Assembly (NCBI GenBank): GCA_013824645.1
Contig: PNOF01000004.1
Span: 1-64,000 of the forward strand
Reading direction: 5' to 3'
Origin: Syntrophus sp. (in: bacteria)
GTDB taxonomy: Bacteria > Desulfobacterota > Syntrophorhabdia > Syntrophorhabdales > Syntrophorhabdaceae
DNA: 64,000 nucleotides
Shown: one piece after another, positions 1 through 64,000 of the stretch
Numbering within the stretch: position 1 is the stretch's first letter
Layout: each line of letters opens with the position of its first letter
Made by a program: the position numbers and the translations under genes
The notes under the pieces: generated by a model
Seen by the model: the letters and a program-made list of their open reading frames with translations, nothing else
Told to the model about the DNA's origin: nothing
The model's database searches: none

Positions 1-441
1 AATATCGTCTGACAGCCGTAGTATGGAGCGAAAATTGAGGCCGGCCATGATGTTTACGGCCTCGTAGCTTCGATTGCCTGTCCTGCAATAAACAAAATAT
101 GTTTTGTTCCTGTCGAGTTTGCTCATCTCGCTGGTAAAATTATCGGCCCGGAAATTGATATTAACAGCGCCCTCGATATGACCGTCTGCAAATTCCTCGG
201 GAGTTCGTATGTCAAGGATAACAAAATTATTATTGTCCTTGTTCTTTTTAATGTATTCAAAAGCGTTTTGTGGTGTGAGGAGATCGACAACAATCTGTCT
301 ACCATCTCCTGACATGGCCTCCTGTCTGGTAAGTTTCTGTTGAGGACACCCGCAGACAAGGACCGTGCATATACATGCAACCGACAGAAGCGCGAGCATT
401 CCCATTGTATTTTTTCCTCTCTTTCCGGATACTGTTGTCAT
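1..441 (-). CDS. Rhodanese-like lipoprotein, 3' end cut by the window edge
   Basis: Reading from an ATG at 441 the frame stays open to the left edge, so the C-terminus is missing. An SD-like AGGAG lies about 7 bases upstream. The N-terminus has a hydrophobic stretch ending in a Cys (LVCGC), which fits a lipoprotein signal. A rhodanese domain follows: VILDIRTPEEFADGHIEGAVNI, then the active-site loop YCRTGNRS with the catalytic Cys. The family moves sulfane sulfur or acts as a single-domain sulfurtransferase in the envelope. An inner ATG at 405 is an alternative start. The substrate cannot be told. The next gene is divergent, at 583. Confidence 0.85.
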   Translation of the reverse strand, partial: MTTVSGKRGKNTMGMLALLSVACICTVLVCGCPQQKLTRQEAMSGDGRQIVVDLLTPQNAFEYIKKNKDNNNFVILDIRTPEEFADGHIEGAVNINFRADNFTSEMSKLDRNKTYFVYCRTGNRSYEAVNIMAGLNFRSILRLSDDI

Positions 442-582
442 TATATTTCTCCTCTATTATAGAGTAATTGCCGGGGACTATTCTGTCAAGGGATAGATTA
501 TTTCCTGGTCCTGTAACAAATGGGTTTAATGTTGACAGGGGCAAGCGTCTCCCTATACAATTCCCCTATCAGGAGGTGTACA

Positions 583-1122
583 ATGAAACATACCGCTGTG
601 TTGTTTTTCGCATTTCTCATGATTTTCTCAGGTACACATACTGCTTTTGCCGCCGGCCCTGATCTGTCGCTGGAATCCATCCAGGTCACACCAGCCAGTC
701 TCATATCGACCGCCGGGGCCACGCTCACCGTGGTTGTGAAGAACGTCGGCACCGGGCCGCACAAGATAGTCACCCTTTTCTTCGGTGGAGATGAAAAGGT
801 CCTCACGGCCTTCAATATTCCCATGCACAACAGCGGCGAACATGGTGTTCAAATCCCGGCTCTGGACGTAGATCAGAGCGCGCAGTTTACCTTCGATAAG
901 CAATCTACCCTTGCCGCGGGCACATATACGATACAGGCAAAGATCTGGCCCGCGAAACCATGGGCTGTGCTGCCTTCCGATCCGAAACAGGAAACCAACA
1001 TGAACAACAACATAAAGGATGTAACCTTCACAATAAAAGCGGCCCCTTCGAACCTGCCGAAAGGCGGAAGGACCCTGCACAAAATCCCGACAGGGCAGGC
1101 CCCCTCCAAACCGTTGGACTGA
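583..1122 (+). CDS. Secreted CARDB-domain protein
   Basis: The 179-residue product starts at the ATG preceded by AGGAGG at 571-576; the open frame extends upstream but without a matching ribosome site. The first 24 residues (MKHTAVLFFAFLMIF...AFA) form a clear signal peptide with an AxA cleavage site. The mature part begins DLSLESIQVTPA and has a beta-sandwich pattern (TLTVVVKNVGTG, later AGTYTIQAKIWP and ETNMNNNIKDVTFTIK) typical of CARDB adhesion-like domains. CARDB domains are extracellular or periplasmic binding modules with no enzymatic role. It stands alone between the divergent rhodanese gene and a noncoding repeat. Confidence 0.75.
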   Translation: MKHTAVLFFAFLMIFSGTHTAFAAGPDLSLESIQVTPASLISTAGATLTVVVKNVGTGPHKIVTLFFGGDEKVLTAFNIPMHNSGEHGVQIPALDVDQSAQFTFDKQSTLAAGTYTIQAKIWPAKPWAVLPSDPKQETNMNNNIKDVTFTIKAAPSNLPKGGRTLHKIPTGQAPSKPLD

Positions 1123-1157
1123 GAAGCAGCGCTCCTTAACGTATCCTTTTACGCGTC

Positions 1158-1282
1158 ATACCAATTCTAATTCATGCATATAATAAAGCTTTCTCATCGT
1201 CGGAAATCCTCACGTACTAAAAGTACGCTCCGGTTTCCTTCTCTTCGGCATCTTCATTCTATTTTTGACTTAGAATTGGTAT
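1158..1282. repeat. MITE-like noncoding element with 13-bp terminal inverted repeats
   Basis: The ends are perfect inverted repeats (ATACCAATTCTAA at 1158-1170, its reverse complement at 1270-1282). In the middle, CGTACT and AGTACG flank an AAA loop (1213-1227), embedded in a longer imperfect hairpin (GGAAA / TTTCC). No coding frame is convincing. The same architecture recurs at 37445-37569 and less clearly near 17395-17500. It fits a small non-autonomous mobile or palindromic repeat family; no transposase is seen here. Confidence 0.7.
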
Positions 1283-1345
1283 TATACCCCTTCGGGGCAC
1301 AGGTATCCTTTCACAGAGAAGACACAAGAGTACTACGGCCGCTCA

Positions 1346-1380
1346 ATTCCCTTGCATTTACCCTCCCCCTTTGATAGCAT
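1346..1380 (+). repeat. Direct repeat A, copy 1 (upstream of DUF1016 gene)
   Basis: 35 bp beginning ATTCCCTTGCATTTAC and ending CCTTTGATAGCAT. It matches 3677-3711 at 30 of 35 positions by eye, and weaker similarity (GAAAA..., GATGGG...) continues for about 40 bp beyond both copies. The copies precede two different genes, which suggests a shared 5' region duplicated or moved as a cassette. Confidence 0.7.
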
Positions 1381-1439
1381 TAGAAAAAGCAACATTTGGG
1401 ATGGGGGATATATGGGGAAAGCGGTGCAACGAGGAAATA

Positions 1440-2555
1440 TTGAGTAAGTCGAAGCTCACCTTTGCCGGGCTTGTCGATTCCATCAAGGCGGTTGATACGC
1501 AACTGGCGCAGCAGGCGAGCAAGGCCATCAACATCAGTTTGACCCTGAGAAACTGGCTGATCGGCATGTATATCGCGGAGTATGAACAGAACGGCAAAGA
1601 CCGTGCTTCCTACGGAGATAAGTTGCTCGAGAATCTCTCTTCCACGCTGTTTAACTATGGTTTGAGCAGAGTCGAAGAACGGGAACTGAGGCGGTACCGT
1701 CAGTTTTACCAGACCTATCCACAAATTCGGGAGTCGCTGACTCCCGAATTAAGACAGAAATTAGCGAGCCCTTTCGGGATTGCTACCCGTGAAAAGCGGG
1801 AGTCAGCGACTCCCGAAACCGCTATTTCCGGCAAGGAGTTGATCAACAGACTCACCTTCACCCACATCGCAGAACTTCTGAAATGCGATGATCCGCTCAA
1901 GCGCGTCTTCTACGAAGTCGAATGTATCCGGGGTAACTGGTCGGTGCGGGAATTGAAACGCCAGATAGCAACGCTTTACTATGAGCGGTCCGGCCTTTCC
2001 ACAAACAAAAAGAAGCTTGCCGAACTTGTTCAATCAAACGTCGAATCGGCGGAGCCGAAGCTGACCATCCGTGACCCATACATTTTCGAGTTCCTAGGTC
2101 TCAAGGCAAAAGAGGTTATGGGTGAATCGCACCTTGAAGATGCACTGCTGGACAAGTTGCAGGACTTTCTCCTTGAACTGGGCCACGGCTTCTGTTTTGA
2201 GGCCCGTCAGAAACGCATTCTCATCGGTTCCAAGAACTGCTTTGTCGATTTGGTTTTCTATCACAGAATTCTCAAATGCCACGTATTGATCGAGTTGAAG
2301 ATCGATGAGTTCAACCACGAGCACATAGGCCAGCTCAATACTTACGTAAGCTGGTTCAAGGAAAACATGATGGCTAAAGGCGACAATCCTCCCGTAGGAA
2401 TCCTCCTTTGCACCGCAAAAGACCATACCTTCGTCGAATACGCCCTTGCAGGCATGACCAATAAACTCTTTGTTTCAAAGTACCAGTTGGAATTGCCGAA
2501 GAAAGAGGAGATGGAGCTGTTTATCGCGGAGCAGATGAAAGAGGTGCAGGGGTAA
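1440..2555 (+). CDS. DUF1016 / YhcG-type PDDEXK nuclease
   Basis: The protein has the two-part layout of the DUF1016 (YhcG) family: a helical N-terminal domain (LTFAGLVDSIKAVD... LRNWLIGMYIAEYE) and a C-terminal PDDEXK-like nuclease domain (FVDLVFYHRIL, then LIELKID). With a TTG start at 1440, the candidate catalytic residues are about D270 and E285-x-K287. GAGGAA at 1431 supports that start; ATG 1401 and TTG 1371 are open alternatives without a clear ribosome site. The family is common in defence and R-M neighbourhoods; its role is not settled. Two copies of one palindrome sit in the linker between the domains. Its last 33 codons are repeated at 3548-3649, after the next gene. Confidence 0.85.
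   Translation: MSKSKLTFAGLVDSIKAVDTQLAQQASKAINISLTLRNWLIGMYIAEYEQNGKDRASYGDKLLENLSSTLFNYGLSRVEERELRRYRQFYQTYPQIRESLTPELRQKLASPFGIATREKRESATPETAISGKELINRLTFTHIAELLKCDDPLKRVFYEVECIRGNWSVRELKRQIATLYYERSGLSTNKKKLAELVQSNVESAEPKLTIRDPYIFEFLGLKAKEVMGESHLEDALLDKLQDFLLELGHGFCFEARQKRILIGSKNCFVDLVFYHRILKCHVLIELKIDEFNHEHIGQLNTYVSWFKENMMAKGDNPPVGILLCTAKDHTFVEYALAGMTNKLFVSKYQLELPKKEEMELFIAEQMKEVQG
1724..1750. repeat. Gene-internal palindrome 1 in DUF1016 gene
   Basis: Perfect 12-bp arms (AATTCGGGAGTC and reverse complement) around a 3-nt centre GCT, in the coding region for IRESLTPEL. The core is repeated in reverse orientation 69 bp downstream. Confidence 0.9.
1797..1815. repeat. Gene-internal palindrome 2 in DUF1016 gene
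   Basis: Perfect 8-bp arms (CGGGAGTC / GACTCCCG) around AGC, coding for RESATPE. The arms equal the inner arms of the palindrome at 1724-1750, and the centre is its reverse complement. The centres are 69 bp (23 codons) apart. Confidence 0.9.
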
Positions 2556-2591
2556 TGGGATGGTAGAGCCGAAGCGGAGATGTGATGAAAT

Positions 2592-2618
2592 TTTGAAGTC
2601 ACAAATTGTGACTTCAAA
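2592..2618. promoter_or_regulatory. 27-bp perfect palindrome upstream of the ORF6N gene, operator candidate
   Basis: Arms of 13 bp (TTTGAAGTCACAA and its reverse complement) flank a single A. It ends 17 bp before the ORF6N start codon and just before the AAGGA ribosome site at 2621. It could be an operator for a dimeric regulator, possibly the ORF6N protein itself, or a hairpin controlling translation. No T-run follows, so an intrinsic terminator is unlikely. Confidence 0.65.
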
Positions 2619-2635
2619 TCGTAAGGAAAAAAAGT

Positions 2636-3535
2636 ATGGGCGGTAATACACTGGTAAGAAGCGAAGAAATCCGGAACAGGATTCACACCATTCGTGGCGT
2701 TCAAGTCATGTTGGATAAGGATTTGGCCGTTTTCTATGGCGTAAAACCCATCAGATTGCGAGAGCAGGTTAAAAGAAATATCAAACGTTTCCCTGTTGAT
2801 TTTATGTTTCAGCTTACGGAGAAAGAGGCCGAACTTATGGTATCGCAAAATGCGATACCATCAAAGCAATCCCTGGGCGGTTCCATGCCTTACGCTTTCA
2901 CGGAACAGGGGGTAGCAGCTATTTCTGCGGTGCTTACGAGCGAGAGGGCCATTATAGTCAACATCCAGATCATGCGGGCCTTTGTAGCCATGCGCCGGTT
3001 TATCGCCGTTAACGCTGAAGTGTTTCAACGCCTCGACGCTGTTGAAAGGAGACAGATTGAGGACAAGGTAGATGCTGATCATAAGTTTGAGCAGATATTC
3101 AATGCCATAGAGGAACAGAGCATAAAGCCAAAACAGGGTATCTTTTTTGAAGGGCAGGTTTTTGATGCTCATCAGTTTATCTCCGACTTGATTCGCACCG
3201 CCAGGAAATCAATTATTGTAATCGATAATTACATCGACGATACGGTATTGACGCTTCTTTCCAAGGCCGATAAGAAGGTAGCAATCACCATTCTCACAAA
3301 GACCGTTTCCAAACAGCTCGCCCTTGATGTAAAGAAATATAATGATCAATACCCGGCAATCACGATAAAAGAATTCCGTAACTCTCATGACAGGTTCTTC
3401 ATTATCGACGACAAAACCGTGTATCATTTCGGCGCATCTTTGAAAGACCTGGGCAAGAAATGGTTCGCCTTTTCCCGCTTCGATAAGGATGTCTTCAAGC
3501 TTCTGGAGAGACTGGAAGGGATGGTTGGTGAGTAG
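2636..3535 (+). CDS. ORF6N-domain protein with C-terminal PLD-like region
   Basis: A 299-residue protein. The N-terminal ORF6N domain (VRSEEIRNRIHTIRGVQVML... LREQVKRNIKRFP... MPYAFTEQGVAAISAVL) is a DNA-binding module known from phage antirepressor-like proteins. The C-terminal half (from about residue 175) contains ARKSIIVIDNYID and HDRFFIID near residue 251, the pattern of a phospholipase D-like fold, although the second HxK motif of a full PLD enzyme is not evident. AAGGA precedes the ATG. The gene is wedged between the DUF1016 gene and a copy of that gene's 3' tail. A perfect palindrome lies inside the ORF6N domain at codons 68-75. Likely role: regulator or effector tied to the neighbouring restriction-type genes. 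Confidence 0.85.
   Translation: MGGNTLVRSEEIRNRIHTIRGVQVMLDKDLAVFYGVKPIRLREQVKRNIKRFPVDFMFQLTEKEAELMVSQNAIPSKQSLGGSMPYAFTEQGVAAISAVLTSERAIIVNIQIMRAFVAMRRFIAVNAEVFQRLDAVERRQIEDKVDADHKFEQIFNAIEEQSIKPKQGIFFEGQVFDAHQFISDLIRTARKSIIVIDNYIDDTVLTLLSKADKKVAITILTKTVSKQLALDVKKYNDQYPAITIKEFRNSHDRFFIIDDKTVYHFGASLKDLGKKWFAFSRFDKDVFKLLERLEGMVGE
2837..2861. repeat. Gene-internal palindrome in ORF6N gene
   Basis: Perfect 11-bp arms (ATGGTATCGCA and reverse complement) around AAA, coding for MVSQNAIPS, directly before the conserved PYAFTEQG motif. The core GCAAAATGC resembles the ACAAAATGT core of the palindromes in both BroN genes. Confidence 0.9.
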
Positions 3536-3547
3536 GGGTAGAGGAAA

Positions 3548-3649
3548 ATGACGAACAAACTTTTCGTTTCCAAATACCAGTTGGAATTGCCGAAGAAAGA
3601 GGAAATGGAGCGGTTTGTCGCGGAGCAGATGAAAAAGGTACAGGAGTGA
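3548..3649 (+). pseudogene. Duplicated 3' tail of the DUF1016 gene
   Basis: These 34 codons (MTNKLFVSKYQLELPKK...KKVQE stop) match the last 33 residues and the stop of the DUF1016 product at all but five residues. There is no room for the rest of the gene. The fragment is a duplication scar marking the end of the cassette that carries the ORF6N gene. A second copy of direct repeat A follows at 3677. Confidence 0.85.
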
Positions 3650-3676
3650 AGGAACCAACCGTCATGGACATTCCAT

Positions 3677-3711
3677 ATTCCCTTGCATTTACAGCCGGCC
3701 TTTGATAGCAT
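3677..3711 (+). repeat. Direct repeat A, copy 2 (upstream of PLD-helicase gene)
   Basis: 30 of 35 bases match 1346-1380. It lies after the DUF1016 tail fragment and before the helicase gene, giving the order A, DUF1016, ORF6N, DUF1016 tail, A', helicase. Confidence 0.7.
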
Positions 3712-3794
3712 GTTGAAAACAATGTTTTTTGAGATGGGAAAGATGGGCGAAGCCTGTACTTCAAAACCATAGCCCAATACTGCCATGAGGTGTC

Positions 3795-6700
3795 GTGAAT
3801 ACTGATCTGACTTTTATCACGAACGAAAAAGGACAAAACCTCAAGAGTCGCTTTGAAACGCTCATAAAAGACACTCGTTTTTTCGATTGTCTCGTCGGTT
3901 ATTTCTACACCAGCGGTTTTTTTAATATCTATAAACCTCTCGAAAGCACAGAACGAATAAGGGTGTTGATCGGTATCAGTACAGATCGGCGCACCTTTGA
4001 TTTAATTGAAAAAGCGAAAGAGCCCTATCAGGCGGAACTTAAGCTTTCTCATGCTGAAGCCAAGGAGAAACTCGAAGGCGAAATAGAACAGGAGTTTGAG
4101 TATTCCGAGGATAACCAAAACATCGAGGAAGGGGTAGAGAAATTTATAGAATGGATACGTGACAAAAAGCTCCAGATAAGGGCTTATCCTTCAGATAAAA
4201 TCCACGCAAAGGTCTATATTATGACTTTTGCAGAAGATGACCGCGATGCGGGCCGTGTGATTACCGGTTCCAGCAATTTCACTCAAGCAGGGTTTGTCGA
4301 CAATCTGGAATTTAACGTGGAGTTAAAAAACCGGGCCGACTACAACTTTGCACTCGACAAGTTCAATGAACTGTGGGCCGATTCCGTCGATGTCGGCGAA
4401 AAATACATCGAGACCATCAAGACAAAAACATGGCTCAATCAGAATGTTACCCCCTATGAACTATACCTGAAATTCCTTTATGAGTATTTCAAGGACGAAC
4501 TCAACCTCACAGGTGAGACTTCTACCCGCTACCTGCCCGAAGACTTCAAGCAATTGGAATATCAGGAACAAGCCGTTCTTAACGCAAAGAAGATTCTTAT
4601 GGAATATTGGGGTGTCTTCATCTCCGATGTTGTTGGTCTCGGGAAAACGTACATTGCGGCCATGCTTGCCGGTCAGCTTGAGGGCAGGACCCTTGTGATT
4701 GCCCCGCCAGTTTTGCTCGACAAGAATAATCCCGGCTCGTGGTACAATGTCATGTCAGATTTTCGCGTCTCCTTCGATAGCGAATCAATCGGCCGGCTCG
4801 ACGATCTGCTGAAGAAAGGCGTTGAGAAGTATACCAACATCATTATTGATGAAGCCCATCGTTTCCGTACGGAGTCAAATGTAACATACGAGAAGTTGGC
4901 TGAGATATGCCGGGGGAAACGAGTGATTCTCGTCACTGCAACGCCCTATAACAATTCACCGCGAGATATTCTGAGTCAGATCAAGCTCTTTCAAAATGCC
5001 AAAAAAAGCATGATCCCAAACCTCCCCAACCTTGAAGCCTTTTTTGCCGGACTGGAAAAGAAACTGAAGAAACTTGACCGGCAGAAGGACCGCGAGGAAT
5101 TTATTGCAACAGTCAAGACAAATGCCAAAGAAATACGGGAAAGGGTATTGAAGTACCTTATGGTCCGCCGCACAAGGACGGAGATATTGAACTATTTTCC
5201 AGGGGACCTCGAACGACAGAAACTAAGATTCCCCGATGTGGAAGCCCCATCACCTCTTTTTTATGAGCTTGATGCTCATGAAGATGCGATCTTCAGCCGG
5301 ACCATAGAGCTTATTGCTCAGCGTTTCAAGTATATCCGTTACACGCCGATGCTCTATCTCAAAGAAAAGGTTGACCAACTCGAAAAACAGTCCCAGATCA
5401 ACATGATGAGTTTTATGAGAATTCTTCTTGTAAAGCGCCTTGAAAGCAGTTTTCATGCCTTCAGAAACTCAATTGACCGCTTCATCGGCTCCTATGAGAG
5501 ATTCATCCAGGAATACGACAAAGGCAGGGTATATCTCAGCAAGAAACATGCAAATAAGATATTCGATCTGCTGGAAAACGACGATGATGAGGCCATACAA
5601 CTGCTCATCGATGAAGGCAAAGCACAGGAATACAAAGCCTCTGACTTTAAAGATGATTTCCGACCGGCCCTGCAGAATGATCTTGATATCCTTAAAGAAG
5701 TCCGTGAAATGTGGTCGTCGATTACAAGAGACCCCAAGCTGCTGACCTTTCTGAAAGAGCTTCAAGAAAACCCGATCCTCAAAAAGAATAAACTTATTAT
5801 CTTCACAGAATCAAAAGAGACAGCCACGTACCTCGCGAACAATATTGATTCACACCTGAAAGGCTCTGTTCTTTCCTATCATGGTTCTTCCGGCGAAGAC
5901 GTGAGAGACAAGGTGATCGATAACTTCGACGCAAAGGTGCGGCATAAAAAAGACGATTACCGTATACTGGTCTCTACTGAGGTGCTCTCCGAAGGCGTCA
6001 ACCTTCACCGTGCCAATGTGGTTATCAACTATGACATCCCATGGAATCCGACACGCATGATGCAGCGCGTGGGACGGATAAACCGTGTCGATACGGCTTT
6101 TGACAAGATATATACCTTCAACTTTTTCCCCACGAAACAATCCAATGATCAGATCAAGCTCAAAGAGGCAGCAGAGGCTAAGATCAATGCCTTCCTGACC
6201 CTTCTTGGCGGGGATGCAGCGCTTCTTACAGAGGGAGAACCCATCGGCTCTCACGAGCTTTTCAACCGCCTTTTGAGCGTGCAATCAATTACCGGTGAAG
6301 ATAACGGCGAAGAGAGTGAGTTGAAGTACCTGCACCTCATCAAAACGATCCGTGATAAAGACCCCAATCTATTTGCGGCGATTAAACGTTTGCCGAAGAA
6401 GGCCCGCAGCGCACGCGAAAGCCAGGAACATCAAAAGCAACTCCTGACCTATTTCCGGCGCGACAAACTCCAGAAATTTTTTATTGCTGTCGATCTGGAC
6501 GAAGACGCTCAAGAACTTGATTTTCTTTCTGCCGCAAAGCTTCTTGAAACAACGCCCGAGATCGCCCGCAGTAAGACTAGCCCTGATTATTATGATCTGC
6601 TCGACAAAAACAAGGAGGCTTTCATCTTTACCACCACCGAAGGCATTCTTGAATCGGCATCTCGTGGTGGTCGAGACAGCGCAACACAGCTTTACCGTAT

Positions 6701-6992
6701 TCTGAAGGTGGTAATGAAGGATAGCCGTCGGCTCACGGAAGACCAGGAAGCATACATCAAAAGGGTGATGTTCAGGCTTGATGAGGGGGCGCTCCCCAAA
6801 CAGACCGCAAAAGAAGCGCTTAAGGTAGTCAATGATCTGAAAGGCGAAGCCATGACCAATTCGCTTAAGATACTTGGCGCTTTGCAATCATCTATCCCGG
6901 CAGGGCTCCTGGAAGGACATCGAGCCGGGCAGGTGGGTGCGCGCACGGGCAGACGGGAAGTGGTCCTGTCGCTTTATCTGGCTGAAACATAG
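3795..6992 (+). CDS. PLD-nuclease / SF2 helicase fusion protein
   Basis: 1065 residues starting at GTG after GAGG. The N-terminal phospholipase D-like domain shows HAKVYIM near residue 136 and GSSN near 157, the pattern of PLD-type nucleases. An SF2 helicase follows: GLGKT (Walker A) near 280, IIIDEAH near 350, TATPYNN near 378, and a C-terminal helicase domain with EVLSEGVNLHRA and QRVGRINRVD near 757. This layout is known from restriction-like and defence loci, where the motor moves on DNA and the PLD domain cuts it. It stands 10 bp before a BroN gene and about 1 kb before a large methyltransferase, so it may be the motor/nuclease subunit of that system. It is not an HsdR: no PDDEXK domain is seen. 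Confidence 0.85.
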   Translation: MNTDLTFITNEKGQNLKSRFETLIKDTRFFDCLVGYFYTSGFFNIYKPLESTERIRVLIGISTDRRTFDLIEKAKEPYQAELKLSHAEAKEKLEGEIEQEFEYSEDNQNIEEGVEKFIEWIRDKKLQIRAYPSDKIHAKVYIMTFAEDDRDAGRVITGSSNFTQAGFVDNLEFNVELKNRADYNFALDKFNELWADSVDVGEKYIETIKTKTWLNQNVTPYELYLKFLYEYFKDELNLTGETSTRYLPEDFKQLEYQEQAVLNAKKILMEYWGVFISDVVGLGKTYIAAMLAGQLEGRTLVIAPPVLLDKNNPGSWYNVMSDFRVSFDSESIGRLDDLLKKGVEKYTNIIIDEAHRFRTESNVTYEKLAEICRGKRVILVTATPYNNSPRDILSQIKLFQNAKKSMIPNLPNLEAFFAGLEKKLKKLDRQKDREEFIATVKTNAKEIRERVLKYLMVRRTRTEILNYFPGDLERQKLRFPDVEAPSPLFYELDAHEDAIFSRTIELIAQRFKYIRYTPMLYLKEKVDQLEKQSQINMMSFMRILLVKRLESSFHAFRNSIDRFIGSYERFIQEYDKGRVYLSKKHANKIFDLLENDDDEAIQLLIDEGKAQEYKASDFKDDFRPALQNDLDILKEVREMWSSITRDPKLLTFLKELQENPILKKNKLIIFTESKETATYLANNIDSHLKGSVLSYHGSSGEDVRDKVIDNFDAKVRHKKDDYRILVSTEVLSEGVNLHRANVVINYDIPWNPTRMMQRVGRINRVDTAFDKIYTFNFFPTKQSNDQIKLKEAAEAKINAFLTLLGGDAALLTEGEPIGSHELFNRLLSVQSITGEDNGEESELKYLHLIKTIRDKDPNLFAAIKRLPKKARSARESQEHQKQLLTYFRRDKLQKFFIAVDLDEDAQELDFLSAAKLLETTPEIARSKTSPDYYDLLDKNKEAFIFTTTEGILESASRGGRDSATQLYRILKVVMKDSRRLTEDQEAYIKRVMFRLDEGALPKQTAKEALKVVNDLKGEAMTNSLKILGALQSSIPAGLLEGHRAGQVGARTGRREVVLSLYLAET

Positions 6993-7002
6993 GGGGATAA
7001 GT

Positions 7003-7857
7003 ATGGAAGAAACCAAAATCGCACTATTCAAAGGCAAAGAGATTCGTAAAGTTCTTTATGAAAATGATTGGTGGTTCTCAATCGTCGATGTATGTGCTGT
7101 GTTGACCGACAGTGCGGATGCGGGAGCATACTGGCGGAAGTTGAAACAGAGACTCAACGAAGAAGGGGGCGAAGTCGTGACATTTTGTCACGGGTTGAAG
7201 TTGCTTGCCCCGGACGGCAAGTTCAGAGAAACAGACTGCGTCAACGCCGAAGGAATTTTTCGGATCATCCAGTCAATCCCTTCTCCAAAAGCTGAACCCT
7301 TCAAGCGCTGGCTGGCTAAAGTTGGCTATGAGCGCGTTCAGGAGATAGAAGACCCAGAATTGGCAACAAGAAGGACCCGGCTCCTCTACAAGCTCAAAGG
7401 GTATTCTGATGACTGGATAGAAAAGAGAATGCGGGGCATTGCAATCCGTGAAGAACTTACCGATGAATGGCAGAACCGTGGAGCGCAGGAAAAGAAGGAC
7501 TATGAGATTCTTACCGCTGAAATATCCAAGGCCGCCTTTGGGCTGACACCCACGGAATACAAGAAACATAAGGGTTTAAAGCGCGAGAACCTCCGTGATC
7601 ACATGGATGATTTTGAACTTATCTTTAACATGCTCAGTGAACGTTCCACAACAGAGATCCACCGTACTGAAGATTCGCAGGGCATCAAGAAGCTGAAAGA
7701 AGATGCGAAAGCGGGCGGCAATATCGCAGGAAATGCCCGAAAACAGTTAGAAAAGAGACTCGGCAGACCCATTGTTTCCAAGACTAACTATTTGAGAAAA
7801 CCAGAGGAACAAAAAAAACTGCCTGAAAAAAAGAAGAATAACCCTACAGGGCGCTAA
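7003..7857 (+). CDS. BroN-domain protein (phage antirepressor-like), copy 1
   Basis: 284 residues from the ATG that follows AGGGGG; an upstream in-frame start at 6874 would overlap the helicase gene and is rejected. The N-terminal Bro-N domain runs IALFKGKEIRKVLYENDWWFSIVDVCAVL... IIQSIPSPKAEPFKRWLAKVGYERVQE. The C-terminal half (YEILTAEISKAAFGLTPTEYKKHKG... LRDHMDDFELIFNMLSE) is the usual partner of bacterial BroN proteins; the basic Lys-rich tail fits DNA contact. BroN proteins bind DNA; the cellular role of this subgroup is unknown. It sits between the helicase and the methylase, suggesting a link to the restriction-type system. A palindrome lies at codons 58-64. A second copy is at 15245. 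Confidence 0.85.
   Translation: MEETKIALFKGKEIRKVLYENDWWFSIVDVCAVLTDSADAGAYWRKLKQRLNEEGGEVVTFCHGLKLLAPDGKFRETDCVNAEGIFRIIQSIPSPKAEPFKRWLAKVGYERVQEIEDPELATRRTRLLYKLKGYSDDWIEKRMRGIAIREELTDEWQNRGAQEKKDYEILTAEISKAAFGLTPTEYKKHKGLKRENLRDHMDDFELIFNMLSERSTTEIHRTEDSQGIKKLKEDAKAGGNIAGNARKQLEKRLGRPIVSKTNYLRKPEEQKKLPEKKKNNPTGR
7176..7192. repeat. Gene-internal palindrome in BroN gene 1
   Basis: Perfect 7-bp arms (CGTGACA and reverse complement) around TTT, coding for VVTFCHG. On the minus strand the core reads ACAAAATGT, identical to the core in BroN gene 2 at the same codons, while the outer bases differ but still pair. Confidence 0.85.
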
Positions 7858-7980
7858 AAAGAGAATAAAAAAAGAAGGCATTGCCGCGGGACGGAACCCT
7901 TTGGTTTGCCTCCTATCGTGATTATGCAAAAAGTGTAATAGGATACGATAAAAAAGTCAATGAATTTAAAAGGCTGACAC

Positions 7981-10900
7981 GTGGACAGAGACCAGGCGCA
8001 ACGCAATGTCAGGGAGACCCTTGAGGGTCCTTTCGAGAAAGGCAGGTTTACCCTTTTCGTCAAGAACCTCCTCAACTCAATCGAAGACGCCCCTTTTTCC
8101 TATAAGGGCAACTTACTTCCCGATGCTTACGACCAATACATAAGCACCCTTGAACGTATCGGTAAATATTCCAATGGTGAACACAAGATTGACATCCTTG
8201 TAGTGAAGCTCAAAAAAGAGACTTCCATCGACCGTGCCCGCACTATGCAGAGAAATTTCATCGCCTGGTATCTGAATGGCAGCCGTGGCGGGGAACAGAA
8301 GGATGCGGCACTCGTTGCCTTTGTTTCACCCGATCAGGAAGACTGGCGTTTTTCTCTTGTCAGGATGGACTACCGCTTCGAAGAAGGTAAAAACGGCAAG
8401 ATAAAGGCCAAAGAGGAATTTACCCTTGCCCGCAGGTGGTCTTTTCTCGTCGGCGCAAATGAAACCAGCCATACCGCTCAGAGCCGCCTTGTTCCTATCA
8501 TGGCCGATGACGAGTATAACCCCACGCTTTCCCGCCTTGAAGCAGCCTTTAACATTGAAACAGTCACGAAGGAATTTTTTGAGAAATACCGGGAACTCTT
8601 TCTCTGGACAAAGGAAATCCTCGACAGTATTATTTCTGAAAACAAAATGGTAGAGACCGACTTTGCCGCTAAAGGCGTAAACACCATAGATTTCGCGAAG
8701 AAGCTCCTCGGTCAGATTGTCTTCCTCTATTTTCTCCAGAAAAAAGGCTGGTTCGGCGTTGGCCGTGATGCGGACTGGGGCACAGGTCCGAAAAGCTTCC
8801 TCCGCGAGCTTTTTGCAGGCAAACATGGAACATACGCCAATTTTTTTAACGACATACTGGAACCCCTCTTCTACGAGGCCCTGGCCCGTGAACGGGACGG
8901 TGATTTTTACAGTCGCTTCAACTGCAAAATCCCCTTTCTCAACGGCGGTCTCTTCGATCCCATAGGAGGTTATGACTGGGTGCATACGGATATTTTTCTG
9001 CCTGACGAACTATTCTCCAATAGTCATAAAACAAAAGAGGGAGATACGGGAAAGGGCATTCTCGACATCTTTGACCGTTACAATTTTACCGTCAAGGAGG
9101 ATGAGCCCCTCGAAAAAGAGGTTGCTGTTGACCCTGAAATGCTCGGCAAGGTCTTTGAAAACCTGTTGGAGGTAAAAGACCGCAAGTCAAAGGGCACTTA
9201 CTATACGCCCCGCGAAATTGTCCACTACATGTGCAGGCAGAGCCTCATCAATTACCTTGAAACCCAATTGAACGGCCCTGTTGTTGCTTATGAGATGATG
9301 GGCAATGAGCAACTGGACATGTTCGGCAACGATGCGAAAACAGGCCAACTCGATTTGACGATAGAGCACAGATCAGCCCCTGCCATCCCGAAAGAAGACA
9401 TAGAGAAGCTCATTCAAACAGGCGAGCAGTTTGGCGAGAACGATGCAATTGCCCTTGAGAAGGAACAGAGAATTATTGAAGGGAGACAGAAAACCTCCAC
9501 GAAAAAAACCATGCTCCCCGACAGCATCAGAGAACAGGCGAAACTGATCGATGACAAACTCGCCGCCATAAAGGTTTGCGATCCTGCTATCGGAAGCGGT
9601 GCATTCCCTGTGGGTATGATGGGTGAGATCGTCAAGACACGCAATGTCCTTTCCATCTTTATCAAAGAACCAAACCGGACCTCCTATCACTTCAAGCGTG
9701 AATGTATCGAAAAATCGCTTTATGGTGTGGACATAGATCCCGGCGCAGTGGAGATCGCGAAACTGCGTCTCTGGCTCTCCCTTGTTGTCGATGAGGACGA
9801 TATCCGCGAGATCAAACCCCTGCCGAACCTTGATTATAAAATCGTCTGTGGCAATTCACTGGGAAGCGCCAGTTGGGATGTATGGGACAATAAGCTTTTC
9901 AAGGAACTGGAATCTCTGAAGATGCGGTACTTCGACGAAACGAGTCCGGGACGGAAAAAAGAGGAGAAGGCCCGTATCGATGAGCTGATCCAGCGCATTA
10001 CCCATAACGAGCAACAATTCGATTATAAAATCTTCTTCAGTGAAGTATTTGACCACGGCAATGGTTTTGATGTCGTCATTGCAAACCCGCCCTATGTGCG
10101 GCAGGAAGCCATAAAAGCATTGAAGCCCATGCTTGCGAAAGAGTTCAGGGAATTCTATTGCGGCACCGCTGACCTCTACACCTATTTTTACAAGCGGGGC
10201 CTTCAAAACTTGAGGACCGGCGGCCACCTCTGTTTTATCGCACCCAACAAGTTCATGCGGGCAGGATACGGAAAGAACACCCGTGAGCTGTTGGCGCAAA
10301 AGGCAACATTGAAAGCAGTCATCGACTTCTGCGACCTGCCCATTTTTGATGCCACCACCTATCCCTCAATCCTTCTCGTGGAGAACCGGCTTCCGGTTAA
10401 AGAGCAAACGACACTGGCGGCCACCTTTACCGATGCGGCCCAACTGGAGCGGATAGAAGAGACCCTTGATGCCGTGGGTTTCCCCATGCCCCTTACTGCC
10501 CTCAGAAAGGAAGGCTGGACCCTTGAGCCTCCGCAAGTTCTGGCCCTCATGGAAAAGCTCCGTAAGGCAGGAACACCTCTCGGCGAATATGTGAAGGGCA
10601 GGTTTTACTATGGTATCAAGACTGCTCTCAATGAAGCATTCGTCATCGACGAGGTAACGAAAGAATGCCTTATCGCCGAAGACCCCAAAAGCGCCGAGCT
10701 TATCAAGCCCTGGCTGCGTGGCCGGGACATTAAGAGATGGAAAGCTCAGTGGGCGGGACTATACCTCATTACCATTCCCAGCAGCGCAAACAGAAAATGG
10801 CCCTGGTCAAATTCTAAAACAGAACAAACAGCTCGCACTATCTTTGAAAAAACATATCCGGCTATCCATTGCCACCTCTCACAATGGGAAGATAAACTCA

Positions 10901-11364
10901 AAAAGCGTGACGATCAAGGACAATACTGGTGGGAGCTGAGGTCGTGCGCCTATTATGAGGAGTTTGATGGACCGAAGATCATTTATCCGAACATCACAAA
11001 GAAAAACGTATTTGCTTTTGATACGACCGGATGGTTTACAAATCAGAAGTGTTTCATAATCCCCACCAGTGATCTCTGCCTACTTTCCGTCCTTAATTCA
11101 AAAGTGGGTCTGCAATGGTTCACTAAGGCCTTGCCGCTATTGCGTGGCGGATTCTTCGAGCCAAGTGCCATATTTATGAAGGACTTTCCAGTGCCCTCAG
11201 CCACCGACACTCAGCGAGCCCCCATCATCACCCTTGTTGAGCGCATCCTTGCGGACCGCGATTCCCCCGATATCCGTCGCCTCGAAGCCGAAATCAACCG
11301 CCTCGTCTACGACCTCTACAACCTCACCCCCGACGAAATCGCCATCGTTGAAGGAGGCAAGTAA
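7981..11364 (+). CDS. Large Eco57I / type IIG-like DNA adenine methyltransferase
   Basis: 1127 residues from a GTG start with AAGG about 8 bases upstream. The N-terminal 200 residues (RDQAQRNVRETLEGPF... KIDILVVKLKK) may be a nuclease-like or targeting domain. The methylase core shows KGTYYTPREIVHYM near residue 402, DPAIGSGAFPVGMM (SAM-binding motif I) near 534, and IANPPYVR (catalytic NPPY, N6-adenine type) near 701. The C-terminal part (KPWLRGRDIKRW... GGFFEPS) is a TaqI-C/Eco57I-like target recognition region. Known members modify adenine and may also cut. The stop overlaps the TcmP start (TAATG). With the PLD-helicase it could form a complete restriction-modification system. Confidence 0.88.
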   Translation: MDRDQAQRNVRETLEGPFEKGRFTLFVKNLLNSIEDAPFSYKGNLLPDAYDQYISTLERIGKYSNGEHKIDILVVKLKKETSIDRARTMQRNFIAWYLNGSRGGEQKDAALVAFVSPDQEDWRFSLVRMDYRFEEGKNGKIKAKEEFTLARRWSFLVGANETSHTAQSRLVPIMADDEYNPTLSRLEAAFNIETVTKEFFEKYRELFLWTKEILDSIISENKMVETDFAAKGVNTIDFAKKLLGQIVFLYFLQKKGWFGVGRDADWGTGPKSFLRELFAGKHGTYANFFNDILEPLFYEALARERDGDFYSRFNCKIPFLNGGLFDPIGGYDWVHTDIFLPDELFSNSHKTKEGDTGKGILDIFDRYNFTVKEDEPLEKEVAVDPEMLGKVFENLLEVKDRKSKGTYYTPREIVHYMCRQSLINYLETQLNGPVVAYEMMGNEQLDMFGNDAKTGQLDLTIEHRSAPAIPKEDIEKLIQTGEQFGENDAIALEKEQRIIEGRQKTSTKKTMLPDSIREQAKLIDDKLAAIKVCDPAIGSGAFPVGMMGEIVKTRNVLSIFIKEPNRTSYHFKRECIEKSLYGVDIDPGAVEIAKLRLWLSLVVDEDDIREIKPLPNLDYKIVCGNSLGSASWDVWDNKLFKELESLKMRYFDETSPGRKKEEKARIDELIQRITHNEQQFDYKIFFSEVFDHGNGFDVVIANPPYVRQEAIKALKPMLAKEFREFYCGTADLYTYFYKRGLQNLRTGGHLCFIAPNKFMRAGYGKNTRELLAQKATLKAVIDFCDLPIFDATTYPSILLVENRLPVKEQTTLAATFTDAAQLERIEETLDAVGFPMPLTALRKEGWTLEPPQVLALMEKLRKAGTPLGEYVKGRFYYGIKTALNEAFVIDEVTKECLIAEDPKSAELIKPWLRGRDIKRWKAQWAGLYLITIPSSANRKWPWSNSKTEQTARTIFEKTYPAIHCHLSQWEDKLKKRDDQGQYWWELRSCAYYEEFDGPKIIYPNITKKNVFAFDTTGWFTNQKCFIIPTSDLCLLSVLNSKVGLQWFTKALPLLRGGFFEPSAIFMKDFPVPSATDTQRAPIITLVERILADRDSPDIRRLEAEINRLVYDLYNLTPDEIAIVEGGK

Positions 11365-12524
11365 TGTCAGATGATTTTTTTAAACAAAAACGAGTATGGT
11401 CAAAATACAAAGACTTTATCCTTGATTACTATTTGACACCATATCTTGAAAAGGTCAAGTACTTACAAAAGCCGATTTGTATTATAGACTGCTGTGCCGG
11501 ACCGGGGAGTTTCGAAGATGGGTCTGACGGATCGCCTTTGATCATTGCCAAACACATCCAGGGCTTGTACAACAGGCACGTTAATATAAAAGGTCTGTTC
11601 TTGGAAAAGCAAAAGAGGCTTTTCTCCAGACTTCAGAAGAATCTTGAACCGTACAGCGCCTTTGTGGAAGCAAAACACGTTGATTTCAGGAATTATCTGG
11701 ACGATATCAGATCAATGGCAAGATCAAGCACGGTCTTCCTCTACGTAGACCCCTATGGAATAAAGGAACTGCCGTTTTCTGAACTTTCTGAGATTTATAG
11801 AACAATCATCGAACACAATTCGAGCGTCGAGGTTTTACTGAATTTTAATAGTGCTGCATTCGTCAGATGTGCCCTGGTGGCCCTCAAAATGGACAGGCAA
11901 GGCTTTGATTCCGAGGAAGGTGACGACGAAGAGAGTTTTTGTGGTGCGGAGGGCATGTCAACAGAGCAAATGGATGTAATAGCTGGCGGTAGCTATTGGA
12001 AAGAAATAGTGTCTGCTCCAGAACTTACATTTCTTGAAAAAGAGGAGAAAATTACTGAATCCTATATGAAACAAATGAACGACTATTTTCGAATAGTCCG
12101 CAATTACCCAGTGCAACATAAATACGGGCGGTTGCCTAAGTACAGGCTTATTTATGGGACCAGACATGAAGACGGTATTTTGCTGATGAATGAGACCATG
12201 TATAAGGCGAGGGAGCAGTTTCTGAAGGAGGAGTTCTTTGACGGGCGGCTTTTTGATGAGCGACCACTTGCAGAATCCAAGGATATTTCGTTGTTTGCAA
12301 CAAGACTCTTTGAGATAGTCAGAGAAGGTGGACCCACATCAAGAAGGAATTTGAAATTAGTAGCCATGAAGGAGTTCTTTTGCTGTTATAATAACAGTGA
12401 TTATTCAAAGACCGTTGAGAAGCTGCTGAAAGGTTTCGAAGGAATGAAACTTTACAGCCGCTCCGGGAAGCCAAGGATTAATGATGATGAATCACTCTCA
12501 GCAAAGCCTTTTAAACAACACTGA
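11364..12524 (+). CDS. tcmP: Three-Cys-motif partner protein TcmP
   Basis: 386 residues, recognised as TcmP-like by the N-terminal FFKQKRVWSKYKDFILDYYLTPYL, the loop IIDCCAGPGSFEDGSDGSP, and VFLYVDPYGIKELPF. These look like a Rossmann methyltransferase with a SAM loop (DxCAGPG) and a DPYG motif in place of the DPPY of DNA methylases. The family is named for its partnership with three-Cys-motif proteins; activity has not been assigned with confidence. Its ATG overlaps the methylase stop and its 3' end overlaps the radical SAM gene by 44 bases, so the three are probably translated together. It may modify DNA, RNA or a partner protein; this is inference. Confidence 0.82.
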   Translation: MSDDFFKQKRVWSKYKDFILDYYLTPYLEKVKYLQKPICIIDCCAGPGSFEDGSDGSPLIIAKHIQGLYNRHVNIKGLFLEKQKRLFSRLQKNLEPYSAFVEAKHVDFRNYLDDIRSMARSSTVFLYVDPYGIKELPFSELSEIYRTIIEHNSSVEVLLNFNSAAFVRCALVALKMDRQGFDSEEGDDEESFCGAEGMSTEQMDVIAGGSYWKEIVSAPELTFLEKEEKITESYMKQMNDYFRIVRNYPVQHKYGRLPKYRLIYGTRHEDGILLMNETMYKAREQFLKEEFFDGRLFDERPLAESKDISLFATRLFEIVREGGPTSRRNLKLVAMKEFFCCYNNSDYSKTVEKLLKGFEGMKLYSRSGKPRINDDESLSAKPFKQH

Positions 12525-13587
12525 CATAAATCCCTTGGTTTCTGAACTCTGGGCTCTCCGTGACAAATGTGACAAGAAAAGGGCTGAAGAGATTGCCGAA
12601 CGGTCACATATTCCTCTCAGATGGATTGATAAAGCGCCGTCCCCCAACGGGGAGAAAGGTATCGAAAAGCTCCTGGCAGAAAGGGGAGTGCTCCTGCTTC
12701 GCAATCGAACCAGTCCTTTTATTGAGCAATTCCAACACCCCATCGGACGGTGTGCCAAGTTCTATAAACTCACTGCATACAACAACTGCAATTTCTGGTG
12801 CGAGTATTGTTATCTTTATTTAACTTTTCGCACGAATCCTATTTCGACACATTTCGTGAATTATGAAAAGATATTCAAAGAGATAGTAGCCTTCGATAAA
12901 AGCGATATACCGGACACCTTGCGAGTCCTTAATCTTGGAGAACTCTGCGATCCCCTGGCGGTCGAGGATATTACCGGATTTGCTGAAGAACTCATACCTT
13001 TTGCAGCGGAACACACCGTACGAACAAGATTACTCTTTCTCACAAAGAGTGACAACATCAAAGGATTGCTTCAACTACCTCACGGCGGAAAATCCATTAT
13101 ATCTTTCAGCGTCAATACCGATAAGGTTTATCGTCATCTTGAACATCGAACAGCGCCACCTGAAGCTCGTTTGTTGGCCGCGCAACGATTACAGAAGGCA
13201 GGATATGAAATACGTTTGCGTATTGACCCGATTATCATTTACGAAGGGTGGCAGGAGGATTATATCGGTCTTGTGGATACCATCTTCCGATATGTGCAAC
13301 CGACACGCATTACCATAGGAGAATACAGACCATCCAGGGGCTTGGTGAGCCATATTGGATCGCGCTTCCCGGAATCTGCTTTATTACAAATTAATGATGG
13401 GCTTGTAAGCGATGGGACCAAGCTTCGGTATCCGGAAAAGAAACGTGTCGCTGCTTTCCGGGCCATAATCGATAGAATCAGGCAACAGAATTCTGAATTA
13501 CCGATAAGTCTATGCAAGGAAAACCCGGCGATCTGGAAACAACTCGATATGATGATAAACGGATTGCACTGTAATTGTTTGGGATAA
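12481..13587 (+). CDS. SPL-like radical SAM protein
   Basis: 368 residues. The 4Fe-4S motif CNFWCEYC (Cys 103, 107, 110; CX3CX2C) lies in YKLTAYNNCNFWCEYCYLY, a setting like spore photoproduct lyase-family radical SAM proteins. The barrel continues with VLNLGELCDPLAVEDITG, FLTKSDNI, ISFSVNTDKVYRHLEHRTAPP and IRLRIDPIII. The end CKENPAIWKQLDMMINGLHCNCLG carries further Cys that could bind a metal. SPL itself repairs UV lesions in DNA; this protein's substrate is unknown. It overlaps tcmP and lies 13 bp before the Shedu gene. ATG codons at 12481, 12484 and 12487 are all possible after AAGGA. DNA repair or modification tied to the defence operon is the likeliest role. Confidence 0.8.
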   Translation: MMMNHSQQSLLNNTDINPLVSELWALRDKCDKKRAEEIAERSHIPLRWIDKAPSPNGEKGIEKLLAERGVLLLRNRTSPFIEQFQHPIGRCAKFYKLTAYNNCNFWCEYCYLYLTFRTNPISTHFVNYEKIFKEIVAFDKSDIPDTLRVLNLGELCDPLAVEDITGFAEELIPFAAEHTVRTRLLFLTKSDNIKGLLQLPHGGKSIISFSVNTDKVYRHLEHRTAPPEARLLAAQRLQKAGYEIRLRIDPIIIYEGWQEDYIGLVDTIFRYVQPTRITIGEYRPSRGLVSHIGSRFPESALLQINDGLVSDGTKLRYPEKKRVAAFRAIIDRIRQQNSELPISLCKENPAIWKQLDMMINGLHCNCLG

Positions 13588-13600
13588 GGAGGGTAACTTC

Positions 13601-14590
13601 GTGCAAGAAATCCAAACGTCAAAAAGTGGTAAAGATTATCTCTCTGCCATTCTAAGAGACAGAGCTACTGTTATTACGAGAGCCTTCTTTTGGAAGATCT
13701 TTCACGCAAGCGGAGATGCGGATATAGCACTTAAAGTGGGCAGATATCGAAAGGTTAAAGGAAGATATGATTTTGAAATTCCAGAAACGAATCAACCAAA
13801 AAGCGAATTGACGCTTGATGATGAAGAGTTCCACAAATTGGTTGAATTTGTCCAAGAGAATTATGAGCCTTTCAAAATAGGAGTTCGTCAATACGTGCCG
13901 ATTAATTCTACTTTTGACCAAACCAGCATAGAACACTTGAAAGCAGTTTTTGACAACCCTGAAAAACAAGAATTGCTGGAATTTATCATTGAACATAACA
14001 TCATTCATCGTGATTTGGTGCTGGGGCTGGTAAACCGGCAACGAGTGAAAGCTATCGAGCAGTTTGAAGAAATGCTTGACAATAATTTGGTCGAGCATAA
14101 GTGGCAAAAATGGTTCGAGGAGAATTCATGGGTCTTGGGAACGGAATTTGTCCGAGTATTAGATGAGAGGGAGATTGATACCGAGAACATTGCTGATTTT
14201 CTGGTCGAGGCTTACGATGGCTTTCTTGACATAGTTGAAATAAAACGACCGGAAGGCGATTTAAATTTTTGGCAGGACAAGAAAGATCATAAAAATTATG
14301 TTCCTTCGTCTGATCTTGTCAGAGCAATAACTCAAGCATCCAGTTACATTTATGAAATAGAGCGGGAAGCGAACAGTGTCAAATTTCTTGAACGGGTCGA
14401 TCATGTTAAGACTGTTAAACCCCGTTGTATTCTGATATTTGGGCGGTCATATGATTGGGATAACGAAAAGAATGAATCCTACCGGATTCAAAACTCTCTT
14501 TACCACAACTTGAGCATTCTCACGTATGATCACGTGATAGACAGGGCAAAGCGAATCTGCGGTATGGTAACGGGACAGAAGTGTCTATGA
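13601..14590 (+). CDS. sduA: Shedu-type defence nuclease (SduA, DUF4263)
   Basis: 329 residues from a GTG with AAGGAGG 7 bases upstream. The C-terminal DUF4263 domain is clear: HKWQKWFEENSWVLGTEFV, then FLVEAYDGFLDIVEIKRPEGD, with D and ExK residues of a PDDEXK nuclease near residues 206-215, and VRAITQASSYIYEIE. Shedu is a known single-gene anti-phage system whose SduA cuts DNA. The N-terminal 150 residues vary in this family and are thought to sense the trigger. The close spacing after the radical SAM gene puts it in the methylase-tcmP-radical SAM operon, which is unusual for Shedu, so control by or cooperation with its neighbours is possible. Confidence 0.87.
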   Translation: MQEIQTSKSGKDYLSAILRDRATVITRAFFWKIFHASGDADIALKVGRYRKVKGRYDFEIPETNQPKSELTLDDEEFHKLVEFVQENYEPFKIGVRQYVPINSTFDQTSIEHLKAVFDNPEKQELLEFIIEHNIIHRDLVLGLVNRQRVKAIEQFEEMLDNNLVEHKWQKWFEENSWVLGTEFVRVLDEREIDTENIADFLVEAYDGFLDIVEIKRPEGDLNFWQDKKDHKNYVPSSDLVRAITQASSYIYEIEREANSVKFLERVDHVKTVKPRCILIFGRSYDWDNEKNESYRIQNSLYHNLSILTYDHVIDRAKRICGMVTGQKCL

Positions 14591-14659
14591 GCGCAGATTT
14601 GTGGGGGTTAATTATTGTCCTTTTCATTGGTTGAGAACTTTTGGAGAGGTATAGATGGC

Positions 14660-14884
14660 ATGCTAATGGATAATATGTCTTTTCGGTGTGATGCTCATGT
14701 CAATGTCCTCAAACATGTCACCAATCTCCCGGAACTCAAAGACAACTGGAGCGACGAACAGAAGCTTGCCGCCATCGAAAAAGTCCACAAAGAACTCTCC
14801 GACCCGGCCCATCCGGTATCCATCGCCATGACCAAAATGCAAGACATCCCCGAAATCCGCATCATCGAAGGCGAGAAGCGCTGA
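14660..14884 (+). CDS. Small hypothetical protein, translationally coupled to DUF3800 fragment
   Basis: 74 residues from an ATG with GGAGAGG about 10 bases upstream; longer starts (TTG 14615) lack support. I do not recognise the family. The sequence is hydrophilic and mostly helical (LPELKDNWSDEQKLAAIEKVHKEL, then IPEIRIIEGEKR). Its stop overlaps the ATG of the DUF3800-like frame (TGATG), so the two were probably expressed as a pair, perhaps toxin-antitoxin-like. The pairing now looks dead because the second gene is broken. Confidence 0.5.
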   Translation: MLMDNMSFRCDAHVNVLKHVTNLPELKDNWSDEQKLAAIEKVHKELSDPAHPVSIAMTKMQDIPEIRIIEGEKR

Positions 14885-15235
14885 TGTTATTTCTGTATCT
14901 CGATGAAAGTGGCGATCTTGGTTTTGATTTTGTTAGTAAGAAACCGTATATCTACCGGATAAATAAAAAAGAGCGTGCCTTACGGGCTTTCTATGTCGAA
15001 GCTCATGCCAACCGATGGATGGGAGCACTTCGAACAACCCATAACGGACTCACCGCTCACCAATATTCTAATGGTTTTGCACAGAATGTCAAGGACAAAA
15101 GAGCAGAGGGTTCGTTATCGCATAGTACTGGATTTCATTATCAACTATGACATCAATACCGCATGGGCAATGAATTGGAGGGGGACGAAGGACAATGAAA
15201 ACTCTGTTATGGGGGATACAGATTTTAAATCATAG
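14884..15235 (+). pseudogene. Broken DUF3800 gene
   Basis: The frame opens with MLFLYLDESGDLGFDF, the N-terminal signature of DUF3800 proteins (Asp-rich, RNase H-like predicted). It loses resemblance after about 22 residues and ends at 15150, far short of the roughly 200 or more residues of the family. A second + frame (from about 14975) runs on to 15235 with protein-like text (RVRYRIVLDFIINYDINTAWAMNW), suggesting a frameshift plus deletion or fusion. No functional product is expected. Confidence 0.6.
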
Positions 15236-15244
15236 GGGGATAAA

Positions 15245-16102
15245 ATGAAGGAAACATCATTGGCTGTTTTTGAAGGGAAACAAATACGCCGTTATTATGA
15301 CGAAGACACAGAAACATGGTATTTCTCTGTAGTGGATATTATCCAGGTGCTGATACAACAACCCGAATACCAAGCCGCGAGAAATTACTGGAAGGTCCTG
15401 AAAAACCGCTTGAACAAAGAAGGAAGTGAAACGGTTACAAAATGTAACCGGTTGAAGATGGTCGCAGATGACGGCAAAATGCGTCTTACGGACGCTGCTG
15501 ATCCTGAAACGCTCCTCCGCCTTATACAATCAGTTCCCAGCCCTAAAGCAGAGCCGATCAAACTCTGGCTGGCCAAGGTGGGCTACGAACGGATGCAGGA
15601 TATGGCAGACCCGGCGCGGTCTTTGGACAGGGCACGTGAATACTGGCAACAGCATGGCAGAAGTGAGAAATGGATTCAACAGCGGATGATGGGACAGGAA
15701 ACCCGCAACAAGCTGACCGACTACTGGAAAGACCACGACATAAAAAAAGAAGAGGAATATGCCATCCTGACAAATATAATTCATCGGGAGTGGGCTGGAG
15801 TTACCGTAAAGAAACACAAGGAAATGAAAGGTCTGAAAACACAAAATCTCAGAGACCATATGAGCGAGGCTGAACTGATCTTTACCGCCCTTGCCGAACT
15901 TTCCACCCGCCAGATAGCTGAGAGCGTAGAGGCCATCGGCATGGATGAGAATGCAATTGCCGGAAAGAAAGGTGGAGGTATTGCCAAAAGGGCAAGGCGA
16001 GAACTGGAGGCAAAAACAGGAAAGAAGGTTATTACCGGGGACAATTATCTCCCTCCGGGTACAAGAAAGGCATTGCAAAAGAAACATGATGATGGGAAAT
16101 GA
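15245..16102 (+). CDS. BroN-domain protein, copy 2
   Basis: 285 residues, a divergent relative of the product at 7003-7857 with the same order: Bro-N domain (LAVFEGKQIRRYYDEDTETWYFSVVDIIQVL... LIQSVPSPKAEPIKLWLAKVGYERMQD) and the C-terminal half (YAILTNIIHREWAGVTVKKHKE... LRDHMSEAELIFTALAE). The ATG follows an AGGGGG site, as in copy 1. The C-terminus GGGIAKRARRELEAKTGKKVITGDNYLPP parallels the other copy. A palindrome lies at the same codons as in copy 1. Just downstream is a methylase C-terminal remnant, so this is probably the surviving part of a second BroN-methylase unit. Confidence 0.85.
   Translation: MKETSLAVFEGKQIRRYYDEDTETWYFSVVDIIQVLIQQPEYQAARNYWKVLKNRLNKEGSETVTKCNRLKMVADDGKMRLTDAADPETLLRLIQSVPSPKAEPIKLWLAKVGYERMQDMADPARSLDRAREYWQQHGRSEKWIQQRMMGQETRNKLTDYWKDHDIKKEEEYAILTNIIHREWAGVTVKKHKEMKGLKTQNLRDHMSEAELIFTALAELSTRQIAESVEAIGMDENAIAGKKGGGIAKRARRELEAKTGKKVITGDNYLPPGTRKALQKKHDDGK
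15432..15450. repeat. Gene-internal palindrome in BroN gene 2
   Basis: Perfect 8-bp arms (CGGTTACA and reverse complement) around AAA, coding for TVTKCNR. It aligns with the palindrome of BroN gene 1 (VVTFCHG): same core, different but self-complementary flanks. Confidence 0.88.
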
Positions 16103-16181
16103 AGAATAGCTATGGTATGAAAACACGTTTCGAGCATGAATTTAAATCGGTCATGGATGAGAGGGGAGGTCGGGGACGCTT

Positions 16182-16377
16182 GTAACTTCCGTAACCTACA
16201 AAGATCGCATTTCTGACCAAAGCGATTACCCTGAAGTAAAAATCAACCGCCTCATCTGCCAATTCTTCGATTTTAACCCCTACAACATGACTTTATTACA
16301 ATATTACATTATAATTTGTGGCTTACGTAACATACTAAAATCTAACGACTTTGGATATGTTGGTAACTTCTGTAACC
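16182..16377. repeat. Direct repeat pair in the BroN2-MNT gap
   Basis: GTAACTTCCGTAACCT at 16182-16197 recurs with one change as GTAACTTCTGTAACCT at 16363-16378, 181 bp apart. The 532-bp gap (16103-16634) also holds a methylase remnant; I see no other gene in it. The region is AT-rich and looks like debris of a deleted unit. Confidence 0.4.
16198..16287 (+). pseudogene. Remnant of a methyltransferase C-terminus
   Basis: The + frame reads YKDRISDQSDYPEVKINRL followed by ICQFFDFNPYNM. This resembles the last part of the intact methylase (RILADRDSPDIRRLEAEINRL, then VYDLYNLTPDEI), with DNA-level identity over AATCAACCGCCTC. No upstream methylase body remains. Its place after BroN copy 2 mirrors the BroN-methylase order at 7003-11364. 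Confidence 0.55.
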
Positions 16378-16634
16378 TCTATCAAGGGCACTAAACAAGA
16401 CAAAATGAAGAATGTGCAGACATGAGGCAGTGCTGACACCTAAAGTGGAACCATTTAAGCAATGGCCAGGGAGATCCCCCAGTTCTTGCAGTGCAATTTT
16501 GATTTTTTAACAGGCTCCACCAGAACGATGCCGATGAAATAGATTTTACATGGATGCACCAAGTCCGGGAAAGTAAGAAATGTATTTTCATTATCTTTGT
16601 TTATCGGATATAATGAGAAATGAGAGGCACAGAA

Positions 16635-16934
16635 ATGGAGCAAGAACTGTCACGCGAAATAATTCTCAAAACACTCAGAAAACACAAAGGTGAAATTCTG
16701 AAACAGTTTCCCGTCAAACGACTTGCCCTGTTTGGCTCTGTAGTGCGCGGTGAACAAACTGCCCGGAGCGATGTCGATATCCTTGTCGATGTTGATCCTT
16801 CAATAGGACTCAGGTTTGTGAATCTTGCCGAGAACCTCCAGGAGATGCTTCGCTGTAAGGTTGATCTCGTATCCCGCAGAGGGATAAAGCCGTCGCTTCT
16901 CAAGATTATAGAAGCGGAGAGTGTCGATGTCTAA
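16635..16934 (+). CDS. MNT-type nucleotidyltransferase antitoxin
   Basis: The product has the minimal nucleotidyltransferase core: LALFGSVVRGEQTARSDVDILVDVD, with GSxxRG and DxD metal-binding residues near positions 35-53. The start at 16635 has GAGG 7 bases upstream; ATG 16620 is an alternative with no good site. Such proteins pair with HEPN toxins and silence them, in known cases by AMPylating the toxin. The 3' end overlaps the HEPN gene by 8-14 bases, so the two are coupled. It is unrelated in style to the upstream BroN debris. Confidence 0.88.
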   Translation: MEQELSREIILKTLRKHKGEILKQFPVKRLALFGSVVRGEQTARSDVDILVDVDPSIGLRFVNLAENLQEMLRCKVDLVSRRGIKPSLLKIIEAESVDV

Positions 16935-17262
16935 GCGTGACCCGGCGCTGCTTCTTGAAGACGTTACCGTTTCAATCGAAAAAATCGAGCGGTATATATA
17001 CAGTCTGACTATAGATGGTTTTAAGGCCGATGATAAGACCGTTGATGCCGTAGTGCGCAATCTTGAGATTATTGGTGAGGCTGTCCGTCAAATCCCTTCG
17101 GAGTTTAAAGAAAAGAACAACAATATAACGTGGAACCAGATAGCAGGGCTACGCAACCGGATAGTCCATGACTATTTTGGTTTGGACCTTGAAATGATCT
17201 GGCACATCGTAACTTTCGATCTTCCCGAATTGAAAAAGAAAATCAGAGAAATAGCTCCCTGA
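16927..17262 (+). CDS. HEPN-domain (DUF86, HepT-like) RNase toxin
   Basis: About 111 residues. The HEPN RNase motif RNRIVHDYF (Rx4HxY) is present near residue 77, preceded by the family helix VVRNLEIIGEAVRQIP and followed by DLEMIWHIVTFDLPELKKKI. DUF86 toxins cut RNA, often tRNA, when freed from the MNT partner encoded just upstream. ATG 16927 is chosen; GTG 16921 is also in frame. The pair closes the accessory island. Confidence 0.88.
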   Translation: MSKRDPALLLEDVTVSIEKIERYIYSLTIDGFKADDKTVDAVVRNLEIIGEAVRQIPSEFKEKNNNITWNQIAGLRNRIVHDYFGLDLEMIWHIVTFDLPELKKKIREIAP

Positions 17263-17394
17263 CCATTCGTTAATCGACGCTAAAGAAAAAAACTATACAA
17301 TGCCGTATCCTGCAATATTCCCAGCAGTGAGTTTGGGGGGGGGGCTGTAACACAGTATCTGTTGTATTTCCGGTCGAAGCTATTTTTGATGGAT

Positions 17395-17500
17395 GAGTAG
17401 GCGAGCGAGCCTTGGGCTACGCAGGCGTACCTTCATGGTACGTCGAAGTAGAACAAGGTGAAGATCAACGTGGTCAGGCGCGAAAATCGCGAGGCAGCAC
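17395..17500. repeat. Hairpin-rich noncoding repeat, degenerate
   Basis: CGTACC and GGTACG flank TTCAT at 17426-17442, and outer bases CTAC/GTAG and CCTTG/CAAGG continue an imperfect stem. The design matches the elements at 1158 and 37445, but terminal inverted repeats are not visible. A run of ten G lies at 17335-17344 just upstream. No gene is seen in 17263-17503. Confidence 0.45.
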
Positions 17501-17503
17501 TTC

Positions 17504-19135
17504 TTACCCAAGGTGGGTGAGGGCTGTCTGCAGCCGCTTCCAAAGTTTATCTTTGTCGATGTTTCCCGTAATAAAATCCCAGGGGAAGAGTTCTGTTTTG
17601 TTTCTTTCCCGTAGTGTATAGAAATTGAGGTTAACGGGACTTTCGTTGATCACTTTTGAGAAATTTGCTCCAGCGGCAAACCGCAAAATGGTATCGTTTA
17701 CCTTTCTGTCGCCTCGCGCAAAGGCCCCCTGGAGAAAACTGAATTTCACCGACTCGTGCGTAAAATAGGTGTTGTCTATTTTTCCGATGGCCGATTTTAG
17801 CCAGTTAATCTTCTTTTTCAGATTGTCCAGATTGTCCATGGGCAGCCATTGAAAAGGTGTAAAAGGTTTCGGCACGAAAGGGCTTGCATGGACGGTGATA
17901 CTTCCGACAAAGCCTTTTTGTGCACCTCTTTTTATCATAATGTGTTTGATTTTCTTTGTAAGTTCAGCGATGTCCTCGATGTCTTTTTGGCTCTCGTTGT
18001 AAAGGCCGATCATGAAGTAAAGTTTCAGGTTAAAGGGTTTTATTCCAAGAATGGCATCGAGCTTTTCATAAATTTCTTCATTGGTAAAGGGTTTTCCGAT
18101 GAAGCGCCTGAGACGTTCCGTTGCTGCTTCTATGCCGAATGTGAGCGTTTTTACTTCGTCCTTCATAAGCGATATGAGTTCTATGGGTATCTCGTCAACC
18201 CTCATGGAAGGGAGGTGGATGTTCTTTCCCTGTTCTTTCAATGTTTTGACCATCTCGACGAGGCCGGGATAGAAAGAGACTCCGCCGCCGAGTATGCCAA
18301 TATCGGTCAATTCGGTCACGGAAGGACTGATTTTTTCACAGATGAAATCATACATATTGCCGAGGAGACAGAATGGACAGCGGGATGGACAACCGCGCGT
18401 GCCTTCGATGAGGAACATGTCGGAGAATTCGGTTTTGTCTGTAATGATTGCCGATGTAGCGAGCTCTTTCTTGTTGTGTCTTGATGTTTTTACATTAAAA
18501 TCCGGCGGCATAACACTTTTCAGTGTGCCGTCATCGTTATATGATACATGCGGTTCCTGCGGGTTATAGACCCATTGAAAGGCGCTGAGTTTTTCGATGA
18601 CCACTTCCCGTTTCGCTCCAAGGGCCTCTCGATAAGTTTCCATGAATTGTCCCATTGTTGTTTCAATGTCGCCCATAATGAAAAGATCAAAAAAGCTGTA
18701 TATTGGCTCAGGGTTGGACATAACACAGATACCGCCTGCAACGATGATGGGTTCTTTTTCTGTCCGTTCCCCGGCAAGGGCATGTACTGAAGATGCATGC
18801 AATATATTCGGAATATTAATATAATCAAGTTCAAAGGAGAGGGTAAAAAAAACGATTTCAAAAGAGGAGAGAGGCCGTCCGCTTTCAAGGGAGAGCGGTT
18901 TCCCGTTTTCCGTGAGGAAACACCGCTCGCAGACAACATCATCCATGCTGTTCAGTCTTTTGTAGAGCATGTGTGTGGCGAGATTGGACATCCCGACGTA
19001 GTAGGAATTGGGAAAGACAATACAGACCGGGATTTTGCTGCCCCATTTTTTTATAATGGTGCCTTTCTCAGAGGAAAGAAAATTCCCCTGACTTTCCCGG
19101 AGTTTTCCTTTCAATTGTTTCTTTTGAACAGCCAT
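17504..19135 (-). CDS. B12-binding-type radical SAM protein downstream of ftsZ
   Basis: 543 residues. The radical SAM cluster motif is GTRGCPSRCPFCLLGN (CX3CX2C) near residue 257, after an N-terminal region resembling a B12-binding fold (VCIVFPNSYYVGMSNLATHMLYKRLNS... VAGGICVMSNPEP... FFDLFIMGDIE). The barrel continues with MRVDEIPIELISLM, LTFGIEAATERLRRFIGK and NLKLYFMIGLYNES. The layout is like the widespread B12-type radical SAM proteins (YgiQ/TIGR03960-like) whose substrates are mostly unknown. It follows ftsZ after a 335-bp gap in the same direction, so it may be read with the dcw cluster or separately. Confidence 0.8.
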   Translation of the reverse strand: MAVQKKQLKGKLRESQGNFLSSEKGTIIKKWGSKIPVCIVFPNSYYVGMSNLATHMLYKRLNSMDDVVCERCFLTENGKPLSLESGRPLSSFEIVFFTLSFELDYINIPNILHASSVHALAGERTEKEPIIVAGGICVMSNPEPIYSFFDLFIMGDIETTMGQFMETYREALGAKREVVIEKLSAFQWVYNPQEPHVSYNDDGTLKSVMPPDFNVKTSRHNKKELATSAIITDKTEFSDMFLIEGTRGCPSRCPFCLLGNMYDFICEKISPSVTELTDIGILGGGVSFYPGLVEMVKTLKEQGKNIHLPSMRVDEIPIELISLMKDEVKTLTFGIEAATERLRRFIGKPFTNEEIYEKLDAILGIKPFNLKLYFMIGLYNESQKDIEDIAELTKKIKHIMIKRGAQKGFVGSITVHASPFVPKPFTPFQWLPMDNLDNLKKKINWLKSAIGKIDNTYFTHESVKFSFLQGAFARGDRKVNDTILRFAAGANFSKVINESPVNLNFYTLRERNKTELFPWDFITGNIDKDKLWKRLQTALTHLG

Positions 19136-19470
19136 GTATCTACATTAACACAAAAACAGCCTGTAGGCTATGAACTGTAATAGATGATGTGCAATGCATA
19201 GACGAAAATTGTGGACTCTATACGCCCTCATTATTTGGTTAGCTTAGTGAAGAGGATTTTACAGGACAGGGAACCTTGCCAAGGGCTGGTTATCAGTTTT
19301 CCTGCGCGCTACTGCCAGTGAAGAAAATACCAATATCCCGAGATAAGACCACCCTACTAAAAAAGATAATAATGGTTATTATTGCCCCTCCATGCCGTGA
19401 AGAGTTAGTTCCGTTTCCTCCTTAATACTTTAAAAACAAGTCCCGTTGTTCCGGGCATCTCTTTCTTCTA
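19136..19470. other. Intergenic gap between radical SAM gene and ftsZ
   Basis: No coding frame is convincing in these 335 bp. The only structure found is a short perfect inverted repeat, ATAATAA-TGG-TTATTAT, at 19366-19382, which could be a weak hairpin or an operator. A promoter for the radical SAM gene may lie here but none stands out. Confidence 0.5.
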
Positions 19471-20637
19471 TTAATCCGCCTGCTTCCGCAAAAAGGTCGG
19501 AATATCGTATCTGTCATCGTCGATATCGACGCTGTCGCTCTTTGCTCTAATATCCTTGTAATCAACTTTATAGTCGATGGCTACCTTTTTCTTCATGAAA
19601 GAAGGGATATTCTCTTCGTCAAAGAGCCTTCCGTGGGCAAAGGTATCGGACTTGTCTTCGTCGGTCTGTACCTGTTCTTCAAAACCGGTGGCGATAACAG
19701 TGATTCTGATTGTGTCTTCCATGCTTTCATCGTAGACGAGTCCCCAGATAATCTTCGCCTGTTCGTGGGCCTGTTCCTGGATGAGTGTCGAAGCCTCGCT
19801 GACTTCGTTAAGGGTCATGTTTGTATTACCGGTAACGTTGATGAGCACACCGCGGGCCCCGTGGATCGAAATGTCTTCAAGGAGCGGGCTTGATATAGCC
19901 TTTTGCGCTGCTTCCCGTGCGCGGTTCTCGCCGTCTGCTTCACCGATACCCATGATGGCCATACCCCGTTCACTCATGATTGTTTTTACGTCGGCAAAAT
20001 CGACGACAACATGGCCTGAACCGACGATGAGGTCGGATATACTCCGCACCGCGTTAAGGAGTACCTCGTCGGCTTTCAGAAAGGCCTCCATAATGGTCAT
20101 GTGGCGACCGCCTATGGAGAGAAGCCGCTGATTTGGTATGGTGATGAGTGAGTCTACACGGCCCTTCAGTTGAAGAACGCCGTTTTCTGCCTGACTCATT
20201 CTATCTTTTCCTTCAAAGGCGAATGGTTTTGTGGCTATTGCTACCGTGAGTGCGCCTACTTCTTTTGCAATTTCGGCAATGACCGGTGAGGCTCCCGTCC
20301 CTGTGCCGCCTCCGAGCCCACAGGTAATGAAGACCATGTGTGCGCCCTTCAGGTGATCCTTAATTTTGTCGATGTCTTCAAGGGCTGACTTTTTTCCTAC
20401 TTCGGGGTTTGCCCCTGCGCCAAGACCCTCGGTAAGCTTTGTGCCGATCTGGATCTTCAAGGCCGCTTTACAGGTGCTCAGGGATTTTACATCCGTGTTG
20501 ACGGCGATAAATTCGACGCCCTGAATACCTGCATCGACCATGTTGTTCAAGGCATTACAACCACCGCCCCCTACTCCCACGACAATGAGTTTTGCTGAAA
20601 AACCATTTGTCTCATCCATATAGAACATTGCACTCAC
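19471..20637 (-). CDS. ftsZ: Cell division protein FtsZ
   Basis: 388 residues from GTG at 20637, which has AGGAGG 6 bases upstream; a longer frame to 20700 would overlap ftsA. The tubulin-like GTPase domain begins [20 protein letters not shown] and contains the signature [13 protein letters not shown] near residue 105, with the T7 loop NVDFAD-like segment [12 protein letters not shown]. The acidic linker ends in the conserved tail [10 protein letters not shown], which contacts FtsA. FtsZ forms the cytoplasmic Z-ring. It ends the dcw cluster, 10 bp after ftsA. Confidence 0.97.
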
Positions 20638-20647
20638 CCCGCACCTC

Positions 20648-21892
20648 CTAAAAAATTTCTTTAAACCATTCACCCATTCTATTGAGCAATTTCTGACCAC
20701 TGAATAAGCGTTTCATCGACCTTCCCGCATCGAATCCCCGCCGCCTGCCCTTTGTATTTTTAAAACCATAAATGAGAAGTCCTACCCCCGTTGCATATGC
20801 CGGGTTGTTGACGACGTCCACAAGACCGCCCACCCCCATGGGGCTCCCTCTTCGCGCCGGAAGGTTGAAAATACTCTCTGCAAGTTCCGGCATACCTTCA
20901 AGATTGGCGCATCCTCCGGTTATGATAACACCCGATGCGAGAAGTTTTTCCTGACCTGATTTTTTAATCTCTTCGTAAATGAGCCCTGCCACCTCTTCAA
21001 CTCTCGGTTCGATAATATCGGCAAGGGTTTTTCGCTGGAGGGTCCTTGGTTTTCGTCCCCCGACGCTGGGTACTTCAATGGTTTCGTTGGCGCCCACCAT
21101 GTTTGAAAATGCGCATCCGTATTTTTTCTTTATCTTTTCGGCATCGTCGATGGGTGTCCGAAGCCCGATTGCTATGTCGTTGGTAATACTGTTGCCGCCG
21201 AAGGGCAGCACTGATGTATATTTAATGCTCCCGTTTGAGAATACGGCGATATCACTTGTTCCGCCGCCAATATCGACGAGAGCGGCGCCGATCTCCTTTT
21301 CTTCCGGTGTAAGTGTTGCCTCAGCGGAGGCGAGCTGACCGAGGATAATATCGTCGACGGTGAGGCCCGCGAGTTTGCAGCACTTAATAATGTTCTGTGC
21401 CGATGAAATATTGCCCGTTACAATATGCACCTTTACTTCGAGCCGGACCCCTGTTATGCCAACGGGGTCTTTGATCCCGTCCTGGTCATCGACAATGAAT
21501 TCCTGGGGGATTACATGAATAAGCTCTCTGTCTGCGGGAATGGCAACTGCCTTTGCCGCGTCGATTGCCCGTGCGATGTCTTCGGCTTTAACCTCTTTAT
21601 CCTTTATAGCTACAACGCCGTTACTGTTAAAACTCTTAATATGCCCGCCGCCGATGCCCGCAAGGCATGAGTCGATCTTAATACCGGCCATAAGCTCGGC
21701 CTCTTCAACAGCCTTCTTTATGGAATTTACCGTGCTGTCCATATTGACCACAACGCCTTTTCTTAAGCCTGTGGAAGGATGAGAGCCGATACCGACGATG
21801 CTGACCTTGCCTTCGGAGCCCTTTCCCACCACGACGCATATCTTGGTCGTACCAATATCGAGCCCTACGAGCAGTTCATCATCTTTTACCAT
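20648..21892 (-). CDS. ftsA: Cell division protein FtsA
   Basis: 414 residues with the actin-like fold: LLVGLDIGTTKICVVVG (phosphate 1), ALVDIGGGTSDIAVF (phosphate 2) and IITGGCANLEGM (adenosine motif). The 1C domain insert typical of FtsA lies between residues 80 and 165. The C-terminus LLNRMGEWFKEIF is an amphipathic membrane-targeting helix. FtsA anchors FtsZ to the membrane and passes the division signal to the periplasmic subunits. Its ATG starts 1 bp after the ftsQ stop. Confidence 0.97.
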   Translation of the reverse strand: MVKDDELLVGLDIGTTKICVVVGKGSEGKVSIVGIGSHPSTGLRKGVVVNMDSTVNSIKKAVEEAELMAGIKIDSCLAGIGGGHIKSFNSNGVVAIKDKEVKAEDIARAIDAAKAVAIPADRELIHVIPQEFIVDDQDGIKDPVGITGVRLEVKVHIVTGNISSAQNIIKCCKLAGLTVDDIILGQLASAEATLTPEEKEIGAALVDIGGGTSDIAVFSNGSIKYTSVLPFGGNSITNDIAIGLRTPIDDAEKIKKKYGCAFSNMVGANETIEVPSVGGRKPRTLQRKTLADIIEPRVEEVAGLIYEEIKKSGQEKLLASGVIITGGCANLEGMPELAESIFNLPARRGSPMGVGGLVDVVNNPAYATGVGLLIYGFKNTKGRRRGFDAGRSMKRLFSGQKLLNRMGEWFKEIF

Positions 21893-21893
21893 T

Positions 21894-22595
21894 TTACCCC
21901 TTCCTTTCCTGGATTATGGCGCCTTTTTCAAACCTGGCATCAATACATTTTATGAGAAGTCCTCTCTTTTTGGCATCTTCGAGGACAGTGAGCGCCCGTG
22001 TCAGTCTTTTTTTCTGTTCTTCTTTTCCGAGGATGATCTCCACAGGATCATCAAGCCCGAAGATAGTAATGTTGCCCTCGTTGTAGGCAACTTCCGATAC
22101 CCGCTCTTTCTTGATGACACCTTCCGCGATCCATCTGTTTATTTCTTTAAAAAGGCTCTGAACGTCGCTTTTTTCCCTGGCATTTATGATGTAGAGTCCC
22201 TTTGTTTCTTCTTTTGCGAGCTTCCGGTATGGGCTGCCGTACTCATCGAGGACGTAAAGGTCCCCGCCATGATCGATCCAGAGAGCCGAGGGTATTTTTT
22301 CCTTCACATCAATGACAATAGAAAAGGGATAGACCCTTTTTATCCTTACCTCTTTAACGAATGGGTGCTCAGAGATGATATCCTTCATCTTCACTACATC
22401 GATTTTAAGGAGGCTTTCTTTTAAGAAGGGAGATATTTTCCCCATCACTTCTTTATCGTTTAGCTGGCTGATCCCGTTTATCTTCACATTCTGGAGAAAG
22501 AAAAAGGGTTCCTTTTTCGAGAAGAGATAGACAATGGAAAGCATGGAGAGAATGCAGACCGGTATCAGAAAGAGCATGTAGAGGATTTTTTTCAT
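21894..22595 (-). CDS. ftsQ: Cell division protein FtsQ (POTRA domain)
   Basis: 233 residues with one N-terminal transmembrane helix (ILYMLFLIPVCILSMLSIVYLF) and a POTRA domain: FFLQNVKINGISQLNDKEVMGKI... HPFVKEVRIKRVYPFSIVIDVKEKIPSALW. FtsQ links FtsL/FtsB to the septal synthase in the periplasm. It is a little short, as often in this lineage. The ATG overlaps the ddl stop by 4 bases. Its presence argues that the divisome is otherwise conserved, although FtsI and FtsW look degenerate here. Confidence 0.93.
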   Translation of the reverse strand: MKKILYMLFLIPVCILSMLSIVYLFSKKEPFFFLQNVKINGISQLNDKEVMGKISPFLKESLLKIDVVKMKDIISEHPFVKEVRIKRVYPFSIVIDVKEKIPSALWIDHGGDLYVLDEYGSPYRKLAKEETKGLYIINAREKSDVQSLFKEINRWIAEGVIKKERVSEVAYNEGNITIFGLDDPVEIILGKEEQKKRLTRALTVLEDAKKRGLLIKCIDARFEKGAIIQERKG

Positions 22596-23500
22596 GTTTT
22601 CAGTGATGCCTCCGAAAGGATCTCTTCAATAAGGTCATCAAATGTTCTTCCTGTATGTGCCCATGCCTTTGGCGCAAGAGAGGTTTCTGTCATGCCGGGA
22701 GAAGTATTGATATCGATAACAAGGGGTGTCTTTTCCCGGATGAGCATGTCGATCCTTGCGCACCCTGCGAGATCAAAAGTTCTGTATGTCTCCCGTGCAA
22801 TATCCTGGGCCTTTTTGGAGAGCATTTTACTGATCCCGGCAGGAACAATGTAGTCTGTCATACCTTTTGTATATTTTGCTTCAAAGTCATAGAATCCTTT
22901 CAGGGGCCGTACCTCGATAACAGGAAGCGTGAGCCCGTTTATGACAGCGACAGTAATCTCCTGGCCCTTAATGAATTCTTCGATGACAAGTTTTCTGTCG
23001 TATTTCAGGGCCTCTTTCACTGCGGCGGCCTGGTTTTTCCTTGTCCGGACGATTGATATACCGATTGTGGAGCCTTCGTTTGCCGGTTTTACTACAAAGG
23101 GTGTGAGGAACTTAATACCTTTTCCGTCATAGGAGATCATGTACGGGGGGGTGGGAATACCCTGGGCCATGCAGATAAGTTTCATAACAGCCTTATCCAG
23201 GGCTGTTGAAGAGCCCAGAACCCCTGAGCCGGTATAAGGGATCCCCATTATTTCGAGAAGTCCCTGTACTGTCCCGTCCTCGCCCCATTTTCCGTGGAGT
23301 GCAATAAAAGCAACCTCGACCTTTTCCTTTTTGAGCTTTTCAACGAGGTTGTTTTGCGCATCTATGGCAACCGCATTATAGCCGCATCGTTTGAGGCTCT
23401 CAAGGACAGCGCTCCCGCTTTTCAGGGAGATATCACGCTCGGAAGATTTACCGCCAAGGAGCACCCCGATCTTCATCTTTTTCAGTGTTTTCTTATCCAT
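22592..23500 (-). CDS. ddl: D-alanine--D-alanine ligase
   Basis: 302 residues of the ATP-grasp Ddl family: KIGVLLGGKSSERDISLKSG at the N-terminus, FIALHGKWGEDGTVQG, TPFVVKPANEGSTIGIS for ATP binding, and the C-terminal VIDINTSPGMTETS with metal-binding residues. It makes D-Ala-D-Ala for the MurF reaction. It overlaps murB by 8 bases and ftsQ by 4. Confidence 0.95.
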   Translation of the reverse strand: MDKKTLKKMKIGVLLGGKSSERDISLKSGSAVLESLKRCGYNAVAIDAQNNLVEKLKKEKVEVAFIALHGKWGEDGTVQGLLEIMGIPYTGSGVLGSSTALDKAVMKLICMAQGIPTPPYMISYDGKGIKFLTPFVVKPANEGSTIGISIVRTRKNQAAAVKEALKYDRKLVIEEFIKGQEITVAVINGLTLPVIEVRPLKGFYDFEAKYTKGMTDYIVPAGISKMLSKKAQDIARETYRTFDLAGCARIDMLIREKTPLVIDINTSPGMTETSLAPKAWAHTGRTFDDLIEEILSEASLKT

Positions 23501-24389
23501 TAAACCCCCAGAGTTCTACCTCTTCCACAAGGGTCACGCCCAGCTTTTCGTAAACCTCTTTTTTTATTCGCTCTATAAGATCTTTTATGTCCTGTGCTTT
23601 TGCCCATCCCAGGTTCACAATGAAATTAGTGTGCTTTTCCGAAACCTGAGCGCCTCCGAGGGAAAACCCTTTGAGGCCTGCCTTTTCAATTAATTTCCAG
23701 GCTGGTTCACTCCCCACGCTTTTAAAGACTGAACCGGCAGAAGGATATTCCATGGGGTGCCTCTTCTTCCGTTCGCTGTAGACATAATCCATGTCGCGCA
23801 ACATCTCTTTCTTGTCCCTGTTTTTAAGGGCAAACCGGGCGCTTATTACACAGTCCGATCTGTGGACAGGAGACTTGCGGTATCCGAACTGGAGCTGATC
23901 TTTTGTAAGAGTCGATATAGCGCTCTTACCATTGATGAGACGTATCTCCTCCAGGGTATCGGAGATGGATTGGCCGAAGCTTCCGGCATTCATTTTAATG
24001 CCGCCACCCACGGTGCCCGGTATCCAATAGAGCTTTTCAAGTCCTGATAAACCCTTCTGCGCAGTGTCTTTGATAAAAGCCCGGAGAGAAACCCCGCCGG
24101 ATACATCTGCCAAGGCGCCCCATTTTGTCTTTATATACCGCGTATGCTTCATCTTCGTAATCCTGATAAGAGTTTCATTAATGCCTTTGTCGCTTACAAT
24201 CACGTTTGTTCCGTTGCCGAGGAACCTGTAGCCGATCCCCTTATCCCCGGCAAATTGGAGGGTATCTGCCAGGTCCGTTTCGTCCGTAGGATAGGCAAGG
24301 AATGCTGCCTGCCCGCCAACTTTCATGGAGGTGTATCGTTTCATCGGTACATCCTTCATCAGGGTCCCCTTTATGCTTTTCCACTCCAT
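23493..24389 (-). CDS. murB: UDP-N-acetylenolpyruvoylglucosamine reductase MurB
   Basis: 298 residues with the FAD-binding layout of short (type II) MurB: YTSMKVGGQAAFLAYPTDE, FLGNGTNVIVSDKG, WIPGTVGGGIKMNAGSFG, FGYRKSP, and the proton-donor region MEYPSAGSVFKS, ending with LGGAQVSEKHTNFIVN. It reduces the enolpyruvyl group to UDP-MurNAc. The start overlaps the end of murC by 19 bases. Confidence 0.96.
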   Translation of the reverse strand: MEWKSIKGTLMKDVPMKRYTSMKVGGQAAFLAYPTDETDLADTLQFAGDKGIGYRFLGNGTNVIVSDKGINETLIRITKMKHTRYIKTKWGALADVSGGVSLRAFIKDTAQKGLSGLEKLYWIPGTVGGGIKMNAGSFGQSISDTLEEIRLINGKSAISTLTKDQLQFGYRKSPVHRSDCVISARFALKNRDKKEMLRDMDYVYSERKKRHPMEYPSAGSVFKSVGSEPAWKLIEKAGLKGFSLGGAQVSEKHTNFIVNLGWAKAQDIKDLIERIKKEVYEKLGVTLVEEVELWGFNG

Positions 24390-25747
24390 ACCGTTTTCAG
24401 TCTCTCATCTATTTTGTAGATGTCGCCGGCGCCGAGCGTGACGATGACATCACCTTTTTGTGCAATCTCAAGGATCTTCTCTGCTGTTTCTTCTTTTGTG
24501 GCCGCAAATAATACATTTTTGTGACCGCTTGCCCGTATCTTTTTAGCAAGATTTGCTCCCGTTACCCCCTCTATTTTATCTTCCGAGGCAGCGTAAATCT
24601 CGGTGACAATGAGGATGTCCGCTTCATTAAAGGAAGAGACGAATTCATCCATAAGCGCCTTGGTCCTTGTGTAGCGGTGGGGCTGAAAGGCTACGACGAT
24701 GCGGCCCTTCGACATTTGCCGGATGGCCGAAAGGGTTGCCCTTACCTCTGTAGGGTGATGGCCGTAATCGTCAATGAGTTTTGTGTCCCCGTCCCACTTA
24801 ACCTCCAGCCTCCTGTGGATACCGGAGAAATTTTGCAGGGCTTCTTTAATTGTCGCAAAAGGTATGTCGAGTTCGATGCAGACACCGCATGCGGCAAGGG
24901 TATTGACAACGTTATGAACACCGGGAAGAGCAAGGGTGATTTCACCCAGCTCGTATCCTTTGTAGATGACCTTGAATTTTGTGGTAAAACCCTCATAGGT
25001 GATACTTTCCGCCCGGAGATCGGCCTGTTTTGAGAGGCCGTAAGTCATATATCGTCTCTTCAACAGAGGAATGAGACTCTGGAGATTGGCATTGTCGATG
25101 CAGATGATGTCAAGACCGTAGAAGGGAACTTTATTGAGAAAGGCAGTAAAGGCGGTCTTGATCTCATCCAGGTCCTTATAGAAATCAAGATGCTCAAGAT
25201 CGATGTTTGTGACCACGGCGATAGTGGGGAAGAGAAGCAGAAAGGTGCCGTCGCTTTCATCGGCTTCTGCGACAAGAAACTTGCTGCCTCCCAGTTTTGC
25301 ATTACTGCCGAGACTGTTCAGCTTGCCTCCGATAACACAGGTAGGGTCAATTCCCGCATGACCGAGAATGGTGGAAATGAGAGACGTTGTCGTTGTTTTT
25401 CCATGAGCGCCGGCTACGGCGATGGAGTATTTCATCCTCATAAGCTCGGCCAGCATCTCTGCTCTCTGGATAACGGGGACGAAAAGCTCCTTTGCCTTTC
25501 TCACTTCCGGGTTGTCTGTCCTGATCGCCGATGAGATAACGACCACATCGGCGTCGATGATGTTTTCTTCTTTGTGTCCGTAGAATATCTGGGCGCCGAG
25601 TTTTTCGAGACGTTCGGTTATATCCGTTTTTCTCATATCAGAGCCGGTTATTTTAAAGCCGAGGTTTAAAAGGACCTCAGCAATGCCGCTCATTCCGATA
25701 CCGCCGATACCGACAAAATGGACCCGTTCTATCTTATGAAAGACCAT
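24371..25747 (-). CDS. murC: UDP-N-acetylmuramate--L-alanine ligase MurC
   Basis: 458 residues from the ATG with GGAGG 8 bases upstream; the longer frame to 25762 begins with a TTG in that ribosome site. N-terminal IERVHFVGIGGIGMSGIAEVL binds UDP, SIAVAGAHGKTTTTSLIST is the P-loop, and IDDYGHHPTEVRATL is the Mur ligase C-terminal motif. It adds L-Ala to UDP-MurNAc. It overlaps murG by 14 bases. Confidence 0.96.
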   Translation of the reverse strand: MVFHKIERVHFVGIGGIGMSGIAEVLLNLGFKITGSDMRKTDITERLEKLGAQIFYGHKEENIIDADVVVISSAIRTDNPEVRKAKELFVPVIQRAEMLAELMRMKYSIAVAGAHGKTTTTSLISTILGHAGIDPTCVIGGKLNSLGSNAKLGGSKFLVAEADESDGTFLLLFPTIAVVTNIDLEHLDFYKDLDEIKTAFTAFLNKVPFYGLDIICIDNANLQSLIPLLKRRYMTYGLSKQADLRAESITYEGFTTKFKVIYKGYELGEITLALPGVHNVVNTLAACGVCIELDIPFATIKEALQNFSGIHRRLEVKWDGDTKLIDDYGHHPTEVRATLSAIRQMSKGRIVVAFQPHRYTRTKALMDEFVSSFNEADILIVTEIYAASEDKIEGVTGANLAKKIRASGHKNVLFAATKEETAEKILEIAQKGDVIVTLGAGDIYKIDERLKTVWSGKA

Positions 25748-26801
25748 GTGCAATTCCTCCAATTATCTGCTCCGCCGCATCGTCAAGGTAAATTTTCCCG
25801 ATGTTTTCCCCCAGTTCCTTCAGAATTTCCGGTTCTTTCATCAGATGCTTAATAGCACCGAAAAGCCTTTCCCCCGTTGCTTCTTCATTGGCTATCACAT
25901 ATGCGCCCCCGTTGCTTTCTACTTCGGAGGCATTTTTCCATTGGTGATTACCGGCGGAATAGGGATAGGGAATGAGAATGGCCGCTTTTTTGAAATAAGC
26001 CAGTTCAAAAATTGTTGTGGCTCCCGCCCTTGATATGACAACATCGGAAAGACTGTAGTATTTTGCCATCTCGTTGGTAAAAGGAAAGACTTCGTGCGTG
26101 ATTGAGGTTTCTTTGTAGGCCATGTTCACACGGTCGAAGTCCTCTGGTCCGGTCTGGTGATAGACGACTGTGTTCTTGTAGCTTTCAAGATGAGGTAAAA
26201 GTGTAAGCACCGCGTCATTAATACTTCGCGCTCCTCTGCTTCCGCCAAAGACAAAGATACCGAATTCACCTTCTTTTTTTGTCCCTTCATATTTTGCGAG
26301 CTTTTCTTGAAGGGGGTTGCCGGTGTGAAGGATTTTTTTCGTGGTGAGATATTTTTTTGTCCCTTCAAAGCTGATAAATGTCCCTTTGGTGATTTTTGAG
26401 AGAAATCTATTTGCAAGTCCCGGCTGGACGTTCTGTTCGTGGAGGAAACAGGGTATCCCGAGAAGTCTTCCCGCAATGATGATAGGAACAGAGGTAAAAC
26501 CACCCATGCCGAGAATGGCATCAGGTTTTTCTTCTCTTAAAATCCGTATGGACATCAAGATACCCTTTAAAAGACGTATAAGCGTCAGAACTTTATAAAA
26601 CGGTGATCTTCCCAGAAACTGATATGCCTCCACATAGAGGAGTCTGAAGCCAGCTGCGGGAATAATTCTCCCTTCAAGCCCCTGTCTGGTTCCGATGAAG
26701 ACTGCATCATTTTTCGTGTCCATTGCCTTCAGTGCTTCAGCGACGGCAATACCGGGAAAGATATGACCGCCGGTTCCGCCTGCAGAGATAGCCAATTTCA
26801 T
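25734..26801 (-). CDS. murG: Lipid II synthase MurG
   Basis: 355 residues, GT-B glycosyltransferase fold: AGGTGGHIFPGIAVAEAL near the N-terminus, LGMGGFTSVPIIIAGRLLGIPCFLHEQN, and the UDP-GlcNAc site ISRAGATTIFELAYFKKAAILIPYPYSAGNHQ. It transfers GlcNAc to lipid I on the inner membrane face. It overlaps the ftsW-like gene by 4 bases. Confidence 0.96.
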   Translation of the reverse strand: MKLAISAGGTGGHIFPGIAVAEALKAMDTKNDAVFIGTRQGLEGRIIPAAGFRLLYVEAYQFLGRSPFYKVLTLIRLLKGILMSIRILREEKPDAILGMGGFTSVPIIIAGRLLGIPCFLHEQNVQPGLANRFLSKITKGTFISFEGTKKYLTTKKILHTGNPLQEKLAKYEGTKKEGEFGIFVFGGSRGARSINDAVLTLLPHLESYKNTVVYHQTGPEDFDRVNMAYKETSITHEVFPFTNEMAKYYSLSDVVISRAGATTIFELAYFKKAAILIPYPYSAGNHQWKNASEVESNGGAYVIANEEATGERLFGAIKHLMKEPEILKELGENIGKIYLDDAAEQIIGGIAHGLS

Positions 26802-27586
26802 GAGCGCTCCCCTTCACCCTTAAGCATAACGCCTATCAAGGGGCTTACAAGAACAAGGAGTATGACGGGCTGGTAGAGAAGCCCCGTGGATAGCTTCATG
26901 CCAAGGACCATGAGTAAATCGAGAGCAATATACAAAAAACCGAAGAAGGGCAGCATTTTTATAAAGGTATTTTTCTTCATAAACATGGCAAAGCTTGTAA
27001 CGAGAAAGGCGAATGAAGAGGAAAGAAGGATATACTTATCGATGCTCCCGAGACTGCCGAAGCCGTTCCCGAGGATATTCCCGCTCTGTTTGTAAAGGAT
27101 GATACCGGCGATGAGAGTATATCCAGCGATGAAGGGGATCATGGCAATTCTGTCGAGAATAAAAAGCACAAGTATGATCGCCAGCGCAAAAGAAACGATA
27201 AAAAGGAGCTTCCCTGTTATAAAGAGGTTGAAGGAAGATGAGAAAAAGAGTATTGAGAGAGCCGTAAGTTCCTTAAAGAATTCTTTTTGTTTCTCTTCCA
27301 TGCTCACGAGGTAGAAGGTGATACTGTAGAAAGAGAGAAATACGATAGCGACCTGCGCAGGATATACGATATGGATTTTAGGGTAGACAAAGAAGAGGGC
27401 GGTTACGAGTAAGGACAGAATGATGAAGGGGTATTTCATCCCCTCAATATAACGGGAGGGTGTGCGGTAGATTGCATATATGGAAACAGCGCCTCCAATG
27501 ACGAGAAGTATCTTCACAAGATTGAATTCTCTGAAGAAACTATAGAGTAAAAGCATTGCTGTGAGAGCGATTAAGGCCTTTTTCAT
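26798..27586 (-). CDS. Shortened, apparently catalytically dead FtsW-like (SEDS) membrane protein
   Basis: 262 residues in the ftsW slot between murD and murG, overlapping both by 4 bases. I count about ten hydrophobic segments, the number in SEDS proteins, but FtsW is normally 360-400 residues and the loops here are very short. A faint SEDS echo remains: GNILGNGFGSLGSIDKYILLS resembles the GG..GxGxG...YLP stretch, and the end STGLLYQPVILLVLVSPL resembles the region that should read TGLLPxTGxPLPFxSYGGSS. The conserved Asp and loop motifs for lipid II polymerisation are not visible. It may be a pseudo-SEDS scaffold or an unrelated membrane protein; a glycosyltransferase role is doubtful. Confidence 0.7.
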   Translation of the reverse strand: MKKALIALTAMLLLYSFFREFNLVKILLVIGGAVSIYAIYRTPSRYIEGMKYPFIILSLLVTALFFVYPKIHIVYPAQVAIVFLSFYSITFYLVSMEEKQKEFFKELTALSILFFSSSFNLFITGKLLFIVSFALAIILVLFILDRIAMIPFIAGYTLIAGIILYKQSGNILGNGFGSLGSIDKYILLSSSFAFLVTSFAMFMKKNTFIKMLPFFGFLYIALDLLMVLGMKLSTGLLYQPVILLVLVSPLIGVMLKGEGERS

Positions 27587-28914
27587 AGCGACTCCACGAT
27601 CCTTCGGAAAGTATTTCCCCTGTCTTTATAGCTTTGAAACATGTCAAAGCTGCTGCACATGGGGGAAAGAAGCACTATATCACCGGTTTCAGTGATCTCC
27701 TGTGCTTTTCTGACTGCTTTTTCCATAGTATCTTCAGCGTATGTCTTCACGCTGCCCCCCAGTTCCCTGATGATTTTTTCTTTTGCTTCGCCGATGACTA
27801 TGAGGGCCTTTACCTTCCCGGCAACTTCCGTAATTGATTGATAGCTGCCGCCTTTGTCTTTGCCGCCGGCAATAAGGACAATCTTTCCGTCCATACTCTC
27901 AAGGGCCCTTTTCGTGGCACCCACATTTGTTGCTTTTGAATCGTTGTAGAACCGTACGCCTCCCATTGTCCTTACATGTTCCACCCTGTGGGAAAGTCCA
28001 TTGAACGCTTTGAGGACATCCTCAATGACTGCCTGTTCAATATTGTATATATGTGCTGTCAACAGGGCTGTGAGGATATTCTCTGTATTATGTATGCCGA
28101 CAAGAGGAGAAATATCACGTTTGTAGATAAACTCATGTCCCCGGAGCCTCACATAGAGACTGCCGTTTTTCGTAAAGGCCCCCTCGCTTAGCTCCTGGAC
28201 CGTCGAAAAAGGAAGGATCTTCGGTTTCCCCTTTATGACCGGCAGTATGTTTGTATTGATAAGGGCGTAGTCTTCTTCTCCCTGATTTTCAAATATCCTG
28301 TATTTTGCTTCCTTATATTCTTTGTAGCTGCGATACCGGTCGAGATGGTCTTCGGTAATATTAAGGAGGATTGCCGTATTGGGCCGGAAAGCCTCGATAG
28401 TTTCAAGCTGAAAGCTGCTTATTTCGAGGACCACATGAGGAGCTGGTCTTCCCTCGGAGACGTAATTGATAAGGGGATTGCCGATATTTCCCCCCACAAA
28501 TACATTCCCGAATGCCTTTTTAAAGATCTCTCCGATGAGGGTTGTTGTCGTAGTTTTTCCATTTGTTCCTGTGATGGCAATGATCGGTTCTTTAATGAAG
28601 AGAGACGCAAGCTCAATCTCTCCGATGACCCGTATCCCTTTCTGCCTGGCCTCTTTGAGCACTGGGAGTTCAGTGTCGACACCGGGGGAAAGTACGATCA
28701 TGGGGTAGGCCAGAAAATCTTCTTTCCGGTGAGGGCCGAAGTGACCTGTAAAGGGTATACCCTTAAGTCTATCTATGGCCGCTGCAAGGTCCCCTTCCGG
28801 CTTTTCATCAGCAAGGGCAATCTGCCTCCCCGTGCTGTGAAGGAATTTCGCAGTTGCAATGCCGGTTGTCCCAAGCCCAACGATGAGGATTTTATCGGGC
28901 AGTGTCATGGGCAA
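27583..28914 (-). CDS. murD: UDP-N-acetylmuramoylalanine--D-glutamate ligase MurD
   Basis: 443 residues. KILIVGLGTTGIATAKFL at the N-terminus, PIIAITGTNGKTTTTTLIGEI (P-loop), and YNDSKATNVGATKRALESMDGKIVLIAGGKDKGG in the C-terminal domain identify MurD. It adds D-Glu to UDP-MurNAc-L-Ala in the cytoplasm. A 94-bp gap separates it from mraY and it overlaps the ftsW-like gene by 4 bases. Confidence 0.96.
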   Translation of the reverse strand: MPMTLPDKILIVGLGTTGIATAKFLHSTGRQIALADEKPEGDLAAAIDRLKGIPFTGHFGPHRKEDFLAYPMIVLSPGVDTELPVLKEARQKGIRVIGEIELASLFIKEPIIAITGTNGKTTTTTLIGEIFKKAFGNVFVGGNIGNPLINYVSEGRPAPHVVLEISSFQLETIEAFRPNTAILLNITEDHLDRYRSYKEYKEAKYRIFENQGEEDYALINTNILPVIKGKPKILPFSTVQELSEGAFTKNGSLYVRLRGHEFIYKRDISPLVGIHNTENILTALLTAHIYNIEQAVIEDVLKAFNGLSHRVEHVRTMGGVRFYNDSKATNVGATKRALESMDGKIVLIAGGKDKGGSYQSITEVAGKVKALIVIGEAKEKIIRELGGSVKTYAEDTMEKAVRKAQEITETGDIVLLSPMCSSFDMFQSYKDRGNTFRRIVESL

Positions 28915-29008
28915 ACCCTTTGTTGCGGGTTATTATATTGCATGTTTCCTGTGATACGAAACCTGCAACTTGCTAACCCGTAACGTCTGTTGTCTGTTTT
29001 TTTCACTT

Positions 29009-30103
29009 CTACCTCAATTTCAATGTGCTCAGCGCTATAAGCGCTAGTATGATCGATATAATCCAAAAACGAGTGACAATCTTCCCCTCGTTCCACCCCT
29101 TCAGCTCGAAATGGTGATGGATGGGCGCCATCTTGAACACCCGTTTACCTCTGAGCTTGAATGAATATACCTGGATGATGACCGAAAGCGTTTCCATCAC
29201 AAAGATTCCTCCTGCGATGACAAGAAGAAATTCCTGTTTGATAATGACTGCAATCGTTGCAAGACCTGCCCCCAGCGAAAGCGAACCCGTATCACCCATG
29301 AAAAGCTCGGCAGGATGGGCGTTATACCAGAGAAAGCCGATCCCTGCACCAAGCATGGCGCCGCAGAGGATCGTCAGTTCACCTGCACCCTTGACATAGA
29401 ATATCTGGAGGTACTTGGCAAAATTGATGTTTCCGACGAGATACGCAAAGAGCAGAAATGTCGCGGAAACGGTAAGCACAGGGCCTATGGCAAGACCGTC
29501 AAGACCGTCGGTGAGGTTCACGCTGTTTGAGGTGCCCACAATGATGAATATGCAGAGCAGTGTATAAAAGAAGCCTATTTCAGGGGTTACGTTTTTGAAG
29601 AAGGGAAGGGAAAGCTGTGTGTTGAAACCGTATTTAAAGTATAGGAGTGCGCTGATAGTAACAGCTGAAAGTACCTGGAGGGTAAATTTCATTTTTCCTG
29701 AGATCCCTTTATTGCCGTTGCCTTCGTTCTTTCCGTTGCCCCGGAGTTTTGTTATGTCGTCGATAAAACCGATGGCTCCGAAGGAGAGCAGGGCAAAGGT
29801 GACAACCCAGATGTAGTAGTTCGTTAAATCTGACCAGAGCAGCGTTGGAATGATAGTAGAGATAAGGATCACGAAACCGCCCATAGTAGGGGTTTCCTTC
29901 TTTGCTTCGTGTCTCTCGGGCACATCTTCCCTGGTGCCGCTCTTTATCTTCCATTCATGGAACTTGCGTATTACCACTGGAGTCAGGATGAAACTGATAA
30001 TAAGGGCCGAAAGAATAGCAAGAACAGTACGGAAGGTGATGTACCGGAATACATTCAGGGGTGAAAGCTTTAAATGGAAAGAATAGAGGATATAATAGAG
30101 CAT
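29009..30103 (-). CDS. mraY: Phospho-N-acetylmuramoyl-pentapeptide transferase MraY
   Basis: 364 residues with about ten membrane helices. Family signatures are present: TPTMGG, GFIDDITKLR, NSVNLTDGLDGLAIG and FMGDTGSLSLGAGL, including the Asp residues needed for catalysis, and HHHFELKGWNE near the end. It forms lipid I from UDP-MurNAc-pentapeptide and undecaprenyl phosphate. It starts 1 bp after murF. Confidence 0.97.
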   Translation of the reverse strand: MLYYILYSFHLKLSPLNVFRYITFRTVLAILSALIISFILTPVVIRKFHEWKIKSGTREDVPERHEAKKETPTMGGFVILISTIIPTLLWSDLTNYYIWVVTFALLSFGAIGFIDDITKLRGNGKNEGNGNKGISGKMKFTLQVLSAVTISALLYFKYGFNTQLSLPFFKNVTPEIGFFYTLLCIFIIVGTSNSVNLTDGLDGLAIGPVLTVSATFLLFAYLVGNINFAKYLQIFYVKGAGELTILCGAMLGAGIGFLWYNAHPAELFMGDTGSLSLGAGLATIAVIIKQEFLLVIAGGIFVMETLSVIIQVYSFKLRGKRVFKMAPIHHHFELKGWNEGKIVTRFWIISIILALIALSTLKLR

Positions 30104-30104
30104 C

Positions 30105-31463
30105 TTACGTCAGTGCCTCCACAATTTCTTCCATTTTTGAGGACCTTGAACCCTTGACGAGTATTGTGTCGCCCTGGCGCAACTGTCCGTCCAGGTATTC
30201 GACGAGTGACTTTTTATCTTCAAAGAGTTGTGCCCTTTCTTTTCCAAGCTCCTCATAGGTTTCTTTTACTTCCTGCCCGATGAGGATTGTCAAGGGAATG
30301 TCGCTTGCCTTTAAGAATCTGCCCAGTTGACGGTGATATTCCTTGCTCTTCTCACCGAGTTCTTTCATATCGCCGAGAATGACGATTTTCTTCCCCTTTG
30401 CCGGAAGTTCGAGTAGGGTGCTTATTGCCCATTCCATAGAGGAAGGGTTTGCGTTATAGGTATCGTCAATGATGGCAATGCCCTTTTGTGTCATAACCGG
30501 TTTGAATCGCATTGAGTATGATGTAAAGGTCTCAATTGCCTTTCCTATAATCTCTTTGTCGATGCCGATGCTGTATGCGATAGAGGATGCGGCAAGAATG
30601 TTGTAGAGATTATGTGTTCCCAGAAGAGAGGTTTTTGTCGTAAGGTGGTTACCAGGGAAGGCGATGGTGATTTGTGATCCCTCCCACCCGAAACTTTCAT
30701 CAATGGTGAGATGAAAGAGCGCCTCACCTGTGATGCCATAGGCATGCGGTGTGCGCTTGAGGTCCTTGTAACGGGGCATGATATACGGGTCGTCGGCATT
30801 GATAAAGACCCTGCCGCCTTCTTTTGTATGGTAAAAGAGGTCCAGTTTTTCTTCCAGTATCCCTTCCATTGTCTTAAGCCCTTCGAGGTGAGACGGATTG
30901 ATATTGGTGATAAGCGAAATGTCCGGCATTGCTGCTTCGGCCAGTTTTCGTATCTCTCCTTTGCTGTTCGTGCCCAATTCGAAAACGCAAAATTCCGGTT
31001 TGCCTTCAATGGCGAGGATACTCTTTGATACGCCGATGAGGTTGTTATAGTTTTTCTCATTGCAATGGACAGTAACGCTATCTTTCATCATACTTACGAG
31101 AATCTCTTTTGTCGTTGTTTTGCCGTTACTTCCGGTGATGGCGATGCAGGTCGTGTCAAGCCTTTCCCGTTTATATCGGGCAAGATTTAAGAGGGCCTCT
31201 ATGGTGTCCTCGACGAGGATAATCGTACCGGGTGTGCCGGGACATATGTTTTCTCTTTTTCTCTCACAGAGAGCCCCACTGCGGGACTTTTCGTATGCAG
31301 TTCCAATGAACAGATGGCCGTCGAATGAAGGCCCCGTTATAGGTATAAAAAGCTCTCCCTCATCGATTGTCCGTGAATCGGTGGATACATTGGTGAAGAT
31401 ATCCTTTTCAACGCGATAAGCCGTGCCTTTCACCGCCTCCAGTATCTCATCAAGGCGCCACAT
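30105..31463 (-). CDS. murF: UDP-MurNAc-tripeptide D-Ala-D-Ala ligase MurF
   Basis: 452 residues from the ATG (MWRLDEILEAVKG) that has GAGGAGG upstream; the frame extends to 31493 without support. TCIAITGSNGKTTTKEILV is the P-loop, IDDTYNANPSSMEWAI the substrate motif, and IVILGDMKELGE the C-terminal domain. It attaches D-Ala-D-Ala made by the ddl product of the same cluster. It overlaps murE by 14 bases. Confidence 0.95.
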   Translation of the reverse strand: MWRLDEILEAVKGTAYRVEKDIFTNVSTDSRTIDEGELFIPITGPSFDGHLFIGTAYEKSRSGALCERKRENICPGTPGTIILVEDTIEALLNLARYKRERLDTTCIAITGSNGKTTTKEILVSMMKDSVTVHCNEKNYNNLIGVSKSILAIEGKPEFCVFELGTNSKGEIRKLAEAAMPDISLITNINPSHLEGLKTMEGILEEKLDLFYHTKEGGRVFINADDPYIMPRYKDLKRTPHAYGITGEALFHLTIDESFGWEGSQITIAFPGNHLTTKTSLLGTHNLYNILAASSIAYSIGIDKEIIGKAIETFTSYSMRFKPVMTQKGIAIIDDTYNANPSSMEWAISTLLELPAKGKKIVILGDMKELGEKSKEYHRQLGRFLKASDIPLTILIGQEVKETYEELGKERAQLFEDKKSLVEYLDGQLRQGDTILVKGSRSSKMEEIVEALT

Positions 31464-32901
31464 GAAGGGCCTCCTCGATAGTCTCTCTGTCACTGAAATG
31501 AAAGGTATTTCCGCCTATTATCTGGTAATTCTCATGTCCTTTTCCTGCAACAAGGAGCACATCATCTTGCCCGGACATCCTTACCCCTTCCAGGATAGCG
31601 TCTTTTCTGTTTTCAATGACCTTACAGGAAGTGCTGTTATAGCCCTTTTTGATATCGGCAATAATGTCTGCCGGGTTTTCACTCCTGGGATTGTCTGATG
31701 TGATAATGGCAACATCAGCGAGGCTCGACGCAATGCCGCCCATAATAGGCCTTTTTGCCTTGTCCCTGTCGCCGCCGCAGCCGAATACGACGATGAGTTT
31801 CCCCTTCTTCAGGCCATTGAGGAGGGTGAGCACATTACTGAGTGCGTCCGGTGTGTGCGCGTAATCGACAAAAATGGAGATATTGCGGTCATTTTTAATC
31901 CGCTCCAGCCTGCCCGGGACGCCTTCCAGTTTTTCGACGCCTTCTTTTATCTTTTCATAAGGTATATTCGTTGCCACACCGTAGAGGGCGGAAGCAAGGA
32001 TATTTGAGGCATTGAAGATACCAATAAGTGGAGAGACGATGGATATTCTTTTATCCATAAGGGATACATCGAGCGTCAAACCGGTTATATCTTCACTGTA
32101 TTTAATGAGATGGGCGTCGGCATAGCCCTTGATGCTGTATGAAAGCGTTTCAATAGGGGCGCGGAGAACAAATTCCCGAACGTTTGGGTCGTCAATATTC
32201 AAAACAGCATATTTTTTCTCTTTTGGACTGTGCCTGAGATAATCTTCAAAGAGCAGCTTCTTTGCTGCTTTGTAATGTTCAATGTCGCCGTGATAGTCGA
32301 GGTGGTCATGAGTCAGGTTGGTGAAGATACCCACATCGAATTCAATACCTTCGACACGCCTCTGGTCGAGGGCGTGAGAGGATGTCTCCATGGCCACGTA
32401 TTTTACTTTTGATGCGTACATCTCTTTCAGGAGGCCCTGGAGCTCAATCGCACCGGGGGTCGTGTTCTCGGCCCTTAATACATGGCCGTCGTACCGGTAT
32501 GAGATGGTCCCGATGACGCCCGCCTCTTTTCCTACAGAACGAAGAATAGATTCAATGAGATATGTTATGGTTGTTTTTCCGTTCGTACCGGTAATACCGG
32601 CAATGTGCATATGTTTCGAGGGAAATCCATTGAATTTTGCCGCAATATGGCCAAGGGTTTTTGCTACATCTTTCACGACAATGACGCAGGGGAAAGGATA
32701 ATCCGTTTCATGATCAGTGACGAGTACACGTGCGCCCCCCTTCAGGGCATCATCGATGAATGAATCGCTCCGGGCAGTTGCAAAAAACAGGGAGCCTTCC
32801 CGTACGGTCCGTGAGTCTTTTGATATTGCCGTGATATCCAGGTTTTTGTCCCCTTTTATACTGACGACGGAGATATCTTTTATGAGGTCAGTGAGTTTCA
32901 C
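31450..32901 (-). CDS. murE: UDP-MurNAc-L-Ala-D-Glu--diaminopimelate ligase MurE
   Basis: 483 residues: ISKDSRTVREGSLFFA, GITGTNGKTTITYLIESIL (P-loop), TNLTHDHLDYHG, VDYAHTPDALSNVL, and the C-terminal DNPRSENP, the DNPR motif that selects meso-diaminopimelate rather than lysine. It adds the third residue of the stem peptide. This points to a DAP-type, Gram-negative-like wall. It overlaps the ftsI-like gene by 4 bases. Confidence 0.97.
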   Translation of the reverse strand: MKLTDLIKDISVVSIKGDKNLDITAISKDSRTVREGSLFFATARSDSFIDDALKGGARVLVTDHETDYPFPCVIVVKDVAKTLGHIAAKFNGFPSKHMHIAGITGTNGKTTITYLIESILRSVGKEAGVIGTISYRYDGHVLRAENTTPGAIELQGLLKEMYASKVKYVAMETSSHALDQRRVEGIEFDVGIFTNLTHDHLDYHGDIEHYKAAKKLLFEDYLRHSPKEKKYAVLNIDDPNVREFVLRAPIETLSYSIKGYADAHLIKYSEDITGLTLDVSLMDKRISIVSPLIGIFNASNILASALYGVATNIPYEKIKEGVEKLEGVPGRLERIKNDRNISIFVDYAHTPDALSNVLTLLNGLKKGKLIVVFGCGGDRDKAKRPIMGGIASSLADVAIITSDNPRSENPADIIADIKKGYNSTSCKVIENRKDAILEGVRMSGQDDVLLVAGKGHENYQIIGGNTFHFSDRETIEEALHVAP

Positions 32902-33740
32902 TGTTTACCAGACCTCCCATAAATCGTACAGTCAATGTCGCCGCGCACTTTTTCGTAGGGTTTCGGCTGCTGGTCGGTTACGATACCGCTCCCCACGAGC
33001 TTTATTTTGGAGGTCATCATAGATACCTTTTCGAGGGCCCCCTTCATGGGGAGATTGATGAGGTTCGGCATAACCCATTCGGTCTCCGCAGGCTGGCTAT
33101 TTATCTTAGCGCGTCCGCGTGTTTCAACTATCTCGAAGCCTTTTGACGTTTTTGCTATCTCAAAACCATTAGACACAAAAGGGAATAAATCTTTGTATTC
33201 ATCGGTAACGTGATTATCAAAACTGGCAAGAAGTGACTTTTTCTCGATGGTGTATTCTTTTCCGAGGATGATATCGCTGAGTTCGAGGTCGTCTTTTATG
33301 GATATACCATCTTTTTTGAGCAGGTGGAGGAGCTGTTTTTTTCCGATGATCCCCGCGATGCTTACGAGCCCGTCTTCGTCTTTATCTCTCAGAATATCGA
33401 AGGGTTTTTTGAAATCTGCCCGTGCATTCGTTTCTCCCTTAATCAGGATAAGTCCTTCTTTTTCGATAAGCCCTTCTTTTATTGCCGATAAGACTATGGG
33501 GATGGCGATGAAGAGTGACGGTTCTATGACAGTGCGCTCAGATGGGAGGTTTCGGACGGGATTACCCGAAGCTTCCCCTATTGCCGGAATGGCGACATTC
33601 AAGTTCTGAGGGACAGCAGCATGTCCGTCAAGGGTCCTTTTCATGGCAAACTTTTCAGTCAGGTTAAACACCATCGATATATACATAAGTCCTATGCATA
33701 CCAGGATAAAAAAGGCCTTTCGATTAGCCTTTTTGTTCAT
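32898..33740 (-). CDS. FtsI-like protein lacking the transpeptidase active site, with C-terminal PASTA domain
   Basis: 280 residues in the ftsI slot between ftsL and murE, overlapping both by 4 bases. A normal FtsI is 550-650 residues. One membrane helix (AFFILVCIGLMYISMVF) and a C-terminal PASTA-like domain (VMPNLINLPMKGALEKVSMM... VRGDIDCTIYGRSG) remain. In between, EPSLFIAIPIVLSAIKEGLI aligns with the EPGSTFKPF...LEEG helix of penicillin-binding proteins, but the catalytic SxxK lysine is replaced (SLFI). No SxN or KTG motif is visible, and the pedestal domain is largely missing. The short, coupled gene looks retained rather than freshly decayed. Probable role: structural partner in the divisome; septal transpeptidation must come from elsewhere. 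Confidence 0.75.
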   Translation of the reverse strand: MNKKANRKAFFILVCIGLMYISMVFNLTEKFAMKRTLDGHAAVPQNLNVAIPAIGEASGNPVRNLPSERTVIEPSLFIAIPIVLSAIKEGLIEKEGLILIKGETNARADFKKPFDILRDKDEDGLVSIAGIIGKKQLLHLLKKDGISIKDDLELSDIILGKEYTIEKKSLLASFDNHVTDEYKDLFPFVSNGFEIAKTSKGFEIVETRGRAKINSQPAETEWVMPNLINLPMKGALEKVSMMTSKIKLVGSGIVTDQQPKPYEKVRGDIDCTIYGRSGKQ

Positions 33741-34039
33741 CGCAGTACCAGCACCTCTTCTTCTTTCGGTTTCTTGAGCCCCAGCCGCTCTTTTGCTTTT
33801 AACTCCATGAACCTCGCCTGAGTAATGCCCGCCAGCTCTGTCTTCAGCCTGCTATTTGTTTCCATCACTTCCTTATCTTTCTTCAATGTTTCGATAAGGT
33901 CTTCTCTTAACTGATTGTGGGTGCTCATTATGAAAAAACCTATGAAGGCGAAGACAACGAGGATGCCGATAATAAGAAGAGCTGAATGGGTATGCCCATA
34001 GGCCATTTCTTTTTTTGCCGAAACATATCCCCTTGCCAT
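33737..34039 (-). CDS. ftsL: FtsL-like cell division protein
   Basis: 100 residues: a short cytoplasmic start, one membrane helix (SALLIIGILVVFAFIGFFI), then a coiled-coil stretch (QLREDLIETLKKDKEVMETNSRLKTELAG) and a tail RFMELKAKERLGLKKPKEEE typical of FtsL/DivIC. FtsL bridges FtsQ/FtsB to the synthase pair. It is assigned by this layout and by position between rsmH and the ftsI-like gene; sequence identity is always low in the family. Confidence 0.85.
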   Translation of the reverse strand: MARGYVSAKKEMAYGHTHSALLIIGILVVFAFIGFFIMSTHNQLREDLIETLKKDKEVMETNSRLKTELAGITQARFMELKAKERLGLKKPKEEEVLVLR

Positions 34040-34049
34040 AAAACCCCCT

Positions 34050-34919
34050 CTACTGTTTTTCTGCTACCCGCAGTTTTGCGCTCCTTGATCGCGGGTTTGT
34101 GAGTATTTCCTTTCTTTCGGGTCGAAGCGGCTTCTTTGTGAGCCTTTTCAATGCCGGGGAATTTCGAAAGAATTCCTTTATCATCCTGTCTTCCAGCGAA
34201 TGAAAAGAGATAACACCGATCCTTCCCTTTGGGTTTAGCACCTCGACTGCGCTTTCTACGCCCTTTTTCAGGCTTTCAAGTTCATGATTCGTTTCAATCC
34301 TGATGGCTTGAAATGTTTTTGTTGCAGGATGTATCCTGCCTCTGCGCCATTTTGCCTTTGCGACGATATCGGCAAGTTCCTTGGCGGTCTCAATCGGTTT
34401 CTTCTTCCTTGTCTCCACGATGGCCCGCGCGATCCTTCGTGACTTCTCTTCTTCTCCGTATTCAAAGAGTACCGTCGCGAGCTCGTCAACACGGTAGCAG
34501 TTTACAATATCGTAGGCGGTTAATTCTTCCCTGATATCCATCCTCATGTCGAGAGCCTCGTCGTCGTTGAAACTAAAACCCCTCTTCCCCATTATCTGAT
34601 AAGTGGATGTACCAAGGTCAAAAAGAATACCGTCAATTGACGATACTCCTATCCCCTGTAAGATCTCTTTTAAGTTTTTAAAATTTCCCCTTACCAGTGT
34701 TACCCTGTCTTTAAATTCTCTGAGCGCCTCCTCAGCAATAGTAAGCGCCACTTCATCTGCGTCAATTCCTATGACGCGTATTTGTTTATACCGCTCAAGG
34801 ATTCGGTATGTGTGCCCGCCGCCGCCAAGTGTCGCATCAACGAACTGACCATCTTCAACGCTAACCATATTTTGGAGTACTTCTTCAAGAAGAACGGGTA
34901 TATGTGTAACGTCACTCAA
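34050..34919 (-). CDS. rsmH: 16S rRNA m4C1402 methyltransferase RsmH
   Basis: 289 residues: HIPVLLEEVLQNM, VDATLGGGGHTYRILE (SAM loop), GIDADEVAL, FDLGTSTYQI, FSFNDDEALDMRMD, and the C-terminal VISFHSLEDRMIKEFF. It methylates C1402 of 16S rRNA in the small ribosomal subunit. It overlaps mraZ by 4 bases, the classic mraZ-rsmH arrangement. Confidence 0.97.
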   Translation of the reverse strand: MSDVTHIPVLLEEVLQNMVSVEDGQFVDATLGGGGHTYRILERYKQIRVIGIDADEVALTIAEEALREFKDRVTLVRGNFKNLKEILQGIGVSSIDGILFDLGTSTYQIMGKRGFSFNDDEALDMRMDIREELTAYDIVNCYRVDELATVLFEYGEEEKSRRIARAIVETRKKKPIETAKELADIVAKAKWRRGRIHPATKTFQAIRIETNHELESLKKGVESAVEVLNPKGRIGVISFHSLEDRMIKEFFRNSPALKRLTKKPLRPERKEILTNPRSRSAKLRVAEKQ

Positions 34920-35356
34920 AGGCCGAGTTCCGACACAATATCGGCTATTTGCTCAGGGTCGGCAGTGACCTGCTTAACCAGTTCTTCCCATCTCTCTTGC
35001 GCCCAGATCTCTATCTTTTTACCGTTCCCGATGATTACAACATTCTTTTTAATGTGGGCGTCTCCCTTGAGGGTCTGCGGGATGAGGATCCTGCCCAGTT
35101 TGTCCAGAGGACATTCAGAGGCTCCTGAGTTAAAATACCGCAGAAAGGCCCGTGCTCCTTTGCTTATTGCCCCTGCATTTGACATCTTCTCCTGTATTGT
35201 GAGCCATTCCTGATACGGATAAGCAACAATACAACCGTCAAGATTGGTGAGTATCAACCGCAGATCGTGGTTCGTGGAAAGCACTTCCCTGAACTTCGCA
35301 GGTATGCTCACCCGGCTTTTATCATCTATTCCGTATTCAAACCGTCCTGTGAACAA
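34916..35356 (-). CDS. mraZ: Transcriptional regulator MraZ
   Basis: 146 residues starting at TTG (MFTGRFEYGIDDKSRVSIPAKFR), with AAGGTGGG just upstream. Two SpoVT-AbrB-like repeats carry the DxxxR motifs: DDKSRVSIP near residue 11 and LDKLGRILIPQTL near 87. MraZ forms a ring and binds spaced TGGGN boxes before its own operon. Such boxes with 10-bp spacing overlap the mraZ start region here, so it probably controls this dcw cluster. Confidence 0.95.
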   Translation of the reverse strand: MFTGRFEYGIDDKSRVSIPAKFREVLSTNHDLRLILTNLDGCIVAYPYQEWLTIQEKMSNAGAISKGARAFLRYFNSGASECPLDKLGRILIPQTLKGDAHIKKNVVIIGNGKKIEIWAQERWEELVKQVTADPEQIADIVSELGL

Positions 35357-35383
35357 TTTCCCACCTTTTTACACTTTTTACCA
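35354..35383 (-). promoter_or_regulatory. MraZ-type box array
   Basis: On the minus strand three 10-bp units run in tandem: TGGTAAAAAG, TGTAAAAAGG, TGGGAAATTG. The TG pairs recur every 10 bp exactly, as in known MraZ sites (TGGGN plus 5-bp spacers). Only the last unit has the full TGGG; the others are degenerate. The array lies between the -10 box and the start codon and overlaps the ribosome site. Confidence 0.6.
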
Positions 35384-35392
35384 CTTTAGACA

Positions 35393-35421
35393 TTTATACT
35401 TGTAACATTATAGTTTGTCAA
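35393..35421 (-). promoter_or_regulatory. Sigma70-type promoter of the dcw cluster
   Basis: Minus strand TTGACA at 35421-35416, 17-bp spacer, TATAAA at 35398-35393. It is about 37 bp upstream of the mraZ start codon, which fits a short leader. It is the strongest consensus promoter noticed in the window. Confidence 0.75.
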
Positions 35422-35477
35422 GGTTTTTTTGGCTCTTTTACATTGAAAGGATTAAATTTTCTGTGGTATAAGTGGGC

Positions 35478-36713
35478 ATGTTCCGATTCAAGAGACTTTT
35501 TTTCCTTTTGGCCCTCATCGGGCCGGCAATCATCACGTCCAATATTGACAATGATGCAGGTGGAATTGCCATCTATTCCATGGCCGGCGCCCGCTACGGG
35601 TACAACATGCTCTGGACCCTTATTCCAACGGTTTTCATGCTTATTATCCTCCAGGAGATGTCGGCGCGGACAGGCATCATAACGGGAAAAGGGCTTGCCG
35701 ACCTGATACGGGAAAATTATGGAGTAAAGACCGCCTTCTGGGTCATGGTATGTCTCTTTATCACCAATCTCGGCAACACTGCGGCAGAGTTTTCCGGGTG
35801 GGCCGCAAGCATGGAACTCTTTAACATAAGTAAATATATCTCGGTGCCCGTGGGCGTATTTTTTGTCTGGTTTCTTGTGACAAAATGGAATTACAATATC
35901 TTTGAGAAAATCTTTCTTGGTATCTGTTTTATTTATGGCACCTATATTATTTCCGCCTTTCTCGCGAAACCGGACTGGGGTGATGTGGCGAGGAAAACGG
36001 TGATGCCCCACATTGATTGGGATGCCAATTACCTGATTATGGTTGTCAGTATCATCGGGACATCCATTACGCCCTGGCAACAGTTCTATCTCCAATCAGC
36101 CGTTGTTGAAAAGGGCCTCCGTAAGGAAGACCTCTGGGCCTCCAGAGTTGATGTTATCTTCGGTTCCGTTATGATGGGAGTTGTGGCATTTTTCATCATT
36201 GTTGCCTGTGGCGCCACATTACATGTAAGCGGTATCGGTATTGACTCGGCTGAACAGGCAGCCCTCTCTTTAAAACCGCTTGCAGGACCAAATGCCTATA
36301 TCCTCTTTGCAATCGGTCTTGCCAATGCATCGTTGTTTTCGGGATGTATTCTTCCGCTTGCGACGACATACTATATCTGTGAGGCCATGGGGTGGGAAAT
36401 GGGGATAGGTAAAGGGTTTAAAGAGGCTCCGCATTTTAAATCGATCTTTACGATAATTCTTGTGCTTGGCGCATCGATTGTTCTTATACCAAATCTTCCC
36501 CTCATAAAAGTCATGTGGTTCAGTCAGATCATTAACTGCCTCCTCCTTCCCGCTGTCATGATATTCATGATACAACTCATAAATGATGATGATCTTATGG
36601 GAAACTATAAAAACTCGCTCTGGATGAACATCGTTGCATATATCGGTGTAGGGATCCTTGTTGTCTTAAATGCGGTACTCCTTTACAATGCCTTTATGGA
36701 TGTTTTTCGATAA
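35478..36713 (+). CDS. NRAMP-family metal transporter with atypical binding motifs
   Basis: 411 residues, about 11 membrane helices. NRAMP identity comes from GPAIITSNIDNDAGGIAIYSMAGARYGY in helix 1 and SIIGTSITPWQQFYLQSAVVEKG in helix 6. Canonical Mn/Fe transporters have DPGN in helix 1 and a conserved Met in helix 6 (MPH). Here the helix 1 motif is DNDA and the Met is missing. Family members without that Met are reported to prefer other ions such as Mg2+, so the substrate may not be Mn or Fe; this is inference. It is divergent from mraZ with a 120-bp spacer. Start: ATG 35478, or GTG 35472; neither has a good ribosome site. Confidence 0.82.
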   Translation: MFRFKRLFFLLALIGPAIITSNIDNDAGGIAIYSMAGARYGYNMLWTLIPTVFMLIILQEMSARTGIITGKGLADLIRENYGVKTAFWVMVCLFITNLGNTAAEFSGWAASMELFNISKYISVPVGVFFVWFLVTKWNYNIFEKIFLGICFIYGTYIISAFLAKPDWGDVARKTVMPHIDWDANYLIMVVSIIGTSITPWQQFYLQSAVVEKGLRKEDLWASRVDVIFGSVMMGVVAFFIIVACGATLHVSGIGIDSAEQAALSLKPLAGPNAYILFAIGLANASLFSGCILPLATTYYICEAMGWEMGIGKGFKEAPHFKSIFTIILVLGASIVLIPNLPLIKVMWFSQIINCLLLPAVMIFMIQLINDDDLMGNYKNSLWMNIVAYIGVGILVVLNAVLLYNAFMDVFR

Positions 36714-36889
36714 ATATCTGTAGATATTTACTTCCGTATCATCTATTTTATCCGCTCCTGTTCATAGATAATGAAGACTCTTTGCGAAGGTCCGTCTGCA
36801 TCATTGCCGGAGTAATATCAACGTAAATTCGATGGCATACCGGTAAAAGTCAATTGGTGAAAAATATTGATAATCTGCTCATAAAGGTG

Positions 36890-36904
36890 TAGGCTTTTAG
36901 CCTA
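36890..36904. promoter_or_regulatory. Short inverted repeat upstream of greA
   Basis: TAGGCT-TTT-AGCCTA, perfect 6-bp arms, ends 25 bp before the greA start. It may be an operator or a small leader hairpin. No T-run follows. Confidence 0.3.
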
Positions 36905-36928
36905 TTAAAATTGTGCGGAGCGGCTACT

Positions 36929-37396
36929 ATGATGAAAGTCCCCATTACACGGGAAGGATATGAAAACCTAAAAAAAGAACATGAATATCTTCTAAATGTG
37001 AAGAGGCCCCAGATTCTCAACTTGATCGAAGAAGCAAGGGAGCACGGGGACCTTTCGGAAAATGCCGAGTATGATGCGGCCAAAGAAGCCTTTCAGTTCC
37101 TTCAGAAGAAAGTTTCGGAAATAGAAGAGATGATCAAGAATTCCGAGATCGTTGATACAAAGACAATGAGTGGCGATGCCGTTGCATTCGGGTGCAGTGT
37201 GACCCTCACGAATCTCGATACCGATGAAGAGGTCATATACAGGGTTGTTGGCCCCTACGAATCGGACGTTAAAAAAGGAACCATATCAATAACGTCACCG
37301 CTGGGAAGAGCGCTCATGGGTAAGACTGTGGGTGATGAGGTTAATTTCAAAGCGCCTGGCGGAGATCGTATGTATGAAGTAGTCAAAATCATCTAA
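36929..37396 (+). CDS. greA: Transcript cleavage factor GreA
   Basis: 155 residues. The N-terminal coiled coil (PITREGYENLKKEHEYLLNVKRPQ... EAREHGDLSENAEYDAAKE) carries the conserved DLSENAEY with Asp and Glu at the tip that provoke RNA cleavage by RNA polymerase. The C-terminal globular part ends SPLGRALMGKTVGDEVNFKAPGG. It rescues backtracked polymerase. ATG 36929 or 36932 follow GGAG; the open frame begins earlier at 36911. No clear terminator follows; a noncoding repeat does. Confidence 0.96.
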   Translation: MMKVPITREGYENLKKEHEYLLNVKRPQILNLIEEAREHGDLSENAEYDAAKEAFQFLQKKVSEIEEMIKNSEIVDTKTMSGDAVAFGCSVTLTNLDTDEEVIYRVVGPYESDVKKGTISITSPLGRALMGKTVGDEVNFKAPGGDRMYEVVKII

Positions 37397-37444
37397 CTTT
37401 ATATTAATGACCTGCCCCCCCCCAATCGGTTCAGAAGTTGAGTT

Positions 37445-37569
37445 ATTCCATTTCTACATCAAAGCGCTATCTTTGTTGGCAGCGTCGTCGGCTTCCTCAA
37501 CGTATATACAATACGCCTCGTCGCCTCCTCCTTGCCGCCTCAATATCATCTTTGATTTAAAAATGGAAT
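37445..37569. repeat. MITE-like noncoding element, copy near tRNA-Arg
   Basis: Imperfect terminal inverted repeats of about 20 bp (ATTCCATTTCTACATCAAAG at the left; CTTTGATTTAAAAATGGAAT at the right) frame about 125 bp with a central hairpin around CGTAT...ATACG (37501-37515). Length and design match the element at 1158-1282, and the middle shares CGTCGG-N-CCTCA-like text. A run of nine C lies just upstream (37415-37423). Confidence 0.7.
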
Positions 37570-37635
37570 TATACCACGGACTGCAAATTCATTGGGCGTC
37601 ATATTATCCAGGGAATTGTGTGACCAACTGGTAAA

Positions 37636-37712
37636 TGGTGCGCCCAGAGGGGATCGAACCCCCAACCTTTGGATTCGAAGTCCAACACTCTATCCAGTTG
37701 AGCTATGGGCGC
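37636..37712 (-). tRNA. tRNA-Arg (anticodon TCG)
   Basis: On the minus strand the 77-nt molecule has acceptor stem GCGCCCA/TGGGCGC, D arm AGCTCAACTGGATAGAGT, anticodon stem TTGGA/TCCAA with loop CTTCGAA (anticodon TCG, reads CGA-type Arg codons), T arm GGGGGTTCGATCCCC, and an encoded ACCA end. Confidence 0.96.
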
Positions 37713-37919
37713 GCTTCTGTACTGACCGCATAGTATCATACTTATCGAAAAAATGCATCTTTCTTTGCATAAAAACCCAGGAGAAGAGGGGTTTGACAGG
37801 GCTTTAGATCCAGGCGGTCAGTGAAGATTTTTGAAGCAAGAAACAATACGATTATACAACCGATCTTTATCAAACAAAGTCTTATCCTGTGTCCTGCAAT
37901 AGAGGTTTTTCTAAAAAAC

Positions 37920-39098
37920 CTACTTACTTATTCTGAACTGTTTGATCATAGTTTCCAATGCCTCTGCAATTTTTGCGATCTGGGCAGCTACAGGTGCAGT
38001 ATTGTGGATCTTTTTCGATGCATCGTTCATAACCATGGATACTTGCTGTATGTTACGGGAGGTCTCGCCTGTTGTGGCATTTTCCTGTTCCACAGCAACG
38101 GCTATCTGATTAATCTGGTTATTGACCGTATCTATCTGGCCCAATATATCATGTAAAAAATCTTTTGACCTGGTAGCCTTTTCTGTGCCTTTTTCTACTT
38201 CGCTTACACTGTTTTGAATTGAAACCGCAATACCCTGTGTTTCTGACTGCATGGCTTCGATGGTTGTAGCGATTTCTCTGGTAGCGTCTGTTGTTCGCTC
38301 CGAGAGTTTACGGACCTCATCGGCAACAACCGCAAAACCCCTACCATGTTCTCCTGCACGGGCAGCTTCTATGGCAGCGTTGAGGGCCAGAAGATTCGTC
38401 TGTTCGGCAATATCATTGATAAACCTCAATACTTCTCCCACCTGATCAGACCTTTTCCCTAATGTTTGCACAAATTCGGAAAGTTCCTGGACCTTTTCAG
38501 CTATCGCCTTCATTACGACGACCGTTTCATCGATGACGACACTGCCGGCCCTGGCAGCATCGTTGGATCGTTTTGAGCTATCTGCTGCGACAATACAATT
38601 TTTCGCTATCTCTGTGGAAGTTGAGGAAAGCTCTTCCGAAGCTGCGGCAATGGAATTGAGTTGATTAGCTATTTCTTCAAAGGCTGTTACTGTCTGTCCT
38701 ACAGCATGCTGCATTGTGTCGGCTGCGGTCGAGATTTCGTCACTATCTTCGGCCACATGTATCATAATCCTGTGCAGGTTATCCACAAACCCATTGAATG
38801 CTTCGCCCATCTCTCCGACTTCATCGCCTGTGGCAACATCAATCCGCTTGGTGAGGTTGCCTTTTGAAATCTCAGCAACACCCTCAAGCGTCTTTTTTAA
38901 AGTACTGATTATTTTTTTTGTTGCAAACATGCTCACGCCCAGGGAGCATGCAATAGCTGCCGCGATGAGTCCGAAAGAAATGATCTGCGGATAGCCGGCA
39001 TACACAACAAAGGCAAGGACAAGCAAAAAGAGGCTGCAAAGTGCAGGGGCCAACATTAATTTACGCGACATACTCGAATATCCGATGGTTTCTTTCAT
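37920..39098 (-). CDS. Methyl-accepting chemotaxis protein without periplasmic sensor
   Basis: 392 residues. Two adjacent membrane helices near residues 14-36 and 39-59 are separated by only a few residues, so no extracellular ligand domain exists. A HAMP domain ([26 protein letters not shown]... [12 protein letters not shown]) and the signalling domain follow, with the hairpin tip [36 protein letters not shown]. The C-terminus lacks the CheR-docking pentapeptide of some receptors. Signals must be sensed inside the cell or membrane, or by a partner. It is monocistronic. Confidence 0.93.
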
Positions 39099-39301
39099 AT
39101 CACCTTCCTGTGCGCGGCTCTATCGTAATTATTTGTCCTCAAGGACAAAACCCTTTTTAGGGGCAGTTTTCAAATCCTTTCAAAGATATTATCGGTAAGG
39201 GAGATTATTTACATTAATTTTTTTCAATAATAATTTGGATTACAGGGAATGAGCTCCAATACCTCGCTGCAGACAGTGGGGTATTGGATTGCGAAATGGA
39301 A

Positions 39302-39594
39302 TTATTCCTGACCTTCCCTGCCATTCGTGCTGCTCTTGCCTTTTTGTTTCTTGGCAGGTTTTTTCTTGTTTATTTTCTTACTTTCAGGACTCTTCTGCTC
39401 ACCAGTTATACCGCCCGCATCTTTTTGGTTCGTTGTCGGATTACCCACAACACCTGCTCCATTCTTTTGGGCTTCCGGCTTCCCTTCAGCAGCGAAAGAA
39501 CCGGTGGCAACAAAAGCAAACAGCGCAGCAACTAACAGAGTAATAAACTTGATTATTCCCTGCAGCTTGCTACAGGGAAGTTCATTCTTTTCAT
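39302..39594 (-). pseudogene. Small secreted Lys-rich protein gene, frame broken by a palindrome
   Basis: An ATG at 39594 has a good site (GGGAGGAA) but its frame stops after 13 codons. In the next frame a clean signal peptide (IIKFITLLVAALFAFVATGSFA) leads into EGKPEAQKNGAGVVGNPTTNQKDAGG and a basic tail (KKINKKKPAKKQKGKSSTNG) to a stop at 39302. The frames switch exactly at a 20-24-nt palindrome. Removing 20 nt (39558-39577) joins them: MKRMNLIIKFITLLV..., a 90-residue secreted protein. A disrupting insertion is the simplest reading; sequencing error or a translational jump are alternatives. Plus-strand frames over the same bases are shadows. Confidence 0.65.
39556..39579. repeat. REP-like palindrome
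   Basis: Minus strand TTCCCTGTAGC-AA-GCTGCAGGGAA: arms of 11 bp with one T-G wobble. The GCAAGC centre with GC-rich arms resembles the REP palindromes spread by RAYT (Y1) transposases. It interrupts the signal peptide region of the gene at 39302-39594. Confidence 0.65.
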
Positions 39595-39713
39595 TGAAAA
39601 CTTCCTCCCTTTATTGAGATTATAATTGATAAAAGCCGATGAGAGATAAACTCAGTCATCAGCCGTCAATTCACACTATACATTTTGTATCTTTGATTAC
39701 AAATATTTTATTG

Positions 39714-40382
39714 CTATTTCTTTTTGTGCAGCTTGTGCTGGCGCATGAATTCGATGACCCCGGGCAGGATGGAGATGATGATAATTGCGAAGATGACAAG
39801 GGTGAAGTTTTTCTTTACCAGGGGAATATTGCCGAAATAATAACCGGCGAATGCAAAAGATGCTATCCAGACAATGCCGCCAATGACATTATAGCTGATA
39901 AAGCGTATGTAGGTCATGCTCCCGATACCGGCCACAAAAGGCGCAAAAGTCCTGATGATGGGGATAAAACGGGCGATGATGATTGTTTTGCCGCCGTACT
40001 TTTCAAAAAACTGGTGTGTTCTGTTTAAATATTCTTTATTAAGGAATTTTACATGCTCCTGATGGAAGACCCTTGGCCCCACGATATTTCCTATCCAATA
40101 GTTAGCGGTATCTCCCAGGATGGCGGCAATTGAGAGAAGAATAAAGAGCCATAACACGTTTAAATCCCCCCGTGCGGCAAAGGCCCCTGCGGCAAAGAGG
40201 AGTGAATCACCGGGCAAAAAGGGTGTCACAACGAGACCTGTTTCGCAAAAAATGATAAGGAAGAGAATGAGGTAAGTCCATACCCCATAAGACTGGATGA
40301 TCTCGCTTAAATGGACATCGATGTGGATGATGAAGTCGATCACTATTTTTGCAAACTGGAGCAGGGTAGTTAGCAGTTCCAA
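39714..40382 (-). CDS. DedA-family membrane protein
   Basis: 222 residues with the DedA/SNARE-associated core: [69 protein letters not shown], including the conserved Gly and Arg-Phe-x-Pro patterns. DedA proteins work as lipid scramblases or flippases, including recycling of undecaprenyl phosphate. The start is TTG at 40382 with GAGAGG upstream. It is divergent from the copper ATPase gene, each with its own promoter. Confidence 0.9.
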
Positions 40383-40437
40383 ATGGTATTACCTCTCTGC
40401 AAGTCTTTAACGGCTGTGCGCCTTCAAAATTGTTTGT

Positions 40438-40466
40438 ATAGTACACCGTTACGTGCTTGGAGTCAA
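40438..40466 (-). promoter_or_regulatory. Promoter of the dedA-family gene
   Basis: Minus strand TTGACT at 40466-40461, 17-bp spacer, TACTAT at 40443-40438; about 55 bp upstream of the start codon. Confidence 0.65.
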
Positions 40467-40483
40467 TGTTTTGGCGGTATGAA

Positions 40484-40512
40484 TTGTTATTTCGCCATTC
40501 CTGTCTTATAAT
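40484..40512 (+). promoter_or_regulatory. Promoter of the copper ATPase gene
   Basis: TTGTTA at 40484-40489, 17-bp spacer, TATAAT at 40507-40512. The start codon lies 43 bp downstream and is preceded by AGGAGG. No CueR-type dyad with 19-bp spacing is evident. Confidence 0.6.
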
Positions 40513-40554
40513 TTACCATAGTCTGATTTCTGGGGCGTTTTTCAGGAGGAGTGT

Positions 40555-42741
40555 ATGGCAGATAAAATAGAGCTTCCTATTACTGGTATGAGTTGTGCTG
40601 CCTGTTCGGCGCGCATTGAGCGGGAGCTCAATAAAATGGATGGAATCAGAGAAGCGCATGTTAATTTCCCCCTCAAGAAGGCCGTCATTCTCCCCAGGGA
40701 TGACCTCGATTTAAAGAAGATTATCTCCCTTATCCGTGACATCGGTTACGATGTGGATATTGAAGCTGATGTGACCATGAGGGCCCAAAAAGAAGAGGCG
40801 GAGCTCAAGAAGGATTTTATTTTGGCGGCCTGTTTCAGTGTTCCCATTATGGTCTTTTCCATGTGGATGGTGCTGCCTTACAATAATGCTGTCCTACTGT
40901 TTCTTACCCTTCCTGTTCAGTTCTATGTGGGCTTGCGGTTTCATAAGTCGGCGCTTCTCAATCTGAAGCATTTTACCGCTGACATGAATACCCTCATATC
41001 AGTGGGGACATCGGCAGCATTCTTCTACAGCGTATTTGTCACCTTTTTCCCGCACATAGTCAGCGCCGCAGGCATCATGCCCATGACGTACTTCGACTCC
41101 AGCGCCACAATTATCACGCTGATCCTCCTTGGGCGCTATTTTGAATCAAAGGCAAAGACGCGGACCTATACGGCCATTAAAATGCTCTACGAACTCTCAC
41201 CGAAAGAGTGCCTTGTCCTGAAAGAGGGAAAAGAAGTGAGGCTCCCCACAGACACCCTTGAAGTTGGCGATCTTGTCCTCATAAGGCCTGGCGAAAGGGT
41301 CCCCATCGACGGTGAAGTGAGCCAGGGGGATACCTATGTTGACGAATCCATGATCACCGGCGAGAGCATGCCGGTTCACAAGGGTATTGGTCATGAAGTA
41401 ATTGGAGGCACGATCAACGGCAAAGGTTCCATAACAATACAAACAACGCGGATAGGGCAGGACACGGTGCTTGCGAAGGTCATACGTCTCGTTGAAGAAG
41501 CGCAGTTTACAAAAGCGCCGGTCCAGAGACTTGCCGATAAAGTGGCCGGGGTTTTCGTTCCTATCGTCATCCTCATCAGTATCTGCGCTTTTTTTGTCTG
41601 GTTCTTTTTTGGCCCTGACCCGAAGATCACCAATGCCCTGCTCTCCTTTGTAAGTGTTCTCATCATCGCCTGTCCCTGCGCACTGGGCCTTGCCACACCA
41701 ACGGCAATCATGGTCTCTACCGGCGTGGGCGCCAAAAGGGGTATCCTCATCAAGAATGCCGAGGCCCTTGAACTCACCAACAAGACCAGGTATGTTCTCT
41801 TCGACAAAACAGGCACCCTGACGGAAGGTACTATCGTGCTCTCCGATGTAATCCCACTTAATAATTTTTCCGAAAAAGACCTTTTAGAGATTGCTTTTAA
41901 TCTTGAGAGACAATCCGAACATCCCTTTTCCGATGCCCTCAGAAAACGGGCCGCTGAATTGAATTTTGAGCCTCTTCCGGTTGAGGGTTTTGAGGCAATT
42001 ATAGGAAAAGGCATCAAGGGCAGCATTGGTGAAAAAAACTATTTTATCGGTAACACGGGGCTTTACGAAGATCAGAGCGGTCCCCTCGATGAGAGCATAA
42101 AGGAAAAATACCAGGGAAAAGAACGTGACGGCGCTTCTCCTGTCCTTGTCTGGGGCGCGGAAGGAGTACTGGGGATTCTTGCCTTCAGCGACAAGGTACG
42201 TGAAGAATCGCAAGCGGTTGTGGCCGAGCTTAAGAGTATGGGCATCGAGGCGGTGATGATTACCGGTGACAGTATGGAAGGCGCAAAGAGAATCAGTGAA
42301 CGGGTCGGCATTGATCAATATTTCTATCGTGTGCTCCCTGATAAGAAGGCGGAAATAGTAGAAGACTTCAAGAAAAAAGGAGTCACCATTATGGTGGGTG
42401 ATGGAATCAATGACGCGCCGTCCTTGGCTGCAGCCGATGTCGGTGTCGCTATGGGAAAGGGAACGGATATTGCCATAGAATCGGCCGATGTGGTCCTCAT
42501 GAAAGGTCAGCTATCAAGACTCGCGAGCCTTATCAAACTTTCCAAAAAAACTCTCCGCGTCATCAAACAGAATCTCTTTTGGGCGTTTATTTACAATATT
42601 CTGGGAATCCCTATCGCATTCGGCGCCCTCTATCCCCTCTTTCACATCCGCTTCGAACCTATTTACGGAGCCATTGCAATGGTAGTAAGCTCAATTTCTG
42701 TTGTGAGCAATTCGCTGAGACTGAAGCTCTTCAAGGATTGA
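40555..42741 (+). CDS. copA: Copper-translocating P-type ATPase
   Basis: 728 residues. An N-terminal heavy metal-associated domain with GMSCAACSARIE (residues 10-21) is followed by a P1B-type ATPase: GRYFESKAKTRTY, DESMITGESMPV (actuator), CPCALGLATPTA (the metal-binding CPC in the membrane), DKTGTLTEG with phosphorylated Asp near 416, and GDGINDAPSLAAADVGVAMG near 614. CPC together with a CxxC HMA domain is the signature of Cu(I) export. It is probably monocistronic with its own promoter. Confidence 0.95.
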   Translation: MADKIELPITGMSCAACSARIERELNKMDGIREAHVNFPLKKAVILPRDDLDLKKIISLIRDIGYDVDIEADVTMRAQKEEAELKKDFILAACFSVPIMVFSMWMVLPYNNAVLLFLTLPVQFYVGLRFHKSALLNLKHFTADMNTLISVGTSAAFFYSVFVTFFPHIVSAAGIMPMTYFDSSATIITLILLGRYFESKAKTRTYTAIKMLYELSPKECLVLKEGKEVRLPTDTLEVGDLVLIRPGERVPIDGEVSQGDTYVDESMITGESMPVHKGIGHEVIGGTINGKGSITIQTTRIGQDTVLAKVIRLVEEAQFTKAPVQRLADKVAGVFVPIVILISICAFFVWFFFGPDPKITNALLSFVSVLIIACPCALGLATPTAIMVSTGVGAKRGILIKNAEALELTNKTRYVLFDKTGTLTEGTIVLSDVIPLNNFSEKDLLEIAFNLERQSEHPFSDALRKRAAELNFEPLPVEGFEAIIGKGIKGSIGEKNYFIGNTGLYEDQSGPLDESIKEKYQGKERDGASPVLVWGAEGVLGILAFSDKVREESQAVVAELKSMGIEAVMITGDSMEGAKRISERVGIDQYFYRVLPDKKAEIVEDFKKKGVTIMVGDGINDAPSLAAADVGVAMGKGTDIAIESADVVLMKGQLSRLASLIKLSKKTLRVIKQNLFWAFIYNILGIPIAFGALYPLFHIRFEPIYGAIAMVVSSISVVSNSLRLKLFKD

Positions 42742-43010
42742 GATCGTCTCTTATCTGTTTCAAGCACACCATACTTTAATTGGCACTCATATGCCTTTCA
42801 TGAAGGATGTTGGGGGTTATCCGAATCTCACTTCTCCCACTGCGGGCACCTTACCCAGCAAAGGATCGGGATGTTCCCATCCCCATTTTCTTCAGAAGGC
42901 GTCTGCCTTCTCCTTGCCATCCGCCCTTTTTTCTTCTTGATTCTATCTTTATCAAATACTACACTTACCGTGAGAAACAAAAGGACAAATACCATAAGGA
43001 ATCGCTAAAC

Positions 43011-44168
43011 ATGTCTTGTTCAGCCAATCATAGACCAATTAAATGGTCTTATACTCTCATCCTGGCACTTTTCACGTTTGCTTCCGGATGGGGGTGTTCC
43101 GCCGATTCCAAGGGAAAGACCACCCCACGAAAAGCTGTCCCGGTAGTAGTCGGTTCAGTGGTCCGGAAAAGCCTTCCTGTCCAGTTTAGTGCTATAGGAA
43201 ACGTACAGCCCTCTGCAACCGTGTCCGTGAGATCGTTAGTGGGAGGCAAAATAGTCGGCGTTCACTTTAAGGAAGGTCAGGAAGTGCGAAAAGGCGACCT
43301 TCTGTTTACAATCGATCCCCGAGCTTTTGAACAGGCGGTAAGACAAGCCGAGGCCAACATAGCTAAGGATACTGCTCAAGCGAAAAACGGCCGCGTACGG
43401 GCCGAGCGTTACAGGTCCCTGATCGAGAAAGAGCTTATCTCGCAGGAGGAGGCTGACCAGGTTCGCACAACTGCTGAATCCCTTGAAGCAACTCTGCTTG
43501 CGGATAAAGCCGCCCTGGAAAATGCCAGGATCCAGCTTGGACACTGTTTTATACGATCTCCCATTGATGGTCGGACAGGCAACCTCCTCGTTCATCCCGG
43601 AAACATCATCAAAGACAGCGATACACTCACTCTTGTGGTTGTCAATCAGATCAATCCTGTATATGTCACGTTTTCTCTTCCGGAGAAAAACCTATCAGAA
43701 GTCAGGAATTACATGGCCAAGGGAGCATTAAAGGTCGAGGCCCGTATACCCAATGATACTAAGCCTGCCGAAGAAGGCGTCTTAAGCTTCGTTGATAATG
43801 CTATCGACAACTCGACCGGAACGATCCAGTTAAAAGGAACGTTTTTGAATAAGGCAAAACGCTTATGGCCTGGGCAATTTATTAACGTGACCCTTACTCT
43901 TGCAGTCCAATCTGATGCGGTTGTGGTTCCCTCCAGAGCGATCCAGACCGGACAGCAAGGACAGCAGGTTTTTGTCGTCAAGTCCGATATGACCGTGGAA
44001 TCCCGTGCTATCGTGGTGGACCGGACGGTGAATGAGGAATCGATCATTGGCAAGGGTCTCAATCCTGGCGAAATAGTTGTGATTGAGGGCCAACTCCAGC
44101 TCGTTCCGGGCACAAAAATAGAGATTAATAACTCTCCACCTGCCAGTCCAGGCGTGAAAAAACCCTAA
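43011..44168 (+). CDS. RND efflux periplasmic adaptor subunit
   Basis: 385 residues from ATG with AAGGA upstream; the open frame begins earlier at 42807 without support. The N-terminal hydrophobic stretch ends in a Cys (ASGWGC), so it may be a lipoprotein although the lipobox is not typical. Membrane fusion protein signatures: VQPSATVSVRSLVGGKIVGVHFKEGQEVRKGDLLFTIDP, an alpha-hairpin of about 80 residues (QAEANIAKDTAQAK... AALENARIQLGHCFIRSPIDGRTG), then barrel parts. It couples the RND pump to an outer membrane channel. Its stop overlaps the pump start (TAATG). Confidence 0.92.
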   Translation: MSCSANHRPIKWSYTLILALFTFASGWGCSADSKGKTTPRKAVPVVVGSVVRKSLPVQFSAIGNVQPSATVSVRSLVGGKIVGVHFKEGQEVRKGDLLFTIDPRAFEQAVRQAEANIAKDTAQAKNGRVRAERYRSLIEKELISQEEADQVRTTAESLEATLLADKAALENARIQLGHCFIRSPIDGRTGNLLVHPGNIIKDSDTLTLVVVNQINPVYVTFSLPEKNLSEVRNYMAKGALKVEARIPNDTKPAEEGVLSFVDNAIDNSTGTIQLKGTFLNKAKRLWPGQFINVTLTLAVQSDAVVVPSRAIQTGQQGQQVFVVKSDMTVESRAIVVDRTVNEESIIGKGLNPGEIVVIEGQLQLVPGTKIEINNSPPASPGVKKP

Positions 44169-47100
44169 TGAATATCACTGAACTGTTTATCCGGCGCCCT
44201 GTCATGACCACATTGGTCATGCTGGGGATTCTCCTCTTCGGGATTACCGGGTATCAACTCCTGGCCGTGAGTGACCTTCCCAATGTCGATTTCCCCACTA
44301 TCATGGTAGGCGCCAGTCTCCCCGGCGCAAGTCCTGAGACGATGGCCTCGGCTGTTGCAACCCCTCTTGAGCGGCAGTTTGCTACGATCGCCGGTATCGA
44401 TTCTATGACCTCCACGAGTGGTCTCGGAACGACCCGGATCACATTGCAGTTTGCCTTGAACAGGGATATTGATGCTGCTGCCCAGGACGTGCAGACTGCC
44501 ATTTCCCAGGCCTCGCGCAGTCTTCCTCCCGACATGCCCAGTCCTCCCTTTTATAGGAAGGTCAACCCTGCTGACGCGCCAGTTCTCTATCTGGCGATAA
44601 GCTCCCCGACCCTCTCCCTTTCCGACGTGGATGAATATGCCGAGTCATTTGTTGCTCCACGCATCTCAATGATTAGCGGCGTGGCACAGGTAGACGTGCA
44701 CGGAGCCCAAAAGTATGCAGTTCGGGCCCGGCTCGATCCTCAAGCCCTCGCGACACGGTCCATCGGGATTGACGAGGTCTCCGAGGCCGTACAAAAGCAG
44801 AATGTAAATATGCCCACGGGAACCCTGCAAGGACCGAAACGGGTACTCACGCTAAAGACCACCGGCAAGCCTATGAATGCTGAAGCCTATCGTCCGCTTA
44901 TCGTGGCTTACCGCAACGGATCACCCGTCCGTCTTCAGGACATCGGTACTGTCGTCAATAGTGTCGAAAATGATAAGGTGGCAAGTTGGTACAATGATTC
45001 CCGGATGCTTTTTCTTGCCGTCCAGCGGCAGCCCGGCACAAATACCATTGAGGTTGTTGACTCCATCAAGAAGCTCCTCCCTCAGATCCGGGCACTCATC
45101 CCTGCATCGGTGAACCTTGACATCACATACGATCGCTCGGTATCAATCCGTGAGTCGGTTACAGATGTGAAGATTACCCTCTTTATCTCCCTGTGCCTCG
45201 TTGTTCTGGTGATTTTTCTTTTTTTAAGAAATATTTCCGCCACTGTCATTCCAAGTTTAGCGCTCCCCATGTCGATTGTGGGCACCTTTACGGTTATGTA
45301 TCTTCTGGGTTACACCATAGATAACCTTTCCTTGCTGGCCTTGACGCTTTCAGTGGGATTCGTTGTTGACGATGCCATCGTCGTGTTGGAGAATATCGTC
45401 CGGCACATGGAAAAGGGGGAAAATGTCCTTCAGGCGGCCCGAAAAGGGTCCAGAGAGATCAGCTTTACGATTGTTTCTATGACACTCTCACTTGTCTGCG
45501 TCTTCATCCCCGTTCTTTTCATGGGAGGAATTGTTGGACGCCTGCTTCATGAATTTGCCGTTACCATCGGCATGGCAGTTCTGGTATCCGGTTTTGTTTC
45601 CCTCAGTTTGACTCCCATGCTCTGCAGCCGTTTCATGAAATCATCGGGTTCCGAGAAACACGGTCGCTTCTATGCCGCTTCTGAACGCTTTTACGAAGGG
45701 ATGCTGAATACCTACGATCGAAGTCTCAAGCAAGTCCTGGCTCGACCCCGCACTACGATGATTGTTGCAGGCCTCCTCCTTCTTGCTACTGTTTATCTCT
45801 ATGTGATAATCCCCAAGGGCTTTCTTCCAAGTGAAGATATCGGTCAAATAACGGGCATCACCGAGGCGGAACAAGGGGTTTCCTTTGAGGCTATGGTGGA
45901 ATACCATCAAGCGCTTGCGGCCATCCTTCGCCAGGATCCAAGCGTGCGCTCCTTTCAATCCAATGTGGGGGCTGGGGGATCGAGAACCGGAAATTACGGA
46001 ACTCTCACCATCTATTTGAAGCCCCGGTCAGAACGCAAGATGAACCCGGACGAAGTGATTCAGGTGTTGCGCCCGAAGCTGGCCACGGTACCCGGAATCA
46101 AGGTCTTTCTCCAGAATCCCCCTCCCATACGCATCGGAGGCTATTCGAGCAAGAGCCAGTACCAATTTTCTTTGCAAAGCCCTGACACAAGCGAGCTTTA
46201 TCGCTACGCCTACGATCTGGAGGCTAGAATGCGGCAATTGCCAGGCCTCCAGGATGTATCGAGTGATTTACAGATGAAAAATCCCCAGATCGATATCGAG
46301 ATCAATAGAGACAAGGCGTCAGCACTGGGTGTCTCCGCCCAGCAAGTCGAAGATGCCCTTTCCACTGCTTATGCCGGCAGACAGATCTCCACCATCCTGA
46401 CCCCCAACAACGAATATAAGGTGATCATGGAACTTGAGCCGCAGTACCAGAAGGACGCCTCCGCCCTCTCGCTCCTTCATATCAGGTCCACCCAAGGGAA
46501 ACTCGTTCCATTAAATACCCTGGTGAATCTAAGCCCCGGGTCAGGTCCTTTGTCGGTCAACCATCTGGGGCAGATTCCGGCTGCCACCATTTCTTTCAAT
46601 CTGAAACCCGCTGTATCGCTCGGCGAGGCGGTGGCCGATGTGGAGAAGCTGGCTCGCAGCATCCTGCCCTCCAGCATTGCAACGAGTTTTCAGGGGACTG
46701 CCCAGGCATTTCAGTCTTCACAGAAAGGTCTGTTGTTCCTGCTGATTATGACGATTGTGATCATTTATATTATATTGGGGATTCTCTATGAAAGTTTCAT
46801 TCATCCCGTAACCATCCTGTCAGGGCTGCCATCAGCAGGTTTCGGGGCCTTGTTAACCCTGGTGATCTTTCAGAAAGACCTCAGCCTCTACGCATTTGTA
46901 GGCTTGATTATGCTGATAGGCATCGTTAAGAAGAATGCCATAATGATGATTGACTTTGCCCTGGATGCCCAGCGGAAGGAAGGGAAAGCACCAGCGGAAG
47001 CCATTTATCAGGGGTGTCTGGTCCGTTTCCGACCCATCATGATGACAACCATGGCGGCCCTTATGGGTACCCTCCCTATTGCCCTCGGTTTTGGGGCCGG

Positions 47101-47260
47101 AGCGGAATCACGGCGACCCTTGGGGCTTGCCGTAGTGGGTGGTCTGCTGTTTTCACAGTTGATCACTCTTTACATCACTCCGGTCGTTTACGTCTACATG
47201 GATAAATTTCAGGAAAGAATAGGCACAAAGGTCTGGCTATTTCGCGGAAAAACCAGTTAG
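44168..47260 (+). CDS. RND efflux pump, inner membrane permease (MdtB/AcrB type)
   Basis: 1030 residues: NITELFIRRPVMTTLVMLGILLFGI at the N-terminus, the porter domain with duplicated folds, SVGFVVDDAIVVLENIVRHMEKG in helix 4 with the two Asp of the proton relay, and GLIMLIGIVKKNAIMMIDFA plus MTTMAALMGTLPIAL in the second half. Similarity to MdtB/MdtC-type drug exporters is high, and substrates are likely amphipathic toxic compounds. No outer membrane channel gene is next to it. Confidence 0.94.
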   Translation: MNITELFIRRPVMTTLVMLGILLFGITGYQLLAVSDLPNVDFPTIMVGASLPGASPETMASAVATPLERQFATIAGIDSMTSTSGLGTTRITLQFALNRDIDAAAQDVQTAISQASRSLPPDMPSPPFYRKVNPADAPVLYLAISSPTLSLSDVDEYAESFVAPRISMISGVAQVDVHGAQKYAVRARLDPQALATRSIGIDEVSEAVQKQNVNMPTGTLQGPKRVLTLKTTGKPMNAEAYRPLIVAYRNGSPVRLQDIGTVVNSVENDKVASWYNDSRMLFLAVQRQPGTNTIEVVDSIKKLLPQIRALIPASVNLDITYDRSVSIRESVTDVKITLFISLCLVVLVIFLFLRNISATVIPSLALPMSIVGTFTVMYLLGYTIDNLSLLALTLSVGFVVDDAIVVLENIVRHMEKGENVLQAARKGSREISFTIVSMTLSLVCVFIPVLFMGGIVGRLLHEFAVTIGMAVLVSGFVSLSLTPMLCSRFMKSSGSEKHGRFYAASERFYEGMLNTYDRSLKQVLARPRTTMIVAGLLLLATVYLYVIIPKGFLPSEDIGQITGITEAEQGVSFEAMVEYHQALAAILRQDPSVRSFQSNVGAGGSRTGNYGTLTIYLKPRSERKMNPDEVIQVLRPKLATVPGIKVFLQNPPPIRIGGYSSKSQYQFSLQSPDTSELYRYAYDLEARMRQLPGLQDVSSDLQMKNPQIDIEINRDKASALGVSAQQVEDALSTAYAGRQISTILTPNNEYKVIMELEPQYQKDASALSLLHIRSTQGKLVPLNTLVNLSPGSGPLSVNHLGQIPAATISFNLKPAVSLGEAVADVEKLARSILPSSIATSFQGTAQAFQSSQKGLLFLLIMTIVIIYIILGILYESFIHPVTILSGLPSAGFGALLTLVIFQKDLSLYAFVGLIMLIGIVKKNAIMMIDFALDAQRKEGKAPAEAIYQGCLVRFRPIMMTTMAALMGTLPIALGFGAGAESRRPLGLAVVGGLLFSQLITLYITPVVYVYMDKFQERIGTKVWLFRGKTS

Positions 47261-47448
47261 TAAAGCATGACTCGTCCAGCTTTATCAACTCCATAGCTGT
47301 TATATGATCGATCTGCCCGATATTGGTGTTCGCTTATTTCTGACATTTCCCGAATACAGCACCTAGAATTCAGAACTTAGCACAAAAAGGAAGGCGAACT
47401 ACCGGAAATGATACTCCTTGACAGCCAACCCTGCTTTCGGGTAATTTT

Positions 47449-47970
47449 ATGGCCATGATAGAACGTATGGATTTGGGTATTCTGAAGGATCTTGACGCAG
47501 AGGAACTGAGAAGCTATCTCCAGTTCCTTCTCTGGCACTACCGTGTTGTTGACGGGTTCTGGTTCCTCTCTGTGGAAGACAAATATGACCGGCCCTCAGC
47601 AGAACACCTTGATGAAGTAGTCTGGGGAAAGATAGCGGGCATGTCGGCAAAGGACATCGTGAAAAGGTTCCATATCAAAGAGAAGGGGATCAAAGGCTTT
47701 GCCAAAGCAATGGAATTTTGTCCCTGGACAATGATAGTCGGTTACAGGATACAAGAAAAAGACGATGAGGTTATCCTTACCGTTCCTGAATGTGTAACTC
47801 AGGCGGCCCGCGTGAAGCACGGGTTGCCTGAATTTCATTGTCGCGACATGCACCAGCGGGAGTTTGAATCATTTGCACACGCCATTGATAAAAATATTAA
47901 AGTAGAATGTCTCCTGGCCCCCCCGAACCATCCGCCGGACTGTTTCTGCAAGTGGCGTTTTACGCTGTAG
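47449..47970 (+). CDS. DUF6125 family protein
   Basis: About 173 residues with the features of the DUF6125 group: LRSYLQFLLWHYRVVDGFWFLSVEDKY... HLDEVVWGKIAGMSAKDIVKRF, EKDDEVILTVPECVTQAARVKHGL, and a C-terminal CLLAPPNHPPDCFCKWRF. The C-terminal Cys and His look like a metal or cofactor site. Function is not known with confidence. TTGACA at 47418 lies 31 bp before the ATG and there is no strong ribosome site, so the message may be almost leaderless with a start at 47449 or 47455. Confidence 0.75.
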   Translation: MAMIERMDLGILKDLDAEELRSYLQFLLWHYRVVDGFWFLSVEDKYDRPSAEHLDEVVWGKIAGMSAKDIVKRFHIKEKGIKGFAKAMEFCPWTMIVGYRIQEKDDEVILTVPECVTQAARVKHGLPEFHCRDMHQREFESFAHAIDKNIKVECLLAPPNHPPDCFCKWRFTL

Positions 47971-48101
47971 CAGACCCCGGTGGGAGATACAATGCATAAA
48001 AAATGTTTTATCTATTGTGATTGATAATCATAAGACTTTTTACAGCAGCTGAAGTATGCTAATCTCTTGAAGAAAGCCAATTGTTACACGGAGGATAAGA
48101 T

Positions 48102-48539
48102 ATGAAGCTTCCCGAATACATTACCAAAGAAGAAGTGCGAAAATTCTGCAAGGCCCTCAAGATCAGGGATTGGACGAAACTGAAAGAAGCAAAGGTACAG
48201 CCCAAAGAGGCAAAGATCATCCTTGCCGAGGTCAACGCCGAAAAGATGAAAATCGATCCTGAAGGATTCCGCAAAGGACTCGAAGTGGAACTGGAACACG
48301 GTGTCAGGTTTAAGGATGCCAATATTACCAATAATCACCCTCTTGTCACCGGGATGATCGTTATCGCACACCTTAAAGAGACCCTTGATTATTATAAGCT
48401 CCTTGATGTGGCAGAGCTTGAAGGAGACCTTTTAAAGGCTATCGCCGCAGGTAATATGGCAAAGGTGAAAAAGGAATATAAGAAGCTTGCCCTGGCGAAG
48501 ATCACCCTGGCAAAGGTAGAAGCAGCACAAATAAAGTAG
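48102..48539 (+). CDS. DUF5661 family protein
   Basis: 145 residues, mainly helical and charged: FRKGLEVELEHGVRFKDANITNNHP, then TGMIVIAHLKETLDYYKLLDVAELEGDLLKAI and a basic tail. ELEHG...AHLKE-DYY is the DUF5661 pattern seen in small proteins of unknown function. A GGAGG site lies upstream. No partner gene is evident. Confidence 0.65.
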   Translation: MKLPEYITKEEVRKFCKALKIRDWTKLKEAKVQPKEAKIILAEVNAEKMKIDPEGFRKGLEVELEHGVRFKDANITNNHPLVTGMIVIAHLKETLDYYKLLDVAELEGDLLKAIAAGNMAKVKKEYKKLALAKITLAKVEAAQIK

Positions 48540-48706
48540 ATCCGTCAATCGGCAATGGTAAATCGTTTATGGTGTTTCATCCATCACCCGAAAGCGTTTA
48601 CCCTATGTCTGTCTTGCGATATTATTCATAATGAAACCGGATCCCTGGTAAGTGTTTCGGGGACACGGTTTTACTTGCAAAAAACCTGACATTCAATGAG
48701 AATAGA

Positions 48707-49648
48707 ATGCTCATGAAGATATTAAAACTACTGTTCCTGAACAGAAATGTTATTTTGATACTGGGCGTTGTGGCCGGTCTCGTTTGGGGTAAGGGCGCTG
48801 TCTGGACAGAGTCTCTCATATTCCCTGCACTGGCCCTTGTTATGACAATTGCAACAATGGGAATCGAAAGCGGCTCTCTGCGCTCGGTACGAGGAATCCT
48901 TGGTCCTGTCTGTATCGGCATAGTGATGAACTATCTGGTACTCAGCGGTGTTATCATTTTACTCAGCAAATATTTGATAACAGATAGCAACCTGCAGGCT
49001 GGTTTTATCCTCATTGCTGCGGTTCCTCCAGCAGTAGCCGTTATCCCTTTCTCTTTTCTGTTACGCGGAAATAGTGCTTTTTCTCTCCTGGGAACCCTTG
49101 GAGGATACCTGGGGGCCCTTGTTATTATGCCCCTTATGGCAATTGCTTTTTTCGGGACAAGTTTTGTAAGCCCTCTCAGGCTGATCATCATCATGGCCGA
49201 ACTCATTTTCTTTCCCCTGGCGGCTGGCCATGTTCTCCATTGGACCGGCATAGACAAGAGGTTCGAATATATGAAGGGCCCCATTACTAATTGGAGCTTT
49301 TCACTTATCACCTATACCATTGTCGGCCTCAACCAGGAGATGTTCATTCACAGACCCCTTTCTCTGGTCCCGACTGCACTCATTGTGGTTGCCAGTACCT
49401 TTATGCTTGGATGGCTTATAGAAATAGTATGCAAGAAGTTTCTGCGGATACCAGCCGAGACAGTAACGAGTCTGGTCCTTCTCGGAACGCTCAAGAATTA
49501 CGGTATCGCCGGTGGGCTTGCCCTGGCACTCTTCGGCAAAGAGGTGGCATCTCCTTCGACAGTATCGGCAGTTTTCATGATTATCTACATAATCTGGCTT
49601 GAATGGAAACTGCACAGAGGGGTAAGATCAAAGGGTCCTGCACCCTGA
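48707..49648 (+). CDS. BASS-type (bile acid:sodium symporter family) transporter
   Basis: 313 residues with about nine or ten membrane helices (for example ILILGVVAGLVWGKGAVW, PALALVMTIATMGIE, AVPPAVAVIPFSFLLRG). The repeat with crossing-helix motifs (PPAVAVIP; LGTLKNYGIAGGLAL) fits the BASS fold. Members transport bile acids, organic anions, pantoate or arsenite; the substrate here is not determined. ATG 48707 and 48713 are both possible. Genes on either side are unrelated. Confidence 0.8.
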   Translation: MLMKILKLLFLNRNVILILGVVAGLVWGKGAVWTESLIFPALALVMTIATMGIESGSLRSVRGILGPVCIGIVMNYLVLSGVIILLSKYLITDSNLQAGFILIAAVPPAVAVIPFSFLLRGNSAFSLLGTLGGYLGALVIMPLMAIAFFGTSFVSPLRLIIIMAELIFFPLAAGHVLHWTGIDKRFEYMKGPITNWSFSLITYTIVGLNQEMFIHRPLSLVPTALIVVASTFMLGWLIEIVCKKFLRIPAETVTSLVLLGTLKNYGIAGGLALALFGKEVASPSTVSAVFMIIYIIWLEWKLHRGVRSKGPAP

Positions 49649-49684
49649 AACAGTGCAAAACCCTTTTTAGCGTTTAACATAAGT

Positions 49685-50383
49685 CTACTTTAAAAGTTCT
49701 TTGATAACTCCCAACGTTTCTTTGCTGTCCGGGTCAAGAGATATTGCCTTTTGCGCTGCATCGAGGGCCTTCATAAAATCACCGCTTTTGAAGAGCGCCT
49801 TTGCGAGCCCCACATAGGCGCCGGAATTGTCGGGGTTGACCTTTATTGCTTCCATATATTCTTTTATTGCTTCCCGCACATTGCCGTTTTTGAGCAGTTC
49901 GGTTGCAACGGCGACGAGGACACGGGAAAGATCATCTTTGATCCTTTGCGATTTTGGCTCCACTGAGAGGACCTCTCTGATATAACTCAAAGAAGTCTGA
50001 AAATTACCCTCTTTTAATTCTGAAAATGCGGCGCCTAAGAGGGCATCGATGAGGATATCCGCTACCTGTTTTTTGAAGTCTTCCGGCGATAGACGGTAAG
50101 CTGTACGAAGCGAGGAGAGGGCCTTGCCGTAGTTGCGGAGGTTCAGTTGTGATCTTCCAAGATACAGATATGCCTGATAGAAATCAGGCTCTAATGAAAC
50201 AGCTTTTTCAAAGTATGGGATAGCCTCAGCGAACTGGCCCTGATTGAAGAGCGCGAGGCCCTTATCAAACTCATATTGCGCTTCTCCGCTCATCATAAGT
50301 CCTGCGCAGGAAACGAGCATGAGCGACGCAAGGACCATAACAATCCCCAGACTGATTGATTGTTTATGTTTTTGCCCTGTCAT
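49685..50383 (-). CDS. TPR-repeat lipoprotein
   Basis: 232 residues. The signal sequence ends in LVSCAG (lipobox with Cys 26). At least four TPR units follow, for example ALFNQGQFAEAIPYFEKAVSLEPDFYQAYLYLG and LKNGNVREAIKEYMEAIKVNPDNSGAYVGLAKAL. TPR repeats hold protein partners; it is likely anchored in the outer membrane. It follows the DUF1318 gene by 16 bp and is probably co-transcribed with it and the YdbH-like gene. Confidence 0.88.
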   Translation of the reverse strand: MTGQKHKQSISLGIVMVLASLMLVSCAGLMMSGEAQYEFDKGLALFNQGQFAEAIPYFEKAVSLEPDFYQAYLYLGRSQLNLRNYGKALSSLRTAYRLSPEDFKKQVADILIDALLGAAFSELKEGNFQTSLSYIREVLSVEPKSQRIKDDLSRVLVAVATELLKNGNVREAIKEYMEAIKVNPDNSGAYVGLAKALFKSGDFMKALDAAQKAISLDPDSKETLGVIKELLK

Positions 50384-50399
50384 GTTGAAAAAACCTCAA

Positions 50400-50993
50400 C
50401 TATTTTTTCTTTTCCCACTCACCCTTATCATTCTGTATCAACCATCCGGCGTCTGATTTATCCCGCCAGCTATTGGCAAAAATCTTCTGAATCTTCGGCA
50501 GTGCATCGGCGCCGAGCTTGTTGGCTTTCATAATCTCATTATAGAGGGCCGTGCGATTATTATTTTCCTGGTCTGCAACGCGTTTCAGGTCGGCCTTTTC
50601 TTTTAGATTAAGCCCGGCTGTATCTTTTGTATCCACAAGGCCTGTATTGTTCTCGCCAATGGCCCTTTTATCGTAAAATGGCTTTAATGAAGAAAAGTTA
50701 TCCTTTAATGCCTGTTTCAGATTCCGTATGGCCGGTGTCGTGACATCAACATTGATCTGGGCACTTGCTTCTTTTGGACCTATGCTGAAGGTGCGCAGTT
50801 CTTCAAGAATGAGGCTCTGTTTATCCTGCTTCTGCTGTTTCTGTTCCTGATTGCCCTGTGTTCCGCGAACATCATTGACGATTTCATCTGCTGCTTTCTG
50901 GATAGCTGCGGCAGGGAAATAGATATTGACTGTTACACATGCTGCAAAGGACACAACACAAACAAACATGAGGTGTTTCAAACTTTTGATCAT
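50400..50993 (-). CDS. YdbL/DUF1318-family lipoprotein
   Basis: 197 residues. The signal ends FAACVTVNIYFPAAAIQKAADEIVNDVRG; a lipid-modified Cys followed by TVNIYFP is the DUF1318 mark. The C-terminal part (VADQENNNRTALYNEIMKANKLGADALPKIQKIFANSWR) matches the YdbL fold region. In E. coli YdbL acts with YdbH and the lipoprotein YnbE in moving phospholipid between membranes. Here a YdbH-like gene lies directly upstream in the operon; no separate YnbE was recognised. Confidence 0.85.
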   Translation of the reverse strand: MIKSLKHLMFVCVVSFAACVTVNIYFPAAAIQKAADEIVNDVRGTQGNQEQKQQKQDKQSLILEELRTFSIGPKEASAQINVDVTTPAIRNLKQALKDNFSSLKPFYDKRAIGENNTGLVDTKDTAGLNLKEKADLKRVADQENNNRTALYNEIMKANKLGADALPKIQKIFANSWRDKSDAGWLIQNDKGEWEKKK

Positions 50994-51021
50994 ACAATTA
51001 TTCTCCTTTTATAATATTTTC

Positions 51022-53664
51022 TCAATTCACTTTTACTGCAGGCACCTTTTCCTGATCGCTGCTTTTCAATACCCTGCTTACTCTTTCCTGCATGTCTTTA
51101 AAGCTTACCACATTTTCAGGGTCTTTGTTCACAACATCAATGCCCCTGAAAAAAGCCTTCCTGATAAGATATTCCTTGCCGCCCTCGTGTATTGTCCCGC
51201 GGATATTGAAGTGATCATTTTCAAGGCCGCATCTAATACCTATGCGGCTGTAGGGGTACTCCTTGAAAAATTTATTGATGCCGCTTTTCAGTATTGCCCC
51301 TATGCCGCCTGATCCGGTTCCGAGAATGGATATGCTCTCTATGGCGTCAACGCTGACTTTCCGCGGAACACCACTTTTTTTAACCGTACCAAGCTCAAAG
51401 ACAAACTGCGATGGCTGTCCGTATTCAATTGCAAGGTTTTTCAGGGAGCCTTCAACGATGCCGGTGATTTTGCCGATTTTAATCGTATCGGTGATTTTGC
51501 CGAGATCGATATTGTGGAACGACACATCTCCACCGATCTTTCTCGAAGCAGAAAAAATGTTTTCGGCATAGACATGAGCAGCCTCTATTTCACCCCCGAA
51601 AGCTTTTACAGAAGTTCTTCCTTCCGTTGCCAACCTGTCATCCTGGTAGGTTATGAGAGGAAAATGCGCTTCAACGCTGCCGGGAAAGGTAATGCCGGTT
51701 AATTCGTTGAGGGCTGTTCCAAGGTCGACATTTTCTATTTTCGTTGTCAGAGAGACTTTTCTTTTTGGAGACAGGATATCTCCTATTGCCACATTTATGA
51801 ACCTGATCTGTCCCCCATAAAAAGGGAGTGTTACAGTTTCAGGGACCAAGGCGCCTCTTCCTGCAAGAATAAGGGGTATTTTAATGTGGGAAAATTTCAT
51901 GGTATCTTTTTCAATATCGGCAATATTGATTGATCCTCTCTCCTGTTCATCCCCTGAGGGTCTTTCCTTTTCCAAAGAAGCGCGGGAAAGATTAAAGGGG
52001 AGGTCAATATCGATACCGGTTACGCGGAATGATTTATCAGGTATTTTGAAATAGGCATTGTTGAGTTTCACCATGCCCTTCAACCGGAGGTCCTTTTCTG
52101 AAAGAGAAGAGGTTGTTATATCGGCATAAAGGTTTCCATCTGTCTCAAGGCCCTTGAAAAAGGGAAGTATCTCAACCAGATAATCATAGAGAAAAAGAGA
52201 GACCAGTCTCTTGACGCCTACTTCCCTGGCATTTATCGATGCATTCCACGTATCATTGTTGAGGAAACCGGAGTAACTGTATTTACCGGTATTAAAAAGA
52301 TCTGCTGTTCCCGAAATACGAGCAGCATTGTTGCTATCAATAGAAAAGTCGGTTTCCGTGGATAGTCTTGCTGTCTCCTTGGTAAAGTCCCTGTAATACT
52401 TGCCCCAAAGGTATTCGCCGCCTGATAGTTCCGAAGAAAGACTGGCGCCGACCTTCTTTTCCTCTGAAGGGATGCTGAACTTGAGGACTATTGACCCTTC
52501 TATGCCCTGGGCAGCCCTGGAGCCGTCCTGAGAATTGAAACCGCCTTTCTGAAACTGGAATATAGCTTTACCGCTAAGCGTCGGTTTTTTACCGGAGAGA
52601 GTCCCTTCCATGTCGGTTTTTAATGTCCCTTTTCCCTGAATGGACCATTTCTTGCCCTCCTCTCCCGCAATAAGCGGCTGCAATGAAGTATAGAGGCTGG
52701 AAAAATCTATTTGAGAGGTCTCAAGCTGTGCTTTCCAGGGCATGGCCCCGGTAAGTGTTCCTGAATAGGACCCCTTGAAAGCGCCCAGTTTGGGTATTTC
52801 ACCGAGGAAGTTTTCCGTAGAGATTGTTTTTGATTTCAGGTCATAGATAATACCTGTTTTTAATGCGGCCCCTTTCATCTCCGAACGTTTTCCCTCTTTC
52901 TCCAGTACTATCGAAGTTGCGGCAATGTTCATTTTTGAAATACGAATACGTTCCTTCTCGAAAGTAAGGACCATCTGTAATACAACATCTTTGAATGCCG
53001 CACCCTTTATGCCACCTGAATCGAGAGTAATTTCTAAAAATCCGCTCCCGATGAGCCGGGGCAGCAGACCTGTCAAATGTATTTCGCCCTTACAGGTACC
53101 ATGGGAATTAAACTGTGACTTATCAGGATGGGCAATATCAACGAGACCCCGAAAGGTGAGTGTGCCCCCCGTTGCCGATGAAAAATTCTTTATCGTAAGA
53201 TTGATATCTTTCAGAATGATTTCCTGTGCTGATGAGGCAAAAAGGAGCTTGAATTCACCTTTCTCGATAATGAGCAAATCCACAGGTGGAATATTACGAA
53301 TAAAGGAAAGGTCTGTCTCGGTTTCTTTCTCATTTCCAAGGCGTATGCGTATTTTTGGCTCTTTGAGAATAATCCGTTCCACCTCGCCTTTTATTGCCCT
53401 TGATATATTACTCTCTATGCCGAGCTGAGCGCTGGTAAAGAGAAAACTATCGTCTTTTGATTTCGCTACGGCAAGCTGTATGATTTCTGTTTTAAATTTC
53501 GGCGAAAAAGAAAAACTTTGCGCCTGGACAGTATACCCCATCGTGTGCTCGCAGAGAGCGCTTACGAAAGGGATAAAGAAGGGCGACAGGAAGAGGAATA
53601 TACATCCGGCGACGAATAAGCATACGGACATTAAAATGGTAAGTAAAACATTCTTTTTTGTCAT
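51022..53664 (-). CDS. YdbH/AsmA-like intermembrane protein
   Basis: 880 residues: one N-terminal membrane helix (VLLTILMSVCLFVAGCIFLFL) and then long periplasmic beta-repeats (for example EIIQLAVAKSKDDSFLFTSAQLGIESNISRAIKG, VERIILKEPKIRIRL), the style of AsmA-like and YdbH proteins that form a hydrophobic groove for phospholipid transfer. The C-terminal region (SIAVEYGQPSQFVFELGT...GSGGIGAILKSGINKFF) resembles the YdbH end. With the DUF1318 gene 28 bp downstream it looks like a YdbH-YdbL pair. Confidence 0.75.
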   Translation of the reverse strand: MTKKNVLLTILMSVCLFVAGCIFLFLSPFFIPFVSALCEHTMGYTVQAQSFSFSPKFKTEIIQLAVAKSKDDSFLFTSAQLGIESNISRAIKGEVERIILKEPKIRIRLGNEKETETDLSFIRNIPPVDLLIIEKGEFKLLFASSAQEIILKDINLTIKNFSSATGGTLTFRGLVDIAHPDKSQFNSHGTCKGEIHLTGLLPRLIGSGFLEITLDSGGIKGAAFKDVVLQMVLTFEKERIRISKMNIAATSIVLEKEGKRSEMKGAALKTGIIYDLKSKTISTENFLGEIPKLGAFKGSYSGTLTGAMPWKAQLETSQIDFSSLYTSLQPLIAGEEGKKWSIQGKGTLKTDMEGTLSGKKPTLSGKAIFQFQKGGFNSQDGSRAAQGIEGSIVLKFSIPSEEKKVGASLSSELSGGEYLWGKYYRDFTKETARLSTETDFSIDSNNAARISGTADLFNTGKYSYSGFLNNDTWNASINAREVGVKRLVSLFLYDYLVEILPFFKGLETDGNLYADITTSSLSEKDLRLKGMVKLNNAYFKIPDKSFRVTGIDIDLPFNLSRASLEKERPSGDEQERGSINIADIEKDTMKFSHIKIPLILAGRGALVPETVTLPFYGGQIRFINVAIGDILSPKRKVSLTTKIENVDLGTALNELTGITFPGSVEAHFPLITYQDDRLATEGRTSVKAFGGEIEAAHVYAENIFSASRKIGGDVSFHNIDLGKITDTIKIGKITGIVEGSLKNLAIEYGQPSQFVFELGTVKKSGVPRKVSVDAIESISILGTGSGGIGAILKSGINKFFKEYPYSRIGIRCGLENDHFNIRGTIHEGGKEYLIRKAFFRGIDVVNKDPENVVSFKDMQERVSRVLKSSDQEKVPAVKVN

Positions 53665-53805
53665 TCTTTTTCTTGTCTATTATAACATAAAAGCAGAAGA
53701 ACGAGGAATGATACTCATCGTGGTTGTCTTTATGTGATGCAGCAATAATTATGAAAGGAGGCTTAATTCGCTGAGACCGTCGTAGTAAGTTTCACAGGCC
53801 GCGTG

Positions 53806-56800
53806 TTAATGTTCATTCAATCCGAGAAGAAAGTTGAAATCCTCCCGTGTGATAGCCTTACCTGAACTTTTTTCCGGAGCATCCATGAGCGCCCGGTAGA
53901 GGCTTAGTTTCCTCTGTTTAAGCGCCATCATCTTCTCCTCCACTGTATGTCGCATGAGAAGCCGTGTCACGATGACCTTATTTTTCTGACCGATTCTGTG
54001 TGTCCTGTCTGAAGCCTGATTTTCCACAGCCGGGTTCCACCACGGGTCAAGGTGGAAGACATAGGTTGCCCGTGTAAGGTTTAACCCTTGCCCGCCGGCC
54101 TTGAGGCTCAAGAGGAAGACAGCGGCAGTTTCACAATCCTGAAAGCCTTCAACGATAGCCTTTCTCTTCACCACCGGCGTGGAGCCATCAAGCCGGAAAA
54201 TATGGAAACCACCGGATACAAGTTCTTTCTCAACAATATCCAGAAAGGATGTGAACTGTGAAAATACAAGGGCGCTGTGAGATTCGGTTTGTAATTCTTC
54301 CAGTTTGCCCCTGAGGAATTCTATTTTGGGAGAGACCTCTTTTACATCAGGCACGAGAAGGTCGGGGCTTAAACAAATCTGCCGGAGCTTCATAATGGCT
54401 GTGAGTGCAATGATTTTTGCCTGGGAGGCTGTTTTTTGTTTATAAGCGGCATCAATGGTAGATCGTACCTCTTCCACAGTCCTGTTGTAGAACTTTTTCT
54501 GTTTCTCTGTCAGTTCAAGATATACGTCGCGTTCGACTTTGGGGGGAAGCTCTTTCAGTATGCGCTCCTTTGTCCTCCGCAACACAAAGGGTTTTGTTTG
54601 TTCTGTCACAACAGGGAGCAGCGCGGACAGATCCTTTTTTGCCAAGCCCTGAAATTTTCTGTAATCACCGAGCAATCCGGGGAGCACGAGGTCCACGATA
54701 GAAAAATACTCGCCGATATGATTTTCCACCGGTGTCCCCGTAAGAACTACCTTGAAAAAACTTTTAAGCTGTCGGACTGCCCCGGTGGCTCCGGCAAAGA
54801 TATTTTTTATTGTCTGGGCCTCATCGAAGATAATCACATGAAAGCGAAGGTCCTTCAGACGCGCAATATCTCTTCGGATAAGACCATAACTTGTAAGGAT
54901 TACATCGTACCCGCCGGGTTTAAGCGAGCGGTCTTTGCCCTGGTAGACATGGATCTTGAGTGTAGGATAGAACCGCTCGATCTCCTGTTCCCAGTTAAAG
55001 ATAAGACTTGGTGGCACCACAATGAGCGAAGGGGCAGCAGGAGAAAATGGTGAGGCCACCTTACCTTCTTTGATTGCCCCCAGAAGGGCAATTGCCTGTA
55101 TTGTCTTTCCAAGTCCCATGTCATCGGCAAGACAGGCCCCAAACCGGTGCTCATAGAGAAAGGAGAGCCAGTAGTACCCTTCCTTCTGATAATGGCGCAA
55201 CTTTGTCTTAAGTCCTGTGGGGATAAGTTTTTCTTCTATTTTGTTGAATTGGGTCAGACGGGCAATAATCTCTTCATCATGAGTGGTCAGCTTTACGGCA
55301 ATACCTTCTTTTCTCAGTAAAAAGAGGTCGATGATCTTAAGCCGCGGGATTGACACGATGTCCCTGGCGACTGCCCCGCTGGTTTCTGTAATGCGGGCAA
55401 TAGTGGAAAGGGTGCTCCGGGTCTTCTCGTCAAGAATATGGATGGATCCGTCGCGATAGATTATCCCTTTCCCGGCAAGCGCCTGTTCCCACAACCGCTT
55501 ATCGATAGCCTGCCCGTTACACCGTATTTCGGGGCGGATTTCGAACCAGTCGATGGTGCCGCCAGTGGCGTCGAGTTCAAATTCCCAGGTTGCCTCTTCA
55601 ACGGGGCGGCCCTCAAGATAGAGGCCAATGTTTTCTTTTTTTGCCAGAGTGTGGAGTTGGCCGAGGCGCTTTAAAAGTTCCTCTTCGCTTACCATCATTT
55701 CGTTGTCATTCAAAACGATCCGCTCAAAGAGCCTGGGACCAAAGACCCTGAAGGGGATGAGAAAGAGGAGGGCTTCTTGTGCCCTGTCTGCTGCATATAA
55801 CTGCCATTCTCCCTGTATGAAATGGAGCTGCATATCCCCTGGCTTTATCCCGGCTATAAAGTTTCTGATAATCCTTCGTGCCAGATGAACGAATTCCCGT
55901 TTGCCGAAGGTTTCTTCGTTGATGCTGTTCTTCAGTGCCTCATCAATGGCTTTGCGATCTTTCAGGGTAAGGACGTGAAAGAAGGTATCGAGGAGGATTG
56001 GTTTTCTCTTCTGCGTTCGCACCGCTATCGGTATGTGACCCCACTCCACGGCCTGCGCAAAAGCAGCAATCTTTTTTGAAGGCAAAAATGGGTAGTCATT
56101 GTTTCTGCACTCCGGCCTGATGAGGAAATATGCATTCCGCGTCGGTTCCCGCGTTATTATCAGTCTGTAATCAGAGGCCGTCACGATGCCGGGTTTTGTC
56201 TCAATGCCGTTCACCTTAAACCGGACCGAAGGCAGTGTTCCTTCAACAAGGAGTCCACTCAGGATAAGCTGAAACGTTTTGAAGATTTCCTGCGGGATAT
56301 GTATGGTCCACTCCTTTGTTTCTCTGACCCGGTCTGCGATTCTGGGTTCACGAAGGCAGGCCTGCCGTATCCTATCCCATAGCTCCCATCCCTTCTTTTC
56401 CTCTATATAATACATTGTTGTGAATTTTTCGTTAAAGGCAAAATCACCCGCAATCACGGCAGGTGTCTGATCTTCACCTACCGAGCATCCTTTTGTCAGA
56501 AGAACTCCCTCCGCCGATGTATCAAATTCCGTCCATGTTGTGCAGGGAATGGCAGTTCTCCATTTAACCCGGCTTACGCCTTTCGAAGAATGATAGAACA
56601 TGGGATATTGATTGCCCCACCCCTTCAGAAATATCGACAAGGGGTTAGACATATCTTCCCGCCGTGCGAAGCTCATGAGGTATTCAAGTCCGGCGGGCAA
56701 AATGGGGCCCTTGAGCGAAGGCACAATTTTCTCTCCATCTCTCTCCAGGGAACATTTCAGTCCACTCCCTACTCTTTCTATGATGATCTGAAAGAGGGGG

Positions 56801-57294
56801 CCACCTTCGGTTCTCTCAATGGCAGCGGGAGAAACAGATCCTGTTTTATTCCGGTAGAACGCCAGAGGAATTACTTTGCTATTTGCGAGATGTCCCCGGT
56901 TATCATCTGATTGTTTCAACAGGCCTGCCAGAAGATGGTTTCTATACAGTACATCTTCCGTGATTATTTTGAACAGATTTGGTTTCAGAAGATGCACGAT
57001 CATGAGAAGGGCGCTAATGATATGTTCACACTTTTCCGATGCGTGGCCTTTGCAGGAACACCTCTGGATGAGCCGTGGGCCTTCAAGAGAAATCAATACA
57101 GGATTATGTTCCCCATCCACCACATCGATGACCAAAGTTTTCCGGTCTTCCTTCCACCCAATATCCGCAACAGCCCTGTTGGTATAGAGTTGAAAACCCT
57201 TGAAAACGATCTTTTTCCCGGCATCAGCATAAATACTGCTTGGAGGGAGAACCCTCAAGGTGTCAAGGAGGAGCTGTTCAGAGTTGGTAAGCAT
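53806..57294 (-). CDS. SNF2-family helicase with SWIM zinc finger
   Basis: 1162 residues. An N-terminal SWIM finger (C79-x-C81, C89-x-H91, in RCSCKGHASEKCEH) is followed by a regulatory region and an SNF2 motor: DDMGLGKTIQAIALL near 720, FDEAQTIKN, LTGTPVENHIGEYFSI, and FSLKAGGQGLNLTRA...HRIGQKNKV in the C-terminal domain. Such RapA/HepA-like proteins move on DNA or remodel polymerase complexes; the target is not known. It follows the LpxL-like gene and is read in the same direction. Confidence 0.92.
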   Translation of the reverse strand: MLTNSEQLLLDTLRVLPPSSIYADAGKKIVFKGFQLYTNRAVADIGWKEDRKTLVIDVVDGEHNPVLISLEGPRLIQRCSCKGHASEKCEHIISALLMIVHLLKPNLFKIITEDVLYRNHLLAGLLKQSDDNRGHLANSKVIPLAFYRNKTGSVSPAAIERTEGGPLFQIIIERVGSGLKCSLERDGEKIVPSLKGPILPAGLEYLMSFARREDMSNPLSIFLKGWGNQYPMFYHSSKGVSRVKWRTAIPCTTWTEFDTSAEGVLLTKGCSVGEDQTPAVIAGDFAFNEKFTTMYYIEEKKGWELWDRIRQACLREPRIADRVRETKEWTIHIPQEIFKTFQLILSGLLVEGTLPSVRFKVNGIETKPGIVTASDYRLIITREPTRNAYFLIRPECRNNDYPFLPSKKIAAFAQAVEWGHIPIAVRTQKRKPILLDTFFHVLTLKDRKAIDEALKNSINEETFGKREFVHLARRIIRNFIAGIKPGDMQLHFIQGEWQLYAADRAQEALLFLIPFRVFGPRLFERIVLNDNEMMVSEEELLKRLGQLHTLAKKENIGLYLEGRPVEEATWEFELDATGGTIDWFEIRPEIRCNGQAIDKRLWEQALAGKGIIYRDGSIHILDEKTRSTLSTIARITETSGAVARDIVSIPRLKIIDLFLLRKEGIAVKLTTHDEEIIARLTQFNKIEEKLIPTGLKTKLRHYQKEGYYWLSFLYEHRFGACLADDMGLGKTIQAIALLGAIKEGKVASPFSPAAPSLIVVPPSLIFNWEQEIERFYPTLKIHVYQGKDRSLKPGGYDVILTSYGLIRRDIARLKDLRFHVIIFDEAQTIKNIFAGATGAVRQLKSFFKVVLTGTPVENHIGEYFSIVDLVLPGLLGDYRKFQGLAKKDLSALLPVVTEQTKPFVLRRTKERILKELPPKVERDVYLELTEKQKKFYNRTVEEVRSTIDAAYKQKTASQAKIIALTAIMKLRQICLSPDLLVPDVKEVSPKIEFLRGKLEELQTESHSALVFSQFTSFLDIVEKELVSGGFHIFRLDGSTPVVKRKAIVEGFQDCETAAVFLLSLKAGGQGLNLTRATYVFHLDPWWNPAVENQASDRTHRIGQKNKVIVTRLLMRHTVEEKMMALKQRKLSLYRALMDAPEKSSGKAITREDFNFLLGLNEH

Positions 57295-57383
57295 AATAGA
57301 TGGCCAGCATTACAGGATTTGTGTTTAACATGTCAGAGAATCTTTGTTTCAATAGATTCGGCAATTTCGTAAAGTATTTCCAG

Positions 57384-58280
57384 TTATTGGTTATTATTTT
57401 TACTGCGTCTTTCCCACCGTCGGTGGACCCAGAACCATTCGTCGGGATATCGCCCGATGATAGCCTCAAGAAATGCATTGATTTTTCTCGTGTTTTTCTC
57501 TATAAGTTCTTCGATGTTCCCTTTCCGTTCCATCTCGATGGGGCTGCCGCATACGAAGGTATAGCGCAAAAAGCCTTTTCTAACAGAGTACACAGGAATA
57601 ACAATGGCGCCGGTTTTCATACCGATGGCTGCTACGCCTTTTGATGTAGGAACCTTTGTACCGAAAAGCTCTACAAATACTCCCCGGGAACGTTTTTCAC
57701 GCTGGTCGCCGAGTATAGCAACGATGTTGTTATTTTTAAGGAGTCGCAGTACCTCTTTGCCGGTATTTTCATTGACAATGATGGTAAGTCCTGTTTTTTC
57801 CCGGAGATGATTGAGAAAACTATTCAAGAGTGCCCGTTTCTTAAGCGGCCGGGCAAGGGCGATAATATCACGTCCCAGTAGCTTCGATATAATGCCGGTG
57901 ACCTCCCAGTTGCCGAAATGGAAGCCAAGGGCAATTGCACCTCTTCCCTTGTGAAGGGCTTCCTCAAAGAATTCCCTCCCCTCCACGGTAAACCTCTCAG
58001 GTATTTCTGTATCTGTGATGAAAGGCATAAGGAGGAATTCAATAACATTGATCCCCAGTTTCTCGAAATTGCTTTTCGCAATGGTTTTAATTTCTTTGTC
58101 GGAAAGATCACTGAAAACCCTCTTGATATTTGAGAGGGCAACACTTCTTCTGCTTGCTAAAAAAATAAAAGCAAGCCTTCCCAGATATTTTCCTGCAGAA
58201 AGCTGTGCTTTCTCGGGCAAGAGGTGCAGACATTGCCTGAGGGACTTGATGATAACAATCAGTATGAGATCGATCAACAA
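57384..58280 (-). CDS. LpxL/HtrB-type lysophospholipid acyltransferase
   Basis: 298 residues with one N-terminal membrane segment. The catalytic HxxxxE motif is HFGNWE (His121-Glu126), followed by ALARPLKKRALLNSFLNHLREKTGL, VAILGDQREKRSRGVFVELFG, and VPVYSVRKG with the conserved Lys/Arg. The family adds secondary acyl chains to lipid A, which points to an LPS-bearing outer membrane. It is downstream of a Trm112-like gene in the same direction; the cause of that pairing is not evident. Confidence 0.9.
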   Translation of the reverse strand: MLIDLILIVIIKSLRQCLHLLPEKAQLSAGKYLGRLAFIFLASRRSVALSNIKRVFSDLSDKEIKTIAKSNFEKLGINVIEFLLMPFITDTEIPERFTVEGREFFEEALHKGRGAIALGFHFGNWEVTGIISKLLGRDIIALARPLKKRALLNSFLNHLREKTGLTIIVNENTGKEVLRLLKNNNIVAILGDQREKRSRGVFVELFGTKVPTSKGVAAIGMKTGAIVIPVYSVRKGFLRYTFVCGSPIEMERKGNIEELIEKNTRKINAFLEAIIGRYPDEWFWVHRRWERRSKNNNQ

Positions 58281-58287
58281 GAGACGC

Positions 58288-58473
58288 CTATGATGAAGCC
58301 GGCGAATCTATTGGAAGCGCTTCCTCAATGAGCATGATTGGTATATCATCCTTAATGGGATATAAAAGCTTGCATGCATAACAGAGAAGCCCGTCCTGAG
58401 CATCGTTGAGCTGTATTTCCCCTTTGCACTTAGGGCAACAGAGTATTGCCAGCAGTTCCTCGTTGATAGCCAT
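58288..58473 (-). CDS. Trm112-like zinc-ribbon protein
   Basis: 61 residues: LLAILCCPKCKGEIQLNDAQDGLLCYACKLLYPIKDDIPIMLIEEA. Two CxxC pairs form a zinc ribbon, and the PIKDDIP...LIEEA pattern is the UPF0434/Trm112 signature (E. coli YcaR). YcaR-like genes usually stand near lpxK and kdsB in Gram-negatives, so its place next to an LPS acyltransferase gene is meaningful. Trm112 proteins stabilise methyltransferases; the partner here is not known. Confidence 0.92.
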   Translation of the reverse strand: MAINEELLAILCCPKCKGEIQLNDAQDGLLCYACKLLYPIKDDIPIMLIEEALPIDSPASS

Positions 58474-58481
58474 TACCCCTC

Positions 58482-60203
58482 CTACCCTGAAGCATTTTCA
58501 GTGTTATTCTTCTGCTTTGCCGCCTCAAAGATATCACCGAGGGTGGAAAAAGCGCTTTCATTCTCGACAACGGGTTCAATGTGCTCTTTTTCGTCAACCT
58601 CTTTTTTCGTCTTGATGCTTAAAGCAATTCTCTTGTCTTTTTCATCAATATTGAGGATTAAGGCCTGGATTTTGTCATCTATCAGAAAGGCTTCCGACAG
58701 AGGTTTACCCTGCAAATCATCCATTTCCGACAAGTGGATCAGCCCCTCGATCCCTTCTTCAATTTCCACAAATATACCGAAATCGGTGATACTTGTGATA
58801 TGGCCTTCTATAGTATCCCCTGCGTGGTATCTCGATGCTGTCCCTTTCCAGGGGTCATCCTTGAGACGTTTCATGCTGAGGGAGAATTTTTTCTGTGCTT
58901 TATCGATATTGAGCACCAGGGCTTCAATGGTGGCCCCTTTCTTGTACTGCTCCGATGTGACGCCTTTTCGTCTCGACCAGGAAAGTTCCGACATATGGAC
59001 CAATCCGTCTATTCCATTCCCGATACCCACGAACATACCGAAGTCGGTAAAGTTCTTCACCTTTCCCGAAATGATAGAACCCGGCGGACAGGATTTTTCA
59101 AGTTCATCCCAGGGGTCCGGGGCAAGTTGCTTTAGCCCAAGCGATACCCGTTTCTTATCCAGGTCGATTTTTAGAACGACAAGTTCGAGCCAATCACCTT
59201 TGTTTACGATCTTAGCGGGATTTCTGAGTTTTCTGTCCCAGCTCATCTCGCTAATATGAAGGAGCCCTTCGAGACCCTGTTCAAGCTCTATAAAGGCCCC
59301 ATAATCAACAATACCGACTACCTTACCCTTTAACTTTGATCCTACGGGATATTTTTCTTCTATATTCACCCATGGGTCTGCCTTCAGCTGTTTAATACCC
59401 ACTGATACCCGCCCTTTTTCGGTATCTATTGCGAGAATTATTACTTTTATTTCATCGCCGATCCGCAGGTATTCTTTGGGATGGGTGATCTTTCCCCAAG
59501 TAACATCGTTTACGTGAAGAAAACCGTCGACGCCGCCGAGATCGATAAAAGCGCCGTAATCCATGATATTACGAACAAAACCATAAACCACCTGGTTATC
59601 TTTCACGTTTTTCCAGAACTCCTGTTTTTTCTTATCCCGCTCTTCTTCGAGGAGCATTCTCCGGGAAACGATGATACCCGCTTTTCTTTTATTTACTTTT
59701 ATAACCTTAAACTTCAGGTGCCTTCCTACAAAAGAAGAAGGATTCTTCACCGGTTTTATGTCAACCTGAGAAAGGGGAAGGAAGGCGCTTACACCGCTGG
59801 CATTGACAATAAAACCTCCCTTTACTTCTGACGCGATGATACCATCTATTGGAATTCCCTCTTCGAGGGATTTATCGATCTTTTCCCATGTTCTGATTTC
59901 GTCCACTTTCTGTTTTGAAAGGACAAAGAGACCCGATTCCCGATCTCTGCCTGCAACCATAACTTCGATTTCATCACCGACATTCACTTCCGGTTCTACA
60001 CCTTTTGGCGCGAATTCACGAAGGGAGACGATTCCTTCCGACTTCAAACCCACGTTGACGATTACCGAATCGCCATGAATCTTCATGATCTTGCCTTTAA
60101 AAACACTTCCTTCCTGCAGACTCTTCATGGATGTTTCGTAGAGTACCCTCATTTCCTCCTGTGAGTTCTCTTTCGGTACTCCCGTGTCGCCGCTGTCTAC
60201 CAT
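58482..60203 (-). CDS. rpsA: 30S ribosomal protein S1
   Basis: 573 residues with six S1 domains in tandem (about residues 35-105, 120-185, 205-275, 290-360, 375-445 and 465-535), for example YGAFIDLGGVDGFLHVNDVTWGK and YGAFIELEQGLEGLLHISEMSW. S1 binds mRNA and helps the 30S subunit start translation on structured or weak ribosome sites. The hisC...cmk-ispH-rpsA order is common in deltaproteobacteria and Firmicutes. Confidence 0.96.
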   Translation of the reverse strand: MVDSGDTGVPKENSQEEMRVLYETSMKSLQEGSVFKGKIMKIHGDSVIVNVGLKSEGIVSLREFAPKGVEPEVNVGDEIEVMVAGRDRESGLFVLSKQKVDEIRTWEKIDKSLEEGIPIDGIIASEVKGGFIVNASGVSAFLPLSQVDIKPVKNPSSFVGRHLKFKVIKVNKRKAGIIVSRRMLLEEERDKKKQEFWKNVKDNQVVYGFVRNIMDYGAFIDLGGVDGFLHVNDVTWGKITHPKEYLRIGDEIKVIILAIDTEKGRVSVGIKQLKADPWVNIEEKYPVGSKLKGKVVGIVDYGAFIELEQGLEGLLHISEMSWDRKLRNPAKIVNKGDWLELVVLKIDLDKKRVSLGLKQLAPDPWDELEKSCPPGSIISGKVKNFTDFGMFVGIGNGIDGLVHMSELSWSRRKGVTSEQYKKGATIEALVLNIDKAQKKFSLSMKRLKDDPWKGTASRYHAGDTIEGHITSITDFGIFVEIEEGIEGLIHLSEMDDLQGKPLSEAFLIDDKIQALILNIDEKDKRIALSIKTKKEVDEKEHIEPVVENESAFSTLGDIFEAAKQKNNTENASG

Positions 60204-60212
60204 GTGTGCCCC

Positions 60213-61034
60213 CTAAAGATTTTTTACACGCCTTTCCACAATATCTATAATAAGGTCAGGGGTAGATGCTCCCCCTGTTATACCCACTGTATCAGTGTCT
60301 TTGAACCACTCAGGGTTAATATCGTCTTCTGTTTCAATATGATGGGTATTAGGCTGTACCTTGTGTACAACCCTGTAGAGCTTTGTTGTATTGGCGCTAT
60401 TCTTTCCCCCCACAACCAGCATCATATCCACCCTACCGGCAAGCACCACAGCTTCTTTCTGACGAATCTCGGTACTCTCGCAGATTGTATTATAAATCCT
60501 GAGTTCTTCAACGCCTCCTATTAATTCCTTCACGATGTTCACGAAGGCATCTTTATCAAGGGTGGTCTGGCTTACGACGCCCACTTTTTTTTCATCAAGC
60601 CTTATAGGTTCTTGTAACACAATACCATCGTTATCTAAATAACTCAAGACACTTTTCACCTCGGGATGGTTTTTGTCCCCTACGATAACAACTGTGTACC
60701 CCTGTTTTTTCAAGTACATAGCGTGTTTCCTTACCCTCTTGACAAAGGGACAGGTTGTATCGATGAACCTGAGGCAGCTCTTTTTGACGTATTCTTCCTC
60801 TTCTTTTTTGATCCCATGTGTTCTGAATACGACAACACCGTCTTTGATCTGGGACACGTCATCAACAGGGATGACCCCTTTTTCCTTCAGAATATTCACC
60901 ATCTGCGGATTATGGATAATGGGCCCGATGGTATACACGATACCCTCATTCGCATTAGCTTCTTTTTTGACCATCTTGATGGCCCGTTTTACGCCGAAGC
61001 AAAACCCGATATGTTTTGTCTTGAGAACCTTCAT
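60213..61034 (-). CDS. ispH: 4-hydroxy-3-methylbut-2-enyl diphosphate reductase IspH
   Basis: 273 residues. The three Cys ligands of the iron-sulfur cluster are Cys12 (KHIGFCFGV), Cys95 (TTCPFVK) and Cys185 (NTICEST). HGI near residue 73, SQTTLD and GKNSANTTKL complete the family pattern. It makes IPP and DMAPP as the last step of the MEP pathway. Its end lies 9 bp before rpsA; its start overlaps cmk by 4 bases. Confidence 0.97.
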   Translation of the reverse strand: MKVLKTKHIGFCFGVKRAIKMVKKEANANEGIVYTIGPIIHNPQMVNILKEKGVIPVDDVSQIKDGVVVFRTHGIKKEEEEYVKKSCLRFIDTTCPFVKRVRKHAMYLKKQGYTVVIVGDKNHPEVKSVLSYLDNDGIVLQEPIRLDEKKVGVVSQTTLDKDAFVNIVKELIGGVEELRIYNTICESTEIRQKEAVVLAGRVDMMLVVGGKNSANTTKLYRVVHKVQPNTHHIETEDDINPEWFKDTDTVGITGGASTPDLIIDIVERRVKNL

Positions 61035-61699
61035 TTTACTCCCTTTGTGGTAATATGCTTCAAAAGAATACTAAGAACACCTGCTGCATTAATGCCTGTC
61101 GTGTCGATGTGTATTGCGCCCTCAGGCATGACGAGAGGGGCAATATCCCGCTCAGAATCGTTTTTATCCCTCTGAATCATCTCTTCTTTTACTTTCGCTA
61201 ATGCCTCGGCATTGCCCTTTGCGCTAAGCTCAAGATGCCTTCTCTTTGCTCTTTCCTCAGAATGAGCGTCGAGATAGAACTTGAGGTGGGCATTCGGAAA
61301 GACAACACTTCCCGTATCTCTTCCTTCAAGTACTACGCCTCCATCCTTGCCTATTTCACGCTGAACTTTGTAGAGGTGTTCCCGGACTATTTTTTGTTGT
61401 GATGATGAGGATGCAAGGAGCGATATTTCCGGTGCCCGGATCTCTTTTGATACATCTATACTGTCAAGAAAGACCTTAGTTTCTCCGCTAAATTCGAACC
61501 GGATGGAGATATTTTTTAACAATTCTTCCATTGTTTCGTTATTTTTCCTTTTTTGGTAAGCGTATGCAACCCCTCTGTACATTGCTCCAGTATCAATGAA
61601 GGTATAACCAAGTTTTTGCGAAAGCATTTTTGCGATGGTGCTCTTGCCTGCACCGCTTGGACCATCAATGGTAATAATGAGATCTTTTCTGTAAGTCAC
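61031..61699 (-). CDS. cmk: Cytidylate kinase
   Basis: 222 residues from a GTG start (VTYRKDLIITIDGPSGAGKSTIAKML); the frame extends to 61810 but an AAGGA site and the normal family length favour 61699. P-loop GPSGAGKST at 12-20, YTFIDTGAMYRGVAY, EGRDTGSVVFPNAHLKFYLDA and RDKNDSERDIAPL identify Cmk. It phosphorylates CMP and dCMP. It overlaps ispH by 4 bases. An aroA gene, often present between hisC and cmk, is missing here. Confidence 0.94.
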   Translation of the reverse strand: MTYRKDLIITIDGPSGAGKSTIAKMLSQKLGYTFIDTGAMYRGVAYAYQKRKNNETMEELLKNISIRFEFSGETKVFLDSIDVSKEIRAPEISLLASSSSQQKIVREHLYKVQREIGKDGGVVLEGRDTGSVVFPNAHLKFYLDAHSEERAKRRHLELSAKGNAEALAKVKEEMIQRDKNDSERDIAPLVMPEGAIHIDTTGINAAGVLSILLKHITTKGVK

Positions 61700-61845
61700 T
61701 CGTTGTTTTTCCTTATCGTCGAAAAATATCAGTATATAACAAATAGTTAGAGAATTCCAATGTGCTTTAACGGAAATAATTCTCCCGGTCCGTAAGCCCA
61801 TAAATTGCACATAATTATTCTACGGGTTTGATTATAAAGCTGGTA

Positions 61846-62910
61846 TTACAGCAGTTTTTTCAGGACTTCAATGAAACGGGTGTTTTCTTCCATGGTGCCG
61901 ATGGTGACCCGAATATAATCGGACAATCCGTAGGCCCCCATGAAACGCACAAGGACTTCTTTATCGAAGAGTTTTTTCGTGATAGTCCCGGCTTCAGGAC
62001 CGACCTTTATGAGGAAGAAATTAGCCTCTGTGGGGACATATTCCAGCGAAAGTCCTTCCAGAGTTTTGTAGAAGAATTGCTTACCCTTTTTGTTGTTCTC
62101 AAGTATCTTTTTCAGATAGTCTTTGTCGGAAAGTGCAGTACGAGCTGCAATGAGGGCAATTGTGTTGACACTGAAGGGTTGTTTTGTCCGCTCCAGAAAG
62201 GACATAAGCGATGCTTCCCCCAGACCGTAACCTACACGCAACCCCGCAAGGCCGTATGCTTTCGAGAAGGTCCTCAGCACAATAACAGGGAAGCTGTTTA
62301 TATATTGTATCGATTGAGGAAATGATGTGTTTTCAGCGAATTCAGCATATGCTTCATCGACAACGATGAGGATATCATCGGGGATGGACCGGACAAATTC
62401 ATCGAATGCCTTTTCCTCGAAGATTGTGCCGGTAGGATTAAGGGGGTTATTGAGAAAAATGAGACGCGTTTTTTCATCTATGAGGTCTTTGAGCTTTGTA
62501 AGGTCGACAGACATATCCGTGACAGGGACCTTTTTTACCTCGAAGCCGTATACCTGCGCGGCAATCTGGTAGAAGGCAAAGGAAGGCTCCGATATGATGA
62601 CGCCATTCTTTGTCGGGTGCTGCATAGCCTTGAGGCACATCTCGATAAGTTCGTTAGATCCGTTGCCGATGAGGACCTGCCCTGCTTCCAGACTATATGA
62701 TGCGGCGATGGCGGCCTTCAGCTCTGCTTCGCCGCCGGGGTAACGGTTCAGCGTGGGGAGGGCATCGAGAACAGCAGAAATGACCTTCGGCGATGGCGGG
62801 AAAGGATTTTCATTTGAAGAAAGGATTGTCCATCCATCCTCGAAACCGTACATCATTGCCTTCGGGTAATGGGGAACGTTTTTAATCTTTTCATCGACAG
62901 TGAGTTTCAT
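61846..62910 (-). CDS. hisC: Histidinol-phosphate aminotransferase HisC
   Basis: 354 residues of the class I/II aminotransferase fold: SSNENPFPPSPKV, ATLNRYPGG-like PTLNRYPGG, GNGSNELIEM, FLNNPLNPTGTIF, VVDEAYAEF, and RTFSKAYGLAGLRVGYG with the PLP lysine at 217. The position in an aromatic/cmk-type cluster leaves open a second role on prephenate or tyrosine substrates. It overlaps the PHP hydrolase gene by 4 bases. Confidence 0.92.
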   Translation of the reverse strand: MKLTVDEKIKNVPHYPKAMMYGFEDGWTILSSNENPFPPSPKVISAVLDALPTLNRYPGGEAELKAAIAASYSLEAGQVLIGNGSNELIEMCLKAMQHPTKNGVIISEPSFAFYQIAAQVYGFEVKKVPVTDMSVDLTKLKDLIDEKTRLIFLNNPLNPTGTIFEEKAFDEFVRSIPDDILIVVDEAYAEFAENTSFPQSIQYINSFPVIVLRTFSKAYGLAGLRVGYGLGEASLMSFLERTKQPFSVNTIALIAARTALSDKDYLKKILENNKKGKQFFYKTLEGLSLEYVPTEANFFLIKVGPEAGTITKKLFDKEVLVRFMGAYGLSDYIRVTIGTMEENTRFIEVLKKLL

Positions 62911-63566
62911 GAGATACCGTTTGTTATTTTTTTTATCAGATCAAGGGCGTTCTTCTGCATCTCAGCGAAATCGTCAGGAGACAGACCTGCACCAAGTGTA
63001 ATCTGCAGGGCATAATCGTTGTTGGTGAGGTCCGAGGGGCTGTGGGAATCAGTATCAAAGATAAGTTTTGCCCCTACCTTTTTCGCAAGTTTTGCCACGT
63101 GGCCGTTTGTGAGGGAGTGCCCTTTCCGTGCGCTGATTTCGAGGAGAACGCCCTGCTCTTTTGCCCGCAGAACATCTTCTTCCGTGATAAGACCCGGATG
63201 GGCCAGTATGTCTGTCCCTGCCTCAATGGCTGCCCTGTTTGTACCCTCTTCCACGGGTTCGGCAATTGTTTCGCCGTGAACAACGACATAATGAATGCCC
63301 AGCTTTCGTGCACTGGCGATCATTTCACCGACAAACCGTGCCGGGCTGTGCGTTATTTCAACACCCGGAATGACCCGGATCCCTTCGTGATATTCACTCT
63401 TTTCGATGACCTTGAGAATGGAAGATGCCACATATTCGATGTTTGTCACATCAACATGGTCAGAGATGCCCAGGACCGTATACCCCTTCATCTTTGCCCT
63501 TCGTGCCAGTTCAAGGGGCAGCAGCTCGCCATCGCTCAGGAGTGTATGTGTGTGAAGATCTATCAT
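62907..63566 (-). CDS. PHP-domain hydrolase
   Basis: 219 residues with the PHP metal-site signatures: DLHTHTLLSDGELLPLELA (HxH), LGISDHVDVTN, GVEITHSP, VVVHGE, DILAHPGL and FDTDSHSPSDL. PHP proteins of this type act as phosphatases or histidinol-phosphate phosphatase-like enzymes. With HisC next to it, a role in histidine synthesis is possible but not proven. It overlaps hisC by 4 bases. Confidence 0.88.
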   Translation of the reverse strand: MIDLHTHTLLSDGELLPLELARRAKMKGYTVLGISDHVDVTNIEYVASSILKVIEKSEYHEGIRVIPGVEITHSPARFVGEMIASARKLGIHYVVVHGETIAEPVEEGTNRAAIEAGTDILAHPGLITEEDVLRAKEQGVLLEISARKGHSLTNGHVAKLAKKVGAKLIFDTDSHSPSDLTNNDYALQITLGAGLSPDDFAEMQKNALDLIKKITNGIS

Positions 63567-63570
63567 AACA

Positions 63571-64000
63571 TTACATCTTATACTTTCCGAAATCGTCCTG
63601 CGAGAGGTTTTCCAAGATGTCCTCCCACTCTGCCGTATCGGTGACTACCTTATCCCCTTTCTGGGCGAGGTCAACCTTGGCTGACCGCTGAATGACGCTT
63701 TCCTCTACAAATATGGAAGCCCCTGTCCGGATTGCAATGGCAATTGCGTCGCTGGGCCGCGCATCAATGGCAAGTCTTTTTTTGTTTACATCCAGATGGA
63801 GGAGGGCGTAGTAGGTGTTGTCTTTGAGATCATTTATTTCGATCTTGACCACTTTCACATCGAGGCTGTTCAGGATATTCTTCAGGAGGTCATGGGTCAT
63901 GGGCCTCGGTGTCTCAATGTTTTCAAGGGCTGTTGCGATGCTTGAAGCCTCAAGAAGTCCTATCCAGATAGGAAGAACATCTTTGTCGTCAAGGTCTTTC
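63571..64000 (-). CDS. Bifunctional nuclease (DUF151) family protein, 5' end cut by the window edge
   Basis: The frame is open to the right edge and runs through KDLDDKDVLPIWIGLLEASSIATALENIE, TPRPMTHDLLKNILNSLDVKVVKIEINDLKDNTYYALL and DARPSDAIAIAIRTGASIFVEE, the bifunctional nuclease (BFN) pattern. An internal ATG at 63900 lies mid-domain and is not the start. About 143 residues are visible. Family members are nucleases in some plants; bacterial roles are uncertain. It is the first seen gene of a minus-strand series leading to rpsA. Confidence 0.9.
   Translation of the reverse strand, partial: KDLDDKDVLPIWIGLLEASSIATALENIETPRPMTHDLLKNILNSLDVKVVKIEINDLKDNTYYALLHLDVNKKRLAIDARPSDAIAIAIRTGASIFVEESVIQRSAKVDLAQKGDKVVTDTAEWEDILENLSQDDFGKYKM

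Follow-up and report, generated by a model that had tools for sequence, protein, structure and literature searches.

Palindromes inside BroN, ORF6N and other mobile genes are candidate self-operators whose arms covary with the recognition helix of the encoded protein

C proteins of restriction-modification (R-M) systems are small mobile autoregulators found near R-M genes, and their C-box operators lie upstream of the C-protein gene. For LacI, negative autoregulation by an operator located at or in its own gene, O3, through a transcriptional roadblock has been described (PMC3711431). The Rickettsia palindromic elements (RPEs) are selfish inserts of about 100 to 150 nt that are found between genes as well as within RNAs and protein-coding genes (PMC4316617). 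Here, we observed that genes of the BroN, ORF6N, RhuM, DinD and YhcG/DUF1016 families carry a palindrome of 17 to 35 bp at a place that is fixed within each family. A literature search that covered a minority of subscription journals found nothing tying these palindromes to these families. We estimate a probability of roughly 0.7 that the palindromes are dyad-symmetric sites in double-stranded DNA for the encoded protein, i.e., intragenic self-operators, most likely autoregulatory.

The starting point was a stretch of 64,000 nucleotides from Syntrophus sp., hereafter the window. Profile scores assigned both of its BroN genes to BRO-N (51.4 and 33.5 bits against PF02498; curated cut-off, 25.6) and its ORF6N gene to the ORF6N family (102.9 bits against PF10543; curated cut-off, 27.8). 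A PF13091 (PLD-like) match at the C terminus of the ORF6N protein was weak and below cut-off. A sequence-only reading of this DNA had reported one palindrome in each of the three genes, and all three were found where it had placed them (Table 1), those of the BroN genes being on the same codons (VTFCH and VTKCN), as it had claimed. The CAAAATG core lies on the plus strand in the BroN2 and ORF6N palindromes and on the minus strand in BroN1. Each BroN palindrome by itself is of modest strength; a palindrome score of at least 10 was reached at only three places in the window, namely, the first DUF1016 palindrome, the intergenic palindrome and the ORF6N palindrome. The AlphaFold2 model of BroN2 (mean pLDDT, 84.6) predicts a helix at residues 42-58 followed by a wing at residues 68-73/79-85. 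Single-sequence structure prediction for the ORF6N protein was poor and gave no confident model.

Table 1. Genes, palindromes and predicted recognition-helix codons in the window
Feature	Position	Strand or dyad	Details
DUF1016_N / YhcG PDDEXK nuclease gene	1371..2555	+	PF17761 and PF06250
DUF1016 intragenic palindrome	1724..1750		AATTCGGGAGTCGCTGACTCCCGAATT
Second DUF1016 palindrome	1797..1817		Reverse complement of 1726-1746
ORF6N-type palindrome between DUF1016 and ORF6N genes	2592..2618		A at offset 4, G at offset 7
ORF6N-domain gene	2636..3535	+	299 aa; PF10543, E 1.2e-29
ORF6N recognition-helix codons	2744..2779	+	Placed by alignment; Glu43 (2762-2764) predicts G at offset 4; Ile39 (2750-2752) accompanies A at offset 7
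ORF6N intragenic palindrome (candidate self-site)	2837..2861	dyad at 2849	G at offset 4, A at offset 7; ATGGTATCGCAAAATGCGATACCAT
BroN1 gene	7003..7857	+	Bro-N domain protein, 284 aa; PF02498, E 1.7e-13
BroN1 recognition-helix codons	7111..7161	+	Placed by homology with the BroN2 model; Lys46 (7138-7140) predicts G at offset 5
BroN1 intragenic palindrome (candidate self-site)	7176..7192	dyad at 7184	G at offset 5; CGTGACATTTTGTCACG
BroN2 gene	15245..16102	+	285 aa; PF02498
BroN2 recognition-helix codons (residues 42-58)	15368..15418	+	AlphaFold2 model; Val51 (15395-15397) predicts T at offset 5
BroN2 intragenic palindrome (candidate self-site)	15432..15450	dyad at 15441	T at offset 5; CGGTTACAAAATGTAACCG

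Beyond the sites already reported, we observed an additional palindrome just upstream of the ORF6N gene and a pair within the DUF1016 gene. The bases of the upstream palindrome at offsets 4 (A) and 7 (G) fit an ORF6N protein of the Gln/Lys type and not the adjacent ORF6N gene; this palindrome is probably what is left of a different ORF6N gene.

Orthologues did not lack the palindrome at the rate expected by chance. Palindromes scoring at least 10 were present in 211 of 358 family open reading frames (ORFs), compared to 11 of 482 control ORFs, and a selfish palindromic insert was discarded on these counts. By family, the numbers were 54/112 for BroN, 83/99 for ORF6N, 29/57 for RhuM, 15/26 for DinD and 30/64 for DUF1016, while shuffling of synonymous codons left 3/336, 3/297, 4/171, 4/78 and 1/192, respectively. 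Across 97 distinct BroN ORFs, the dyad centre was the best of 709 centres tested, 88% of its cells being paired against an average of 24% (standard deviation, 9%) for the centres as a whole. The palindromes are thus real and beyond chance. Few relatives were found in a search of viral contigs. Among culturable carriers, Geobacter argillaceus ATCC BAA-1139 has a site of 29 bp.

The two arms change together, in agreement with the compensating changes that the sequence-only reading had proposed to look for. In a BroN comparison that left 17 of 105 rows unanchored, sites coding for VTKCNRL, QLYEKIVQL, GWGQIATPL, LSTICRQL and LTTKCSQL each form a palindrome at the same location. The paired synonymous bases of both arms agree in all 97 BroN ORFs. 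The arms are kept as a palindrome rather than as a fixed sequence, and coding constraint alone does not keep them paired, as had been claimed.

A protein residue about 15 to 30 codons away changes along with the arm bases. Residue-base tables were restricted to genes with a palindrome scoring at least 7 at the site and are thus conditional on having one (BroN, 99/112; ORF6N, 66/99 and then 65; RhuM, 46/57; DinD, 23/26; DUF1016, 41/64). In BroN (n = 99), helix Val was found with T in 54 genes and Lys/Arg with G in 35, with 10 others; the offset-5 bases of the two BroN genes of the window differ as their helix residues predict. In ORF6N (n = 65), the counts were 32 for Gln with A, 16 for Glu with G, 10 for Arg/Lys with C and 7 for others, and in RhuM (n = 46), they were 21 for Glu with G, 12 for Gln/Met/Leu with A, 8 for Arg/Lys with C and 5 for others. 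The chemistry of such a code would be sensible (Gln-A, Glu-C, Arg/Lys-G and Val-T). On FastTree phylogenies, residue and base switched on the same branch 22 times in BroN (27 residue and 27 base changes; hypergeometric p = 8e-20), 14 times in ORF6N (21 and 19 changes; p = 6e-10) and 14 times in RhuM (18 and 16 changes; p = 4e-11). In a scan of all protein columns, helix columns ranked top for offsets 4, 5 and 7 in both ORF6N and RhuM and for offset 5 in BroN and DinD. They did not lead at offset 6 in RhuM and BroN or at offsets 3, 4 and 6 in DinD, and at offset 8 in ORF6N, the leading residue sits past the palindrome, not in the helix. No clear helix-base code emerged for DUF1016 in the helix analysis; the highest-ranking single column at both offset 8 and offset 9 falls within the NLxxMRxFY helix (n = 28).

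The helix residue also predicts a synonymous codon. In BroN, Val occurs with GTT in 53 genes and Lys with GTG in 27, with zero exchanges (53:0:0:27), and the corresponding ORF6N counts were 30:0:1:15. Helix columns had been chosen after inspection, the only held-out test being that on RhuM genes of named plasmids: a palindrome was present near the site in 18 of 19, and the code foretold the base in 14 of 15 callable cases, the exceptions being one gene without a palindrome and one with the wrong base. A residual-distance correlation, the first statistic used, was strong against label permutation but unexceptional against pseudo-arms elsewhere in the genes, of which 17/289, 32/151 and 68/262 had a higher top value. 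We therefore base our case on the phylogenies, the synonymous codons and the held-out genes. Taken together, the sequence data suggest that the reader of each site is most probably the product of the gene itself.

We then considered where else such sites occur. For each of the BroN1, BroN2 and ORF6N sites, the exact arms have a single occurrence in the 2.6-Mb assembly, which is the one within the gene itself. Matches to a gene's own site were no commoner than matches to other genes' sites upstream of BroN, ORF6N and RhuM genes, and the DinD numbers (3/23 versus 6.5%) were too small to tell. Both a second site copy at promoters and a classical autoregulator with a promoter operator were thus discarded, and repression would need to act within the gene. 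Obligatory avoidance of each other's site by paralogues was dropped as well, since pairs in one genome had identical sites in 5 of 46 cases (4.1 expected). The uniqueness of the site is also what would be expected if the protein bound its own gene not for transcription but to control mobility or copies, be it by self-recognition during gene transfer, by a homing-like action or by excluding a rival copy. Similar genes with 77 to 88% identity occur in very remote phyla as well as in archaea; DNA common to relatives is restricted to the ribosome-binding site and ORF (for BroN2, from about position 15234, as delimited by blastn), and the genes are located in defence or R-M loci. However, we found neither a recombinase nor conserved gene ends, no insertion event was seen, and a nuclease domain is present only in DUF1016. 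We regard mobility control as possible but unlikely.

The sequence-only reading had left three functions open, of which a protein binding site is favoured by the helix code and the plasmid predictions. An mRNA hairpin, possibly protein-bound, for translational control or processing would suit arms of 8 to 15 bp with short loops that covary. It is nevertheless improbable, since arm mismatches of the G.U type (12) are not in excess over those of the A.C type (27), RhuM pairing runs to the centre (41 of 46 sites are paired at offset 1), DinD palindromes are even-centred, and the helix code suits major-groove readout of DNA. Its third option, a process rewriting both arms, would match them without function by hairpin-templated copying at replication, in keeping with sequences that drift while their arms stay paired and with the 27-nt copies that certain ORF6N genes carry in tandem. 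Such a process is not needed and very improbable, because DNA copying does not predict a link between arm bases and a distant protein residue; it also leaves unexplained the family-fixed places and the rarity of palindromes in control ORFs. That the palindrome is a by-product of helix and wing residues packing together is hardly credible, even though the site adjoins the wing codons, since it is lost in synonymous shuffles and packing cannot account for synonymous sites that covary with each other and are predicted by the helix residue.

For the self-operator, we propose that a beta-hairpin wing comes after the recognition helix in an N-terminal DNA-binding domain, with the self-site in the codons between them. 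Judging from covariation, single helix residues would read single base pairs in both arms, so that helix and site must switch jointly. Because the transferable unit approximates a ribosome-binding site plus an ORF, a site within the ORF may supply an operator to a wandering gene that brings no promoter. The likeliest use would be negative autoregulation, in which a dimer bound about 200 bp into the gene stops elongating RNA polymerase, a roadblock that would cap expression wherever the gene lands; physical binding, dimerisation and repression are the parts that we infer. We lean slightly towards a broader proposal of "self-addressed" genes: these families would embed the only genomic site of their product beside the wing codons, address and reader would travel as a promoterless unit and switch specificity jointly, and self-binding, not a regulon, would be the main DNA-binding task. 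If this is true, genomes alone disclose an amino acid-to-base code. BroN, ORF6N, RhuM, DinD and perhaps YhcG, which are poorly understood mobile families, would gain a testable DNA target readable from the gene, together with a code usable for prediction. They would also offer a natural record of how a DNA-binding protein and the palindrome that it reads change specificity jointly, repeatedly and on both arms, and suggest a way in which promoterless single genes, including those inside R-M operons, may regulate themselves once they have been transferred horizontally.

Compared to known systems, the palindromes resemble RPEs in lying in frame inside protein-coding genes. Unlike RPEs, which are long inserts in many unrelated genes, they are short and concentrated in certain families, which sets them apart from a Rickettsia-type element, and their arms follow the recognition helix encoded by the same gene. 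The best PDB fold match of BroN2 was DdrC of Deinococcus radiodurans (7udi, 8u0g and 7qvb; E 1e-6), a dimeric DNA-binding protein, as is proposed for BroN2, with low identity (15-17%). C proteins would be similar as small mobile autoregulators near R-M genes, with the C-box upstream where the candidate site is intragenic here. LacI with O3 would likewise be a parallel, as a DNA-binding protein whose palindromic site lies in or at the gene that encodes it and for which an elongation block is plausible. In contrast to LacI, the site here has no enriched promoter copy and lies in wing-adjacent codons whose position is constant within each of at least four families, and helix and site appear to have switched jointly many times.

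The sequence-only reading had described three palindromes, in two BroN genes and an ORF6N gene, and a sequence check of the window found each exactly as given. The BroN pair was unremarkable when scored singly within the window, and the case for it comes from relatives. For all three sites, the exact arm sequences were found only once in the 2.6-Mb, 88%-complete assembly, where no extra near matches were found above the control rate.

Palindromes and neighbouring features of the window
Feature	Positions	Location
Palindrome, BroN1	7176-7192	gene 7003-7857 (+)
Palindrome, BroN2	15432-15450	gene 15245-16102 (+)
Palindrome, ORF6N	2837-2861	gene 2636-3535 (+)
ORF6N-type palindrome	2592-2618	intergenic
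Palindrome pair, DUF1016/YhcG	1724-1750 and 1797-1817	gene 1371-2555 (+)
105-nt direct repeat	2454-2558 and 3548-3652	
Defence-island setting	1371-16102	
Island gene without Pfam match	11364-12524	

The island genes encode a YhcG nuclease, ORF6N, a PLD-helicase, BroN1, an Eco57I-type methylase, an SPL-like protein, a Shedu SduA_C protein and BroN2. Through the direct repeat (87% identical), the DUF1016 gene's 3' end recurs downstream of the ORF6N gene, as if the ORF6N gene had been inserted with partial duplication.

Of at least 556 relatives of BroN2, the best 80 were kept; these close relatives were 77-88% identical, and their genome titles named bacteria (Nitrospirae, Deltaproteobacteria, Planctomycetota, Elusimicrobia, Actinomycetota and Sporomusaceae) and archaea (Methanoperedens, Argoarchaeum and Thermoplasmata). 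The BroN palindrome encodes Val-Thr-x-Cys followed by His, Asn or Tyr, with GTG paired with CAC, GTT with AAC and GTA with TAC, except for one GTT with CAC (locus L030). In relatives on viral contigs, ACT pairs with AGT and TCG with CGA. BroN genes that encode very different peptides at this site still have a palindrome in the same place. This site was the top centre among 709 (97 distinct ORFs). At offset 11, counted in bases from the dyad centre, two synonymous bases pair (Glu/Gln third base and Leu first base); they were complementary in 97/97 ORFs, as GAG/CAG with CTG or GAA/CAA with TTG, with zero exchanges. At locus L071:1419-1447, a BroN-type palindrome lies immediately 5' of a BroN gene, after a promoter-like stretch, and its G at offset 5 is mismatched to that gene's Val-type helix.

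ORF6N sites resemble TTTGAGGT-NN-CAAWTTG-NN-ACCTCAAA, lie some 18-20 codons upstream of the PYAFTEQG motif and are tandem in some genes. With the NN positions left free, this pattern matched in 32 of 297 genomes, its reversed control in 0 of them, and the free positions were mostly complementary. DUF1016 sites resemble AATT-NNNNNNN-C-NNN-G-NNNNNNN-AATT, Virulence_RhuM sites resemble AACT-NNNNN-GAATTTC-NNNNN-AGTT at the ATIRNFRIV codons, and DinD sites fall on HFADVSKM codons. Palindrome scores of at least 10 were reached by 54/112 BroN, 83/99 ORF6N, 29/57 RhuM, 15/26 DinD and 30/64 DUF1016 ORFs, compared to 11/482 control ORFs, whose matches were scattered and in several cases terminator-like, in doubtful ORFs; after synonymous-codon shuffles the rate was 0.5-5%. 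Some ORF6N-type palindromes are not part of an intact ORF6N gene but lie in what look like remnants of genes or in intergenic DNA (loci L190, L191 and L194; on one contig, two such 25-bp palindromes, 2,261 bp apart, are identical), and the ORF6N genes L202, L184 and L117 each carry an in-frame tandem of two or three palindromic units with differing arms.

A regulatory hairpin, one option of the sequence-only reading, was not borne out. An mRNA hairpin should tolerate G.T-type mismatches, yet the sense-strand arms of all five families had 12 of these versus 27 of A.C type. Pairing reaches the central base in 41/46 RhuM sites, and DinD sites are even-centred, none having an odd centre. These results favour a dyad in double-stranded DNA, although the mismatches are few.

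Since the genes travel singly, the reader of the site should move with the gene. Protein columns outside the palindrome codons were scanned for tracking of arm bases, and in ORF6N, RhuM and BroN the best columns lay in the helix preceding the wing, a beta-hairpin. The putative contacts run in order, residues -58 and -62 with offsets 4 and 7 in ORF6N, and -22/-19 and -24 with offsets 4 and 7 in RhuM (alignment columns counted from the palindrome). This code pairs Gln with A, Glu opposite C, Arg/Lys with G and Val with T, which is textbook contact chemistry. The counts were Gln-A 32, Glu-G 16, Arg/Lys-C 10 and rest 7 for ORF6N (n=65); Glu-G 21, Gln/Met/Leu-A 12, Arg/Lys-C 8 and rest 5 for RhuM (n=46); and Val-T 54, Lys/Arg-G 35 and rest 10 for BroN (n=99). 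DinD (n=23) agreed at offset 5 only. On FastTree trees built without the palindrome and named helix columns, residue and base switched together on a branch 14 times in ORF6N, 14 in RhuM and 22 in BroN (P = 6e-10, 4e-11 and 8e-20; the columns had been preselected by association, so these values must be discounted for some 150-290 columns, multiplied by a few offsets). When all columns were scanned, helix columns took ranks 1-4 at BroN offset 5 (3e-21 to 6e-13; next 6e-4) and column -62 led at ORF6N offset 7 (7e-13; next 2e-3); the RhuM signal, without residue classes, was weaker (1.6e-5 at offset 4). ORF6N offset 8 was tracked instead by a column beyond the palindrome, in the RRYLP stretch, which is probably the wing.

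Protein packing as the source of the helix-arm link was ruled out by the tracking of synonymous third bases. In 84/99 BroN sites, the offset-5 base occupies the third position of a Val codon; with helix Val this codon was GTT 53 times and GTA 3 times, with helix Lys it was GTG 27 times, GTG also stood once with a gap, and no crossed combination occurred. The ORF6N offset-4 base occupies the third position of a Ser codon in 51/65 (Gln with TCA 30, Glu with TCG 15, Glu with TCA one, other rows five).

Within the window, BroN1 has Lys46 with G and BroN2 Val51 with T at offset 5 and, in ORF6N, Glu43 corresponds to G at offset 4 and Ile39 to A at offset 7 (residues from translation, bases from the synonymous-codon analysis). 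Thus, the outer bases earlier said to differ but always pair follow the protein. The intergenic palindrome matches what another type of ORF6N (Gln/Lys) would call for.

The held-out set comprised 19 plasmid RhuM genes, drawn from 40 of 124 RhuM-matching plasmid records. A palindrome scoring at least 5 lay near the site in 18/19, and L370 had none. Helix residues of three genes fell outside the code; prediction was possible for 15 and correct for 14, the sole wrong one being L360, whose palindrome may lie off site. At L352, L357 and L359, RhuM lies between hsdM and hsdS in plasmid type I restriction-modification operons. From the helix-arm associations, we think that each site is read by the gene's own putative DNA-binding protein.

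A model of BroN2 built from 25 sequences (mean pLDDT 84.6) predicts helices at 29-37 and 42-58 and a hairpin at 68-73/79-85, and the stretch joining helix to hairpin contains the palindrome codons; its top PDB match in Foldseek was DdrC, a dimeric DNA-binding protein. DNA similarity of BroN2 to its relatives begins at most about 11 nt 5' of the ATG and stops inside the ORF, and a few pairs of other relatives have more DNA in common. Because similarity is nearly confined to the ORF, promoters are mostly not common to relatives. The in-ORF site may be an operator that a wandering gene always carries along. We think that a dimer would occupy the intragenic site and, once bound, hinder the gene's own transcription; such autoregulation would be independent of any particular promoter. 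Counting against this, copies of the own site were not enriched at promoters, paralogues in one genome gave no sign of distinct sites being kept, and the correlation statistic used at first failed a stricter control. Less probably, the site may serve mobility or the exclusion of rival copies.

Autoregulation has long been known, and intragenic operators exist. What appears to be new here, as the literature searched contained no such report, is families that carry a putative self-site, a target of their own product, in the codons beside the DNA-binding wing, co-evolving with the recognition helix.

What the first reader, a model, noticed from the sequence alone, without database searches (positions are those of the whole stretch)
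26798..27586. FtsW slot filled by a stripped ten-helix membrane protein
Seen: 262 residues, about ten hydrophobic segments, very short loops, weak SEDS-like patches, no recognisable catalytic loop motifs. Known: FtsW is a SEDS glycosyltransferase that works with FtsI. Both partners appear degenerate in the same cluster, which suggests the pair lost catalysis together while remaining as divisome scaffold. I know of no described example, but could not search.
Basis: partly seen in the sequence, partly recalled or inferred. Interest (0 to 1): 0.85.

Follow-up and report, generated by a model that had tools for sequence, protein, structure and literature searches.

The report
Shrunken, apparently dead FtsW–FtsI division pair
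In a whole class of wall-bearing bacteria (Syntrophorhabdia) the two enzymes thought to build the division wall in nearly all bacteria, FtsW and FtsI, have been replaced at their usual gene positions by short relatives that lack the catalytic parts, so these cells must build their septum with other enzymes.

Summary
The 262-aa ORF is real (26798–27586, minus strand), lies between murD and murG, and is under purifying selection. The lineage is Syntrophorhabdia (Desulfobacterota). A homologue is found in 45 of 46 genomes of the class (19 genera, three families) and in no other class sampled. Elsewhere in the phylum that slot holds a normal FtsW. The class has no real FtsW: its one universal SEDS protein is RodA, beside PBP2. 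It has no FtsI either. The FtsI slot holds a 248–345-aa protein that is a shrunken FtsI (profile match P=4e-11; predicted fold matches PBP3 transpeptidase domains; C-terminal PASTA kept) with the catalytic Ser and Lys replaced and the KTG region gone. For the FtsW-slot protein the link to FtsW is weaker but specific and collinear (TM2–TM3; 0 of 300 shuffles reach the score; no match to RodA). SEDS hallmark motifs are absent from all 44 copies. Best reading: a class-wide, catalytically dead FtsW/FtsI pair kept as divisome scaffold, with RodA–PBP2 or class A PBPs making the septum. The scaffold role and the septal synthase are inferred. Nearest precedent: C. difficile, which divides with class A PBP1.

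The parts
26798..27586 (-). FtsW-slot protein, 262 aa, ten predicted TM helices, no SEDS motifs
32898..33740 (-). FtsI-slot protein, 280 aa: one TM helix, remnant of the transpeptidase domain without catalytic Ser/Lys/KTG, C-terminal PASTA-like domain
33737..34039 (-). FtsL-like protein, 100 aa (DivIC/FtsL family, below cut-off), unusually diverged
21894..22595 (-). FtsQ (POTRA + FtsQ/DivIB C-terminal domain), 233 aa, unusually diverged
20648..21892 (-). ftsA
   Evidence: orthologue in every complete class dcw locus; name from sequence and position
19471..20700 (-). ftsZ
   Evidence: name from sequence and position
27583..28914 (-). murD, upstream neighbour; overlaps the FtsW-slot gene by 4 bp
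25734..26801 (-). murG, downstream neighbour; overlaps the FtsW-slot gene by 4 bp

Best explanation
The protein is most likely a radically shortened descendant of FtsW that has lost the SEDS polymerase active site. It is paired in the same cluster with a shortened, catalytically dead descendant of FtsI. Across the class Syntrophorhabdia the pair is kept as the membrane and periplasmic scaffold of the FtsQ-FtsL(-FtsB) divisome core, not as an enzyme. It would place or activate another synthase at the Z ring: either the only universal SEDS-class B pair, RodA-PBP2, or a class A PBP with its own GT51 glycosyltransferase. Shown: gene position, class-wide conservation and purifying selection; no canonical FtsW or FtsI found; descent of the partner from FtsI with loss of catalytic residues; absence of SEDS motifs. 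Moderately supported: descent of this protein from FtsW. Inferred: the scaffold role, the complex with FtsQ/FtsL, and which synthase makes the septum.
For: Same murD-murG slot that holds FtsW in other Desulfobacterota. Homologue in 45/46 class genomes, 37/37 high-quality ones. One universal SEDS, which is RodA by neighbourhood and tree; one strong class B PBP (PBP2) plus class A PBPs. Partner matches FtsI around SxxK, P=4.4e-11, but not PBP2; fold search hits PBP3 transpeptidase domains first; Ser and Lys columns replaced, KTG absent in 36/36. FtsW-slot profile matches FtsW collinearly (score 34.5; 0/300 shuffles reach it; RodA 14-16, MraY about 20), same register in subsets. SEDS motifs absent in 44/44. 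dN/dS 0.08-0.27. FtsL and FtsQ co-diverged. MurJ present.
Against: Profile probability for FtsW is only 27%, limited to TM2-TM6; the weakest subset (three f2 sequences) scored higher against MraY than FtsW. The model is poor and hits no SEDS fold. Invariant polar residues (K105, N120, D223, near-invariant Q239) could mean a retained activity. No experimental link to division; FtsB and FtsN were not searched.
Confidence: 0.65

Rival explanations
1. Non-homologous displacement: an unrelated ten-helix membrane protein took over the ftsW position, and possibly a division role, after FtsW was lost.
For: No family or fold match; no direct match to RodA; profile probability for FtsW only 27%.
Against: The weak match is specific to FtsW, collinear, and not reached by shuffled controls. 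The partner gene is clearly a remnant of FtsI in place, so a remnant of FtsW in place is the simpler reading.
Confidence: 0.2
2. Minimal but active polymerase: a reduced SEDS protein that still polymerises lipid II with a rearranged active site (for example invariant D223 in TM9 and the near-invariant Q239-P240).
For: Invariant polar residues and purifying selection.
Against: All SEDS motifs are missing, including loop regions where mutations inactivate E. coli FtsW (PMC8765783). The FtsI partner is dead. Other polymerases are present.
Confidence: 0.08
3. Lipid II flippase or other transporter that settled in the cell-wall cluster, unrelated to division.
For: Ten short helices; the top (not significant) fold hits are nucleotide-sugar transporters.
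Against: MurJ is present in the class. The fold hits have E about 1 and TM-score about 0.2. It lies exactly in FtsW's slot beside a dead FtsI.
Confidence: 0.05
4. Artefact: assembly gap, pseudogene or missing contig hides a normal FtsW.
For: The window's genome is a draft, 88% complete in 128 contigs.
Against: The same arrangement holds throughout the class, including 37 high-quality genomes. dN/dS 0.08-0.27. The only FtsW-like fragment (G045 C54) follows an abrupt GC jump inside murC, as expected of a chimera.
Confidence: 0.01

Closest known systems
FtsW (SEDS family, PF01098) of the dcw cluster
   Same: Gene position between murD and murG; ten predicted helices; weak collinear profile match over TM2-TM6.
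   Different: About 100 residues shorter, loops nearly gone, no SEDS motifs, no Pfam match.
FtsI / PBP3 (class B PBP), for the partner gene
   Same: Position between ftsL and murE; one N-terminal TM helix; half of the transpeptidase fold; C-terminal PASTA as in other Desulfobacterota FtsI.
   Different: 248-345 aa instead of about 570-680; catalytic Ser and Lys replaced, KTG region absent.
Clostridioides difficile division without FtsW-FtsI (PMC10693644, PMC12539705)
   Same: Walled bacterium without a functional vegetative FtsW-FtsI pair; another synthase must build the septum (class A PBP1 there).
   Different: There the dcw SEDS and bPBP are intact SpoVE/SpoVD used in sporulation; here both dcw genes encode shrunken proteins lacking the catalytic motifs, in a Gram-negative-type class.
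Non-catalytic role of FtsI in B. subtilis and S. aureus (as cited in PMC12539705)
   Same: FtsI can be needed for a structural or allosteric role while its transpeptidase activity is dispensable.
   Different: There FtsI keeps its domain and activates an active FtsW; here the SEDS partner also lacks its motifs.

Membership tests
SEDS / FtsW (PF01098) | Match to the family profile | tested here: not met
   No PF01098 match for the protein or 25 homologues; only a weak profile-profile match to FtsW
SEDS / FtsW (PF01098) | Ten TM helices in the SEDS arrangement | tested here: inconclusive
   Ten helices predicted, but pLDDT 59 and no fold hit
SEDS / FtsW (PF01098) | Conserved extracellular-loop motifs and catalytic Asp of ECL4 | tested here: not met
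   GAxRW, QPSE, D[FY][IV]F and SYGG in 0/44; loop 7 is 14 residues long with no conserved acid
SEDS / FtsW (PF01098) | dcw position between murD and murG, with ftsI upstream of murE | tested here: met
   Class loci against other Desulfobacterota
SEDS / FtsW (PF01098) | Lipid II polymerase activity | not testable with these tools
   Needs biochemistry
FtsI / PBP3 (partner gene) | Homology to FtsI | tested here: met
   Profile P=4.4e-11, PASTA match to FtsI-sized ORFs, fold match to PBP3
FtsI / PBP3 (partner gene) | SxxK, SxN and KTG catalytic motifs | tested here: not met
   Ser column is Phe/Leu in most (Ser in 2/36), Lys never; KTG[TS] 0/36
FtsW-independent (C. difficile-like) division | No functional FtsW-FtsI pair in the genome | tested here: met
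FtsW-independent (C. difficile-like) division | Septal peptidoglycan made by another synthase | not testable with these tools
   Candidates present: RodA-PBP2 and at least one GT51 enzyme in 46/46; needs experiment

The most novel reading that the evidence does not exclude
A whole bacterial class runs FtsZ-based division with a pair of pseudoenzymes made from FtsW and FtsI in the FtsQLB core. The pair recruits a single shared RodA-PBP2 synthase for both elongation and septation, or hands septation to class A PBPs, so that the pair's scaffolding or signalling role has been separated from catalysis.
Probability: 0.5. Interest if true: 0.92.

Novelty: new variant of a known kind. Interest (0 to 1): 0.82.

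Why it matters
FtsW–FtsI is usually treated as universal for septal wall synthesis in walled bacteria; the published exception found here is C. difficile and some other Clostridia. A second case across a whole class, with relatives of both enzymes that lack the catalytic parts but are kept under selection in their original gene positions, would show that the pair has a non-catalytic job that evolution can separate from polymerisation and cross-linking. It also makes testable predictions about which synthase builds the septum and which beta-lactams should fail to block division.

Tried and rejected
Direct family and PDB searches of the protein and its profile: no hits. First profile comparison with the class's own RodA: nothing; only an FtsW-specific profile gave signal. 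Circular rotation of the profile proved useless as a control because it keeps the matching segment; block shuffles were used instead. Fold search with the low-confidence model: no SEDS and no credible fold. Flippase idea set aside because MurJ is present. Hidden FtsW or assembly gap rejected by the class-wide survey. The apparent FtsW in G045 set aside as a probable chimera. The extra SEDS–PBP pair in G027/G029 is neither FtsW nor RodA by tree. A literature search for FtsW in Syntrophorhabdus gave two papers whose titles and abstracts are on other topics; they were not read.

Full report
What is there. The ORF at 26798–27586 (minus strand) encodes 262 aa and overlaps murD and murG by 4 bp each. 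The cluster reads, in gene direction: a 146-aa ORF (probably mraZ) and a 289-aa ORF (probably rsmH), ftsL, FtsI-slot gene, murE, murF, mraY, murD, FtsW-slot gene, murG, murC, a 298-aa ORF (probably murB), ddl, ftsQ, ftsA, ftsZ. Apart from FtsL and FtsQ, these names rest on sequence, position and conservation in related loci, not on a profile search. The AlphaFold model has ten helices and very short loops, but confidence is low (pLDDT 58.8, pTM 0.59). No Pfam, NCBIfam or PDB family matches.

Lineage and conservation. Named relatives place the window in or next to Syntrophorhabdaceae, class Syntrophorhabdia. A homologue occurs in 45 of 46 genomes of the class, in all 19 genera and all 37 high-quality genomes; the one missing genome is 66% complete. 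Where flanks were read it lies at the murD–murG position (in G045 murD itself is not found beside it). A search of 394 phylum genomes, 19 of them from this class, found it only in this class, apart from one weak match to 48 residues of a 749-aa frame. dN/dS for close pairs is 0.08–0.27, like murG. It is a conserved gene, not decay.

The canonical enzymes are absent. The class has one universal SEDS protein. It lies beside PBP2 (and MreD in the window's genome), keeps the SEDS motifs, and groups with a RodA from another family, apart from 28 dcw FtsW proteins, with 100/100 support. In other Desulfobacterota most genomes have two SEDS proteins, and of the 30 best loci fetched, 29 are FtsW genes of dcw clusters beside murD with murG or murC. 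Transpeptidase hits: one strong class B PBP per genome, next to RodA, plus further hits at the lower scores and lengths of class A enzymes. In the window's genome the four are PBP2 and three class A proteins that also carry GT51; the other genomes' proteins were not inspected one by one. Exceptions: G027 and G029 carry an extra long SEDS–PBP pair outside both groups. G045 has an FtsW fragment at a contig end that follows a GC jump inside murC, probably a chimera.

The partner is a shrunken FtsI. The FtsI-slot proteins (248–345 aa) are in the ftsL–murE position of the class loci where it could be read. Their profile matches the FtsI of other Desulfobacterota with probability 97% and P=4.4e-11, around the active-site SxxK; it does not match PBP2. 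The consensus E-P-G-S-T-F-K becomes E-P-S-[FL]-[FL]-I-[AS]: the serine column has Ser in 2 of 36 and the lysine column never has Lys, and KTG[TS] is missing in 36/36. Their C-terminal end matches the PASTA end of longer, mostly 540–690-aa proteins in most of the phylum, and PASTA is recognised in 21/25 members. The model (pLDDT 76, near 90 in much of the soluble domain) hits PBP3/FtsI transpeptidase domains first, probability 1.00. This is best read as a dead FtsI remnant.

The FtsW-slot protein. Direct comparison with RodA finds nothing. Against a profile of 28 FtsW proteins, the 44-sequence profile scores 34.5 (P=6.5e-4, probability 27%), aligning its columns 29–148 collinearly with FtsW 56–188; the alignment leaves a gap at FtsW's second extracellular loop. 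Controls: RodA profile 14–16, MraY about 20, reversed 18, and 0 of 300 block-shuffled profiles reached 34.4 (maximum 25.7). Subsets of both sides give the same register, with scores of 19.5–34; the weakest subset (three f2 sequences) scored higher against MraY (27.6) than against FtsW. So descent from FtsW is likely, not proven. SEDS motifs GAxRW, QPSE, D[FY][IV]F and SYGG are absent in 44/44; they lie in or beside the extracellular loops where mutations inactivate E. coli FtsW (PMC8765783). Invariant residues are Y52, P69, K105, N120, F199, F214, D223 and G252; D223 and near-invariant Q239–P240 lie near the periplasmic side in the assumed topology and could be a binding surface.

How it most likely works. 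The gene pair stays in place, under selection, with FtsQ, FtsL, FtsA and FtsZ, but without the residues for polymerisation or cross-linking. FtsL and FtsQ have diverged from their relatives more than the other cluster genes (identity ratio 0.57 and 0.70 against 0.80–0.95), as expected if the FtsWIQLB core was remodelled together; fast evolution of these genes in general is a caveat, partly controlled by the ratio. The pair is therefore most likely a scaffold or signalling core (inferred). Septal wall must then come from RodA–PBP2 or a class A PBP (inferred); in G040, 97% complete, only RodA–PBP2 and a single GT51 class A enzyme were found, which narrows the candidates. MurJ is present, so no flippase role is needed.

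Comparison with the known. C. difficile lacks functional FtsW–FtsI for vegetative division and uses the class A PBP1; its dcw genes became SpoVE/SpoVD (PMC10693644, PMC12539705). Dispensable FtsI transpeptidase activity is known in B. subtilis and S. aureus (as cited in PMC12539705). No description of shrunken FtsW and FtsI remnants kept in place was found, but the paper search was limited. By the tested features this protein is not a SEDS family member in the functional sense; descent from FtsW is likely but not settled.

Limits. Draft genomes throughout; poor model of the key protein; no co-folding; FtsB, FtsN, FtsK and FtsEX not searched; no experimental data.

Noticed in passing
L111 (G045:C54), 4240-8048: A contig end carries an FtsW C-terminus, murG and most of murC with GC rising from 0.56 to about 0.66 inside murC; probably an assembly chimera, otherwise a horizontally acquired block.
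   Followed up: partly
L109:6792-9979 (G027) and L110:234-3415 (G029): An extra SEDS protein of 458-470 aa beside a class B PBP of 616-677 aa, on a long branch outside both FtsW and RodA groups; role unknown.
   Followed up: partly
window 33737-34039 and 21894-22595: FtsL and FtsQ are unusually diverged from those of other Desulfobacterota relative to other cluster genes; FtsQ is about 50 aa shorter.
   Followed up: partly
G040 (family f2 of the class; dcw in L103): 97% complete genome with RodA-PBP2 and only one GT51 class A PBP found; the most reduced septal-synthase candidate set in the class.
   Followed up: no
L076 (G038:C61), 2885-3600: The FtsW-slot gene is split over two frames next to ambiguous bases; most likely a sequencing or assembly fault.
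   Followed up: no
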